From NCBI RefSeq assembly GCF_032854445.1, contig NC_088296.1, forward strand, positions 246,001 through 310,000: a DNA stretch of 64,000 bases, written 5' to 3'. The notes below the pieces were generated by a model. The model did no database searches. It had not been told where the DNA came from and saw only the letters and a program-made list of their open reading frames with translations. The position numbers and the translations under genes were made by a program. Within the stretch, counting starts at the first letter, position 1. Every line of letters begins with the position of its first letter. This DNA comes from Liolophura sinensis (Eukaryota > Mollusca > Polyplacophora > Chitonida > Chitonidae). This document shows positions 1 to 64,000 of this stretch, one piece after another.

Positions 1-351
1 CGGCATAAAAATCTGTCCTCCCAAATGAAACTGGCATCACCAGCTCATATCAAAATAATGGACTCGATACGAGAGCGTCGCACACTCTCCTGGCTCCCAG
101 TGGATGCAGCAAAAATACCTCCACTCTGCACAGAAAACACGGCTTATATACGTGCCAGGTGGATTCAACTATTCTTAGACACAGAATTAACAGCCAATGA
201 ACATCCAGTTAAATAAACAGAGCATTGAACGAGGTGCTTTCGGCCAGGTCCGCACTGTACATATATAACAGGGCCTGTTATGCTTATAACATACAACACA
301 AAGGTCCGCAGACTAACAGTACATGAAGACGTTAAATAGTCATACATAACA
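1..351. other. Left flank outside the duplication, no gene recognised
   Basis: This stretch has no counterpart at the ends of the other units. It contains only short open frames on each strand with no recognisable motif, and I see no SINE or LINE signature. Confidence 0.5.
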
Positions 352-599
352 CCATATAATTGCATTTTTTATTTTCTGTCATAAAACAACCCTTCAAATG
401 ATGATGAAGTATTACAGCGTCTGCTAACACAGTATCCCTTTCTTCAAGAAACAGCTGATTCATGTGATGTAAGTTTGTACGGCGAGGAGGTTCAATATAT
501 AATCATTAACTTTCATTTATGTATACCATTCTCCAACTTATGTATCTTATAAAAGCGACATACATTCTTCAGTAATCCATTAAAGATAGTGCCCATTTT

Positions 600-1520
600 T
601 AGATCATCCATTCTTCTCAGTTAGAAATATGGTGAATTTTACTATTGTCATGCCATAAAGAGCAGTGTATGAAAAAGAATCTCGAGATGTTAAAACAGGG
701 GAAAAGATATCCACCAGAAGGAATGTTGGAACTTAACCATTTTGATAATGAAGTTATATATATGGTCTACAGTGTTGTTACGGGGACACTTTGAAGACAC
801 CCCAAAATCCTGATTGGAGATATACAACCTCAGGTAGACTGTATAAGTAGGTCAGCGTCAGTTATATCTTCACAAAGATAACCCTAGATAACCCATAAGC
901 AAACTTACACGGTTAATGGAGGGTGTCAGGACGACAGTATACATACATGCAGGCCTCTTTATAGCTTAGCTAGAGCTGTCTATGTGAAGAGTGTAGAATT
1001 ATTAATACATGTAGTCTCTTAAATATAGATACATATATATCAGCTAAGTTAGAAAGTAGGCAAATTTTGCTTTTGTCATAACATAAAACGACTCTCGCGA
1101 TATAAAAGAAAAGGGGGGGAGACCAACCCAGAAGCAATGCTGGATCTTGATCGTTTTCATCATGGAAACAAACGTATGTCTACAGTGTTGTAAGGGGGAG
1201 GATTTAATCAAAATCCTGATTGGAGATATGTTACCTCAGGAGGACTATAGAAGTTTGTCAGCGCCAGTTGTATCTGGGTCATATATAAGCAATGGAAATA
1301 TACATGTATGTATTCGGCCATCCTGACGGGATAAGCTGTGTTAGCAGGCCCTATATATGTACCCTCGCGCAGTGATCACGGATCATGGAGGGTTTAACAT
1401 ATTGGACAATGATGACGGCAGTATACATACATGTAGGCCTTTCTATAGATTAGCTAGAGCTGTCTGTGTTAAGAGTGTGCAGTTAACAATACATGTAGCC
1501 GCTTAGTTATGAATACATAT
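600..1520. repeat. Diverged direct repeat pair, about 450 bp each (unit 1)
   Basis: Two adjacent blocks, about 600-1035 and 1045-1520, share an ordered series of words: a cagttagaaa-like start, tctcg(a/c)gat, cagaag(g/c)aatg, the run around cctgattggagata, cctcagg, gcagtatacatacatg and tagctagagctgtct. They are therefore an old tandem duplication. A more diverged relative lies near 24140-25210, just upstream of the TRIM gene. No coding potential is evident. Confidence 0.6.
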
Positions 1521-2448
1521 ACATCTGGGTCTTAAAGTTGTAAAATAGACAGCATTACCGAGACGTTATCTGTATTCATCACAGTAAGGCTGAAAATATT
1601 CTGTGCAAATTCGTACATAATTTTAAGACTCGATTTACCATTAGCACCATTACGTAAACCCTCATTCCTTAGCTTATAGGGTATCATATAACAAACGGGC
1701 TGACTTACATGGAAAAGGGGAACTGTATACCCTATTCATCAATTTTTGACTACCACAGTTTTATATTTGGAGCCGACAGTCGAACGTTGTTAAGACAGCA
1801 ATAAACAACAATACGTGATCAAGCTAATATGTTCGGGCTTTGTGTACCGCAGGCGACACTTCACCGCCAGTTCCTGACCTTTAACATAACTCTGCATAAG
1901 GCCTTTCAAGGTCAAAGCTTCATAAACAATAACGTAGAGGCCTCCCATCAACCTGTATACATGTGGTGACAAGATCGACATAATTAAACAGTATGAGCCT
2001 GAACCCAATCCAGTCGTTTTCCGTCAGAAGGAAATATCCAGACTGTCTATCGAGGGTGATACAGGTTCATACACAGGCTGATGGTAGAGTCTGTACAAGG
2101 ACACGCACCAGTTGTCAGACTGTAACTAACATCACTGCTTTATATTACCTATTGCTGCTTAAGACATGGTGTTATGGGCGTGTAATTGGTTACTATATAC
2201 GTATTCACATAAACAGTTAGAAGCAAACCTTGACTGAGATAAATGGACATGGGATCGTATTTCACAGGTTACCTGTGACCATTTGTCAGCTATAACACTG
2301 TCGTTGCTGCCCTGGTTTTTCTTTCTATGGCGTACGTCTTGACTATATTGTGCCAGTGTGAGGACGATCCGACCAACTAAGCAGTGTCTGATAGTCGGTA
2401 AAACGATCAAGTAAAGACAACTACCTAGCTGAATAAATATTTCCACCC

Positions 2449-2451
<3 letters not shown>

Positions 2452-2490
<39 letters not shown>
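2452..2490. repeat. (TA)n microsatellite
   Basis: This is an uninterrupted 39-nt TA run next to the module A splice donor. The unit 2 copy (around 33310-33320) has only about five TA units and the unit 3 copy (around 62998) is also short, so the tract expanded in unit 1. Confidence 0.9.
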
Positions 2491-2492
<2 letters not shown>

Positions 2493-2510
2493 CCGTTTTA
2501 TAAGACTTAC

Positions 2511-2646
2511 CTGTCGACACAAATACCACCGTGCTTTACAATTCAATACAAATGAACAGATTGATATGATAGATACTTAGTTCTCAGAACTGTACGTTAT
2601 CCATTCAGGGGAGGTAACTCCCTCATGGTTTTTGTACACATTTGTA
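2511..2646 (-). promoter_or_regulatory. Candidate noncoding first exon and TATA-like box, module A
   Basis: On the minus strand the segment reads from a TATA-like TACAAAT (2646-2640) through an inverted-repeat word (gggagttacctccc) to gtcgacag, followed by gtaagt at 2510-2505. This is a consensus 5' splice site. The same layout with the same spacing of about 128 nt occurs in modules B and C, where the box is a clean TATAAAT. The exon has no conserved ATG frame, so a 5' UTR exon is the best reading. Its target gene would lie left of the window. Confidence 0.4.
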
Positions 2647-3619
2647 CTAAGTGACATCCCAACAATGGTTTGCACAGCTCGCCTTTATCTTTACATCCAA
2701 AATTTCAAACAAATCAGTTTCCTAGAAAATGACCTCAAGAGACAGGTTCATATCATATGTAAGCGTTATCACAAACAGAAAATATAACTGAGAACCGTTG
2801 GGTGGATTTTCTGAAACCAGTATAATGAGATTACATCTACAACAGTTGCCCACTGAATTCAAGCGGCATTACTCCCATGGAGTCTCCGGGGTGAAATTCG
2901 GCCTCTGGGCAACATTGTCGTCAAAAAGGCAACTAACCTAAAGCTCTCCCGTATGGACCCTGTAATTATAATAGACCCATATCGTGGAGTACCTGCTCCC
3001 TGGGTTGCGACCCTTAATGGAACAGAACGGGATCCCAGTGTCTGAGGGCAGGCTGGATTTGCGAGATTTTCAATCCCAACATTGAACATGGCTCTTACAG
3101 AGATAGAGACAGGAGGTCGGATTGGCCCAGTTCGACAAACCCGCTGGAGCAGATATGTCCCGAACTGAAATCTCAAGGGGTCGTAAATGTCAATTGATTC
3201 ACAAAGCAAAAAACTGACAGTAACAGCAAACACAGAAAGTACATATTAACATTTAATAAACCTTGTGTTTCTCACTTGATCTCAGTTTGCCCACACAGTG
3301 TTCAAGTACATTTTATCTGGTCCAAACATGTGCTACCATTTTGGTTCATTTTGATTGTTTTCCTTACCATATCGAAATCCATTAAGCGGATCGTGTGTTC
3401 AACTTGTTCTAGCCACGATGTTCCCATGTGCAGGAAAGGGACATGAGGGTTTGACAGTACTAAAGCAAAAAAAATGTTTTAATTGTGACCTCTTCTGCGG
3501 TCTGCTCTCTTTGCCTGTCATTTGCCTATAAACTCGAAACAATGTTACTTTGTAGGTAGCACGTAGCCCCATCTGTTCCTCAGGTACTCTCCTGAAAACC
3601 TAATTTGCCAATGTGGTAC

Positions 3620-5250
3620 GAGATTATCCACATCAAAAATTCCACAAAAAGGATCTAATCAGCATAGTAGTAAACCTAGTGGCCCTTCAGACCAGCTGAG
3701 GCCACCAGATCCTGTGTGAATTGTCCCCTAAACTGCTCTTACGGTTTGTTTGTAAACAGCCTTTGACAAGCTGGGTCGGAATGGCAAACTGTTGAGTATG
3801 GGGGAGAGAGAAATGATTACAAAACATCATTTCATACACCAGGTAAATCAGAACTGGCAGGTATGGACTCTGGATAAAAATCGAAGTACCACCAATAAAA
3901 TAGCGCATGCAGACCCTCACATGATCTCTGCCTTGCCCTTAAATTTAAGGAAAATGCCAAATGCTCTCTTAAAAGGTACGTGCTATATTTAACACCGCAA
4001 AGATCAGGAGGTTTGACTGTACAACAGTTACCTGTATCTGACCAGTTTTGTTACGTGTTAATGTTTTTACACTTTTTATAGGTATTAATATTCTCTCTCC
4101 TTTAAAACTGCTAACTTCTGTAAAACTCTGTTCTAACAGTTGGTTCAAGGTATTGATTAGCCAACTTTGTTATTGGAGTTGTGATGTGAACACTCCCACA
4201 AGCGGTAACACATGAACACTTCATAAAGTGGTCAGACACACTCTTATGTGCTGGGACATTTACAATGTTAAATGTAAGACTATAGTGTTTAGAGTGTGAA
4301 CGTCCTTCCACCACCGTGGGCCGCCTTACCAGCTACATGTCTCCTCGATTCGAGGCACAGGATTTCATACAGTAAGTCAACTGACCATGAGATGAGAGTG
4401 GGCATAGCTCATAAACAAAAGGCTCTAAGCCGACATTATCACTCTTTATGGTTGAACGAAAAGATAAATATGCAAAAAAAAAAGAAATATATGGCAGAAA
4501 ATGCGCCCGGGATATTTGTAGGATTAGAGCTTCCAGGGCCAAGTCGGTTCCTGGACACTCACCAAATGTTGTACCGGATAATTGTAGAAATGCTATAGCC
4601 AGCAGCGGAAATTATTTTGTTCATCACGCATTACACAAAATATGTCTCAGACAAGTCTGTCTATTACGTGGAAACCTCCTGGAGCATACCTTGCGCCTTT
4701 TCATCACTGAAAACTGTTGACTGCCTCTTTTATATAATTTTTTTCTAATTTTATACATCACTTACTTTCTTAGTTCTTTGTTTGTGTTAAGCATCGTTAT
4801 GTGAACTGGATTTGTCATTATTGACTTGGAACATCCATATTGGCTATGACTGGTATACGACTTTGTTTCTTTGTTTCGACGCATGGATACAATCAGCAAA
4901 CTTTATGAATATTTATAAAAAAACAAATAAAAAGGATTCAGCTGTTTCTTCTGCTGGTTTCATATTTTAAATTTATTTCCCAGAAATCACATAAAAAGAG
5001 TCCCCGGTTGTGTGAAATACGCCGGGCTTGTTAACATGCAGGAGTTCTGCTAATGTAGATTCCCATCACAGATGCTAAGAGGTTTCGTTATCCTTGAATG
5101 TTTCATCATCTCGCGAGCTTACTTAAGCCAGAACTGCCGGGACCAAGGGGGATCAGGAACCCTCGAATGTTGCACCAGGACAGACGACCCCTACAGGGAT
5201 TTTGTAGCGATGTCCATGAGCATAAACTCATAAATGTCATACATTATGGA
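3620..5250. other. No gene recognised (unit 1)
   Basis: Only short open frames are present on either strand, none with a recognisable domain. The segment is co-linear with 34400-36050 in unit 2, where the frames are not better conserved than the surrounding DNA. A short poly-A tract lies near 4475. Confidence 0.5.
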
Positions 5251-5288
5251 CAAAAAAGATTTTGATTTAAAAGCAGTTTTATTAACAG

Positions 5289-5364
5289 CCAATGAGAAAA
5301 GCCAATCCGAACAGCTGTGATACTTTGGCAGCGTTGGCGGTGATGGGAGACTGGCCGTATATAA
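5289..5364 (+). promoter_or_regulatory. CCAAT/CCAAT/TATA promoter-like cluster
   Basis: Two CCAAT boxes (5289-5293 and 5302-5306) are followed by a CAGCTG E-box-like word and, about 52 nt after the second CCAAT, by TATATAA at 5358-5364. This order and spacing are typical of an animal RNA polymerase II core promoter on the plus strand. No coding exon can be assigned downstream before the minus-strand GMC remnant at 5699-5559, so a promoter of a noncoding RNA, an orphan promoter or chance are all possible. Confidence 0.35.
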
Positions 5365-5558
5365 CGAGCATGTCAAGCGTGTGTGCTACAGCACGATCTA
5401 AACAGGACGACACAAGCAAGGTTTTGGGTGATGATGTTTAACGGTTGGTGACTCAGCGCATGCGCCTGTAAAACTCACATCACATTGAGCCAAAAACAAT
5501 GGTACGTATAATAAGGTCTATGAGCTTCAAACATATTTACCACATTCAACAATTAAGA

Positions 5559-5699
5559 TTATAGTTTTATCTGAATGACGCCTTTAATCATGTCCTCTGC
5601 CTTCTCAGCGATCATGACGGTCGCAGCGATGGTGTTTCTGGACCTGATTTCCGGTATCACAGAAGCGACGGGACACGCAGACGACCGATCCCTTTTACC
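5559..5699 (-). pseudogene. GMC oxidoreductase, C-terminal exon remnant (unit 1)
   Basis: A minus-strand segment preceded by a 3' splice site (tttcag) encodes ASVIPEIRSRNTIAATVMIAE and then KAEDMIKG before a stop. This matches the C-terminal signature of glucose-methanol-choline (GMC) oxidoreductases such as choline dehydrogenase, where the consensus is DAS-x-MP…GN-x-NA-x-T-x-MI-x-EKAADMI. Those enzymes are FAD-dependent alcohol or choline oxidases, and this stretch is the end of the substrate domain. The expected preceding residues (VKGIGRLRV) are present but in the next frame, consistent with a one-base deletion between LRV and ASV. No other GMC exon was found upstream, so I call it a dead fragment. 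Confidence 0.6.
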
Positions 5700-5749
5700 C
5701 TGAAACACAAACCAAAACTAAGATATATTTCACAAGCATGCGATGTTAT

Positions 5750-7240
5750 CTGAGTAGTGTATATTACAGCGCCCCCAGTAAACCAACCCCGAAACTGTCG
5801 CAATCTCCTGAGAGAGAATGACGTAATAAATGTTTGGTGTGACTATCTGGTTATTGTGATATCGTAGCTGAAAGAAGCCATGGAAAGCAAATTCCAGCAG
5901 GCTCCTTGAACCGAGGTTGTAAACAAAAACCCATGCATGGCAAAAGCAGCCATATCTTTGGCTGCAGGCAGAGGGTCAGTAGATAAGAACACATTATCAG
6001 GTTTGAGCCTTGATTAATAATAGTCATGTTTGTCCAAGTCATCGGTTAGCAGGAGATTCAAACTCTACACTGTATAAGGGATGAGATCATGACTGGTTGA
6101 CAAGGACACCATGGATCTAATGCTTGTTATAATGTAGAAAGATCTCGTCTTAATTCACCGTCGGTATCGAGTGACAACTGTGGAGTTGCTGCCTGCTTTT
6201 CAATCCCTTACACCGTCCCACAAGTTTCCAGTACTTATTTTAAAACCAGTTCATCATATTTAATGGGGAGCACCTTCATGTCCGTATCAAGACGGTCCAA
6301 AGCTGTGAACTCATTTGCTCTTTCCCTTAATACGTCACAATTATCGGTGACGTGTGATCATAAAACATATATGAAGTACACACGCACAGCAGCGTCAGAA
6401 GAAACGGTAGCGCTCAACTGTCATTTGAACCTTTTGCGCAGCTCGTTCGCCGATTAAATGAATAAATGAATAATTATGGCTTAACGCCACATCGGCAATA
6501 TCCGAGCTATATCGTGGCGAGAAGAAGTTATAAAACAAGTCACATATCAAGTTTGAGTTTCGGACTTCTACGTCCAATTTTGACAAACCTATACCTGCTA
6601 TATCAAGATTGGGTTTAATCTGTACTTTGAACTTGTTTTGTTTGTTTGTTTTGTTTTCAGAACGGTTCATCATGTTGAGTTAGAAGTCACTGTGGTAAAG
6701 TGGCCAAAGGCGTTTTTTTACCTTTCTGGGTTAAGTAAGTGCTGCAAGTAACTCAGATAAATTGTCCATAGGTCTATTTTACCTTTCTGGGTTTAAACAA
6801 CTGCAACAAGTACATAAGGTACAAACGCCTTATTTCACCGGCTATGTGTGACCATTTGTCAACTACCATATTGTTGAATGAAGGAAAGTTTAAGGATTCA
6901 TATGAATTCTTGGATTTCAATTTGACTGTTGTTCAACACCACATTTAACTACCATCCACCTACATGAAGACAGTTAAGTTTGTAAAACGAGTAAGTACGA
7001 TATCTAGCCCTTTAAGACACACCACATGAGAATTAGAAATGCCGATGAAAGTTGTGTTCAAAATGTCGATTGCAGGCAAAACTACTGTGATTTTACCCGG
7101 AACGCTGTTGTATAGGAACGGGAAGGTATAATAGAATACAGTATGACCAGATGACTGTGTTAGTTTTAACTCGTATTAACCCATGTGCACAGATATAGCG
7201 GAAGTCTGATCAAATCAAGTCCCAGGATTATATTCAGATA
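5750..7240. other. No gene recognised (unit 1)
   Basis: Only short open frames are present. A plus-strand frame at 6263-6457 is kept in unit 2 at 37057-37251, but it has no recognisable motif and no better conservation than its surroundings. Part of a second short interspersed repeat lies at 6456-6535. Confidence 0.45.
6456..6535. repeat. Short interspersed repeat, second family (unit 1)
   Basis: An AATG-rich stretch leads into the words ttatggcttaacgccacat and cggcaatat, then a gccatatcg-type word. The same series recurs at 39005-39092 and in part at 37247-37289. Recurrence at a non-allelic site (39005) shows it is a dispersed element distinct from the tRNA-derived SINE. Confidence 0.55.
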
Positions 7241-7241
7241 T

Positions 7242-7430
7242 GGGGCCTCCGATAAGTTGGTTAGCGCACTAGAGCAGCGTAATGACCGAGTAGCCTCTCG
7301 CCAATGCGGTCGCTGTGAGTTTAAGTTCAGCTCATGCTGGCTTCCTCTCCGGCCGTAGGAGGGAAGGTCTGTGGGTTTGCCCCGGGCTCCACACGGCTTC
7401 CTCCATAATGCTGGCCGCCGTCGTAAAATT
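7242..7430 (+). mobile_element. tRNA-derived SINE, 3'-truncated (unit 1)
   Basis: The head reads ggggcctcc, then a degenerate polymerase III A box (gttggttagcgc) and a B-box-like gagtttaagttcag. The family body follows (gctggcttcctctccgg, ggtctg, tttgcc, cataatgctggccgccgtcg). It stops at gtcgtaaaa without the usual gtgaaatattcttgag and A-rich tail, and abuts a LINE 3' end, so the tail was replaced or lost. Confidence 0.75.
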
Positions 7431-7436
7431 GTCTTG

Positions 7437-7790
7437 ATGAGATGCTCAATACGGCATGAAACATATCTTAGTTGACTGTGTAGATTTACCTCATGTTCGG
7501 GAAAAGTTCTGCACAGTCAACACTATATTCAATTTATTTGACAGCATTGCGGGTGATGCTACCATGAAAAATTTCAAGGCCATTGACCTATATCGCAAAA
7601 TATATTTTTTATTCTAAAGCATCTTGTGGTTTCCCAGTTTTAACGAGGTTTGGTTCTTTTTGTTTCTATTTTGAATCTTCCCATAATCTTGAAAACCATT
7701 TATTGCCTCCGAGTGTAAACATGTCATCGCCATGGTATTTCTGAAATATTGCAGAAGTGCCGTTAAGTCATAATCACTCACTTATCCATT
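7437..7790 (+). mobile_element. Non-LTR retrotransposon 3' end (unit 1)
   Basis: The plus strand encodes a fragment resembling the extreme C-terminus of a Jockey/CR1-like reverse transcriptase ORF (an H-x-L-x-DCVDLPHVREKF-type word, then DLYRKIYF and a stop), followed by an AT-rich 3' UTR-like tail. The same segment is at 41211-41590 in unit 2, where a second LINE in opposite orientation lies directly to its left. Confidence 0.55.
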
Positions 7791-7924
7791 TAGTGTGGTC
7801 TCTTTGTAATAATGGAAAACGCCCTGTTGTTGACACTATAAACCCTCACAGTTAACATCATACCCCCGCGTAGCAAAAATCATAGTCTTACAAAGACACT
7901 AAAAACCTCTTCAATTATCACCAG

Positions 7925-7940
7925 CCCCCCCCCCCCCCCC
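7925..7940. repeat. Poly-C tract
   Basis: This is a run of 16 cytosines. The corresponding unit 2 position (41731-41782) is a longer C-rich, A-interrupted low-complexity stretch. Confidence 0.9.
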
Positions 7941-7944
7941 GGTG

Positions 7945-8394
7945 ATCAGGTAGCCTAACATTTGGATAAGGTGTAGGAGAGGAAACGCACCACAACAGAG
8001 AAGATGGGTACTTGTACCATGTAATGTGTGAAACAGGTGTCATCCAGCGAAGAAACCCATCACACGTTAAAAGATACACGTTAGCACCGAGTATTACATG
8101 TAGAAAGAGAGGAAAACCAGCTCTCCTGAAAAGATACACATCATTTAATGTGTGAACCCGGTATTAGAGAGATGGGAAATCCATCTCTGCTGTGAAGATA
8201 CACATCAGGTAATGTGTGAACCCGGTATTAGAGAGAGAGGAAAACCAGCTCTCCTGGGAAGTCACACATCAGGTAATATACGGACAAGGTATCATACAGA
8301 GACGAAATCCCCGACATCTGACAAAGATATACATCAGGTAATGGGTGGACCCGGTATTGGAGAGATGGGAAAACTATCTCTCCTGAGAAGATAC
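7945..8394. repeat. 65-bp VNTR, left part (unit 1)
   Basis: These are degenerate then regular units of about 65 bp with the words gatacacatcaggtaatg, tgtgaacccggtatta, gagaga and aaaaccagctctcctgag. The array is split at 8394 by the solo LTR and resumes at 9158. Confidence 0.85.
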
Positions 8395-9157
8395 TGTTAT
8401 GTGCACGACTGCCGTCAGTTTCTAAATTTAGCTTGCCATTGTTTACATACGCTGAGTTCGGCGCCTGCTGTCTGCCTCTGCCTTAGAGTGTTCCAGAATG
8501 CGCGCAGTTCGGTGCCTGTTTGTTTACATCAAGTGTTCAGGAATTTTCTTATTCTAGACAATTCCACCAGGCTATATAAGACCTATGAAAGCAGGTCAAA
8601 AGGGGAGAACAGAGAACGGAGAAAGGGGAATTATTGAGAGCTTGGATGCTTTTGCTGTGTATTACTTTAGTAGGCCTTGAATTTTGGTGTCTTTATAGCC
8701 TCTGGCTTTGTTATATCCTATCTCCATCGAGCACTTGTTCAGTCTGAAATTGTATGTTTAATTTGTGCTCTTGTATACACAGCGCCTATTAATACACGGA
8801 CCCTGTCTGTGGAATTTTGTGTATATTTCGTCATACACTCAGTTATACTGTGGATTTTCCCTCTTGTGAATTTGCCTCTGAGCATTTATGCCTGTGTGGT
8901 ATATATATTGTGGAATATATGCGTCCGTTTGGACTTGACACCGTAAGTACTTTAGTATTTGTATAGATACTGCTATCCTTTCTTGCTAAACTTAAGTACT
9001 TTAGTATTTGTATAAGTCTTATTATCTGTTCTTGTTAAAGCTAATAAATTGTTGTAAAATAAAATCTGCTGGATATGGTTACTTTTTTGTGCGGCTAAAC
9101 TGTCGTGTATTTCGAACAAGCCATCTCTTTATAATACAGACAGTTTGGGTCGTAACA
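8395..9157 (+). mobile_element. Solo LTR of an LTR retrotransposon, 763 bp
   Basis: The element starts TGTTATG and ends CGTAACA, giving the inverted TGTTA…TAACA termini typical of Ty3/Gypsy-like LTRs. It is flanked on both sides by the 4-bp word ATAC, a target-site duplication. It splits a 65-bp VNTR unit that would otherwise be continuous. Inside are a TATA box (ctatataag near 8573) and AATAAA-type signals near 9042-9062, in the order expected for U3-R-U5 on the plus strand. No internal retroelement genes are present, so it is a recombined solo LTR. Unit 2 has no counterpart. Confidence 0.8.
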
Positions 9158-10110
9158 ATACACATAAGGTAATGTGTGAACCCGGTATTAGAGAGATGGG
9201 AAATCCATCTCTGCTGAGAAGATACACATCAGGTAATGTGTGAACCCGGTATTGGAGAGACAGGAAAACCATCTCCCCTGAGAAGATACACATCAGGTAA
9301 TGTGCGAACCCGGTATTAGAGAGATGGGAAATCCATCTCTCCTGAGAAGATACACATCAGGTAATGTGTGAACCCGGTATTACAGAGAGAGGAAAACCAG
9401 CCCTCCTGAAAAGTCACACATCAGGTAATTTCTGGGCCCTATATTACAGAGAGAGGGAAACCATCTCTCCTGAGAAAATACACATCAGGTAATGTGTGGA
9501 ACCGGTATTACAGAGAGAGGGGAAAACCAGCTCTTCAGAGAAATGACACATCAGTTAATGTGTGGGCCCGGTGATAGAAAGAGAGGAAAACCAGCTCCCC
9601 TGAGAAGACAGACATGAGTTAATGTGTGAACCCGGTATTAGAGAGGAAAACCGGTTCTCCAGAGAAAATACACACCAGTTAATGAGTCGACCAGGTATTA
9701 CAGAGAGAGGAAAACCAGCTCTCCAGAGAAGATACACATCAGTTAATGTGTGGACCCGGTGATAGAAAGACAGGAAAACCAGCTCTCCAGAGAAGATACA
9801 CATCAGTTAATGTGTGCACCCGGTGAAAGAAAGAGAGGAAAACCAGCTCCCTTGAGAAGATACACATCAGTTAATGTGTGAACCCGGTATTAGAGAGGAC
9901 AACCAGCCCTCCTAAGAAAATACACATCATGTAATGTGTTGACCAGGTATTACAAAGAGAGGAAAAGCAGCTCTCCAGAGAAGATACACATCAGTTCGGG
10001 TGTGGGCCGGGTGACAAAAAGAGATGACAACCAGCTCCCCTAAGAAGATACGCATCAGTTAATGTCAGGGCTCGGTATTAGAAAGAGAGGAAACCCAGCA
10101 ATACTGATAA
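9158..10110. repeat. 65-bp VNTR, right part (unit 1)
   Basis: About fourteen units of roughly 65 bp continue the array interrupted by the LTR. Subfamilies differ at gtgtgaaccc versus gtgtgggccc and at ggtatta versus ggtgata, and these variants are clustered, as expected from local unit amplification. Long open frames across the array are repeat artefacts. Confidence 0.9.
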
Positions 10111-10129
10111 CATACCCATGAGGTAACTT

Positions 10130-12000
<1,871 letters not shown>

Positions 12001-12066
12001 GTTATTTAACTGGTGTTTTAGGCCATACATACTTATACGACAGCTGCCAGCACTATGGTGGGAATA
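12001..12066 (-). mobile_element. SINE 3' body fragment (unit 1)
   Basis: Words aactggtgttttaggccata, cttatacgac and gccagcactatggtggga match the 3' half of the tRNA-derived SINE in minus orientation. The head is missing. Confidence 0.55.
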
Positions 12067-12544
12067 AACTTTTTAAAGTTTTCAAATTAGAGATCAGATT
12101 CAGATATTTTACCTCAAACAAAATGATGACTACAAAATTACAGTTTTTTGGCCAAAATAAAAAAAAGGTTTACAAAGTAAATATAAGACTTTGTCTCACC
12201 CAATACACACTTGCCACTCATTGTACAAATATTGTCCAACAAAAGAGCATGGATAAATGTAGCTTTTTCCTTGATTATTCAAAGATTACTGCCCATCAGA
12301 ATGTCCTTTTCCAGGCTGTGGGAAAGGAACCCAAATGTACACTGACTGATACTTCATGGGGCTGAATTTGTGAAGTGTGAGCACATACAAAAATCAGCTG
12401 AAAATTACTGAAACTGTAAACAAAATACTGCATGCACTTACAAATTTACAACTTTAATTTATCTATAATTGCTACAGACATTAGCTTAGGGTTTTGAGAT
12501 TGTTTTTCACCAAAATAAAAGTGAAAACAGTGTAATAAATGTTA

Positions 12545-12800
12545 CACTCAGGTACATGTACATCCCTCTTGCCAATAGCATATACCTGAGCTATACCTCC
12601 ACCTATACCTCAGACACACCTCAGCCATCATCTTTTTACCAACCATAGTACCTCAGGTTCAACTTCAATACACCTCACATACATGTTGGCCTACAACCCC
12701 AAGTACAGGTATACCTCAGACACACCTTCAGATATGTCCTACCTCAAGGGTACACCTCAGGTGTGCCTCAAGTATACTCCCAGTACACCTTATGGGTTAT
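12545..12800. repeat. Irregular short tandem motif (tacctca/cacctca) tract (unit 1)
   Basis: Words of the type tacctcag, cacacctcag and acacctca recur irregularly about every 10-25 nt over 250 nt. The unit 2 copy is at about 45370-45610. It looks like a decayed simple repeat. Confidence 0.5.
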
Positions 12801-13215
12801 ACATGCGCCATTCGGGCAATTGTGTCCAAGCTAAGCCTCCGAAATGAAGTGTGAACAAGCGCTGATAAAACTGGATAAAACTGCCACAAAGACACACTTT
12901 AAATTTCTGCACTGCATCCTGTTAAATTATATCAGAATCTGTTTTGGATAGAACTAAAAACCCTCTGTCCAGTGTTATTACCCACCCCATGAATGTTATC
13001 AAGGTAAGAAGATGTCATGACTTCACTTCCAGCAACCACAGATCAAACACATGGCGTTAATGCCAGGTTGATTTTTGATATGTTGTAGAGAAAAGTGCAA
13101 ACTGCATGCGCAGGTATGCCATGGTACCACATGGAAGTTTAGAAGGGGATATATATTTTTGAGGTTGAATTTGACAAATTTACTACATAAATAGTGAAGG
13201 AAAATCAAAAAAAAA
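12790..13215. repeat. Dispersed repeat, copy i of a pair (unit 1)
   Basis: This and 14095-14520 share the ordered words atgcgc-attc, gtccaag, gcctccgaa, gaaggaggactgat-like, ataaaactg, ttttggatagaa, ttattaccc, atgttatga-cttcac, agaaaagt-caa, ctgcatg, ggtatg and gtaccat. They are therefore diverged copies of one element of about 430 bp, in the same orientation 1.3 kb apart. Confidence 0.6.
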
Positions 13216-13219
13216 AAAT

Positions 13220-14090
13220 CAAAAATCCCAATTTTGACTGATCACCTTTATTGTGATAAGGTCAAGTTGTGCTTGTCTTAACTGAACTACTTTTTGGTAT
13301 TTACCATGGGTTATCCCCAACCATTACAACCCCAACCCTATCTACCCACCACCCCCATCCCCACCCTGTTAATTATGCAAAATTTCACCCTTACACTTAT
13401 CAGGCTTGTACTTCCAAATTTTATTTACACAGGTGAGTGTAATATTGCATTTATTTGACCAGGACTGTATCAGGTCACAGCCATGTGTATATATTTAGAA
13501 GTAGCAGGTTATTTTTATCACATATTCTGAAACACCTACATACATGTATGACACATAGTGTACAATGCACGATTATGTGTTTCAATTTTGTTATGTGCAA
13601 AGTGACTTTACAAGATTAAATATGCTAATGCTGTGTTTCAAATAGGTCTGAAAGTTGATCTGCTTCTCACGTTTGATGAAATTTGATTAAATGTGCTGTC
13701 TGGGAAACAATAATAATAAAAAATTGTTTAGTTTTTGTAATTCATTTCTACAGGTACAAGTGGGGATAGGCTTAGTAATTCCTACATGACTTCTGCGCAG
13801 CTGAGTAGAGGTTGCAATATTATACAATCTAAGGACAACACTTGTTGCATTTTAATGTAATACAGGGTAAATGTTTATTTCTGCAAATTTTCTTTTTGAC
13901 AGGAAAGAAATAGAAACCCCATTCTCCACAAAACATCCTATCCCAAACTCTTACGTGTAGAGTATCAACCCAGGTGGGCTACTACAGACAGCCCTGAACT
14001 TCGACTTTTGCCATTGGACATGTAAGATTTTGGTTACAGTGCCAAACTCATATAAAGATATTACTAACAAAAAATTTTAAAACTTGTCCT
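13220..14090. other. No gene recognised (unit 1)
   Basis: AT-rich DNA between the two copies of the 430-bp repeat, with no exon-like signal. It includes a C-rich patch near 13340-13370. Confidence 0.45.
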
Positions 14091-14094
14091 TTTT

Positions 14095-14520
14095 ATTGGT
14101 TAAATATGCGCAATTCAGGAAAGTGGGTCCAAGACTTGTCTCCGAACTGAAGAAGGAGGACTGATTGGATAAAACTGACACAGAGGTATTTAAGTTATTC
14201 ATACACTATCAATTTCTGCTGTGCTACTTTGCATCTAACATGTCAAAATAAAATACATCAGAGGTTTAATTGTTTTGGATAGAATTGAAAACTTCCCCCC
14301 TGCCACAGTTATTACCCGCCACACTGGAGGTTACCAAATGCAGGAAAATGTTATGACTTCACTTTCAACCACTACAGCTAAAAAAGTGGTAGCTGAGAAT
14401 ATTGTAGACAAAAGTACAAGCTGCATGTAGAGGTATGGCAAGGTACCATGCGAAAGTTAGGGTATATATATATATTTTTCACGTTGAAGATTTAATACAT
14501 AATCATTAAGGAAAATCAAT
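14095..14520. repeat. Dispersed repeat, copy ii of a pair (unit 1)
   Basis: This is the second diverged copy of the element at 12790-13215. It lies immediately 3' of the TRIM gene and may overlap its 3' UTR region. Confidence 0.6.
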
Positions 14521-14565
14521 GCTCCGGTCTAAGCTAAAAGGGTAAGGCATATTTCTCTCATTTAG

Positions 14566-14571
14566 TTTATT
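14566..14571 (-). terminator. Candidate poly(A) signal of TRIM copy 1
   Basis: AATAAA on the minus strand, about 430 nt downstream of the TRIM stop codon. It is kept at 47383-47388 in unit 2. The hexamer is common in AT-rich DNA, so this is only a candidate. Confidence 0.3.
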
Positions 14572-15000
14572 TCTTAGGAATTAAAGTTACACAACACAAC
14601 AAAAATTACTACATGTATCATGTTGACAATATGTATTGTCATGTATAAAGTGTGAACTGTTTTGCTCAGTGACACTCCTGATTATGCTGATTTACAAGTC
14701 GCCACCACTAAAAAATGTAACTACCCAGTCATTATCCACATGTATTTTGTTTGGAAGAAAACTGACACTGATGTTCAGGACAAGTGAAACAGACTGTGTA
14801 TAACTACACCAAGATGTAAGCTTGTGACAGATCACTGACCACTTTGCAGAACAAGCTATACATACTGAATTAGCCACATTGCTCACATTAACTAAAACAG
14901 CAATGTTTCTGTTGTTGTTTTTTTAAAAAAACTAACAAAACAGTCTCCTTCAACACATGATAATATGATAGAAAAGATGTAATAAATAATTACCTGATGG

Positions 15001-15584
15001 TCAGGAAGTCCTTATCATATCACAGAGAACTGGAGGCAGAGTTGCAGAGTCACCCGTTATCAGACGAGCAGACACAGACACAGATTCAGACCAGACACCA
15101 AACTCAACCGATGGCACGAGAGGCTCTGTGACGATAACATCACTGACAGTGTACATTACCTGGTTGTTGTCACAGTCCAGGACTGTCAGTGTGTGGTCAT
15201 CACAGTCCAGGTACACACCCAGGTGATGAGGTCGTGTGTAACGTCTCCACTGTAGATAGCCAGGTTTGATCTCACCACGACCACTCTGACTATCACACCT
15301 GACCTCATCACAACGGTACTCCATCTCAATGTACCAGGAGTTACGGCCACGGTCTGTCACCTCACTCACATCACAGCTCTCTTGTGTCACTCCTACATCA
15401 CAGTAACAGTCATGTGAACAGGTGATGTTTATCTCCCAGTAGTACCTGCCCGTCTGGTAACGCCCGTCTGTCACAGCTCTCCTCCACCACAACACCCAGG
15501 ACAAGTCCTCAGCCTCTACCACACAGCCGCTGTCAGTGATTCTCAGCTTCCTGTCGTCTGTCTCTGTGAATCTCAGTGTCGGCT
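15001..15584 (-). CDS. TRIM copy 1 exon 6: PRY-SPRY domain
   Basis: 584 nt entered in phase 1 after tttttacag. PRY-like words are TLRFTETDDRKLRI and a GRYYWEINI core, followed by SPRY words VGVTQES and LGVYLDCDDHTLTVLD. It ends at ARLITGDSATLPP and a TGA. The length of about 194 residues is normal for a B30.2 domain. The domain is unusually rich in Cys and Asp (for example CSHDCYCD), and its central loop is where unit 2 carries its 14-nt deletion. Confidence 0.9.
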
Positions 15585-18500
15585 CTGTAAAAACAAAACA
15601 GAAGCAGCATAAACAACAGCAAACCACAAACACACGCTGTAAGACTGAGGTGTAAATACCTGTACACCTACCGTGGTTTTACTTGCTCAACACAATCTCT
15701 TGAAATAAAATGACATATATTTTTGACATTAATGTAATTTATATACAGATCCCTGTCATTTTCAGCCAGTTTAAAAGAGTTGAGCTTCGACAAGAACTAT
15801 ATCCATCACTAAATGACGGGTACGGCATAGACATAGACTAAGTACTGGGTTAAAATACAGGCTTTTAGCGGTCTAATTTGTTTAAAACTTATCACTTACA
15901 ACAAGAATAATACCTTCCTCTATCCAGCCATTGGTTTTAGTTGGCAGTTATGGCACATTTGAACACTCAATTCACTATCAAGCTGCAGTAGGCCTGTTGT
16001 CATTCGTGGAGTACCGAAGCCGTCTGTGTAATAAGGAAGGTAACTCGCCACACATAACTTACCAAGTGACTTTCATTGTCACAATACCCCCAAAGACTAT
16101 TTAATCCACCAGAAGTAGTCAGCTAAATTTTCTTCAATTTGCCATTTTTTTTAAAGATACCTAAATATTTAAATATTAACAACAAAGTTATATTGAGGGA
16201 GAAAGGACATGTAAACCTCATACTCTTATACATGGAATCTATACCCTTTAACATTAATAATGAAACAGATATGAGGGCATTTTTTCTCTTTTTCCCCCCT
16301 TTGAAATAAGTGTTTGACTACATTTGAATCTAGGAAATAATGGCGAATTTTTACTTGAATACACGTTTCAGTAATAATTAGGGGGACTCCGTGGTTCAGT
16401 TGGTTAGCGCGCTAGCGCAGCGTAATGAAACAGAAGGCTCTTACCATGCAATGCGGTCGCTGTGAGTTCAAGTCGAGCTCATGCTGGCCTCCTCTTCCGC
16501 CGTTCGTATAAAGGTCTTTCAGCAACCTGCAGTTGGTCGTGGGTTTCCACCGGGCTATGCCCAGTTTCCTCCAACCATAATGCTTGCCACCGTCGTCTAA
16601 GTGAAATATTCTTGAGTACGGCGTAAAGCACAAAAAATTGGGTGCAACATGTTATCTGTCCTGCTCTAAGAGTGTACACCTGCTCTTGTACACATGGAGT
16701 AAACATCACCCAGACACCACAGAATACACAAACACCACTCCTGATCTAACATTACACGCGCTGATTTGCAAATACAAAGTAGACACTGATGGCTTCACTA
16801 CCATCTGTTCTGATCTAATTTTGCAGCTGCTGATATATAATTCTGCTATGTACCTTCCTTTTTTTGTGACTTCTGGGCCAACTGTACGTTAATCTGAATC
16901 TCGTGTGCACATCCTTCTGTGTACCTCACATTAGTCTGTGTCGTCTGTGCCCACCCTACTGTATAGCCTACCTCACATATTAGCCTGTGTCTTCTGTGCA
17001 CACCCTACTGTATACCTCACCTTAGTCTGTGTCTCCTGTGCACATCCTACTGTATAACTCAAATTAGCCTTTGTCTTCTGTGCACACTCTACCGTATACC
17101 TCACATTAGCCTGTGTCTTCTGTGCACAAACTACTGTATACCTCGTACTAGACTGTGTCTTCTGTGCACACCCTACTGTATAACTCACATTAGCCTGTGT
17201 CGTCTGTACACACCTTACTGTATACTTCCTAGTAGCCTGTGTCTTCTGTGCACACCCTACTGTATACCTCACATTAGCCTGTGTCGTCTGTGCACATACT
17301 ACTGTATAACTCACATTAGCCTGTGTCCTCTGTGCACATCCTACTGTATAACTCAAATAAACCTTTGTCTTCTGTGCACAATCTACCGTATACCTCACAT
17401 TAGCCTGTGTCTTCTGTGCACACCCTACTGTATACCTCGTATTAGCCTGTGTTTTCTGTGCACACCCTACTTTATAACTCACATTAGCCTGTGTCTTCTG
17501 TACACACCTTACTATATACTTCCTAGTAGCCTGTGTCTTCTGTGCACACCCTACTGTATACCTCACATTAGCCTGTGTCTTCTGTGCACATACTAATGTA
17601 TAACTCACATTAGCCTGTGTCTTCTGTGTACACCCTACTGTATAACTCACATTAGCCTGTGTCTTCTGTGCACACCCTACTGTATACCTCGTATTAGCCT
17701 GTGTCTTCTGTGCACACCCTACTGTATACCTCACCTTAGTCTGTGTCTTCTGTACACACCTTACTGTATACTTCCTAGTAGCCTGTGTCTTCTGTGCACA
17801 CCCTACTGTATAACTCACATTAGCCTGTGTCTTCTGTACACACCTTTCTGTATATTTCCTAGTAGCCTGTGTCTTCTGTGCACACCCTACTGTATACCTC
17901 ACATTAGCCTGTGTCGTCTGTGCACATACTACTGTATAACTCACATTAGCCTGTGTCTTCTGTGCACACCCTACTGTATAACTCACATTAGCCTGTGTCT
18001 TCTGTGCACACCCTATTGTATACCTCACATTAGCCTGTGTCGTCTGTGCACATACTACTGTATAACTCGCATTAGTCTGTGTCGTCTGTGCATATCCTAC
18101 TGTATAACTCAAATTAGCCTTTGTCTTCTGTGCACACTCTACCGTATACCTCACATTAGCCTGTGTCTTCTTTGCACACCCTACTGTATACCTCGTATTA
18201 GCCTGTGTCTTCTGTGCACACCCTACTGTATAACTCACATTAGCCTGTGTCTTCTGTACACACCTTACTGTAAACTTCCTATTAGCCTGTGTCTTCTGTG
18301 CACACCCTACTGTATACCTCACAGTAGCCTGTTTCGTCTGTGCACATACTACTGTATAACTCACATTAGCCTGTGTCTTCTGTGCACACCCTACTGTATA
18401 ACTCACATTAGCCTGTGTCTTCTGTGCACACCCTATTGTATACCTCACATTAGCCTGTGTCGTCTGTGCACATACTACTGTATAACTCGCATTAGTCTGT

Positions 18501-21500
18501 GTCTTCTGTGCATATCCTACTGTATAACTCAAATTAGCCTTTGTCTTCTGTGCACACTCTACCGTATACCTCACATTAGCCTGTGTCTTCTTTGCACACC
18601 CTACTGTATACCTCGTATTAGCCTGTGTCTTCTGTGCACACCCTACTGTATAACTCACATTAGCCCGTGTCTTCTGTACACACCTTACTGTATACTTCCT
18701 ATTAGCCTGTGTCTTCTGTGCACACCCTACTGTATACCTCACAGTAGCCTGTTTCGTCTGTGCACATACTACTGTATAACTCACATTAGCCTGTGTCTTC
18801 TGTGCACACCCTACTGTATAACTCACATTAGCCTGTGTCTTCTGTGCACACCCTACTGTATACCTCACATTAGCCTGTGTCGTCTGTGCATATACTACTG
18901 TATAACTCGCATTAGCCTGTGTCTTCTGTGCACACCCTACTGTATAACTCACCTTAACCTGTGTCTTCTGTGGACACCCTACTGTATATCTCACATTAGC
19001 CTGTGTCTTCTGTGCACATCCTACTGTATAACTCACCTTAGCCTGTGTCTTCTGTGCACACCCTACTGTATACCTCACATTAGCCTATGTCTTCTGTGCA
19101 CATCCTACTGTATAACTCACATTACCCTGTGTCTTATATGCACACCTTACTGTATACCTCACATTAGCCTGTGTCTTCTGTGTATATCCTAGTGTACACC
19201 ACGCATTACCCTGTGTCTTCTGTGCACACCCTACTGTATAACTCACATTAGCCTGTGTCTTCTGTGCACACCCTACTGTATAACTCACATTAGCCTGTGT
19301 CTTCTGTGCACACCCTACTGTATACCTCGTATTAGCCTGTGTCTTCTGTGCACACCCTACTGTATACCTCACCTTAGCCTGTGTCCTCTGTACACACCTT
19401 ACTGTATACTTCCTAGTAGCCTGTGTCTTCTGTGCACACCCTACTGTATAATTCACATTAGCCTGTGTCTTCTGTACACACCTTACTGTATATTTCCTAG
19501 TAGCCTGTGTCTTCTGTGCACACCCTACTGTATACCTCACATTAGCCTGTGTCGTCTGTGCACATACTACTGTATAACTCACATTAGCCTGTGTCTTCTG
19601 TGCACACCTTACTGTATACATCACATTAACCTGTGTGTTCTGTGCACACCCTACTGTATACTTTACATTAGCCAGTGTCGTCTGTGCACATACTACTGTA
19701 TAACTCGCATTAGTCTGTGTCTTCTGTGCACATCCTACTGTATAACTCAAATTAGCCTTTGTCTTCTGTGCACACTCTACCGTATACCTCACATTAGCCT
19801 GTGTCTTCTGTGCACACCCTACTGTATAACTCACATTAGCCTGTGTCTTCTGTACACACCTTACTGTATACTTCCTAGTAGCCTGTGTCTTCTGTGCACA
19901 CCCTACTGTATACCTCACATTAGCCTGTGTCGTCTGTGCACATACTACTGTATAACTCACATTAGCCTGTGTCTTCTGTGGACACCCTACTGTATAACTC
20001 ACATTAGCCTGTGTCTTCTGTGCATACACTACTGTATAACTCACATTAGCCTGTGTCTTCTGTGCACATCCTGCTGTATACCTCACATTAGCCTGTGTCT
20101 TCTGTGCACACCCTACTGTATAACTCACCTTAACCTGTGTCTTCTGTGCACACCCTACTGTATATCTCAAATTAGCTTGTGTCTTCTGTGCACACCCTAC
20201 TGTATACCTCACATTAGCCTGTGTCTTCTTTGCACATCCTGCTGTATACCTCACATCAGTCTGTGTCTTCTGTGCACACCCTACTGTATAACTCACCTTA
20301 ACCTGTGTCTTTTGTGCACACCTACTGTATATCTCACATTAGCCTGTGTCTTCTGTGCACATCCTACTGTATAACTCACCTTAGCCTGTGTCTTCTGTGC
20401 ACACCCTACTGTATACCTCACATTAGCCTTTGTCTTATATGCACACCTTACTGTATACCTCACATTAGCCTGTGTCTTCTGTGCATATCCTAGTGTACAC
20501 CTCGCATTACCCTGTGTCTTCTGTGCACACCCTACTGTATAACTCACATTAGCCTGTGTCTTCTGCGCATATGCTTCTGTGTATCTCAAATTAGCCTCTG
20601 TCCTCTGGGCAAACCATACTGTATATCTGACAATAATTTGCATATTCTGGGCACACACTACTGTATACCTCGCATTAGTTAGCATCATTTTACCTGCCCT
20701 TTCTCTTGCCTAACATTAATGTGTATGGTTTATACTATCTGTACTTTGCAAACTCTTCTCACTTTCGTCTCTCTTGGAATACTGTTTATTTTCTTGGCAC
20801 GCCACGGACATATCGGTTTTGTTTTCTTAACAGAGTCTATCGTGTGTTTTGCAGGTACACAGCCGTTCGCCTTCTCCATTTTTGTCTGTGTCTTCGATGC
20901 ACACACTAATGTAAACCCTACAGTCCTTTATGTCGTCTAAGCACACCCTACTGAATGCCTTTTATACATAAGAACTTACTTGTAACACGTAGGGGAGATA
21001 TTTGTCCACCGACTGCTGCTTCTAAGTCCTGGTGATCTTGCATTGTCTCTTTTACAGTCACCTGTCTATGAACAACTTGGTCATGTTGTACAGAAGCTAG
21101 AAGCTTCTGTCTGCTGACCTCATGTTTCTCCAGTTCTGATCTTATCCCATTCAGCTGGTCATCAGTTCTGCGAGAAGAGGAGAGAAAACAAAGAAGCACA
21201 GTCGTGTAGTGATCTTGTGTCCGCGCAGTTATAAGAATGACATGATGTACTATTCCTAGTAGTTTAGATCTAATTTGTCTGGACAAACGTAAGATTGAAC
21301 ATTAGATATATCTCACACTTGAGTCATGTTTTGGACAACTACAGCTTACAGAAAAACATCTGCTGACAATAGTCACGTGCGCATGTATAACAAACATGGG
21401 GAGGTATAACACATTTATACATACGTTTTGGTGAAATCCGTGGAACCCTGTCAACAAACAGAATTGAGCCTACATATAAAATCAAGTAAAGAAGAAACAG

Positions 21501-23901
21501 ACACCTCTCCAGAGACATACAGTACACAAGCACCCTTGGCTTTTACCTCCAACATTTAGACCATTCCCTGATCTATTACATAGCCCACATCAGCTCTCAA
21601 TTCCGCTTAATAAATTCCATTGTGCTTCATACAATACAATTCCCCCTTATTTGCAAATCTATTTACATACAAACCTTGTTTTATTTAAAAAAGAAACAGC
21701 ATACAATATGTTCTTTTTGACATTACATGTTGCTACTTTATTGCTTTAATCGGACCGAGGGGCGCCACTGAGCATAATAAAGCTGTTGAACTCAGGATCT
21801 AAAACTTTAGCAGATCTGGCAGCATGAGGTGGATTTGAATACCTGATCACAGTTCCTAAGGGTGGTTTGGGTCTTAGGTAACGTCTGTAGTAGAGGCAAC
21901 TGATCTAATGTTAGAGATTGTGACTAACATCCTTGACTTACCTGCAAAAACTCCACGTCCATTGATGCTAATAAATCATTGGAAGCCTGTACCATCCTCT
22001 CCATTTCCTGAGCCTGTAGCTGTAAATGTTTGAGTATGGCGCTGCACTCGACACTCCACTGTGAATAGCGGGTCCTTATGCCATCTAAGGTGTGTTGTCT
22101 CCAGGCTTGTAAAGCTTCCAAGGCTGCACGGTAAGCCTTTTCTACTTCCTGAGTGTGAAGTTCCTGGCTTTCCTGCCAAACAGAAAATTCGTTTATTACC
22201 TCACCCACACCTTTAGAACTGCGTGTTCAAGAAGTTATATATGTATGTGTAAAAGGGTGAACTATACGCGCCACATAACCATGTGTCTCCGGGGTTGAGG
22301 GGATTTCCCTTTAATCCAGTGATGTACATGCCAGTCTCCACTCAAAACCCCAAAGGTACGTCGGTCAACCTCTGTAAGGGTTGTGCCATCAAAACTGCTG
22401 CTCCGAGCATGGTGAAGCCTTAGATGCTTCCAACCTCAGACACCTGGGGCTGGTTCAAACACGAACATTGTCGCCCCATCAGATCAAATGGTGACGTGTA
22501 TATATTATATATATTATTATGATATCGCGTGATTGGCAATGATATATCAAATGGAGTTGTCTGAGGTGGGCATATCGCGTGTGTCACTGAGAAGAAATTC
22601 ATAATAATGATACGATAGTCTGATTTAACTCTTTCATTGTAATCTACATATATAATATGTGACAGAATAAGCTTTAATAGCAATATTCTACATAGTCAAA
22701 ATGAGCCACAACAACATGAGACTGAACAGGTGTCATGGAAAATACAAACCTGTATCTTACTGTGCAGCCTCAGAACTCCTGACAGTGATTCCTTAGTTTC
22801 GCCTAAGACTTTCTCCAGTTCATTAGTCCTGCTCAAAACAGCTGGCTGTAATGGAAAAAAAAAACGCTACATTACAAAATCCGCCTTTCAAATGACTCAC
22901 TAAAGTACAGGACAAAATGTCCCATTCTTCACTACACATCATAAATTTTAGGTCAGTAAACAGTTCCAAATCAAGCAATATTTATTTTAATTATCGACTT
23001 ATATACTAGCATGGTACACGATTTAGATAGTGATTTAAGTTATTCGCCAAGAACATTTCTTGCTTCTTTCTCACATCATTGAAAACTGTTTATCACTTTT
23101 GTTTGCATGATTCCAAAGTAATTATGAATTTACACAATTTCTTAGTTTTTCGTGGTCGTTTTGGGAAATGACCACACGAGCATTGACTCCATTTCGGTTG
23201 ATGGCTTATATATGAATATCTTTTCGCATTACCTTGTCATTCTCAGCTGCAGATGGTATATCCCGCATAGCGTGTCCTTGATGCTCAACCACACACCCCA
23301 TACAGATCACCATCCGACACGGTTCACAGTACAAGCCGAATGGCTGACCATGTCTCGCACACGACGGCTGCTGGGTTGATTGGTGGTCCCTGCTGACTTG
23401 ACCCTGTGAGGTTTCCTGAGAGAGGTACTCCAGGGGCGAAATCAGATGGTGACGTTTCAGAGGACCCCTCATTGGGTGACAAAGAGCAAGACATTCCTGA
23501 CAGTAGAACACACCACAGTTGGTACAAAACTTCACAGCTCTGACGTGATTACCTTCCTCACACAGAGAACAATATGGGATGTCATCCTCAACCTTTACAC
23601 CAGATGAGAACCTCTCTACAATTTCTGCCAGCTGAAAGTTGGGAGGCAGACCAGCCACACCTTTTCTCCCCAGACTGGTCGGTGCCCGACACACAGGGCA
23701 TGCTATCAGCTGATGAACGTCCTCATACCCAGTGCTGCCGGAGCTCTCGTCTGTCTGTACATGTTTGAACTTGCCAGCATACGAATCAATGCATTCCCTA
23801 CAGAAACAGTGCTGACAGGGTAGCATTACTGGTTTCCGGAATGTTTCCGTGCATATCGAACAGGTGAGAACATCATCCCGCTTCTGCATGCTTTCGGCCA
23901 T
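15001..23901 (-). CDS. TRIM E3 ubiquitin ligase, RING-BBox1-BBox2-CC-PRY/SPRY (unit 1)
   Basis: This is a tripartite-motif protein of 596 aa. RING E3 ligases of this class transfer ubiquitin via the RING and recognise targets via the C-terminal PRY-SPRY (B30.2) domain, often in cytoplasmic innate immunity. Coding exons on the minus strand are 23901-23233, 22845-22750, 22172-21942, 21447-21425, 21167-20980 and 15584-15001. All introns are GT-AG and all phases agree. The RING ligands are C14, C17, C29, H31, C34, C37, C68 and C71. B-box 1 spans about 111-152. B-box 2 has C181, H184, C192, C195, C200, C203, H207 and H210. The coiled coil spans about 224-332 and the SPRY about 403-596. The start is the first ATG after a 3' splice site 19 nt upstream. 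The last intron (5.4 kb) holds a SINE and the 42-bp minisatellite. No gene name is assigned because C-IV TRIM orthology cannot be judged here. Confidence 0.88.
16381..16637 (+). mobile_element. tRNA-derived SINE in TRIM intron 5 (unit 1)
   Basis: The head ggggactccgtggttcagttgg contains a polymerase III A box, and gagttcaagtc is a B-box-like word about 65 nt later. The family body follows, ending at agtgaaatattcttgagtac and ggcgtaaagcacaaaaaatt. The full-length element is antisense to the TRIM gene. It is shared with unit 2, so it predates the duplication. Confidence 0.85.
16895..20690. repeat. 42-bp minisatellite in TRIM intron 5, about 90 units (unit 1)
   Basis: The consensus unit is ctcacattag/cctgtgtctt/ctgtgcacac/cctactgtat/aa (42 bp). 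Because 42 is divisible by three, the minus strand stays open and reads as a 14-residue repeat of the type YTVGCAQKTQANVR. Unit variants (VRY, VSY, RKY, TRY, LSY and ASY starts) are ordered rather than random. A ten-unit block of 420 bp recurs at 17923, 18343 and 18763. The array lies wholly in the intron between TRIM exons 5 and 6. Exon 5 cannot read through into it because stops intervene. Confidence 0.95.
20980..21167 (-). CDS. TRIM copy 1 exon 5 (188 nt, linker)
   Basis: This exon enters in phase 2 after a strong polypyrimidine acceptor (ctcctcttctcgcag) and leaves in phase 1 at a GTAAGT donor. It encodes a charged helical linker (TDDQLNGIRSELEKHEVSRQ…) between coiled coil and SPRY. The other two frames hit early stops, which fixes the phase. 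Confidence 0.85.
21425..21447 (-). CDS. TRIM copy 1 exon 4 (23-nt microexon)
   Basis: A 23-nt microexon encoding GSTDFTK plus two bases of the next codon. It lies between a strong acceptor (tgtttgttgacag) and a GTATGT donor. It is the only segment I found between exons 3 and 5 that has good splice sites and supplies the required phase change from 0 to 2. Length and position match the 23-nt exon of vertebrate TRIM-SPRY genes. Confidence 0.78.
21942..22172 (-). CDS. TRIM copy 1 exon 3 (231 nt, coiled coil)
   Basis: Exactly 231 nt, phase 0 to phase 0, between a tttggcag acceptor and a CAG|GTAAGT donor. The 77 residues carry heptad-like spacing (ELHTQEVEKAY…LEALQAW…LKHLQLQAQEMERM), the main body of the coiled coil used for antiparallel dimerisation in TRIM proteins. 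Confidence 0.9.
22750..22845 (-). CDS. TRIM copy 1 exon 2 (96 nt, coiled coil)
   Basis: Exactly 96 nt, phase 0 to phase 0, between a ttacag acceptor and a CAG|GTTTGT donor. It encodes 32 residues rich in L, E, K and S (…SRTNELEKVLGETKESL…), the start of the coiled coil. The nucleotide sequence is identical in the unit 2 copy. Confidence 0.88.
23233..23901 (-). CDS. TRIM copy 1 exon 1: RING, B-box 1, B-box 2
   Basis: The exon has 223 codons and ends in phase 0 at GACAAG|GTAATG. The start MAESMQ lies 19 nt after a polypyrimidine-AG acceptor (23922-23921), so an upstream noncoding exon is implied. It carries the complete C3HC4 RING with a long insertion between C37 and C68, a C-x2-C B-box 1, and a canonical B-box 2 (C-x2-H-x7-C-x2-C-x4-C-x2-C-x3-H-x2-H). 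Confidence 0.93.
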
Positions 23902-23920
23902 TATTAGTTGATTTTTTTTC
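23902..23920 (-). promoter_or_regulatory. TRIM copy 1 5' UTR segment after a 3' splice site
   Basis: Nineteen nucleotides between a cgtttttgttgcag acceptor and the ATG show that the message has an upstream noncoding exon. Candidate exons are those ending at 25913, 27024 and 33341. Confidence 0.65.
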
Positions 23921-24738
23921 CTGCAACAAAAACGGTAAATCGCTCAGACGGGCACCTATAAGAATGTTCCTATTTACAAAAATATTAACGTTCAAGACAC
24001 CACAAAACCTCCATCTGTTCCCGTGTTCCCACAACACACTAAGTACAGTACTTTTGATCGCTATTCTCCAATTCTCGTTTAAGAAGCATTAAAGTGTCTA
24101 TACATGCACGAGGAGAGTATGCAAACCTCGCTTTCCTGAGAAGGAATCCATTCTGTTCAGTTAGAAATTTGGCCATTCTTCCTTTTATTGCGCTTTTTGG
24201 CAAAAATCTGGTCAGGCTAATTTGTGCAGAGGTGTTTTATAGTGATATTTCAAAGAGATATAGCTCCAATCCATAATTAGCAAGTCTGTGTGCAAAAACG
24301 AGATTATCGCTATTTAAATGTATATTTTTTAGGAAAGCCTGTTGACTACAGTGTTTATGATGGTAACTTCACCCTATATGCTGTATAATAATTGGGCCAA
24401 ACCTCTGGAATATCTCTATCTGCAGAAGTTTATACAATATATAATATATATAATAAACACGACATTACTAAGAGTGACACGAGCATTTCTTACTTATATT
24501 AAAACAGTTATAAACCAAGGTCAAATTTTGTATTCCAGCTCCCAATGTTTTTTTATGTTATTGTCAGAAATCACAGAAGTAAAGACTACAATACACCTGC
24601 TTATCAATCAAAACGATTAAACCGTAAAATGTTGACATCGTTCCAACGTGTGAAGTACATGACCGATTAGATACAGTGCTATAACAGGGACAGCCTGTCA
24701 TAGCACCGTATCAACTCAAAGACTGGATTGGAGATATG

Positions 24739-24994
24739 TTTATTTATTTAATTGGTGTTTCATGCCGTGCTCAAGAATATTTCACTTATACGACGGCGAG
24801 CAGCAATATAGTGAGAGGAAACCCACCACCATCCGCAGGTTGCTTCCAGGCCTTTCCACGTACGGCTGGGGGGGGGGGGGGGGGGGGGGGAGCCGGCATG
24901 AGCTGGACTTGAACTGACAGCAATCGCATTGGTGAGAGGAAACTGGGTCACTGCGCTGCGCTAGCGCGCAAACCGACTGAGCCACGGAGCCCCC
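24739..24994 (-). mobile_element. tRNA-derived SINE (unit 1)
   Basis: On the plus strand it begins with the tail tttatttatttaattggtgt and ends with gactgagccacggagcc, the reverse complement of the tRNA-like head. A run of 23 G (24868-24890) has expanded inside it; the unit 2 copy has no such tract. Confidence 0.85.
24868..24890. repeat. Poly-G tract inside SINE
   Basis: This is a run of 23 guanines where the unit 2 copy reads a normal gccggggaga. It is a post-duplication expansion or an assembly artefact. Confidence 0.85.
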
Positions 24995-25389
24995 TGCCCC
25001 CCACCCCCTTTGGAGATATGTAACCCATGTACACTGTGGAAGTAGGTCAGCGTCCATTCTATCTGCACACAAACAACTCGAGCTAATATACATGGAGTAT
25101 ACGTCTGTCCTGACTAGCTTAGGTGTGTCAAGTTACACACCCCATTATTGGTAATCAATGGGCGAGGTTGTAGTGTTTGCTGAGTGGCACGTTAATAATC
25201 CATGTAGCCTTTCAGTTCTGTTACATTGAAAACCCTGTCTGCAGTTCAGTGCATACCTTAGGTTTGAGCTCGCCTCCAAGTCGGGAGGCCTTAGACCTGA
25301 GTCGCGTCATACCAAAGACTTCGAAAATGGTATTTCTTACTCTTCAGCTTGGGATATGAGAACATGTAGGCCTACATCCCAACCATGAT

Positions 25390-26110
25390 TTCTTTACTGT
25401 TACAATTTTTATATTTGGAGCAGAAAGGCGAACGTTGTAAGTAAACACACAGCGTTCCATACATGTCGGTTGCTCTGGTTATCTACATGAATGTAGGCCC
25501 AACCCCAGACAACACGTCAGTGGCAAGCAACGACCTTCAGCAAAACCCTACATAATGCTTCTCAAGTTCAAAGCTTCAGAAAAATATATTAATAACGTAC
25601 TATCGCCCTGTTTATATTGTGAAAAGATCGACATAACTGGACAGTATGAACTTGCCCCTAATTCAATTAGTCGTTTTCCTTGAGAAGAAAATATTCCAAC
25701 TGTTTATAGACAGTGTCAGAGTTTCACACACAGATCGAGAGTAGAGTCTATACAGTGACACACACCATTAATCGTACGTCGACTTCGTGAGGATGAGCAG
25801 ACCATTTACATTCTGTATGAGAGCTGGTCACACGATTAAGTAAAGACAACTCCCTCACCTGATAGAAATATCCCGATATAACAACAGGCCTAACCCATCT
25901 TACAAGACTTACCTGTCGACACTATTCCCATCGTGTTTCACCACTTGACAAAACTGTGCAGATTGAAACAGAAACTACTTGGTTCCGAGAAATAGGTCAT
26001 CCGAGCAGGGGAGTTCAATCCCTCAGTATGCTTGTACACATTTATACTACATGACATTTCCACAATTGTAGCACATTTCCCTCAACAACTCAAGACTGTG
26101 CACATAATCT
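25390..26110 (-). repeat. Promoter/first-exon module B, unit 1
   Basis: This shares with module A the words ttatatttggagc, gaacgttgt, gacaacacgtcag, ttcagca, aaggtcaaagc-like, gaagatcgacataa, tagagtctatac, the acttacctgtcgaca donor and the aggggag-tt…ccctca word, in the same order. The related stretch continues leftward to about 24140, beside TRIM exon 1. Confidence 0.65.
25913..26046 (-). promoter_or_regulatory. Candidate first exon and TATA box B of TRIM copy 1
   Basis: TATAAAT (26046-26040) lies 127 nt from a CAG|GTAAGT splice donor (exon end at 25913). The exon between them lacks a conserved ATG frame. It is the donor-bearing module nearest to the TRIM 5' UTR acceptor at 23920, giving a first intron of about 2 kb. 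It is conserved at 56872-57005. Confidence 0.5.
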
Positions 26111-26220
26111 TTAAAATTATGGGCATGGCAATGGCCGTTATTTACATAGTACGGCTTTAACTGCAACTGATCGGATGGCTCACAGATCAACGGTCATATC
26201 AGTTTACTTTAACAATATTA

Positions 26221-26460
26221 TTTACTTATTTGGTTAGCGTTTTACGCCACACTTAAGAATATTTCACTTATACGACGGCCGCCAGCATTATAGCGGGAAA
26301 AAACCGGGGCCCGATGGAAGCCCGGGACCATCCGCATGATGCTTGCAGACTTTCCCACATGCGGCTGGAGAGGAAGCTAGCACGGACTGGACTTGGGCGG
26401 TAGGCTTCTTTGCCATTGTTCCGTGCTCGTGTGCTAATAATCTCGGCCACTGAAGCCCCT
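26221..26460 (-). mobile_element. tRNA-derived SINE (unit 1)
   Basis: Tail and body words tacgccacac, atatttcacttatacgacgg and ccgccagcattatag are followed by a degenerate head ending ggccactgaagcccc. It sits between modules B and C and is shared with unit 2. Confidence 0.8.
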
Positions 26461-26559
26461 TTGAGCAACTGATATAGGCTATCACACAACACACGGACTG
26501 GCGTACAGGGATTAGGTGAACGATTATACACGTATAAAATGACTTTTTTTATTGTCACA

Positions 26560-28080
26560 CTTTTTTTTTATATTTACACGTTGTAAGTAAATGAACAGCG
26601 ATCCATACAGGCATGATATCCGCGCTATGTGTGCCATAGGCAGCACGTCACCGCCAGTAATTGACCTTCAGCACAACTGTAAAATGCTTTTCAAGGTTAA
26701 AGCTTCACGACCCCAAATTAATAACGTAATATCGCCCTGTTAGAAGATCGACACAATCAAACAGTATAAACCTGAACAAAAATCAGTCGTTTTTCTTGTT
26801 ACGCAAATATCGACGGTTTTAGGTTCACACACAGGCTAGCATGGCTGATGTTACAGTCTTGAAAGAAAAAGTCCCATTCGTATATCTACGTTGTGTCGAT
26901 TTGAGGACGAGCAGACCAATTAAACTGTGTCTGACAGTGGGTGACACGATCAAGTAAAGACAACTCCTTAACCTGACAGATCGTTTCCATCCAAACTACA
27001 TATAATCGTCTCACAGAGCTTACCTGTCGACACAAATCCCACATGGTTTCACAACTTGGTGAAACTGAGCAGATTGGAATAGAAAATACTTAGTTCTGAG
27101 AAATGCACCTGATCTGTACAGGGGAGGTAAATCCCTCAGTATGTTTGTACACATTTATACTCTGTAACATCTCAAGAATGGTTTCTTCAACTCGTCATTA
27201 GCTTAAGGCCCATCCGTGAATGTCACACTTCAACGAACAATCAGTTTCCCACAAAATTACTTCAGTAAATGGGTTCAAATCATTTATATTTGTTATCCTG
27301 TTTAGGTTCAAAGCGAATACATTGGAAGTATAGTTGAGAAATGTCGGATGGATGTTCTCAAACCAGTATAATGAGAATAGGCAATAGCTACAATAGTTGC
27401 CCACTTGATTCAAGCGGCATTACCCTCGTGGGGTCTCCAGGCCGAAAAGAATACGACCTCAGTCTGCTTGGCAAGCTTGTCGTAAAGGGCGCCTAACCTA
27501 GAGCTCTACCGTGAGGCCTCGGTGAAATATACACTCACATCTCCTATATTTGTGTGAGGGACCATAGAGGAATAAGCCTACCTGTTTGCCCTGGGTTGCG
27601 ACCCTTACTTGAAGAGAACGGTCTTGCGAGATTTTCAAGTCCAACACTTCACTTCGGCTCTTCTTTAGAGACTGAAGATCGGGTTGGCCCAGTTTGACTA
27701 ATCGGTTGGAGCAGATATGCTCCGAACTAAAATCACAAGGGTGTGTAAATGTCAAGCGATACGCAACATAAAAAAGACAATGATACTTATCGCCATTTGA
27801 TAACCCCTCTTTTCCTCAGTCGATCTCTACACCGCCAAAGTAGATCTGTACAAACCTAATATGTTTTGCCTGTATTAAGACAATAAAACGTTAAAATTGC
27901 GACGAAGCGTGTATGACCTTCTCTATGGACTGTCTTCTCTTTATAAAAGAGAAACAGGTCATTAACTCAAAAGAAACGACTCAAAAAGCACGTCACCGTA
28001 TCTCTTTGGCGAACAGTGTCCGGAAAACTTCATTCGCCAGTGTGGAGAGTATCAACAGGTGTTGACACTCAAATATCACT
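26560..28080 (-). repeat. Promoter/first-exon module C, unit 1
   Basis: This is a third member of the A/B family within the unit, sharing cgttgtaagtaaa, cagcacgtcaccgccagta, gaccttcagca, gaagatcgacaca, the gcttacctgtcgacaca donor and ggggaggtaaatccctcagt. Its far part (27420-28080) also matches the far part of module A (ggcccagttt, ccgaact-aaatc-caaggg, and the tgtc-ggaaaact-atttgcca-type words). Confidence 0.65.
27024..27159 (-). promoter_or_regulatory. Candidate first exon and TATA box C of TRIM copy 1
   Basis: TATAAAT (27159-27153) lies 129 nt from a CAG|GTAAGC donor (exon end at 27024). The intervening exon aligns with those of modules A and B, including the gatttacctcccct word. It is conserved at 58053-58188. 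Confidence 0.45.
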
Positions 28081-28216
28081 GACTTGCCGATGATTGGTTA
28101 CGGTAAACCTAAAACAATATCTGTGAAAGAATTAACTAACTTGTTAATAATTCTACATCTGCATCTGACTGTACACTCAGTCAAGACATCGCTGGACTAA
28201 GTTTTTATAATATCTC

Positions 28217-28474
28217 GGGGCCGAGGAGGTTAGTGTGTCAGTGCGACGCCTTGGCACAGTGGGATCTCACCAACGCGGCCGCTGTGAGTACAAATCCAGC
28301 CTAGGCCGTCTTCCTTTCGGCTCATACGTGAGAGGGTCTGACTGCAACCTGCGGATGGTCGTGGTGTCCCCCGGGATCTGCCCAGTTTCCTCCCACCATA
28401 ATGCTGGCGGTCGTCATATAAGTGAAATATTCTTGTGTCCGGAGTAAAATACCAATCAAATAAATAAATAAATT
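28217..28474 (+). mobile_element. tRNA-derived SINE, full length (unit 1)
   Basis: The head is ggggccgaggaggttagtgt, the body has gtgagtacaaatccagcc and ccaccataatgctggcggtc, and the tail is accaatcaaataaataaata. The head is more diverged than in the other copies. Confidence 0.8.
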
Positions 28475-28639
28475 CATTAAACATCTCCAGCGCAATTATC
28501 AAAAGCTTTACCTAGAGCAATAACATTGTTTTGCTGCAGGACGTCCTAAATCTTTAGTTATTAGCACTGAAAATGCTGACCAATTCTCCACATTATGATC
28601 AAAGACTAAAACTTCATTTTCCCTGTTCTTTACCCCCAG

Positions 28640-30250
28640 GGTGGGCTTTATTATATAGATTTGTGGTCGCATAGAACGTGTGGTCATAGTAATATTTATT
28701 ATAAGTTTCTAACCCATTTGTCACCTGAGCCACTGGAGAGTCTTTTGGGCTTGTTTAATCATGATAATTGGAATAGTGGTAAGTTTTCCACCCTCATGAA
28801 GGGAGGCGTGTATTATCCCGGTTCTAAAACCGGGTAAGGATCATAATGAACCGTCTAGTTAACGTCCCATAGCTCTTATCAGCGTAGTTAAGAGTATGGA
28901 ACGAATAATAAATGATAGATTTCTTTGGTATTTAGAAACCAACAATTTACCGTCTAACATTAAATGTGGTTTTCCTCAAAGTCAATCTAAAGTTTGTTGA
29001 ATTGAAACTTTTAATCGTAATGATAAAAAAGATAATGAACAAAACGTGTCACTATTTTTCGACCTTGAAAACGTCACCGAACTACGACGATGCCTGGAAA
29101 TAAGGTGTTTTAAAAGGCCTCTCAGATATGGGACTTATCGCTTATGATTATTTATCAGAGCTTTTATCTTATCGTCAGCTATCGTCAGTTTAGGTTTTTG
29201 ATGAGCAAAAATTACCGTATTCCAGGGTAGCATACTGTCACCAACACTATTTGCCTTCAAACTTAATAGCTTGTGAAAAACTTAAACATGTGGTACAGAA
29301 GGTTCTTTATATGTACAGTTGATGATTTCCGTATATGCTACCGTTCTAAAATATGAATAACATCGGCAAGACTGCTGCAGTTTTCTCTCAATAATACCAA
29401 GAAATGGGCAGTTGAACATGATTTTAGATTTTCTACATCTAAAACCATCGATATGCATTTTTATTGTAAATGGATCTTCATTTCGACTTCAAAATTTTAT
29501 GGTAAACCAGTGAAAATTGAGATCTGAAAACAGATTTTCAGGAGTCATAGATGATAGCAAATTCCTCATTTCCCTAAATGTTAAAATGCTTAAAGCTAAA
29601 TGAAAAAATCTATGCGTCGAAACAGACATTTGTATGCCAGCCGTCAACCAAGATGGACATTCGAGGTCAACAATCGTAAGGCCAATTCCCAAAACGACGT
29701 ATAAGTAAGGATCTGAACATAATTAAGGTCGTACATAGCAAAGTCTAGTCTTGACTTATGTGCTGAGCGGTCAGTTTTATTAAATTTACATCGATCTTTT
29801 GTGAGGCCTAAATTGACCTTGGTTCCATCATTTACGGTTCCGCCAGGAAATCGTATCTAAAAATGTGCGATCCTGTCCATGACCAGGGTTTGAGGCTCAG
29901 CCTTGGTGCCTTTAGAACCTCACCCGTAGAGAGTTTATACGTTGCGGCTAACCAATCTTTAGTATACAACAGGTGTGTACAGTATACAGTCCATGTGCTA
30001 CAAAGCCTAAAGCACATCCAAGAAGCCTTGCCTACGACTACAATGTGTAAATATATGCAGAGAGATGATTTGATACTCGTGTGCAGTAATTTATTTAGAA
30101 GCTAACGTCAAACAAGAGAATATAGTTCGTGGGTCTTTTCCGGAATTTCCTTCTCAGCTTCTTCCAAAACCTAAATAAATATCTGATCCAGGTAAACATA
30201 GGAAATCAGATAGAAATCCTCTTATAATTCAGTTTTTAAGGGACAACTAA
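28640..30250 (+). mobile_element. Decayed Jockey/CR1-like LINE ORF2 (unit 1)
   Basis: Plus-strand translation gives an ordered but broken reverse transcriptase: IPVLKPGKDHNEPSS, SMERIINDRFLWYLETNN, SLFFDLEN, QGSILSPTLFA, a TVDD in place of the YVDD catalytic motif (29314-29325), and near the C-terminus GLRLSLGAFRTSPVESLYV. Stops and frameshifts lie between the blocks, so it is inactive. The same family is present on the minus strand at 39500-41230. Confidence 0.75.
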
Positions 30251-31060
30251 TTATAGACCAGTAACGTCTAATATATAACAGTTAACATCACTACAACCTC
30301 TATTATATCTGTTCGAAATATTATTATTCCCGACAGTTATGTGATACATTTTGTGAGAAAACGACCGATGGTACATTCCTGAAACTTTAGAACGTTTTAG
30401 GAAAGTATCTGAAGTTGTGCTTTTTGACATTTGGTGACATTTGGTCGACTGACTTAGAAGTCATATTGGATTTCTGTTAAACTAAACAAATCTTCCTCTC
30501 CAGAACCACTGATTCGATAGAGCTGAAAATTAAACTGCATTTGCACAAAGCCTAGGGACATCCAGGGTGATAACGAAAACTTTCTCGTTTGACAATTGTA
30601 CAAGCTCGCTGTTGGGTGAAAATGTCTTGTGACACAAAACCAGACAGAACGTGAAATAAATCAGACGTTCAGGAAACCCACAAAGAGCTCAAAATGTATT
30701 AGAAGTACGTACAAGACACCCATAGTGAAGACAAAACACATCCGACATACATGTACAAAAAACCCAAAAGGGAATACAAGATGAATACTATTGTTTGTTG
30801 TTTTACTGCTTATTAATATGGAAACAAACAAAAAAAGGCACATGGCCATTTGTGTTGAAGTGATCATGTAATATCTGTAACAACCTAAGGGCCTTACATG
30901 TTCAGTTACTCAGTTTCCTCCAGAAGAGGTTTCCACCCGTCAGCATAATTTTGTACACAGTTTTATGAGGTAATCAAAAAAAGTCTTCAGATACGAAGTA
31001 TCAATCTAACCGGAAAAGATTTATTTCTTTTAAAAGCTAACTTGTTTTAGTTCACCCATA
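30250..31060. other. Unit-end DNA, no gene recognised (unit 1)
   Basis: This is AT-rich sequence after the LINE with only short open frames. It is co-linear with 61552-62272 of unit 2, up to the word aaccggaaaa where the unit 2/unit 3 junction cuts in. Confidence 0.45.
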
Positions 31061-31439
31061 TAATTGCATTTTTTATTTTCTGTCATAAAACCACCCTTCA
31101 AATGATGATAAAGTATTACAGCGTCTGCTAACACAGTATCCCTTTCTCCAAGAAACAGCTGATTCATGTGAAGTAAGTTTGTACGGTGAGGAGGTTCAAT
31201 ATATAATCGTTAACTTTCAGTTATTTATACCATTTTCCAACTTATGTATCTTATAAAAGCGACATACATTCTTCAGTAATCCATTAAAGGTAGTGCCCAT
31301 TTTTCAGAGTGAGTTACCTCCCAAAACATTTCCAACCATATATGTAGGTAACATATAATACTTTTTGTTACTATTGCAATGTTCCTTCAAAAAGCATTGT
31401 AAGACCTATATCAGTGTGTGTGCCTCGCCTCCCTTGTAG

Positions 31440-32370
31440 GTCATCTCTTCTGCTCAGTTAGAAATATGGTGATTTTTACTATTGTCTACTTACTATTTTT
31501 AATAGTGTTACTATTAACAGCAGTGTATGAAAAAGAATCTCGCGATATTAAAGCAGGGGAATAAATATCCACCAGAAGGAATGTTGGAACTTAACCATTT
31601 TGATAATGAAGTTATATATATGGTCTACAGTGTTGTTACGGGGACACTTTGAAGACACCCCAAAATCCTGATTGGAGATATACAACCTCAGGTAGACTGT
31701 ATAAGTAGGTCGGCGTCAGTTATATCTTCACAAAGATAACCCTAGATAATCCATAAGCAAACTTACACGGTTAATGGAGGGTGTCAGGACGACAGTATAC
31801 ATACATGCAGGCCTCTTTATAGCTTAGCTAGAGCTGTCTGTGTGAAGAGTGTAGAATTATTAATACATGTAGTCTCTTAAATATAGAGACATATATATCA
31901 GCTAAGTTAGAAAGTAGGCAAATTTTGCTTTTGTCATACCATAAAACGACTCTCGCGATATAAAAGGGGGGGAGGGGGGGGCAACCCAGAAGCAATGCTG
32001 GATCTTGATCGTTTTCATCATGGAAACAAACGTATGTCTACAGTGCTGTAAGGGGGAGGATTTAATCAAAATCCTGATTGGATATATGTTACCTCAGGAG
32101 GACTATAGAAGTTTGTCAGCGCCAGTTGTATCTAGGTCATATATAAGCAATGGAGATATACATGTATGTATTCGGCCATCCTGACGGGATAAGCTGTGTT
32201 AGCACGCCCTATATATGTACCCTCGCGCAGTGATCACGGATCATGGAGGGTGTAACATATTGGACAATGATGACGGCAGTATACATACATGTAGGCCTTT
32301 CTATAGATTAGCTAGAGCTGTCTGTGTTAAGAGTGTGCAGTTAACAATACATGTGGCCGCTTAGTTATGG
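31440..32370. repeat. Diverged direct repeat pair, about 450 bp each (unit 2)
   Basis: This is the unit 2 counterpart of the pair at 600-1520, with the same internal order of shared words. The second block begins near 31915. The first is preceded by a roughly 130-bp segment (31308-31440) that unit 1 lacks. Confidence 0.55.
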
Positions 32371-32587
32371 ATACATATACATCTGGGTCTTAAAGTTGTA
32401 AAATAGACAGCATTACCGGGGCGTTATCTGTATTCATCACAGTAAGGCTGAAAATATTCTGTGCAAATTCGTACATAATTTTACGACTCAATTTACCTTT
32501 AGCACCATTACGTAAACACTCATTCCTTAGCTTATAGGCTATCATATATCAAACGGGCTGACTTACATAGAAAAGGGGAACTGCATA

Positions 32588-34400
32588 CCCTATTCATCAA
32601 TTTTTGACTACCACAGTTTTATATTTGCAGCCGACAGTCGAACGTTGTTAAGACAGCAATAAACAACAATACGTGATCAAGCTAACATGCTCGGGCTTTG
32701 TGTACCACAGGCGACACTTCACCGCCAGTTCCTGACCTTTAACATAACTCTGCATAAGGCCTTTCAAGGTCAAAGCTTCATAAACAATAACGTAGAGGCT
32801 TCCCATCAACCTGTATACATGTGGTGACAAGATCGACATAATTAAACAGTATGAGCCTGAGCCCAATCCAGTCGTTTTCCGTCAGAAGGAAATATCCAGA
32901 CTGTCTATCGAGGGTGATATAGGTTCATACACAGGCTGATGGTAGAGTCTGTACGAGGACACGCACCAGTTGTCAGACTGTAACTAACATCACTGCTTTA
33001 TATTAGCTATTGCTGCTTAAGACATGGTGTTAGGGGCGTGTAATTGGTTACTATATACGTATTTACATAAACAGTTAGAAGCAAACCTTGACTGAGATAA
33101 ATGGACATGGGGTCGTATTTCACAGGTTACCTGTGACCATTTGTCAGCTATAACGCTGTCGTTGGTGCTCTGGTTTTTCTTTCTATCGCGTACGTCTTGA
33201 CTATATTGTGCCAGTGTTAGGACGATCCAACCAACTAAGCAGTGTCTTATAGTCGGTAAAACGATCAAGAAAAGACAACTACCTAGCTGAATAAATATGT
33301 CCACCCCAAATATATATATACTCCGTTTTATAAGACTTACCTGTCGACACAAATACCACCGTGCTTTACAATTCAATACAAATGAACAGATTGATATGGT
33401 AGATACTTAGTTCTCAGAACTGTACGCTATCCATGCAGGGGAGGTAACTCCCTCATGGTTTTTGTACACATTTGTACTAAGTGACATCCCAACAATGGTT
33501 TGCACAACTCGCCTTTAACTTTACATCCAAAATTTCAAACAAATCAGCTTCCTACAAAATGACCTCAAGAGACAGGTTCATATCATATGTAAGCGTTATC
33601 ACAAACAGAAAATATAACTGAGAACCGTTGGGTGGATTTTCTGAAACCATTATAATGAGATTACATCTACAACAGTTGCCCACTGAATTCAAGCGGCATT
33701 ACTCCCATGGAGTCTCCGGGGTGAAATTCGGCCTCTGGGCAACATTATCGTCAAAAAGGCAACTAACCTAAAGCTCTCCCGTATGGACCCTGTAATTATA
33801 ATAGACCCATATCGTGGAGTACCTGCTCCCTGGGTAGCGACCCTTAATGGAAGAGAACGGGATCCCAGTGTCTGAGGGCAGGCTGGATATACGAGATTTT
33901 CAATCCCAACATTGAACATGGCTCTTACAGAGACAGAGACAGGAGGTCGGATTGGCCCAGTTCGACCAACCCGCTGGAGCAGATATGCCCCGAACTGAAA
34001 TCTCAAGGGGTTGTAAATGTCAATTAATTCACAAAGCAAAAAACTGACAGTAACAGGAAACACATTAAGTACATATTAACATTTAATAAACCCAAACATG
34101 TGCTACCATTTTGGTTCATTTTGATTGTTTTCCTTACCATATCAAAAACCATTAAGCGGCTCGTGTGTTCAACTTAATCCAGCCACGATGTTCCCATGTG
34201 CAGGAAAGGGACATGAGGGTTTGACAGTACTAAAGCAAACAAATGTTTCAATTGTGGCCTCTTCTGCAGTCTGCTCTCTATTTATATAAGTGATTCCTGT
34301 CATTTCCGTATAAACTCAAAACAATGTTAGTTTGCAGGTAGCACGTAGCCCCATCTGTTCCTCATGTACTCTCCTGAAAACCTAATTTGCCAATGTGGTA
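32588..34400 (-). repeat. Promoter/first-exon module A', unit 2
   Basis: This is the unit 2 copy of 1729-3615 with the same landmarks, including a minus-strand open frame at 33689-34063 matching 2859-3233. It lies upstream, on the minus strand, of TRIM copy 1 and its modules C and B. Confidence 0.6.
33341..33476 (-). promoter_or_regulatory. Candidate distal first exon A' of TRIM copy 1
   Basis: A TATA-like TACAAAT (33476-33470) and a CAG|GTAAGT donor (exon end 33341) are arranged as in modules B and C. The first downstream 3' splice site belonging to a recognisable gene on this strand is that of TRIM copy 1, about 9.4 kb away. Confidence 0.35.
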
Positions 34401-36080
34401 CTAGATTATCCACATCAAAAATTCCACAAAAAGGATCTAATCAGCATAGTAGTAAACCTAGTGGCCCTTCAGACCAGCTGAGGCCACCAGATCCGGTGTG
34501 AATTGTCCCCTAAACTGCTCTTCCGGTTTGTTTGTAAACAGCGCTTGACAAGCTGGGTCGGAATGGCAAACTGTTGAGTATGGGGGAGAGAGAAATGATT
34601 ACAAAACATCATTCCATACACCATGTAAATCAGAACTGGCAGGTATGGACTCTGGATAAAAATCGAAGTACCGCCAATCAAATAGCGCATGCAGACCCTC
34701 ACATGGTCTCTGTCTTGCCCATAAAGTTTCAGGAAAATGCCAAATGCTCTCTTAAAAGGTACGTGCTATATTTAACACCCCAAGGATCAGGAGGTTTGAC
34801 TGTACAAGAATTACCTGTATCTGTTTTATTACGTGTTAATGTTTTAACACTTTTTATAGGTATTAACATTCCCTCTCCTTTAAAACTGCTAACTTCTGTA
34901 AAACTCTGTTCTAACAGTTGGTTCAAGGTATTGATTAGCCAACTTTGTTATTGGAGTTGTGATGTGAACACTCCCACAAGTGGTAACACATGAACACTTC
35001 ATAAAGTGGTCAGACACACTCTTATGTGCTGGGACATTTACAATGTTAAATGTAAGATTATAGTGTTTAGAGTGTGAACGTCCTTCCACCACCGTGGGCC
35101 GCCTTACCAGCTACATGTCTGCTCGATTCCAGGCACAGGATTTCATAAACGTTCATTACATACAGTAAGTCAACTGACCATGAGATGAGAGTGGGCATAG
35201 CTCATAAACAAAAGGCTCTAAGCCAACATGATCACTCTTTATGGTTGAACGAAAAGATAAATATGCAAAAAAAAAATTTCCACGAAATATATGGCAGAAA
35301 ATGCGCCAGGGATATTTGTAGGATTAGAGCTTCCAGGGCCAAGTCGGTTCCTGGACACTCACCAGGTGTTGTACCAGATAATTCTAGAAAATGCTTTAGC
35401 CAGCAGAGAAAATTACTTTGTTCATCACGCATTACACAAAATATGTCTCAGACAAGTCTGTCTATAACGTGTAAACCTCCTGGAGCATACCTTGCGCACT
35501 TTTCATCACTGAAAATTGTTGACAGCTTCTTTTGTATGATTCTTTTCTAATTTTATACATCACTTACTTTCTTAGTTCTTTCTTTGTGTTAAGCATCGTT
35601 ATGTGAACTGGATTTGTTATTATTGACTTGGAACATCCATATTGGCTAGTATACGACTTTGTTTCTTTGTTTCGACGCATGTATACAATCAGCAAACTTT
35701 ATGAATATTTATAAAAAAACAAATAAAAAGGATTCAGCTGTTTCTTCTGCTGGTTTCATATTTTAAACTTATTTCCCAGAAATCGCATAAAAAAGTCCCC
35801 GGTAGTGTGAAATACGCCGGGCTTGTTAACATGCAGGAGTTCTGCTAATGTAGATTCCCATCATAGATGCTAACAGGTTTCGTCATCCTTGAATGTTTCA
35901 TCATCTAGCGAGCTTACTTAAGCCAGAACTGCCGGGGCCGAGGGGGATCAGGAACCCTCGAATGTTGCACCAGGACAGACGACCCCTACAGGGATTTTGT
36001 AGCGATGTTAATGAGCATAAACTCAGAAATGTCATACATTATGGACAAATAAGATTTTGATTTAAAAGCAGTTTTATTAA
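34400..36080. other. No gene recognised (unit 2)
   Basis: Counterpart of 3620-5250. Short open frames only, without recognisable domains. Confidence 0.45.
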
Positions 36081-36083
36081 CAG

Positions 36084-36159
36084 CCAATGAGAAAAGCCAA
36101 TCCGAACAGCTATGATACTTTGGCAGCGTTGGCGGTGATGGGGGACTGGCCGTATATAA
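36084..36159 (+). promoter_or_regulatory. CCAAT/CCAAT/TATA promoter-like cluster (unit 2)
   Basis: CCAAT boxes at 36084-36088 and 36097-36101 and TATATAA at 36153-36159 preserve the arrangement and spacing seen at 5289-5364. The E-box-like word is mutated here (cagcta). Confidence 0.35.
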
Positions 36160-36352
36160 CGATCATGTCAATCGTGTGTGCTATAGCACGATCTAACCAG
36201 GACGACACAAGCAAGGCTTTGGGTGATGATGTTCAACGGTTGGTGACTCAGCGCATGCGCCTGTAAAACTCACATCACATTGAGACAAAAACATTGGTAC
36301 GTATAATAAGGTCTATGAGCTTCAAACATATTACCATATTCAACAATTAAGA

Positions 36353-36493
36353 TTATAGTTTTATCTGACTGACGCCTTTAACCATGTCCTCTGCCTTCTC
36401 AGCGATCATGACGGTCGCAGCGTTGGTGTTTCTGGACGTGATTTCCGGTATCACAGAAGCGACGGCACACGCAGACGACCGATCCCTTTTACC
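36353..36493 (-). pseudogene. GMC oxidoreductase, C-terminal exon remnant (unit 2)
   Basis: This is the unit 2 copy of 5559-5699, also 141 nt behind a tttcag acceptor. It reads ASVIPEITSRNTNAATVMIA and then EKAEDMVKG, slightly closer to the GMC oxidoreductase consensus (SGNTNA-x-T-x-MI). The upstream words VKGIGRLRV are again one frame off. The frameshift is shared, so the fragment was already dead before the segmental duplication, unless an unusual splice is used. Confidence 0.58.
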
Positions 36494-36499
36494 CTGAAA

Positions 36500-37946
36500 C
36501 ACAAACCAAAACTAAGATATATTTCACAAGCAGGCGATGTTATCTGAACAGTGTATATTACAGCGCCCCCAGTAAACCAACCCCGAAACTATCGCAATCT
36601 CCTGAGAGAGAATGACGTAATAAATGTTTGGTGTGACTACCTGGTTATTGTGATATCGTAGCTGTAAGACGCCATGGAAAGCAAATTCCAGCAGGCTCCT
36701 TGGACCGAGGTTGTAAACAAAAACCGGTGGAGGGCAAAAGCAGCCATATCTTTGGCTGCTGGCAGAGGGTCAGTAGATAAGAACCCATTATAAGTTTTGT
36801 GTCTTGATTAATAATAGTCATGTTTGTTCAAGTCATCAGTTAGCAGGAGATTCAAACTCTACACTGTATAGGGGATGACGTCATCACTGGTTGGCAAGGA
36901 CACCATGGATCTAATGTTTGTTATAATGTAGAAAGATCTCGTCTTAATTCAAGGTCGGTACCGAATGACAACTGTGGAGTTGCTCCCCGCTTTTCAATCC
37001 CTTACACCGTCCCACAAGTTTCCAGTACTTATTTTAAAACCAGTTCATCATATTTAATGGGTAGCTCCTTCATGTCCGTACCAAGACGGCCCAAAGCTGT
37101 GAACTCATTTGCTCCTTCCCTTAATACGTCACAATTATCGGTGACGTGTGATCATAAAACATATATAAAGTACACACTCACAGCAGCGTCAGAAGAAACG
37201 GTAGCGCTCAACTGTCATTTGAACCTTCTGCGCAGCTCGTTCGCCGATTAAATGAATAATAATGGCTTAACGCCACATCGGCAATATACTTCGAACTTGT
37301 TTTTTTTTTTTTTTTTTTTTTTATTTAGAACGGTTCATCATGTTGAGTTAGAAGTCACTGTGGTAAAGTGGCCAAAGGCGGTGTTTTACCTTTCTGGGTT
37401 AAGTAAGTGCTGCAAGTAACTGAGGTAAATTGGTCATAGGTCTATTTCACCTTTCTGGGTTCAAACAACTGCAACAAGTACATAAGGTACATTGACCAAA
37501 CGTCTTATTTCACCGGCTATGTGTGACCATTTGTCAACTACCATATTGTTGAATAAAGGAAAGTTTAAGGATTCATATGAATTGTTGGATTTCAATTTGA
37601 CTGTTGTTCAACACCACATTTTCAATGTGACTGTTGTTCAACACCACATTTAACTACCATCCACCTACATGACGGCAGTTAAGTTTGTAAAACGAGCAAG
37701 TGCGATATCTAGCCCTTTAAGACACATCACATGAGAATTAGAAATGCCGATGAAAGTTGTGTCCAAAATGTCGATTGCGGGCAAAACTACTGTGATTTTA
37801 CCCGGAACGCTGTTGTATAGGAACGGGAAGGTGTAATAGAATACAGTATGACCAGATGACTGTGTTAGTTTTAACTCGTATTAACCTATGTGCACAGATA
37901 TAGCGGAAGTCCGATTAAATCAAGTCCCAGGATTATATTCAGATAT
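36500..37946. other. No gene recognised (unit 2)
   Basis: Counterpart of 5750-7240. It contains a poly-T tract near 37300-37322 and a 30-bp tandem duplication at 37591-37650 that unit 1 lacks. Confidence 0.45.
37591..37650. repeat. 30-bp tandem duplication (unit 2 only)
   Basis: Two adjacent 30-nt units (37591-37620 and 37621-37650) differ at one position and share gactgttgttcaacaccac. Unit 1 has one copy. Confidence 0.9.
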
Positions 37947-38141
37947 GGGGCCTCCGATAAGTTGGTTAGCGTGCTAGAGCAGCGTAATGACCGAGTAGCC
38001 TCTCGCCAATGCAGCCGCTGTGATTTTAAGTTCAGTTCATGGTGGCTTCCTCTCCGATCGTAGGAGGGAAGGTCTGTGGGTTTCCCCCGGGCTACACCAG
38101 GCTTCCTCCATAATGCTGGCCGCCGTCGTAAAAGTGAAATA
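37947..38141 (+). mobile_element. tRNA-derived SINE, 3'-truncated (unit 2)
   Basis: Unit 2 copy of the SINE at 7242. It extends a few bases further into the body (gtaaaagtgaaat) before the break into unit 2-specific DNA. Confidence 0.75.
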
Positions 38142-39500
38142 AATATATTCAGACAGATCCGATTTGTGCTGCCTGAGAGCGAATGCTTCTGGGGCACGGA
38201 TCTATTGGATCAGGCTAGAAAGCTTATGATCAATGTCCCGCACTACGCTGGAATTTGCACATCCGGGAACTCTCCGTCGTCATTTTCCTCCTCAAGCAGC
38301 AGAACGGCCCGTGCCTCGTTTTCAGAGAATCGATTGGCCAGAACGGTGAATATTAACGCTGCCATTAAGCATATGTTTTATCGGCACGTGGTAATTTGCG
38401 ACCACAGCCCTTCTTTGCGACTACTTGTTACTAATACGACACTGACGACACTTTACATGAGAAAGTTATTTTCATACCAGGGGAGACTAAGTTTGCAGCA
38501 CGAGTTGGAGAACTAAGAGGGATGTACTCAGTGGTTTTAGAACACTTTGGGAATTTCACTGCCTTAATTTACTTGTAAACCATATGTGTGACATCCATCT
38601 AGATATCAGAATTTAGTCCAGTACCTAGACCCTTGTTACCTCCCCTGTTCCAACAATATAATATCCAGTATTGATTACCTATATCCCGCAACTTGCAACT
38701 AGAGATATTTTCGAGGCAGTGGCGCTACATTCAAAATTCAAGGCATCTAGGACAGTGCAATCGCTTGGGAATTCTCCTGTCAGAAGCATTTCTGTGTTAA
38801 GACATCACATGTGCTCGTATCGTTTTCGCTGCTGGGGAATCCCGTCTAGGTTTGACACGAGACGGATATGTAGGCCTACGTGGACATGGTTGGCAACACA
38901 ACTATGACAACCCCATGAAATGGTATTGAAGATATTTTCTTTCTTCGGGTAGGAAATAATTCCCAAAATGAGAGATTGTCCGTGTCCCTTTGGTAAATTA
39001 ATACAGAATGAAAGAATGAATGCATGAATGATTATGGCTTAACGCCACATCGGCAATATCTTAGCCATATCGCGGCCAGAACAACTTAAAAACACGAGGC
39101 GGTGCAGCTTTTAGATATAGTAGTCAAAACATCAAACATGAATGAAAAATGTTTGGACATGTTTAAAATCAGATAAGGGCAGCTTTCGCCACCCTGTCTG
39201 CCTTGTTTTCTATGTATGGGTAATATTTCAAGGATCAGCTGGTTTTTAAATTTATTATTCCAAATTGTCCTCTGGGCATGCCCATAAGGAACATATGATA
39301 AGGCCAGGAGTATAACCCCCGCCTCTGCAGAAGATTGAAGACGAGGATGGAAGACGAAGAGAAACAACTCGCTGATCTAACACAGCTGCAGCCGCAACCC
39401 TGTCCCCATCCTTTGACCCATCAGTATATATAAATTTACAATCTGAATGTTTAGCCTTAATTTCAGCAAAAGTTTTCTAAATTATCACAGGAATTGTATC
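38142..39500. other. Unit 2-specific insert, unidentified part
   Basis: This stretch is absent from unit 1, where the SINE is followed directly by the LINE 3' end. It has a higher GC content near 38200-38400 and an open plus-strand frame to 38516 without a known motif. It also contains a second-family short repeat at 39005-39092. It was probably carried in with, or flanked, the LINE to its right. Confidence 0.5.
39005..39092. repeat. Short interspersed repeat, second family (unit 2 insert)
   Basis: AATG-rich start, then attatggcttaacgccacat, cggcaatatc and ttagccatatcgcggcc. It matches the element at 6456-6535, at a different site. Confidence 0.6.
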
Positions 39501-41230
39501 TGATTTGTTCATGTTTTCGTAGATTAAACATTAATTTGGGATATGGAAGAAGCCATGCCCTTAAACTCACTACCGGTGAAGCTCTAAAAGCACCAAGGCT
39601 GAGCCTATACCCTTGGTGGTGGACAGGATCCAACATTTTTATATACGACTTCCTAGCAGAACTTTTTTAGACCTCACCACAGTCTAATTTAGACCTCACC
39701 ATAGAACGATAAAAATTTAATAAAATAGATCTTCAGCACTCCACTCGGTGCTAGACACGACCTTGATTATATCGAGAGCCTTTGTACATTTAGCTTTAAG
39801 AATTTTTATATTTATTTATTTATTTAATTGGTGTTTTACGCCATACTCTAGAATATTTCACTTATACGACGGCGAGCAGCAATATAGTGGGTGAAAACCG
39901 GGCAAAACTCGGGGGAAACCCACGGCCATCCGCAGGGTAAGTATTTTTATATGTGGTCTACAAGATAATTTATTATCCAATATTATACCCCAACATTTAC
40001 TTTCACCTACAATTTTAATCTGTTTACCACAAAATTTAGATCGGGTTCAAGATGAAATTTCCGTTTGTTACAAAAATGCATACCAACGATTTTAATCTAA
40101 AACCGTTTTCAGTTGGCCATTTCTCGATTTTATTCAGACAAAGCCGGAACTGACGTTCAATATTATTCATATTTTTAGCTCGGTAGCATATAAGGAAGTC
40201 ATCAACATATAAACAACCCTCTGTGCCCGATGTTAAGGTTTTTCCTAAGTTAGTTATTTTTATGCTATACAGAGCTGGTGATAAAATACTGCCCTGGGGT
40301 ACACCATTTCCTGCTTATTCGAGTCGGAAAGAGTAGACCCACCCGAACCTGAAACTGACGATCAGATAAAAATTCTGATATGAACATCGGTTATCGACAT
40401 TTAAGACCCATATCAGCAAGGTCTTTTAAAATACCATATTTCCATGTGGTGTCGTAGGCCTTGTTCAAGGTCGGAAAATATCGACACCACATGTTCATTA
40501 TTGATAAAACCACGAAAAAAGGTTTCGAATCGAACAAGGTGATCCATAGTAGATCTACCTTGCCGAAAACCACACTGTATATTAGATATTAAATTGTTGG
40601 TTTCAAGAAACCAAACAAGTCTATCATTAATCATCCGTTCCATAGTCTTACAGACACAGCTGGTAAGAGGTATGGGACGGTAATTAGACGAATCAGTATG
40701 ATCCTTACCCGGTTTGGGAACCGGGATGATACACGCCTCCCTCCATGGGGGTTGAAAATTATCAGTTATCCAAATATCATAAGACAGTCCAAGAGAGTCT
40801 CAAGTGGATCAGGCGGTAAATGGTTCAGAAACTTATAATATACGTTATCAGGGTCACGCGCAGTATCGTGTGCCAGTAATGCAATTTTAAATTCAGCGAT
40901 AGTAAAAGGACGATTATAATTTCTAAATTTTTTACAGAAATTTTCTCCTTCTGGTTTTTAATATGCTGGAATTCTAAAGTATAATTCTCAGAAAAAGATT
41001 TGTTCGAAATTGTCTCTGCTAACCTATTTGCTATATCAGATGGAAAGGTTAATATATTATCTTCATCTTTTATAAGCTGGAGTTTTGCTTTATTATGTTT
41101 GCCCTTAAGTTTCTGAACCTTGTTCCAGACCTTACGCATGCGTGTTTTTGACATAGTGTCCGAAAGAAAGTTCCGGCAAAAAGATCGTCTCTTGGACACT
41201 CCCGAGTGTTTTGATGTGATGCTCAATACG
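39500..41230 (-). mobile_element. Jockey/CR1-like LINE ORF2 fragment (unit 2 only)
   Basis: Minus-strand translation shows, in order, KHSGVSKRR and a basic linker (near 41200), then PPWREACIIPVPKPGKDHTD, NYRPIPLT, KTMERMINDRLVWFLETNN, CGFRQGRSTMDHLVRFE, a YVDD catalytic motif at 40209-40198, and a C-terminal GLSLGAFRASPV-like region near 39600. The frame is broken at several points, so it is dead. A SINE fragment (39811-39936) has inserted into it. It abuts another LINE end in the opposite orientation at 41211. Confidence 0.78.
39811..39936 (-). mobile_element. SINE 3' half nested in LINE (unit 2 only)
   Basis: Words atttatttatttaattggtg, acgccatactctagaatatt, cttatacgacggcgagcagc and aaacccacggccatccgcag match the SINE body in minus orientation. 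The head is absent. Confidence 0.75.
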
Positions 41231-41590
41231 GCATAAAACATATCTTAGTTGACTGTGTAGACTTAGCTCATGTTCGGGAAAAGTTCTGCACAGTCAACAC
41301 TATATTCCATTTATTTGATAGCATTGCAGGTGATGCTACCATTAAATATTTCAAAGCCATTGGCCTATATCGCAAAATATATTTTTTTATTCCAAAACAT
41401 CTTGTGGTTTCCCAGTTTTAACGAGGTTTGGTTCTTTTTAGCTGCTTTTAATCATGTTGATGTTTTTGTTTCGATTTTGAATCTTCCCATAATTTTGAAA
41501 ACCATTCATTGCCTCCGAGAGTAAACATGTTATCGCCATGGTATTTCTAAAATATTGCAGAAGTGCCGTTAAGTCATAATCACTCCCTCA
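41211..41590 (+). mobile_element. Non-LTR retrotransposon 3' end (unit 2)
   Basis: Unit 2 copy of 7437-7790, with the words KFCTVNTIFHLFDSIAGDAT and LYRKIYF followed by a 3' UTR-like tail. Confidence 0.55.
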
Positions 41591-41730
41591 TTCATTTAGT
41601 GTGGTCTTTTTGTAATAATAGAAAACGCTCCGTTGTTGACACTATAAACCCTCACAGTTAACATCATACCCCCTCGTAGCAAAAATCATAGTCTTACAGA
41701 GACACCAAAAACCTTTCCAATAATCACCTG

Positions 41731-41790
41731 CCCCCCCCACCCCCCCACCCACCTCCCCCCCCCCACCCCCACCACCCTCCACCCCACTCC
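41731..41790. repeat. C-rich low-complexity tract (unit 2)
   Basis: C runs are broken by single A or T bases. This replaces the 16-nt poly-C of unit 1. It gives a false glycine/valine-rich frame on the minus strand. Confidence 0.9.
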
Positions 41791-41939
41791 ATAAACATCA
41801 CACACCCTTTTTATAAATAATCGCATTGGTAGTGGTAAAATGTGCACAAATGTTGATAGTACAAATTGCGCTAACGTGATTGCGCATTTTGTAACAAACT
41901 CGTTCTTAAATAAATTAAGCGTCATTGATACCATTTATG

Positions 41940-42330
41940 ACATCTGTCAGGTTAGCTTTGTTCATCATTAGATGGAATTTTCCAGTGTCTTCTTGAATGA
42001 AATAAGTTATCAAGAAAACACACCCTGAGAGTTGCAATTTGCAATAATTTATTACAAAAAAGTTTCAAATTTTAATAATTCTTAGAAATTGCTTTTTCTT
42101 AGAAATTGCGTTAATGTCTGAAACGCAAATTGTAACAACAAAATATGTAACAATTATTCCTAAAGGAAGTTATCTATTCCTAAAGGAAGTTATCGTCACT
42201 ACTCTCAGTCATGATATCTGTCAGGATAGGCTTGGTCATCTTTAGGTTTTCCAGTGTCTTCTTGAAACAAATAAGTTATTATAAAAACCCACACTAGGAG
42301 TTGCAATTTGTAATAGTTTATTATTAAATT
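41940..42330. repeat. Diverged direct repeat pair of about 110 bp (unit 2 only)
   Basis: The blocks at about 41938-42055 and 42208-42320 share catctgtcaggtta/gatatctgtcagg, ttccagtgtcttcttgaa, aaataagttat, gagttgcaattt and aataatttatta-type words. Between them are small tandem duplications (cctaaaggaagttatc twice; cttagaaattg twice). Unit 1 lacks the whole block. Confidence 0.7.
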
Positions 42331-42479
42331 AAAATTTAAATGACTTATACAGAAGAAAGCAGATAGGGAAACCAGGAATAAGATGGAGAAGAAACAAAGT
42401 GCACCCGAGAAGATACAACTCATGTAATATGTGACCCCAGAGTTAAGAAGAAACGAAACTGTCCACAAGTGAGGTTACA

Positions 42480-43050
42480 CAAATCAGGTAGCCTAACATT
42501 TGGATCAGGTGTAAGAGAGGAAACGCACCACAGCAGAGAAGATGGGTACTTGTAACCATGTAATGTGTGAATCAGGTGTCATCCAGAGAGGAAACCCATC
42601 ACACGGGAAAACCATCTCTCCTGAGAAGATATACATCAGGTAATGTGTGAACCCGTTATTAGAGAGACAGGAAAACCAGCCGTCCTGAAAAGTCACACAT
42701 CAGGTAATTTCTGGGCTCTATATTACAGAGAGAGGGAAACCATCTCCCCTGAGAAAATACACATCAGTTAATGTGTGGGCCCAGTGATAGAAAGAGAGGA
42801 ATGTGTCAACCCGGTATTAGAGAGGAAAACCAGCCCTTCTAAGAAAATGCACATCATGCAATGTGTTGACCAGGTATTATAGAGAGAGGAAAACCAGCTC
42901 TCCAAAGAAGATACACATCAGTTCATGTGTGAGCCAGGTGACAAAAAGAGAGGACAACCAGCTCCCCTAAGAAGATATGCATCAGTTAATGTCAGGACCC
43001 GGTATTAGAAAGAGAGGAAACTCAGCAATACTGATAACACACCCATGAGG
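42480..43050. repeat. 65-bp VNTR, contracted (unit 2)
   Basis: Same unit as at 7945-10110 but only about eight units remain, with no LTR insertion. Flanks on both sides match unit 1, so the difference is a true array-length change. Confidence 0.85.
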
Positions 43051-43059
43051 TAACTTGAA

Positions 43060-44830
43060 TATGCTGAATATGAAATTGGTATACGTAAAAAACTTGTGTA
43101 ACAACACTACATACGGTTCATGATTTTAAGTGTGTTTTATTACCTTTCACTGAGACTAAATCAACCAACCATTTAAACGAGAATTATATAATACATAACC
43201 ATTCATTTTTATTTAGCGTATATCTCTGAAGTTGGAACACAAAGGACAGAAAGTGACAAAGTATCACATAACCATACATGTAGACGAATACAATTACAAC
43301 CGACATAAAAATAGCAGCAAGCAGATGAAATGGCGCAATGCGCTAATAGATGACCTCATAATCTATTATATAGGTTGCCATAGCTACATCAGGGCCTACT
43401 AGTGATGACGCCGCTTCTTAAGGTAAATCAGGTACAATATAATTAAAGACGCACGGTATGGAGAGTAAAACCAGAACAGCGACAACAGTATGATAGCTGC
43501 CAAATAGTCACACGTAACCGGCGGAATATGGTCTCTTGTCGATTTACCTTAGTTAGGGTTTTTTTAGATGGACACATTGTTGTGGGTTTGAACATACATG
43601 TATGGGGACTTTGAACCAAAAACACACTGACAAACTCACACATTGCAACATATCAAGCGTCTGGATACATGAGCTGCACATCAAGTTGGAGACGACTGGT
43701 GGTCTTTGAGGTTAACTTAAAATGGAACTATCTACCCATTCTGTAGAGCACACATAGTAATACGTGTCATTACTAGTTGGCTGTGAGTGTCTTACAGGCA
43801 AATAATGTCAGGGTGTATATTATACATGTCAATATACTTTAAGCACGTGTAGATCTACAGCTCTGGGTGATGCTGCTTAAACACAAGATGGAGATAGCTC
43901 ATGTTGTAGTTATTTATACATGTATGCAATAAAAGAGAATCAATGTTAATACATGTACAACACAATTGATCAGGTTTATCACTGAAAAATTCTGGACAGG
44001 CTTATTTACATCAAATTTGAAAACAAAAACCAAAGAACAGCAGTGGAACAACTTTACACCTATCAGTTCACCGGACTATGCACATCCATGTCAAACACAA
44101 TCTATGTTCTGAACAAAATCCTTAAACAACTGACACACAGCATATATGTAATCAACGTGTATACATGTATTATGAAAAGTATACAATACAGTTAAAACAT
44201 ATGGTTTGCACTGGGCGAAATCATCACAATGTCATCATATGTAATCACCAGACACGGTGTATTACTTACATGATATGGATCTACCTGGGCAGTGAATACA
44301 ATGTGCAGTAATGAGTATTATCTTACATCACAGCAATTACATGGAAATCTCCTTGAAAGGAAATATTTATAATTGATAATATAAATACTTAGCATCCTTC
44401 CTCACATTGCTTACATACTAAAAAAAGAGTTTAGTTTTTAAACACATTTCTGTTAGAGATTTGAAACAAGTATTGGTTTTTATTCATGAAAGAAACATGT
44501 TAAGCAACTAAGAGATGTGTTATTATGGTAAACACATCAGATATTTACTTAGTAATGAGGTGGATATATTAGAAAAACGAGATTTTTTTATATATTTTTT
44601 TAATAAACACATGTTTATATTGTGTACTGACAGCTGATAAACATCATAAAATGTTTAATATTGTGAACATGTGACATGTTTATAATACTCCAATGCAAAA
44701 TACTGTTGATGTATTTACTCAAACTATGGCCAGGTACATGTAGTGACAATTTGTTAGTAAAGGCAAAGCTTCAATAAACAAATTTAAAAAAATGCTAAAC
44801 ATACAGGAAACAATGATATCAAGATTTGAG
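43060..44830. other. AT-rich intergenic DNA, no gene recognised (unit 2)
   Basis: Counterpart of 10130-12000, without the long TA tract. Confidence 0.45.
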
Positions 44831-44895
44831 TTATTTAACTGGTGTTTTAGGCCATACATACTTATACGACAGCTGCCAGCATTATGGTGGTAAGA
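44830..44895 (-). mobile_element. SINE 3' body fragment (unit 2)
   Basis: Unit 2 copy of the fragment at 12001-12066. Confidence 0.55.
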
Positions 44896-45612
44896 AACTT
44901 TTTAAAGTTTTAAAATTAGAGATCTGATTCAGGCATTTTACCTCAAACAAAATGATGACTACAAAATTACAATTTTTTGTCCAAAAAAAAAAGGTTTACA
45001 AAATAAATATAAGACTTTGTCTCACCCAATACATACCTGCCATTCATTGTGCAAATATTGTCCAACAAAAGAGCATGGATAAATGTAGCTTTTTCCTTGA
45101 TTATTCAAAGATTACTGCCCATCAGAATGTCCTTTTCCAGGCTGTGGGAAAGGAACCCAAATGTGCACTGACTGATACTTCTTGGAGCTGAATTTGTAAA
45201 GTGTGAGCACATACAAAAATCAGCTGAAAATTACTGAAACTGTAAACAAAATACTGCATGCACTTACAAATTTACAACTTTAATTTATCTATAATTGATA
45301 CAGCCATTAGCTTAGGGTTTTGAGATTGTTTTTCACCAAAATAAAAGTGAAAACAGTGTAATAAATGTTACACTCAGGTACATCCCTCTTGCCAATAACA
45401 TATACCTGAGCTATACCTCCACCTATACCTCAGACACACCTCAGCCATCATCTTTTTACCAACCATAGTACCCCAGGTTCACCTTCAATACACCTCACAT
45501 ACATGTTGGCCTACAACCCCAAGTACATGTATACCTCAGACACACCATCAGATATGTCCTACCTCAAGGGTACACCTCGGATGTGCCTCAAGTATACTCC
45601 CAGTACACCTTA

Positions 45613-46020
45613 TGGGTTATACATGCGCCATTCGGGCAATTGTGTCCAAGCTATGCCTCCGAAATGAAGTGTGAACAAGCGCTGATAAAACTGGATAAAA
45701 CTGCCACAAAGACACACTTTAAATTTCTGCACTGCATCCTGTTAAGTTATATCAGAATCTGTTTTGGATAGAACTAAAAACCCTCTGCCCAGTGTTATTA
45801 CCCACCCCATGAATGTTATCAAGGTAAGAAGATGTCATGACTTCACCTCCAGCAACCACAGCTCAAAACATGGCGTTAATGCCAGGTTGATTTTTGATAT
45901 GTTGTAGAGAAAAGTGCAAACTGCATGCGCAGGCATGGTACCACATGGAAGTTTAGTAGTGGATATATATTTTTGAGGTTGAATTTGACAAATTTACTAC
46001 ATAAATAGTGAATGAAAATC
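45613..46020. repeat. Dispersed 430-bp repeat, copy i (unit 2)
   Basis: Unit 2 counterpart of 12790-13215. A poly-A run at 46021-46040 follows it. Confidence 0.55.
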
Positions 46021-46919
46021 AAAAAAAAAAAAAAAAAAAATCAAAAATTCCAATTTTGCCTGATCACCTTTATTGTGATAAGGTCAAGTTGTGCGTGTCT
46101 TAACTGGACTACTTTTTGGTATTTACCATGGGTTATCCCCAACCATTACAACCCCAACCCTATCTACCCACCACCCCCATCCCCACCCTGTTAATTATGC
46201 AAAATTTCACCCTTACACTTATCAGGCTTGTACTTCCAAATTTTATTTACACAGGTGAGTGTAATATTGCATTTATTTGACCAGGACTGTATCAAGTCAC
46301 AGCCATGTGTATATATTTAGACGTAGCAAGTTATTTTTATCACATATTCTGAAACACCTACATACTTGTATGACACATAGTGTACAATGCACGATTATGT
46401 GTTTCAATTTTGTTATGTGCAAAGTGACTTTACAACATTAAATATGCTAATGCTGTGTTTCAAACAGGTCTGAAAGTTGATCTGCTTCTCACGTTTGATG
46501 AAATTTGATTAACTGTGCTGTCTGGGAAACAATAATAATAAAAAATTGTTTAGTTTTTGTAATTCATTTCTACAGGTACAAGTGGGGATAGGCTTACTAA
46601 TTCCTACATAACTTCTGCGCAGCTGAGTAGAGGTGGTAAAATTTTACAATCTAAGGACAACACTTGTTGCATTTTAATGTAATACAGGGTAAATGTTCAT
46701 TTCTGCAAATCTTCTTTTTGAAAGAAAAGAAATATTAACCCCATTCTCCACAAAACATCCTATCCCAAACTCTTACGTGTAGAGTATCAACACAGGTGGG
46801 CTACTACAGACAGCCCTGAACTTTGACTTTTGCCATTGGACATGTAAGATTTTGGTTATAGTGCCAAATTCATATAAAGATATTACTAACAAAAAATTTT
46901 AAAACTTGTCCTTTTTATA

Positions 46920-47340
46920 GGTTAAAAATGCGCAATTCAGGAAATTGCGTCCAAGACTTGCCTCCGAACTGAAGAAGGAGGACTGATTGGATAAAACTGA
47001 CACAGAGGTATTTAAGTTATTCATACACTATCAATTTCTGCTGTGCTACTTTGCATCTAACATGTCAAAATAAAATACATCAGTGGTTTAATTGTTTTAG
47101 ATAGAACTGAAAACTTCCCCCCTGCCAGAGTTATTACCCACCTCACTGACGGTTACCAAGGTAAGAAAATGTTATGACTCCACTTTCAACCACTACAGCT
47201 AAAAAAGTGGTAGCTGAGAATATTGTAGACAAAAGTACAAGCTGCATGTAGAGGTATGGCAAGGTACCATGCGAAAGTTAGGGTATATATATTTTTCACG
47301 TTGAAGATTTAATACATAATCATTATGGAAAATAAATGCT
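46920..47340. repeat. Dispersed 430-bp repeat, copy ii (unit 2)
   Basis: Unit 2 counterpart of 14095-14520, directly downstream of TRIM copy 2. Confidence 0.55.
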
Positions 47341-47382
47341 CCGGTCTAAGCTAAAAGGGTAAGCCATATTTCTCTCATTTAG

Positions 47383-47388
47383 TTTATT
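47383..47388 (-). terminator. Candidate poly(A) signal of TRIM copy 2
   Basis: AATAAA on the minus strand at the position matching 14566-14571. Confidence 0.28.
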
Positions 47389-47825
47389 TCTTAGGAATTA
47401 AAGTTACATAACACAACAAAAATTACTACATGTACCATGTTGACAATATGTATTGTCATGTATAAATTGTGACCCGTTTTGCTCAGTGACATTCCTGATT
47501 ATGCTGATTTACAAGTCACCATCACTAAAAATAAAACTACCTAGTCATTATCTACATGTATTTTGTCTGAAAGAAACCTGACACTGATGTTCAGGATAAG
47601 TGAAACAGACTGTGTATAACTACACCAAGATGTAAGCTTGTGACAGATCACTGACCACTTTGCAGAAGAAGCTATACATACTGAATTAGCCACAGTGCTC
47701 ACATTAACTAAAACATCAATACACAAACTGGTTTGCCTTTGTTTTTTTTAAAAAACCTAACAAAACAGTCTCCTTCAACAGATGATAATATGATGGAAAA
47801 GATGTAATGAATAATTACCCGATGG

Positions 47826-48398
47826 TCAGGAAGTGCTTATCATATCACAGAGAACTGGAGGCAGAGTTGCAGAGTCACCCGTTACCAGACGAGCAGACAC
47901 AGACACAGACACAGATCCAGACCCGATAAACCCAAACCATGGCACGAGAGGCTCTGTGACGACAACATCACTGGCAGTGTACATTACCTGGTTGTTGTCA
48001 CAGTCCAGGACTGTCAGTGTGTGGTCATCACAGTCCAGGTACACACCCAGGTGATGAGATCGTGTGTAAGGTCTGTACTGTTGATAGCCAGGTTTGATCT
48101 CATCACCAACACCAGACCTTATCACCACGGTACGCCATCTCAATGTACCAGGTGTTACGGCCACGGTCTGTCTCCTCACTCACACCACAGCTCTCCTGTG
48201 TCACTCCTACATAACAGTTACAGCCATGTGAACAAGTGATGTGTATCTCCCAGTAGTACCTGCCCGTCTGGTAACGCCCGTCTGTCACAGCTCTCCTCCA
48301 CCTCAACACCCTGGACAAGCCCTCAGCCTTTACCACACAGCCGCTGTCAGTGATTCTCAGCTTCCTGTCGTCTGTCTCTGTGAATCTCAGCGTCGGCT
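47826..48398 (-). pseudogene. TRIM copy 2 exon 6: frameshifted PRY-SPRY
   Basis: 573 nt against 584 nt in copy 1: a 14-nt loss near 48105-48125 and a 3-nt gain in a cagaca microrepeat near 47900. The first part reads PTLRFTETDDRKLRI … GRYYWEIHI … YIEMAYRGDKVWCW and stops. The second part (LGVYLDCDDHTLTVLD … SATLPP) is still recognisable one frame away. The well-preserved downstream part implies that the deletion is recent. Confidence 0.85.
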
Positions 48399-51300
48399 CT
48401 GCAAAAACACAACAGAAGCAGCATAAACAACAGCAAACCATAAACACACGCTGTAAGACTGAGGTTTAAATACCTGTACACATACTGTATTTTTAATTTT
48501 CAACACAATCTCTTGGAATAAAATGACATATATTGCTGACACGAATTTAATTTATACACAGATCTCTGTCATTTTCAGCCAGTATGAAAGAGTTGAGCTT
48601 CGACAAGAACTGTATCCATGGCTAAATGACGGGTACGACATAGACATAGAGTAAGTAGGTCTACTGGGTTAAAATACAGGCTTTTAGCGATCTAATTTAT
48701 TTAAAACTTATCACTTACAAAAAGAAAAATACCTTCCTCTATCCAGCCATTGGTTTTAGTTGTCAATTATGGCACATTTGAACACTCAATTCCAGGCAGC
48801 GAAATTTGGCCTGCCGGCGAAACCCAGAAATCGGTTACGTCTTTTCCGCCTCGTCTAACCGATCATTCGGTCACGCCACGTATGTTTATCAACCCGATCG
48901 GTTACGCTAATTGTTTACGTGGTTTATGTTTCAGGCATCATTATGGATCATTAATAAAAGTATTCAGCTCAATGTTATGTTTGTTTTTCTTTTCTATATC
49001 TAGCAGCTCATACCGTAAGGTTGGTGAACAAAAGAAAGAGAAATTTTACACTCACACGGTGTTTCAACGTTGTGTGTTGCCTGGTTGGTACTTGACTCCT
49101 GTGGCACATTTTTACGTGAAATTCCGTTAAACAGGCTTATATGTTTGCAATATGCCCAGTCCAACATTAAGTACTTCCAGTAAGTGTCATTACGGTATTG
49201 GGGAGCGAGTTTGGTATCCCTGATTACTGATAATTAACGCAGTTTCCAACGCACGTGGTGTGAGTCTTATCACAGTGATATATATATATACTCGCTACAG
49301 GGCCGGGAGAGACCTTGACGTCACAGGCCTGTGCTCTAAATCAGAACGCAGCCAGTGAGGTCCCGTGAGGGTTCCATCAATCTGTACGGTAGACTCGACT
49401 AATTTGGGCTCGAGTAGCAGTTAAACTACATGTACATGTAAAGGTAACCTTGTTTTATTTATTTGCGTGATCGTGAAAAGATAAGTCAAAATAAATAATT
49501 TGAGTATTATCTCAAAGCCTGTAAAGCATATATGAATGATTACATTTCCATGTGACCAGCACAGGCAGCTGGCTGTGGCTGAAATCGATGTTTCTATTTT
49601 TAGACGCGTTGCCATACTGGCCGCGTTGTGATTATGAAAGCTGTTCAGTCCAGTTTATCTGTAGTTACCTAATGCACACTGACTCTAAGGACGTTCTCGT
49701 TGGACAGTTGGCCTAACCGATTTTCCGGTTAGCCAAATTGAACCGCACGGTTTCGTTCGCGCCAAATTTCGCTGCCTGCAATTCACTATCAAGCTGCAGT
49801 AGGCCTGTTGCCATTCGTGGAGTTCCGAAGTTGTCTGTGTAATAAGGGAAGTAACTCGCCACACATAACTTACCAAGTGACTTTCACTGTCACAATACCC
49901 CCAAAGACTATTTAATCCACCAGAAGTAGTCAGCTAAATTTTCTTCAATTTGCCATTTTTTTTAAAGACACCTAAATATTTAAATATTAACAACAAAGTT
50001 ATATTAGGGGGGAAGAGCATGTAAACCTCATACTCTTATACATGGAATCTATATCCTTTAACATTAATAATGAAACAGATATGAGGGCATTTTTTCTCTT
50101 TTTTATTCCCCCTTGAAGTAAGTGTTTGACTACATTTGAATCTAGGAAATAATGGCGAATTTTTACTTGAATACACGTTTCAGTAATAATTAGGGGGACT
50201 CCGTGGTTCAGTTGGTTAGCGCGCTAGCGCAGCGTAATGAAACAGAAGGCTCTCACCATGCAATGCGGACGCTGTGAGTTCAAGTCCAGCTCATGCTGGC
50301 CTCCTCTTCGGCCGTTCGTGGAAAGGTCTTCCAGCAACCTGCAAATGATCGTGGGTTTCCACCGGGCTATGCCCAGTTTCCTCCCACCATAATGTTTGCC
50401 GAAGTCGTCTAAGTGAAATATTCTTGAGTACGGCGTAAAGCACAAAAAATTGGGTGCAACATGTTATCTGTCCTGCTCTAAGAGTGTACACCTGCTCTTG
50501 TACACATGGGGTAAACATCACCCAGACACCACAGAATACACAAACACCAGTCCTAATCTAACATTACACCCGCTGATTTGTAAATACAAGGTAGACACCG
50601 ATGGCTTCACTACCATCTGTTCTGATCTAATTTTGCAGCTGCTGATATATAATTCTGCTATGTACCTTCTTCCTTTTGTGACTTCTGGGCCAACTGTACA
50701 TTAATCTGAATCTCCTGTGCACATCCTACTGTGTACCTCACATTAGTCTGTGTCGTCTGTGCCCACCCTACTGTATACCTCACATTAGTCTGTGTCTTCT
50801 GTGCACACCCTACTGTATAACTCACATTAGCCTTTGTCTTCTGTGCACATCCTACTGTATAACTCACATTAGCCGTTGTCTTCTGTGCACATCCTACTGT
50901 ATAACTCACATTAGCCGTTGTCTTCTGTGCACACTCTACCGTATACATCGCATTAGCCTGTGTCTTCTGTGCACACGCTACTGTAAACCTCGTATTAGCC
51001 TGTGTCTTCTGTGCACACCCTACTGTATAACTCACATTAGTATGTGTCTTCTGTGCACACCTTACTGTATACCTCACATTAGCCTGTGTCTTCTGTGCAC
51101 ACCTTACTGTATACCTCACATTAGTCTGTGTCTTCTGTGCACACCTTACTGTATACCTCACATTAGCCTGTGTCTTCTGTGCACACCCTACTGTATACCT
51201 CAAATTAGCCGTTGTCTTCTGTGCACATCCTACTGTATAACTCACATTAGCCGTTGTCTTCTGTGCACACCCTACTGTATAACTCACATTAGTCTGTGTC

Positions 51301-54300
51301 TTCTGTGCACACCTTACTGTATACCTCACATTAGCCTGTGTCTTCTGTGCACACCTTACTGTATACCTCACGTTAGCCTGTGTCTTCTGTGCACACCTTA
51401 CTGTATACCTCACATTAGTCTGTGTCTTCTGTGCACACCCTACTGTATACCTCACATTAGTCTGTGTCTCCTGTGCACATCCTACTGTATAACTCACATT
51501 AGCTGTTGTCTTCTGTGCACACTCTACCGTATACATCACATTAGCCTGTGTCTTCTGTGCACACGCTACTGTAAACCTCGTATCAGCCTGTGTCTTCTGT
51601 GCACACCCTACTGTATAACTCACATTAGTCTGTGTCTTCTGTGCACATCCTACTGTATACCTCGCATTACCCTGTGTCTTCTAAGCACACCCTACTGTAT
51701 AACTCAAATTAGCCTCTGTCCTCTGGGCAAACCATACTGTATATCTGACAATAATTTGTATATTCCGGGCACACACTACTGTATACCACACATTAGTTAG
51801 CATCCTTTTACCCACCCTATCTCTTGCCTAACATTAATGTATATGGTTTATACTATCTGTACTTTTTGTAAACTCTTCTCACTTTCGTCTCTCTTGGAAT
51901 ACTGTTCATTTTCTTGGCACGCCACGGACATATCGGTTTTGTTTTCTTAACAGAGTCTATCGTGTGTTTTGCAGGTACACAGCCGTTCGCCCTCTTCATT
52001 TTTGTCTGTGTCTTCGATGCACACACTAATGTAAATCCTTCAGTCCTTTATGTCGTCTAAGCACACCCTACTGTATGCCTTTTATACATAAGAACTTACT
52101 TGTAACACGTAGGGGAGATATTTGTCCACTGACTGCTGCTTCTAAGTCCTGGCGTTCTTGCATTGTCTCTTTTACAGTCACCTGTCTAGGAACAACTTGG
52201 TCAAGTTGTACAGAAGCTAGAAGCTTCTGTCTGCTGACCTCATGTTTCTCCAGATCTGATCTTATCCCATTCAGCTGGTCATCAGTTCTGCCAGAAGAGG
52301 AGAGAAAACAAAGAGGCACAGTCGTGTAGTGATCTTGTGTCCGCGCAGTTATAAGAATGCCATAATGTACTATTCCTAGTAGGTTAGATCTAATTTGTCT
52401 GGACAAACGTAAGATTGAACATTAGATATATCTCACACTTGAGTCATGTTTTGGACAACTATAGCTTACAGAAACACATCTGCTGACAATAGTCACGTGC
52501 GCATGTATAACAAACATGGGGACGTATAACACATTTATACATACGTTTTGGTGAAGTCCGTGGAACCCTGTCAACAAACAGAATTGAGCATACATATAAA
52601 ATCACGTAAAGAAGAAACAGATACCGCTCCAGAGACACACAGTACACAAGCACCCTTGGCTTTTATATCCAACATTTAGACCATTCCCTGATCTATTACA
52701 TAGCCAACATCAGCTCTCAATTCTGCTTAATAAATTCCATTGTGCTTCATACAATACAATTCCCCCTTATTTGCAAATCTATTTACATACAAACCTTGTT
52801 TTATTTAAAAAAAAACAGCATACAGTATGTTCTTTTTGACATTACATGTTGCTACTGTATTGCTTTAATCGGACCGAGGGGCGCCACTGAGCATAATAAG
52901 GCTGTTGAACTCAGGATCTAAAACTTTAGCAGATCTGGAAGCATGAGGTGGATTTGAATACCTGATCACAGTTCCTAAGGGTGGTTTGGGTCTTAGGTAA
53001 CGTCTGTAGTAGAGGCAACTGAACTAATGTTAGAGATTGTGACTTATATGCTTGACTTACCTGCAAAAACTCCACGTCCATTGATGCTAATAAATCATTG
53101 GAAGCCTGTACCATCGTCTCCATTTCCTGGGCCTGTAGCTGTAAATGTTTGAGTATAGCACTACACTCCACACTCCACTGTGAATAGCGGGTTCTTATGC
53201 CATCTAAGGAGTGCCGCCTCCAGGCTTGTAAAGCTTCCAAGGCTGCACAATAAGCCTTTTCTACCTCCTCAGTGTGAAGCTCCTGGTTTTCCTGCCAAAC
53301 AGAAAATTCGTTTATTACCTCATCCACACCTTTAGAACTGTGTGTTCAAGAAGTTATATATGTATGTGTAAAAGGGTGAACTATACGCGCCACATAACAA
53401 TGTGTCTCCGGGGTGGAGGGGATTTCCCTTTAATCCAGTGATGTACATGTAAGTGTCTACTCAAAACCCCAAAGGTACGTCGGTCAACTTCTAAAAGGGT
53501 CGTGCCATCAAAACTGATGCTCCGAGCATGGTGAAGCCTTAGTTGCTTCCAACCTCAGACACCTGGGGCTGGTTCAAACACGAACGTTGTCGCCCCATCA
53601 GATCAAATGGTGACGTGTATATATTATAGATATTATTATAACAGCGCATGATCAGAGATGATATATCAAATGGAGTTGTCTGAGGTGGGCATATCGCGTG
53701 TGTGTCACTGAGAAGAAAGTCATAATAATGATACCATAGTCTGATCAGACAAGCCAGAAATAAGTAAATAGACTCGTCGTTCACATAAATAAATCACCGC
53801 ATCAGTCCGTGTATTCCCCTGTTTAAGTTCTGATAAAAAGTCGTCAATATTCGGGTTTAACTCTTTAATTGTAATCTACATATATAATATGTGACAGAAT
53901 CAGCTTTAATAGCAATATTCTACATAGTCAAAATGAGCCACAACAACATGAGACTGAACAGGTGTCATGGAAAATACCAACCTGTATCTTACTGTGCAGC
54001 CTCAGAACTCCTGACAGTGATTCCTTAGTTTCGCCTAAGACTTTCTCCAGTTCATTAGTCCTGCTCAAAACAGCTGGCTGTAATGGAAAAAAAACGCTAC
54101 ATTAAAAAATCCGCCTTTCAAAAGACTCACTACTGTACAGGACAAAATGTCCCATTCTTCACTACACATCATAAATTTTAGGTCAGTAAACAGTTCCAAA
54201 TCATGCCATATTTATTTTGATTATCGACTTATATACTAACATGGTACACGATTTAGATAGTGATTTAAGTTATGCGACCAGAACATTCCTTGTTTCTTTC

Positions 54301-55145
54301 TAACATCATTGAAAACTGTTTATCACTTTTCTTTGCATGATTCCAAAGTAATTTTGAACTTACACAATTTCTTAGTTTTTCGTGGTTTGTGTTAATAGTC
54401 GTTTTGGGAAATGACCACACGAGTATTGACTCCATTTCGGTTGATGGCTGATATACGAATATCTTTTTCACATTACCTTGTCATTCTCAGCTGCTGATGG
54501 TATATCCCGCATAGCGTGTCCCTGATGCTCAACCACACACCCCACACAGATCACCATTCGACACGGTTCACAGTACAAGTCGAATGACCGACCGTGTCTG
54601 GGGCATGACGGCTGCTGGGTTGATTGGTGGTCCCTACTGACTTGGCCCTGTGAGGTTTCCTGAGAGAGGTACTCCAGGGGCGAAATCAGTTGGTGACGTT
54701 TCAGAGGACCCCTCATTGGGTGACAAATAACAAGACATTCCTCACAGTAGAACACACCACACTTGTTACAAAACTTGACAGCTTTGACGTGATTACCTTC
54801 CTCACACAGAGAACAATATGCGATGTCATCCTCAACCTTTACACCAGATGAGAACCTCTCCACAATTTCTGCTAGATGAAAGTTAGGAGGTAGACCAGCC
54901 ACACCTTCTCTCCCCAGACTGGTCGGTGCCCGACACACAGGGCACGCTATCAGCTGATGAACCTCCTCATATCCAGTGCTGTCGGAGCTCTCGTCTGTCT
55001 GTACATGTTTGAACTTGTCAGCGTACGAATCAATGCATTCCCTACAAAAACTGTGCTGACAGGGTAGCATTACTGGTTTCCGGAATGTTTCCACGCATAT
55101 CGAACAGATGAGAACATCATCCCGCTCTTGCATACTTTCGGCCAT
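48103..55145 (-). CDS. TRIM copy 2, intact RING-BBox-CC, truncated SPRY
   Basis: This is the duplicate of the unit 1 TRIM gene. Exons on the minus strand are 55145-54477, 54077-53982, 53291-53061, 52567-52545, 52287-52100 and 48398 onward. The lengths 669, 96, 231, 23 and 188 nt and all splice sites equal those of copy 1. All RING ligands and the B-box 2 ligands are kept. In the SPRY exon a 14-nt deletion puts a TGA at 48105-48103, giving a predicted 500-aa protein with PRY and only the first part of SPRY. It could be a pseudogene or a truncated TRIM able to dimerise and ubiquitinate but not to bind the SPRY target. Exon 1 differs from copy 1 at 22 of 223 residues. Confidence 0.8.
48793..49778. 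mobile_element. Nonautonomous DNA transposon, 986 bp (unit 2 only)
   Basis: The element begins CAGGCAGCGAAATTTGGC and ends with the exact reverse complement, an 18-bp perfect terminal inverted repeat. It is flanked on both sides by CAATTC. Unit 1 has a single CAATTC at the same place (about 15969), the clean empty site, so the 6-bp word is the target-site duplication. Subterminal regions carry repeated ATCGGTTA/TAACCGAT-type words, possible transposase binding sites. The only long frame (to 49130) shows no transposase motif. The superfamily is not assignable from 6-bp duplications and these ends alone. It lies in TRIM copy 2 intron 5. Confidence 0.9.
50193..50449 (+). mobile_element. tRNA-derived SINE in TRIM intron 5 (unit 2)
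   Basis: Unit 2 copy of the element at 16381-16637, with intact A-box and B-box-like words. Confidence 0.85.
50703..51805. repeat. 42-bp minisatellite in TRIM intron 5, about 26 units (unit 2)
   Basis: Same 42-bp unit as in unit 1. The minus strand is open for 321 codons and the plus strand for 252, which shows that openness is a property of the unit and not of one coding strand. The unit mix differs from unit 1: TTAN units (gttgtcttc) are common here and RKY units absent. The 420-bp higher-order block is missing. Confidence 0.95.
52100..52287 (-). CDS. TRIM copy 2 exon 5 (188 nt)
   Basis: Same length and phases as copy 1. By eye the two copies differ at six nucleotides and all six change an amino acid. 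Confidence 0.83.
52545..52567 (-). CDS. TRIM copy 2 exon 4 (23-nt microexon)
   Basis: Same position and splice sites as in copy 1. One silent change keeps GSTDFTK. Confidence 0.77.
53061..53291 (-). CDS. TRIM copy 2 exon 3 (231 nt)
   Basis: 231 nt, phase 0 to 0, with six residue differences from copy 1 including an Arg-to-Cys change in KAYCAALEAL. The coiled-coil pattern is kept. Confidence 0.88.
53982..54077 (-). CDS. TRIM copy 2 exon 2 (96 nt)
   Basis: Identical to the 96-nt exon of copy 1, with the same splice sites (ttacag acceptor; CAG|GTTGGT donor). Confidence 0.86.
54477..55145 (-). CDS. TRIM copy 2 exon 1: RING, B-box 1, B-box 2
   Basis: 223 codons ending at GACAAG|GTAATG. The start MAESMQERDD is chosen by analogy with copy 1 and because a 3' splice site (ttgcag) lies 15 nt upstream. 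The frame happens to stay open past that acceptor for 44 further codons, but that part aligns with intron in unit 1. All eight RING ligands are intact; C32 of copy 1, which is not a ligand, is Ser. Confidence 0.9.
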
Positions 55146-55974
55146 TATTAGTTTTTTTTCCTGCAACAAAAACGGCAAATCGCTCAGACGGGCACCTATA
55201 AGAATGTTCCTATTTACAAAATCATTAACGTTCAAGACAGCACACAAACTCCATCTGTTCCCGTGTTCCCACAACACACTGAGTACAGTAATTTTTATCG
55301 CTATTCTCCAATTCTCGTTTAAGAAGCATTGAAGTGTCTATACATGCACGAGGAGAGTAAACCTCGCTTTCCTGAGAAAGAATCCATTCTGTTCAGTTAG
55401 AAATTTGGCCATTCTTCCTTATATTGCGCTTTTTGGCAAAAATCTGGTCAGGCGAATTTGGGCAGAGGTGTTTTATAGTGATATTCGATAGATATATAGC
55501 TCCAATCCATAATTAGCAAGTCTGTGTGCAAAAACGAGATTATCGCTATTTAAATGTATATTGTCTAGCCAAGCCTGTTGAATACAGTGTCTATGATGGT
55601 AACTTGACCCTATATACTGTATGATAATTGGGCCAAACCTCTGGAATATCTCTATCTGCAGAAGTTTATACAATATATAACAGATATAATAAACACGGCA
55701 TTACTAATAGTGACACAAGCATTTCTTACTTATATTAAAACAGTTATAAACCAAGGTCAAATTTTGTATTCCAGCTCCCAGTGGTTTTTTATGTTATTGT
55801 CAGAAAGCACAGAAGTAAAGAGTACAATACACCTGCTAATCAATTAAAACGATTAAACCGTAAAATGTTGACTTCGTTCCAACGTATGAAGTACATGACC
55901 GATTAGATAAAGCGCTATAACAGGGACAGCCTCTCATAGCACCGTATCAACTCAAAGCCTGGATTGGAGATATG

Positions 55975-56206
55975 TTTATTTATTTGACTGGTGTTTTACG
56001 CCGTGCTCAAGAATATTTCACTTATACGACGGCGAGCAGCAATATAGTGAGAGGAAACTCACCACCATCCGCAGGTTGCATCCAGACTTTCCCACATTCG
56101 GCCGGGGAGAAGCCGGCATGAGCTGGACTTGAACTCACAGCAACCGCATTGGTGAGAGGATACTGGGTCATTGAGCTGCGCTAGCGCGCTAACCGACTGA
56201 GCCACA
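55975..56206 (-). mobile_element. tRNA-derived SINE (unit 2)
   Basis: Unit 2 copy of 24739-24994, without the poly-G expansion. Its head end (gactgagccaca) joins directly to aagttcagtgcatacc, which in unit 1 lies about 240 bp further on. A deletion therefore starts at the SINE edge. Confidence 0.82.
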
Positions 56207-56344
56207 AAGTTCAGTGCATACCTTAGGTTTGAGCCCCCCTCCAAGTCGGGAGACCTTAGACCTGAGTCGCGTCATACCAAAGCCTTCGAAAATGGCATTT
56301 CTTACTCTTCAGCTTGGGATATGAGAACATGTACATCCTAACCA

Positions 56345-57070
56345 TGATTTTTTTACTGTTACAATTTTTATATTTGGAGCAGAAAGGCGAACGTTGTAAG
56401 TAAACACACAGCGTTCCATACATGTCGGTTGCTCTGGTTATCTACATGTATGTAGGCCCAACCCCAGACAACACGTCAGTGGCAAGCAACGACCTTCAGC
56501 AAAACCCTACATAATGCTTCTCAAGGTCAAAGCTTCAGAAAAATACATTAATAACGTACTATCTCCCTGTATATATAGTGAGAAGATCGATATAATTAGA
56601 CAGTATGAACTTGACCCCAATTCAATGAGTCGTTTTTCTTGAGAAGAAAATATTCCAACTGTTTATAGACAGTGTCAGAGTTTCACACACAGATCGAGAG
56701 TAGAGTCTATACAGAGAAACACACCATTAATCGTACGTCGACTTCGTGAGGATAAGCAGACCATTTACATTCTGTATGAGAGCCGTTCACACGATTAAGT
56801 AAAGACAACTCCCTCACCTGAGAGAAATATCTAGATATAACAATAGGCCTACCCCATCTTACAAGACTTACCTGTCGACACTATTCCCACCGTGTTTCAC
56901 TACTTGATAAAACTGCGCAGATTGAAACAGAAACTACTTGGTTCCGAGAAATAGGTCATCCGAGCAGGGGAGTTAAATCCCTCAGTATGCTTGTACACAT
57001 TTATACTACATGACATCTCCACAATTGTAGCACAGTTCCCTCAACAACTCAAGAATGTGCACATAATCTT
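56345..57070 (-). repeat. Promoter/first-exon module B', unit 2
   Basis: Unit 2 copy of 25390-26110 with all shared landmarks. Confidence 0.62.
56872..57005 (-). promoter_or_regulatory. Candidate first exon and TATA box B' of TRIM copy 2
   Basis: TATAAAT (57005-56999) and a CAG|GTAAGT donor (exon end 56872), spaced as in unit 1. The 3' splice site of TRIM copy 2 is at 55161-55162. Confidence 0.48.
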
Positions 57071-57180
57071 TAAAATTATGGCCGATGCAATGGCCGTTAT
57101 TTACATAGTACGGCTTTAACTGCAACTGATCGGATGGCTCACAGATCAACGGTCATAACAGTTTACTTTAACAATATTAT

Positions 57181-57419
57181 TTACTTATTTGGTTAGTGTT
57201 TTACGCCACACTCAAGAATATTTCACTTATACGACGGCCGCCAGCATTATAGTGGGAGGAAACCGGGGCCCGGTGGAAGCCCAGGACCATCCGCATGATG
57301 CTTGCAGACTTTCCCACATACGGCTGGAGAGGAAGCTAGCATGGACTGGACTTGGGCGGTAGGCTTCTTCGAAATTGCTCCGTGCTCGTGTGCTAATAAT
57401 CTCGGCCACTGAAGCCCCT
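57181..57419 (-). mobile_element. tRNA-derived SINE (unit 2)
   Basis: Unit 2 copy of 26221-26460, between modules B' and C'. Confidence 0.8.
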
Positions 57420-57871
57420 ATGAGCAACTGATATAGGCTATCACACAACAGACGGACTGGCGTACAGGGATTAGATGAACGCTTATACACGTATAACATG
57501 ACTTTTTTTTTACTGTCACATTTTTTTTTTAATATTTACACGTTGTAAGTAAATGAACAGCGATCCATACACGCATGATATCCGCGCTATGTGTGCCATA
57601 GGCAGCACGTCACCGCCAGTAATCGACCTTCAGCACAACTGCAATATGCTTTTCAAGGTTAAAGTTTTACGACCTCAAATTAATAACGTAATATTGCCTT
57701 GTTAGAAGATCGACACAGTCAAACAGTATAAAACTGAACAAAAATCAGTCGTTTTCCTTGATACGCAAATATCGACGGTTCTAGGCTCACACGCAGGCTG
57801 ACATGGCTGATGTTAAAATCTATAAAAGAAAGCGTCCCATTTGTATATCTACGCTGTGTCGATTTGAGGAC

Positions 57872-57964
57872 GAGCAGACCAATTAAACTGTGTCTGACTG
57901 AATGAGAATAGGCAATAGCTACAATAGTTGCCCACTTGAGCAGACCAATTAAACTGTGTCTGAC
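57872..57964. repeat. Templated insertion with 27-nt duplication (unit 2)
   Basis: A 27-nt block (gagcagaccaatt…gtctgac) occurs twice, at 57872-57898 and 57938-57964. Between the two copies is a 39-nt insert matching sequence about 500 bp away (58399-58435). Unit 1 has one 27-nt block and no insert. Confidence 0.85.
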
Positions 57965-58052
57965 AGTGGGTGACACGATCAAGTAAAGACAACTCCTTAA
58001 CCTGACAGATCGTTTCCATCCAAACTACATATAATCGTCTCACAGAGCTTAC

Positions 58053-58188
58053 CTGTCGACACAAATCCCACCTGGCTCCACAACTTGGTGAAACTGAACA
58101 GATTGGAATAGAAAATACTTAGTTCTGAGAAATGCACCTGATCTGTACAGGGGAGGTAAATCCCTCAGTATGTTTGCGCACATTTATA
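58053..58188 (-). promoter_or_regulatory. Candidate first exon and TATA box C' of TRIM copy 2
   Basis: TATAAAT (58188-58182) and a CAG|GTAAGC donor (exon end 58053), as in module C. Confidence 0.44.
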
Positions 58189-59247
58189 CTCTGTGACATC
58201 TCAAGAATGGTTTCCACAAATTGCCATTAACTTAAGGCCCATCCGTGAATGTCACATTTCAACGAACAATCAGTTTCCCACAAAATTACTTCAGCAAATG
58301 GGTTCAAATCATTTATATTTGTTATCCCGTTTAGGTTCAAACAGAATACATTGGAAGTATAGTTGAGAAATGTCAGATGGATTTTCTCAAACAAGTATAA
58401 TGAGGATAGGCAATAGCTACAATAGTTGCCCACTTGATTCAAGCGGCATTACCTTCGTGGGGTCTCCAGGCCGAAAAGAATACGACCTCAGTCGTCTTGG
58501 CAAGCTTGTCGTAAAAAGCGCCTAACCTAGAGCTCTACCGTGAGGCATCGGTGAAATATACACTCACATCTCCTATATTTGTGTGAGGGACCATAGAGGA
58601 ATAAGCCTACCTGTTTGCCCTGGGTTTGCAACCCTTACTTGAAGAGAACGGTCTTGCGAGATTTTCAAGCCCAACACTTCACTTCGGCTCTTCTTTAGAG
58701 ACTGAAGATCGGGTTGGCCCAGTTTGGCTAACCGGTTGGAGCAGATATGCTCCGAACTAAAATCACAAGGGTGTGTAGATGTCAAGCGATACGCAACATA
58801 TAAAAGACGATGATACTTATCGCCATTTGATAACCCCTCTTTTCCTCAGTCGATCTCTACACCGCCAAAGTAGATCTGTACAAACCTAATATGCTTTGCC
58901 TGTATTAAGACAATAAAACGTTAAAATTGCCACGAAGCGCATATGATCTCCTCTATCGACTGTCTTCTCTTTATAAAAGAGAAACAGGTCATTACCTCAA
59001 AAGAAACAATTCAAAAAGCACGTCACCTTATCTCTTCCGCGAACAGTGTCCTGAAAACTTCATTCGCCAGAGTGGAGAGTATCAACATGTGTTGACACTC
59101 AAATATCACTGACTTGCCGATGATTGGTTACGGTAAACCTAAAACAATATCTGTGAAAGAATTAACTAACTTATCAATAAATCTACGTCTGCATCTGACT
59201 GTATACTCAGTCAAGGCATCTCTGGACTGAAGTTTTTATAATATCTC

Positions 59248-59505
59248 GGGGCCGAGGTGGTTAGTGTGTCAGCGCGACGCCTTGGCCCAGGGGGATCTCA
59301 CCAACGCGTCGGCTGTGAGTCCAAATCCAGCCTAGGCTGTCTTCCTTTCTGCTCATACGTGAGAGGGTCTGACTGCAACCTGCGGATGGTCGTGGTTTCC
59401 CCCGGGATCTGCGCAGTTTCCTCCCACCATAATGCTGGCGGTCGTCATATAAGTGAAATATTCTTGTGTCCGGAGTAAAACACCAACAAAATAAATAAAT
59501 AAATT
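59248..59505 (+). mobile_element. tRNA-derived SINE, full length (unit 2)
   Basis: Unit 2 copy of 28217-28474, with the ataaataaataaatt tail. Confidence 0.8.
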
Positions 59506-59669
59506 CATTAAACATCTCCGGCGCAATTATCAAAAGCTTTACCTAGAGCAATAACACTGTTTTGCTGCAGGACGTCCTAAATCTTTAGTTGTCAGCACTG
59601 AAAATGCTGACCAATTCTCCACATTAAGATCAAAGTCTAAAACTTCATTTTCCCTGTTCTTTATACCCA

Positions 59670-61320
59670 GGGTGGGCTTTATTATGTAGATTTGTGGTCC
59701 TAACAACGTATAGAACGTGTGGTCAGTAATATTTATTATAAGTTTCTAACCCATTTGTCATCTGAGCCACTGGAGACTCTTTTGGGCTTGTTTAAGCATG
59801 ATATTTGGATTAGTGGTAAGGTTTCCACCCTCATGGATGGAGGCGTGTATTATCCCGGTTCTAAACCCGGGTAAGGATCATAATGAACCTTCTAGTTAAC
59901 GTCCCATAGCTCTTATCAGCGTGGTTAAGAGTATGGAACGAATAATAAATGGTAGACTTCTTTGGTATTTAGAAACCAACACTTTACTGTCTAATATTAA
60001 ATGTGGTTTTCCTCAAAGTCGATCTAAAGTTTGTCGAATTAAAACTTTTATTCGTAATGATAAAAAAATTAATGAACAACATGTGTCACTATTTTTCGAC
60101 CTTGAAAACATCACCGAACTACGACGCCGCATGGAAATAAGGTGTTTTAAAAGGCCTCTTAGATATTGGACTTATCGCTTATAATTATTTATCAGAGCTT
60201 TTATCTTATCGTCAGCTATCGTCAGTTTACGTTTTCTCAGGAGCAAAAATTACCGTATTCCAGGGTAGCATACTGTCACCAACACTTTTTTATCTTCAAA
60301 CTTAATAGCTTGTGAAAAACTTAAACATGTGGTACAGAAGGTTCTTTATATGTACAGTTGATGATTTCCGTATATGCTACCGTTCTAAAATATGAATAAC
60401 ATCGACAAGACTGCTGCAGTTTTCTCTCAATGACCAAGAAATGGACATGATTTTAGATTTTCTACATCTAAGACCATCGATATGCATTTTTATTGTAAAC
60501 AGATCTTCATTTCGACTTCAAGATTTTATGGTAAACCAGTGAAAATTGAGATCTGAAAACAGATTTTCAGGAGTCATAGATGATAGCAAATTCCTCATTT
60601 CCCTCCATGTTAAAATGCTTAAAGCTAAATGAAAAAATCTATGTGTCGAAACAGACATTTGTATGCCAGCCGTCCACCAAGATGGACATTCGAGGTCAAC
60701 AATCGTAAGGCCAATTCCCAAAACGACGTATAAGTAAGGATCTGAATATAATTAAGGTCGTATATAGCAAAGTCTAGTCTTGACTTATGTACTGAGCGGT
60801 CAGTTTTATTAAATTTACATCGATCTTTTGTGAGGCCTAAATTGACCTTGGTTCCATCATTTACAGTTCCGCGAGGAAATCGTATCTAAAAATGTGGGAT
60901 CCTGTCCATGACCAGGGTTTGAGGCTCAGCCTTGGTGCCTTTAGAACCTCAACCGTGGAGAGTTTATACGTTGCAGCTAACCAATCTTTAGTATACAACA
61001 GGTGTGTACAGTATACAGTCCATGTGCTACAAAGCTTACAGCACATCCAAGAAGCCTTGCCTACGACTACAATGTGTAAATATATGCAGATAGATGATTT
61101 GATACTCGTGTGCAGTAATTTATTTAGCAGCTAACGTCAAACAAGAGGATATAGTTCGTGTGCCTTTTCCGGAATTTCCTCCTCAGCTTCTTCCAAAACT
61201 TAAATAAATATCTGATCCAGGTAAACGGAAGGAAATCAGATACAAATCCTCTTATAATTCAGTTTTTGAGGGACAGCTAATTCTAGACCAGTAACGTCTA
61301 ATATATAACAATTAACATCA
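59670..61320 (+). mobile_element. Decayed Jockey/CR1-like LINE ORF2 (unit 2)
   Basis: Unit 2 copy of 28640-30250. The best-preserved piece (59921-60184) reads SMERIINGRLLWYLETN … SLFFDLEN. The C-terminal VHDQGLRLSLGAFRTS is at about 60906-60955. It is broken by stops and indels. Confidence 0.72.
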
Positions 61321-61401
61321 CTGCCTTGTTGTATTTTTATGCTTCCAAAAGTTTGCAAAACCTATTGTTATTAGCGGTTCAAGCCATACAAGCTTGATGT
61401 A

Positions 61402-61525
61402 CTTATTTATTTATTTGATTGGTGTTTTACGCCGTAGTCAAAAATATTTCATTTATACGACGCCGGCCCGCTTTATGGTGGACGCAAACCGGGTCAAGCC
61501 CGGGAAACCCACGACCATCTGTAGA
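61402..61525 (-). mobile_element. SINE 3' half within a unit 2-specific insert
   Basis: The tail ttatttatttatttgattgg and body gtgttttacgccgtagtc, atttatacgacgcc, cgggaaacccacgaccatct are present, head missing. It lies in an insert of about 230 bp (61322-61551) absent from the matching site near 30292 in unit 1. Confidence 0.75.
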
Positions 61526-61551
61526 CATACAGGTTTGAAGCCCTAGGCTTC

Positions 61552-62272
61552 AACCTCTATTGTATCTGTTCGAATTATTATTATTCCCGACAGTTATGTG
61601 ATACATTTTATGAGAAAACGACCAATGGTACATTCCTGAAACTTTAGAACGTTTTAGGAAAGTATCTGAAGTTGTGTTTTTTGACATTTGGTGACATTTG
61701 GTCGACTGACTTAGCGGCCATATTGGACTTCTGTTAACCTAAACAAATCTTCCTCTCCAGAACCACTGACTCGATAGAGCTGAAAATTAAACTGCATTTG
61801 CTCAAAGCCTAGGCACATTCAGGGTGATAACGAAAACTTTCTCGTTTGACAATTGTACAAGCTCGCTGTTGGGTGAAAATGTCTTGTGACACAAAACCAG
61901 AGAGAACGTGAAATGAATCAGAAGTTCAGGAAACCCACAAAGAGCTCAAAATGTAGTAGATGTACGTACAAGAAACCCATAGTGAAGACAAAACACATCT
62001 GACATACATGTACAAAAACCCAAAAGGGAATACAAGATGAATACTATTGTTTGTTTTTTTACTGCTTATTAATATGGAAACAAACAAAAAAAGGCACATG
62101 GCCATTTGTGTTAAAGTGATCATGTAATATCTGTAACAACCTAAGGGCCTTACATGTTCAGTTACTCAGTTTCCCCCAGAACAGGTTTCCACCCGTCAGC
62201 ATAATTTTGTACCCAGTTTTATGAGGTAATCACCAAAAGTCTTCAGATATGAAGTATCAATCTAACCGGAAA
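61552..62272. other. Unit-end DNA, no gene recognised (unit 2)
   Basis: Counterpart of 30292-31020 of unit 1. It ends at the unit 2/unit 3 junction. Confidence 0.45.
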
Positions 62273-63166
62273 ACCCTATTCATCAATTTTTGACTACCAC
62301 AGTTTTATATTTGGAGCCGACAGTCGAACGTTGTTAAGACAGCAATAAATCACAATACGTGATTAAGCTAATATATTCGGGCTTTGTGTACCACAGGCGA
62401 CACGTCACCGCCCGTTACTGACCTTTAACATAACTCTGCATAAGGCCTTTCAAGGCCAAAGTTTCATAAACAATAACGTAGAGGCCTCCCATCAACCTGT
62501 ATACATGTGGTGACAAGATCGACATAATTAAACAGTATGAGCCTGAACCCAATCCAGTCGTTTTCCGTCAGAAGGAAATATCCAGACTGTCTATCGAGGG
62601 TGATACAGGTTTATACACAGGCTGATGGTAGAGTCTGTACGAGGACACGCACCAGTTGTCAGACTGTAACTAACACCACTGCTTTATATTACCTATTGCT
62701 GCTTAAGACATGGTGTTAGGGGCGTGTAATTGGTTACTATATACGTATTTACATAAACAGTTAGAAGCAAACCTTGACTGAGATAAATGGGCATGGGGTC
62801 GTATTTCACAGGTTACCTGTGACCATTTGTCAGCTATAACACTGTCGTTGCTGCTCTGGTTTTTCTTTCTATGGCGTACGTCTTGACTATATTGTGCCAG
62901 TGTGAGGACGATCCAACCAACTAAGCAGTGTCTGACAGTCGGTAAAACGATCAAGTAAAGACAACTACCTAGCTGAATAAATATTTCCACCCCAAATATA
63001 TATATACCCCGTTTTATCAGACTTACCTGTAGACACAAATACCACCGTGCTTTACAATTCAATACAAATGAACAGATTGATATGGTAGATACTTAGTTCT
63101 CAGATCTGTAAGTTATCCATTCAGGGGAGGTAACTCCTTCATGGTTTTTGTACACATTTGTACTAT
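62273..63166. repeat. Tandem segmental duplication, truncated unit 3
   Basis: This matches unit 1 from about 1729 to 2650 and unit 2 from about 32588 to 33480, that is, module A only. At its left edge the usual end of the unit (…aaccggaaaa) is joined directly to ccctattcatc, so about 1.4 kb spanning the expected unit junction is missing. Homology stops at about 63166, just past the TATA-like box of module A. The sequence beyond is unrelated to the array. Confidence 0.9.
63027..63162 (-). promoter_or_regulatory. Candidate distal first exon A'' of TRIM copy 2
   Basis: TACAAAT (63162-63156) and a CAG|GTAAGT donor (exon end 63027) remain although this is the only surviving part of unit 3. Homology to the other units ends four bases beyond the TATA-like word. 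Confidence 0.35.
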
Positions 63167-64000
63167 GTGGCCACAGACCCCAATTAGTTTTCCATAAGCG
63201 ACAATGTTAACGTTTAGCGCTGTAGCTCAGTCCCAAACATTCCGAGGCCAATAAGCTTTGGTGCATACCTGGCCCAGCCTGAGAGAAAGAAGCTGTAAAA
63301 ATCTTGACATAGGTTGACCGTCAAAATCTGGACCTTTACATGCCGGCAGTTGGGAGGGGTGCCTAACAGCGCCAAGGGGACGTCACTCGCAGCCTCATCA
63401 CCACCTGTCTCCTTGTGTCCTCTCGCCCAGAATTTCAAACTTTCACCATTAAAACTCATACCTGCCCAAAGCTTAGACAATTTCCATCATTTTGATACCA
63501 AGCATGCACTTGTACACCAAAAACGGCAGGCTGGCAGCAAAAAAAGACCTTACACCCTAAAATACACAGAACTACAATCGTCCCTACTGAAAAACGCAAG
63601 TTGTAATGGGGGTCTGTGTCCTATCACACCAGCCAACTTTTTTTAAAATCAATAATTTTTGCACCACATAATGCTTACTACCTCTAAACCTCACACATAA
63701 AGTTACAGCTTGATACATGCAAAAACTTTTCAGTAGGAGGAATTTAACTTGGTGTACCCCTATCTTGGAAATGTGTCTGTTTGTCCGTCCTCAAGCACCA
63801 AGTTCAAAGCTCTGTAGTGCACATACCCTTCAAAATATCTTAACCAGGTCAAATGTTTTGGAAAGCTGGTATGTATATCTGCAAGAAAAATGAAAAAATT
63901 CCAATGACAAAGTATTTTACATTTTCCATTGACAAACATTTAGAAAATTATGGATTTTCAAGTAGATTTTCTTGTTTACAGCAGTGTTAAGAAAATACTT
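63167..64000. other. Right flank outside the duplication, no gene recognised
   Basis: Unrelated to the duplicated units. An open plus-strand frame of 110 codons (63314-63646) and an overlapping minus frame of 88 codons show no recognisable domain. The words tgtctgtttgtccgtcc near 63773 look like a common dispersed-repeat type, but I cannot name it. Confidence 0.45.

What the first reader, a model, noticed from the sequence alone, without database searches (positions are those of the whole stretch)
15001..23901. Invertebrate TRIM-SPRY gene with the vertebrate 96-231-23 nt exon series
The sequence shows exons of exactly 96, 231 and 23 nt after a RING/B-box exon and before a linker and a PRY-SPRY exon, with matching phases (0-0-0-2-1) in two independent copies. 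Vertebrate class C-IV TRIM genes (for example the TRIM5/21/22 group and fish finTRIMs) are known for these exon lengths. SPRY-bearing C-IV TRIMs are often described as a mainly vertebrate expansion. If the host is a mollusc or relative, this gene shows that the architecture is older than vertebrates.
Basis: partly seen in the sequence, partly recalled or inferred. Interest (0 to 1): 0.75.

Follow-up and report, generated by a model that had tools for sequence, protein, structure and literature searches.

The report
TRIM-SPRY gene with TRIM21-like exon lengths
A probable invertebrate gene for a TRIM-type ubiquitin ligase is cut into exons much like those of the human immune gene TRIM21, which suggests that this gene plan may be older than vertebrates, though the predicted splicing and the family tree are not yet tested.

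Summary
The exon series is present on the minus strand at the stated coordinates: 669-96-231-23-188-584 nt, phases 0-0-0-2-1, one open 596-residue frame with RING, two B-boxes, a coil region and SPRY. Skipping the 23-nt exon gives immediate stops; a candidate of exactly 23 nt as strong arose in 7 of 1000 shuffles. The copies are not independent: they lie in a roughly 31-kb tandem duplication, about 93-95% identical over its longest blocks, and copy 2's SPRY is stopped early by a 14-nt deletion. Residues printed for human TRIM21 exons 3-5 fit the sum 96+231+23, though not the printed 3/4 split. Fish finTRIMs do not fit: 96, 234, 154, 60. PRY was not detected, and scores fit no single TRIM class. 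Between copies, exons 1-5 are constrained (dN/dS 0.30, 0.27); SPRY shows 22 nonsynonymous to 3 synonymous differences. Best reading: a TRIM E3 ligase, probably of a mollusc-like invertebrate, on an old exon skeleton shared with vertebrate class IV. Invertebrate B30.2 TRIM-like genes are already in print. New member of a known kind.

The parts
23233..23901 (-). Copy 1 exon 1 (coding part, 669 nt): RING (C14 to C71, complete C3HC4 set), B-box 1 (110-152), B-box 2 (177-213)
   Evidence: cysteines and histidine read from the sequence
23921..23922 (-). AG of a probable acceptor 19 nt before the ATG, implying a 5' UTR intron
   Evidence: sequence; inferred, no transcript
22750..22845 (-). Copy 1 exon 2, 96 nt, coil
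21942..22172 (-). Copy 1 exon 3, 231 nt, coil
   Evidence: weak Pfam TRIM_CC match 252-353, below its cut-off
21425..21447 (-). Copy 1 exon 4, 23-nt microexon
20980..21167 (-). Copy 1 exon 5, 188 nt, linker
15001..15584 (-). Copy 1 exon 6, 584 nt, SPRY and stop codon
16904..20678 (-). Copy 1 intron 5 minisatellite, 42-nt unit, 89.7 copies
54477..55145 (-). Copy 2 exon 1, 669 nt, RING and two B-boxes
53982..54077 (-). Copy 2 exon 2, 96 nt, identical to copy 1
53061..53291 (-). Copy 2 exon 3, 231 nt
52545..52567 (-). Copy 2 exon 4, 23 nt
52100..52287 (-). Copy 2 exon 5, 188 nt
47826..48398 (-). Copy 2 SPRY exon, 573 nt, broken by a 14-nt deletion with a stop at 48105-48103
50711..51796 (-). Copy 2 intron 5 minisatellite, 42-nt unit, 25.9 copies

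Best explanation
This is a tandemly duplicated TRIM gene, probably of a mollusc-like invertebrate. Copy 1 encodes RING, B-box 1, B-box 2, a coil region and SPRY. By analogy with known TRIMs it would dimerise through the coil, bind a target with SPRY and attach ubiquitin to it with the RING; a role in defence is the likeliest use. The 96-231-23 intron pattern of the coil, with its phases, is most simply inherited from a TRIM ancestor shared with vertebrate class IV genes. Shown: anatomy, frame, RING, B-box and SPRY domains, constraint on exons 1-5 between the copies. Inferred: splicing, host, ligase activity, target, common descent of the introns. It is filed as a TRIM with SPRY, not as a class IV member, because PRY was tested and not found.
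For: Exons, phases and open frame; RING, both B-boxes and SPRY above Pfam cut-offs; microexon needed for the frame and 7 of 1000 shuffles for exactly 23 nt; dN/dS 0.30 in exon 1 (p 0.0002) and 0.27 in exons 2-5 (p 0.002); TRIM21 exon residues fit the sum 96+231+23; weak similarity to solved vertebrate chains (best 41.6 bits for the whole protein; 46.2 for exon 1 alone) and CpG observed/expected 0.61 speak against a mammal-like host.
Against: No transcript. The printed TRIM21 border between exons 3 and 4 is two residues off 96/231. The coil matches no solved TRIM by sequence (2 hits at E up to 10, both E at least 0.44, neither a TRIM) and Pfam TRIM_CC only below its cut-off. PRY not detected. 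Two B-boxes; linker exon 188 nt. RING scores best with TRIM2, SPRY with BTNL3 and MID1, so the halves may have joined independently. Exon layout is not fixed in vertebrate TRIMs either: finTRIMs differ and most medaka hits are intronless, and carp TRIMs are called diverse (passage).
Confidence: 0.58

Rival explanations
1. The coil exon series is an old feature of several TRIM classes, and a SPRY exon was added to a TRIM2/3-like or MID-like RING-B-box-coil gene separately from vertebrate class IV.
For: Whole-protein scores are TRIM2 41.6, TRIM3 37, MID1 33.4, TRIM21 30.9 bits; SPRY exon scores BTNL3 21.7, MID1 21.6, TRIM21 16.1; PRY undetected; two B-boxes. That MID1-class genes also have a 96-nt exon is recalled only.
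Against: Exon 1 alone ranks TRIM2 46.2, then TRIM21 36.3, MID1 36.2 and TRIM3 35.0 bits, so the order is not stable. The sum 96+231 and the 23-nt step fit TRIM21.
Confidence: 0.3
2. The host is a vertebrate, for example a fish, and this is an ordinary divergent class IV TRIM.
For: Host not identified; the genome search could not be reached; CpG 0.61 does not exclude fish (recalled).
Against: SPRY similarity to solved human class IV domains is very low (TRIM21 E 0.063).
Confidence: 0.07
3. Both copies are dying duplicates and no functional SPRY protein is made.
For: Copy 2 frame broken; SPRY differences 22 nonsynonymous to 3 synonymous, not different from neutral when SPRY is tested alone (p 1.0 and 0.35).
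Against: Copy 1 is open to the end; exons 1-5 are constrained in the comparison.
Confidence: 0.1

Closest known systems
Vertebrate class IV TRIM, human TRIM21
   Same: RING, B-box, coil, SPRY order and coil exons that fit the sum 96+231 and then about 23 nt from printed residues; RING-B-box usually in one exon and B30.2 in one exon in TRIMs (passages of PMC2657112), as here
   Different: TRIM21 has one B-box and a PRYSPRY (passages of PMC9675474); here two B-boxes, PRY undetected, weak sequence similarity
Fish finTRIM
   Same: Two B-boxes, clustered duplicates, a 96-nt coil exon, fast-evolving B30.2 (passages of PMC2657112)
   Different: Middle exons 96, 234, 154, 60 nt in zebrafish, not 96, 231, 23, 188; positive selection was shown there, not here
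TRIM2/TRIM3 (NHL class)
   Same: TRIM2 is the best solved match of the RING region
   Different: That this class carries NHL and no SPRY is recalled; no NHL match was listed here
MID1/MID2 (class I)
   Same: B-box 1 region aligns with MID1 (36.2 bits); SPRY scores of MID1 and MID2 are near the top
   Different: No fibronectin III domain was listed here

Membership tests
TRIM (RBCC) family | RING with full zinc ligands | tested here: met
   Pfam above cut-off; C3HC4 set read in the sequence
TRIM (RBCC) family | One or two B-boxes after RING | tested here: met
   110-152 and 177-213, above cut-offs
TRIM (RBCC) family | Coiled coil | tested here: inconclusive
   TRIM_CC E 0.0077, 16.5 bits against cut-off 30; no TRIM among the 2 PDB hits
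Class IV TRIM | C-terminal SPRY | tested here: met
   33.2 and 36.3 bits, cut-off 26.3
Class IV TRIM | PRY joined to SPRY | tested here: not met
   No PRY family listed at E up to 10 (HMMER's filters drop most weak matches); the four PDB alignments shown begin at residue 36-43, after that part
Class IV TRIM | 96-231-23 coil exons with matching phases | tested here: inconclusive
   The series is in this gene, but the yardstick is one gene, TRIM21, and only the sum 96+231 and about 23 nt fit its printed residues
Class IV TRIM | Groups with class IV in a tree | not testable with these tools
   No animal sequence collection; only PDB scores, mixed
finTRIM | Coil and linker exons 96-234-154-60 | tested here: not met

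The most novel reading that the evidence does not exclude
The whole exon skeleton of immune class IV TRIM genes predates the split of protostomes and deuterostomes, and this invertebrate keeps a tandem array whose SPRY changes fast while its ligase part is held constant, the same way of evolving as TRIM5 and finTRIMs.
Probability: 0.4. Interest if true: 0.6.

Novelty: new member of a known kind. Interest (0 to 1): 0.4.

Why it matters
Two surveys place the SPRY group of TRIMs in vertebrates only, while a third expects it to be ancient because of B30.2 TRIM-like genes in several invertebrates. Shared intron positions and phases, including a 23-nt microexon, are a sharper marker than short diverged domains and could help to settle the question across animal genomes.

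Tried and rejected
Rejected: the two copies as independent witnesses. Rejected: finTRIM as a match for the exon lengths. Rejected: reading the long open frames of the intron 5 minisatellite as coding. Its 42-nt unit is a multiple of three; one sense and two antisense frames of the consensus are open; and in the open sense frame the third codon position is not the most variable in either copy (86 units of copy 1 and 24 of copy 2 counted).

Led nowhere: relatives in genome contigs (15 stretches, none confirmed) and in viral contigs (3 and 3 stretches, none confirmed), both unlikely places for animal genes; Rfam (0 matches); tRNA (0); PHROGs (two weak hits of exon 1 to phage families of unknown function, E 0.027 and 0.033, none for SPRY). 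The AlphaFold model of the SPRY exon alone was poor (mean pLDDT 41.6), so no fold search was run. Paper searches: (TRIM, 96 bp, 231 bp, 23 bp, coiled-coil, exon; at least five of six) held 0 papers; (tripartite motif, SPRY, Mollusca, TRIM; all) listed one paper, on HECT ligases, seen in the listing only; the 20 papers listed of 162 show zero counts for SPRY and B30.2; some searches were also seen as listings. So 'not in print' is not claimed. PMC11788884 (passages) did not bear on the question. The PRY-like look of the start of exon 6 is by eye only.

On checking this report I corrected the TRIM21 comparison (sum, not split), the class IV exon row of the membership table, the offsets of the duplication, and the order of RING scores.

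Full report
Observation. On the minus strand the gene reads 669-96-231-23-188-584 nt; all five introns begin GT and end AG; phases are 0-0-0-2-1, giving 596 codons and a stop. Removing the 23-nt exon puts two stop codons at the start of exon 5 in both copies. With a simple splice score (recalled consensus matrices) the 23-nt exon is the best microexon candidate in the 774-nt gap of copy 1. Of 1000 shuffles, 224 had any candidate of 3-60 nt as strong, 47 one with usable length and open frame, and 7 one of exactly 23 nt. So the microexon is well supported by sequence but not by a transcript. A probable acceptor 19 nt before the ATG suggests a further intron in the 5' UTR.

The copies. Copy 2 (55145-47826) has the same lengths for exons 1-5. 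Exon identities are 626/669, 96/96, 214/231, 22/23, 182/188 and 534/587 columns, and introns 1-4 are 94.5 to 96.9% identical over aligned bases. Self-comparison shows blocks repeated at offsets of about 30-34 kb, at 88-96% identity apart from the small repeats, for example 10981-15973 against 43816-48792 at 94.1% and 26909-30292 against 57938-61322 at 94.7%; part of a third unit lies at 62273-63169 (matches up to 250 nt and rows starting in the minisatellite were dropped from that listing). The copies are thus tandem duplicates and give one piece of evidence, not two. Copy 2's SPRY exon has a 14-nt deletion and a stop at 48105-48103, and the part before the stop scores 17.3 bits against a SPRY cut-off of 26.3.

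Selection. By Nei-Gojobori counts exon 1 has dN/dS 0.30 (23 nonsynonymous, 20 synonymous, Fisher p 0.0002) and exons 2-5 have 0.27 (12 and 12, p 0.002). SPRY has 15 nonsynonymous and 3 synonymous differences in 96 codons before the deletion (ratio 1.33, p 1.0) and 7 and 0 in 52 codons after it, read in the copy 1 frame (p 0.35). The codons at the deletion and the last part of the exon, with small indels, were left out. SPRY alone therefore does not depart from neutrality; what differs is SPRY (22:3) against exons 1-5 (35:32), p 0.0016. Because copy 2 is broken, relaxed constraint explains this as well as an arms race does. The synonymous divergence of exon 1 (0.15) exceeds that of introns 1-4 (3 to 5.5%), which is unexplained; gene conversion from another array member is one possibility.

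Domains. Pfam finds a RING, B-boxes at 110-152 and 177-213, and SPRY at 449-573, all above cut-off; TRIM_CC only at 16.5 bits against 30. PRY is not listed even at E up to 10. Against solved structures the whole protein scores TRIM2 41.6, TRIM3 37, MID1 33.4 and TRIM21 30.9 bits among 38 sequences. Exon 1 alone scores TRIM2 46.2, TRIM21 36.3, MID1 36.2 and TRIM3 35.0 among 24. The SPRY exon scores BTNL3 21.7, MID1 21.6, an RFPL1-like protein 20.3, MID2 20.1 and TRIM21 16.1 among 22. The coil finds no TRIM (2 hits).

Exon yardstick. Passages of PMC9675474 give TRIM21 residues 137-245 for exons 3-4, 167-245 for exon 4, 137-253 for exons 3-5, and a frameshift when exon 6 is skipped. Exons 3-4 are thus 109 residues (327 nt = 96+231) and exon 5 about eight residues (23 nt is 7 codons and 2 bases). 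The printed border at 167 is two residues from a 96/231 split, so only the sum is supported from print. PMC10048487 (passages) calls the exon-intron layout of carp TRIMs diverse. Exon lengths for TRIM5 and TRIM22 were not checked; I recall 96-231-23 as common in class IV, without a source here.

Host. Not identified; the genome search did not complete. CpG observed/expected is 0.61, and a SINE-like repeat gives 12 hits in the window, itself included. Its look recalls metazoan Nin-type SINEs known from limpets, but the paper seen in passages (PMC11121367) held none of the three strings searched, so this is recall. A reverse transcriptase fragment lies at 40413-40799.

Literature. PMC2533329 (abstract and passages) calls the SPRY group absent in invertebrates after fly, worm and Ciona. 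PMC3503706 (abstract and passages) lists subfamily G (class IV) as vertebrate. [quoted passage not shown] elegans, Nematostella and Trichoplax and proposes that class IV is ancient. The present gene leans towards the third view by intron pattern, without a tree.

Verdict. An intact TRIM-SPRY gene with a class IV-like coil exon series, in one independent instance, probably in an invertebrate. It is filed as a TRIM with SPRY, not as a class IV member. New member of a known kind, useful as a marker for dating class IV.

Noticed in passing
window 16904-20678 and 50711-51796: A 42-nt minisatellite in intron 5, 89.7 units in copy 1 and 25.9 in copy 2, with long open frames on both strands; codon position variation gives no sign of coding.
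   Followed up: yes
window 597-63169: Tandem segmental duplication with offsets of about 30-34 kb, blocks 88-96% identical, and part of a third unit at 62273-63169.
   Followed up: partly
window 16382-16648, 50194-50460 and ten other places: SINE-like repeat with a tRNA-like head by eye; ARAGORN finds no tRNA in the one copy tested.
   Followed up: partly
window 9158-10126 and 42606-43020: A 64-nt minisatellite, also present in both duplicated units.
   Followed up: no
window 40413-40799: Reverse transcriptase fragment (RVT_1, E 1.1e-9).
   Followed up: no
window 48793-49778, intron 5 of copy 2: About 1 kb that lies between two duplicate blocks which adjoin in copy 1, looking like a later insertion.
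   Followed up: no
window 23233-23901 against 54477-55145: Synonymous divergence of exon 1 (0.15) is about three times or more that of introns 1-4.
   Followed up: partly
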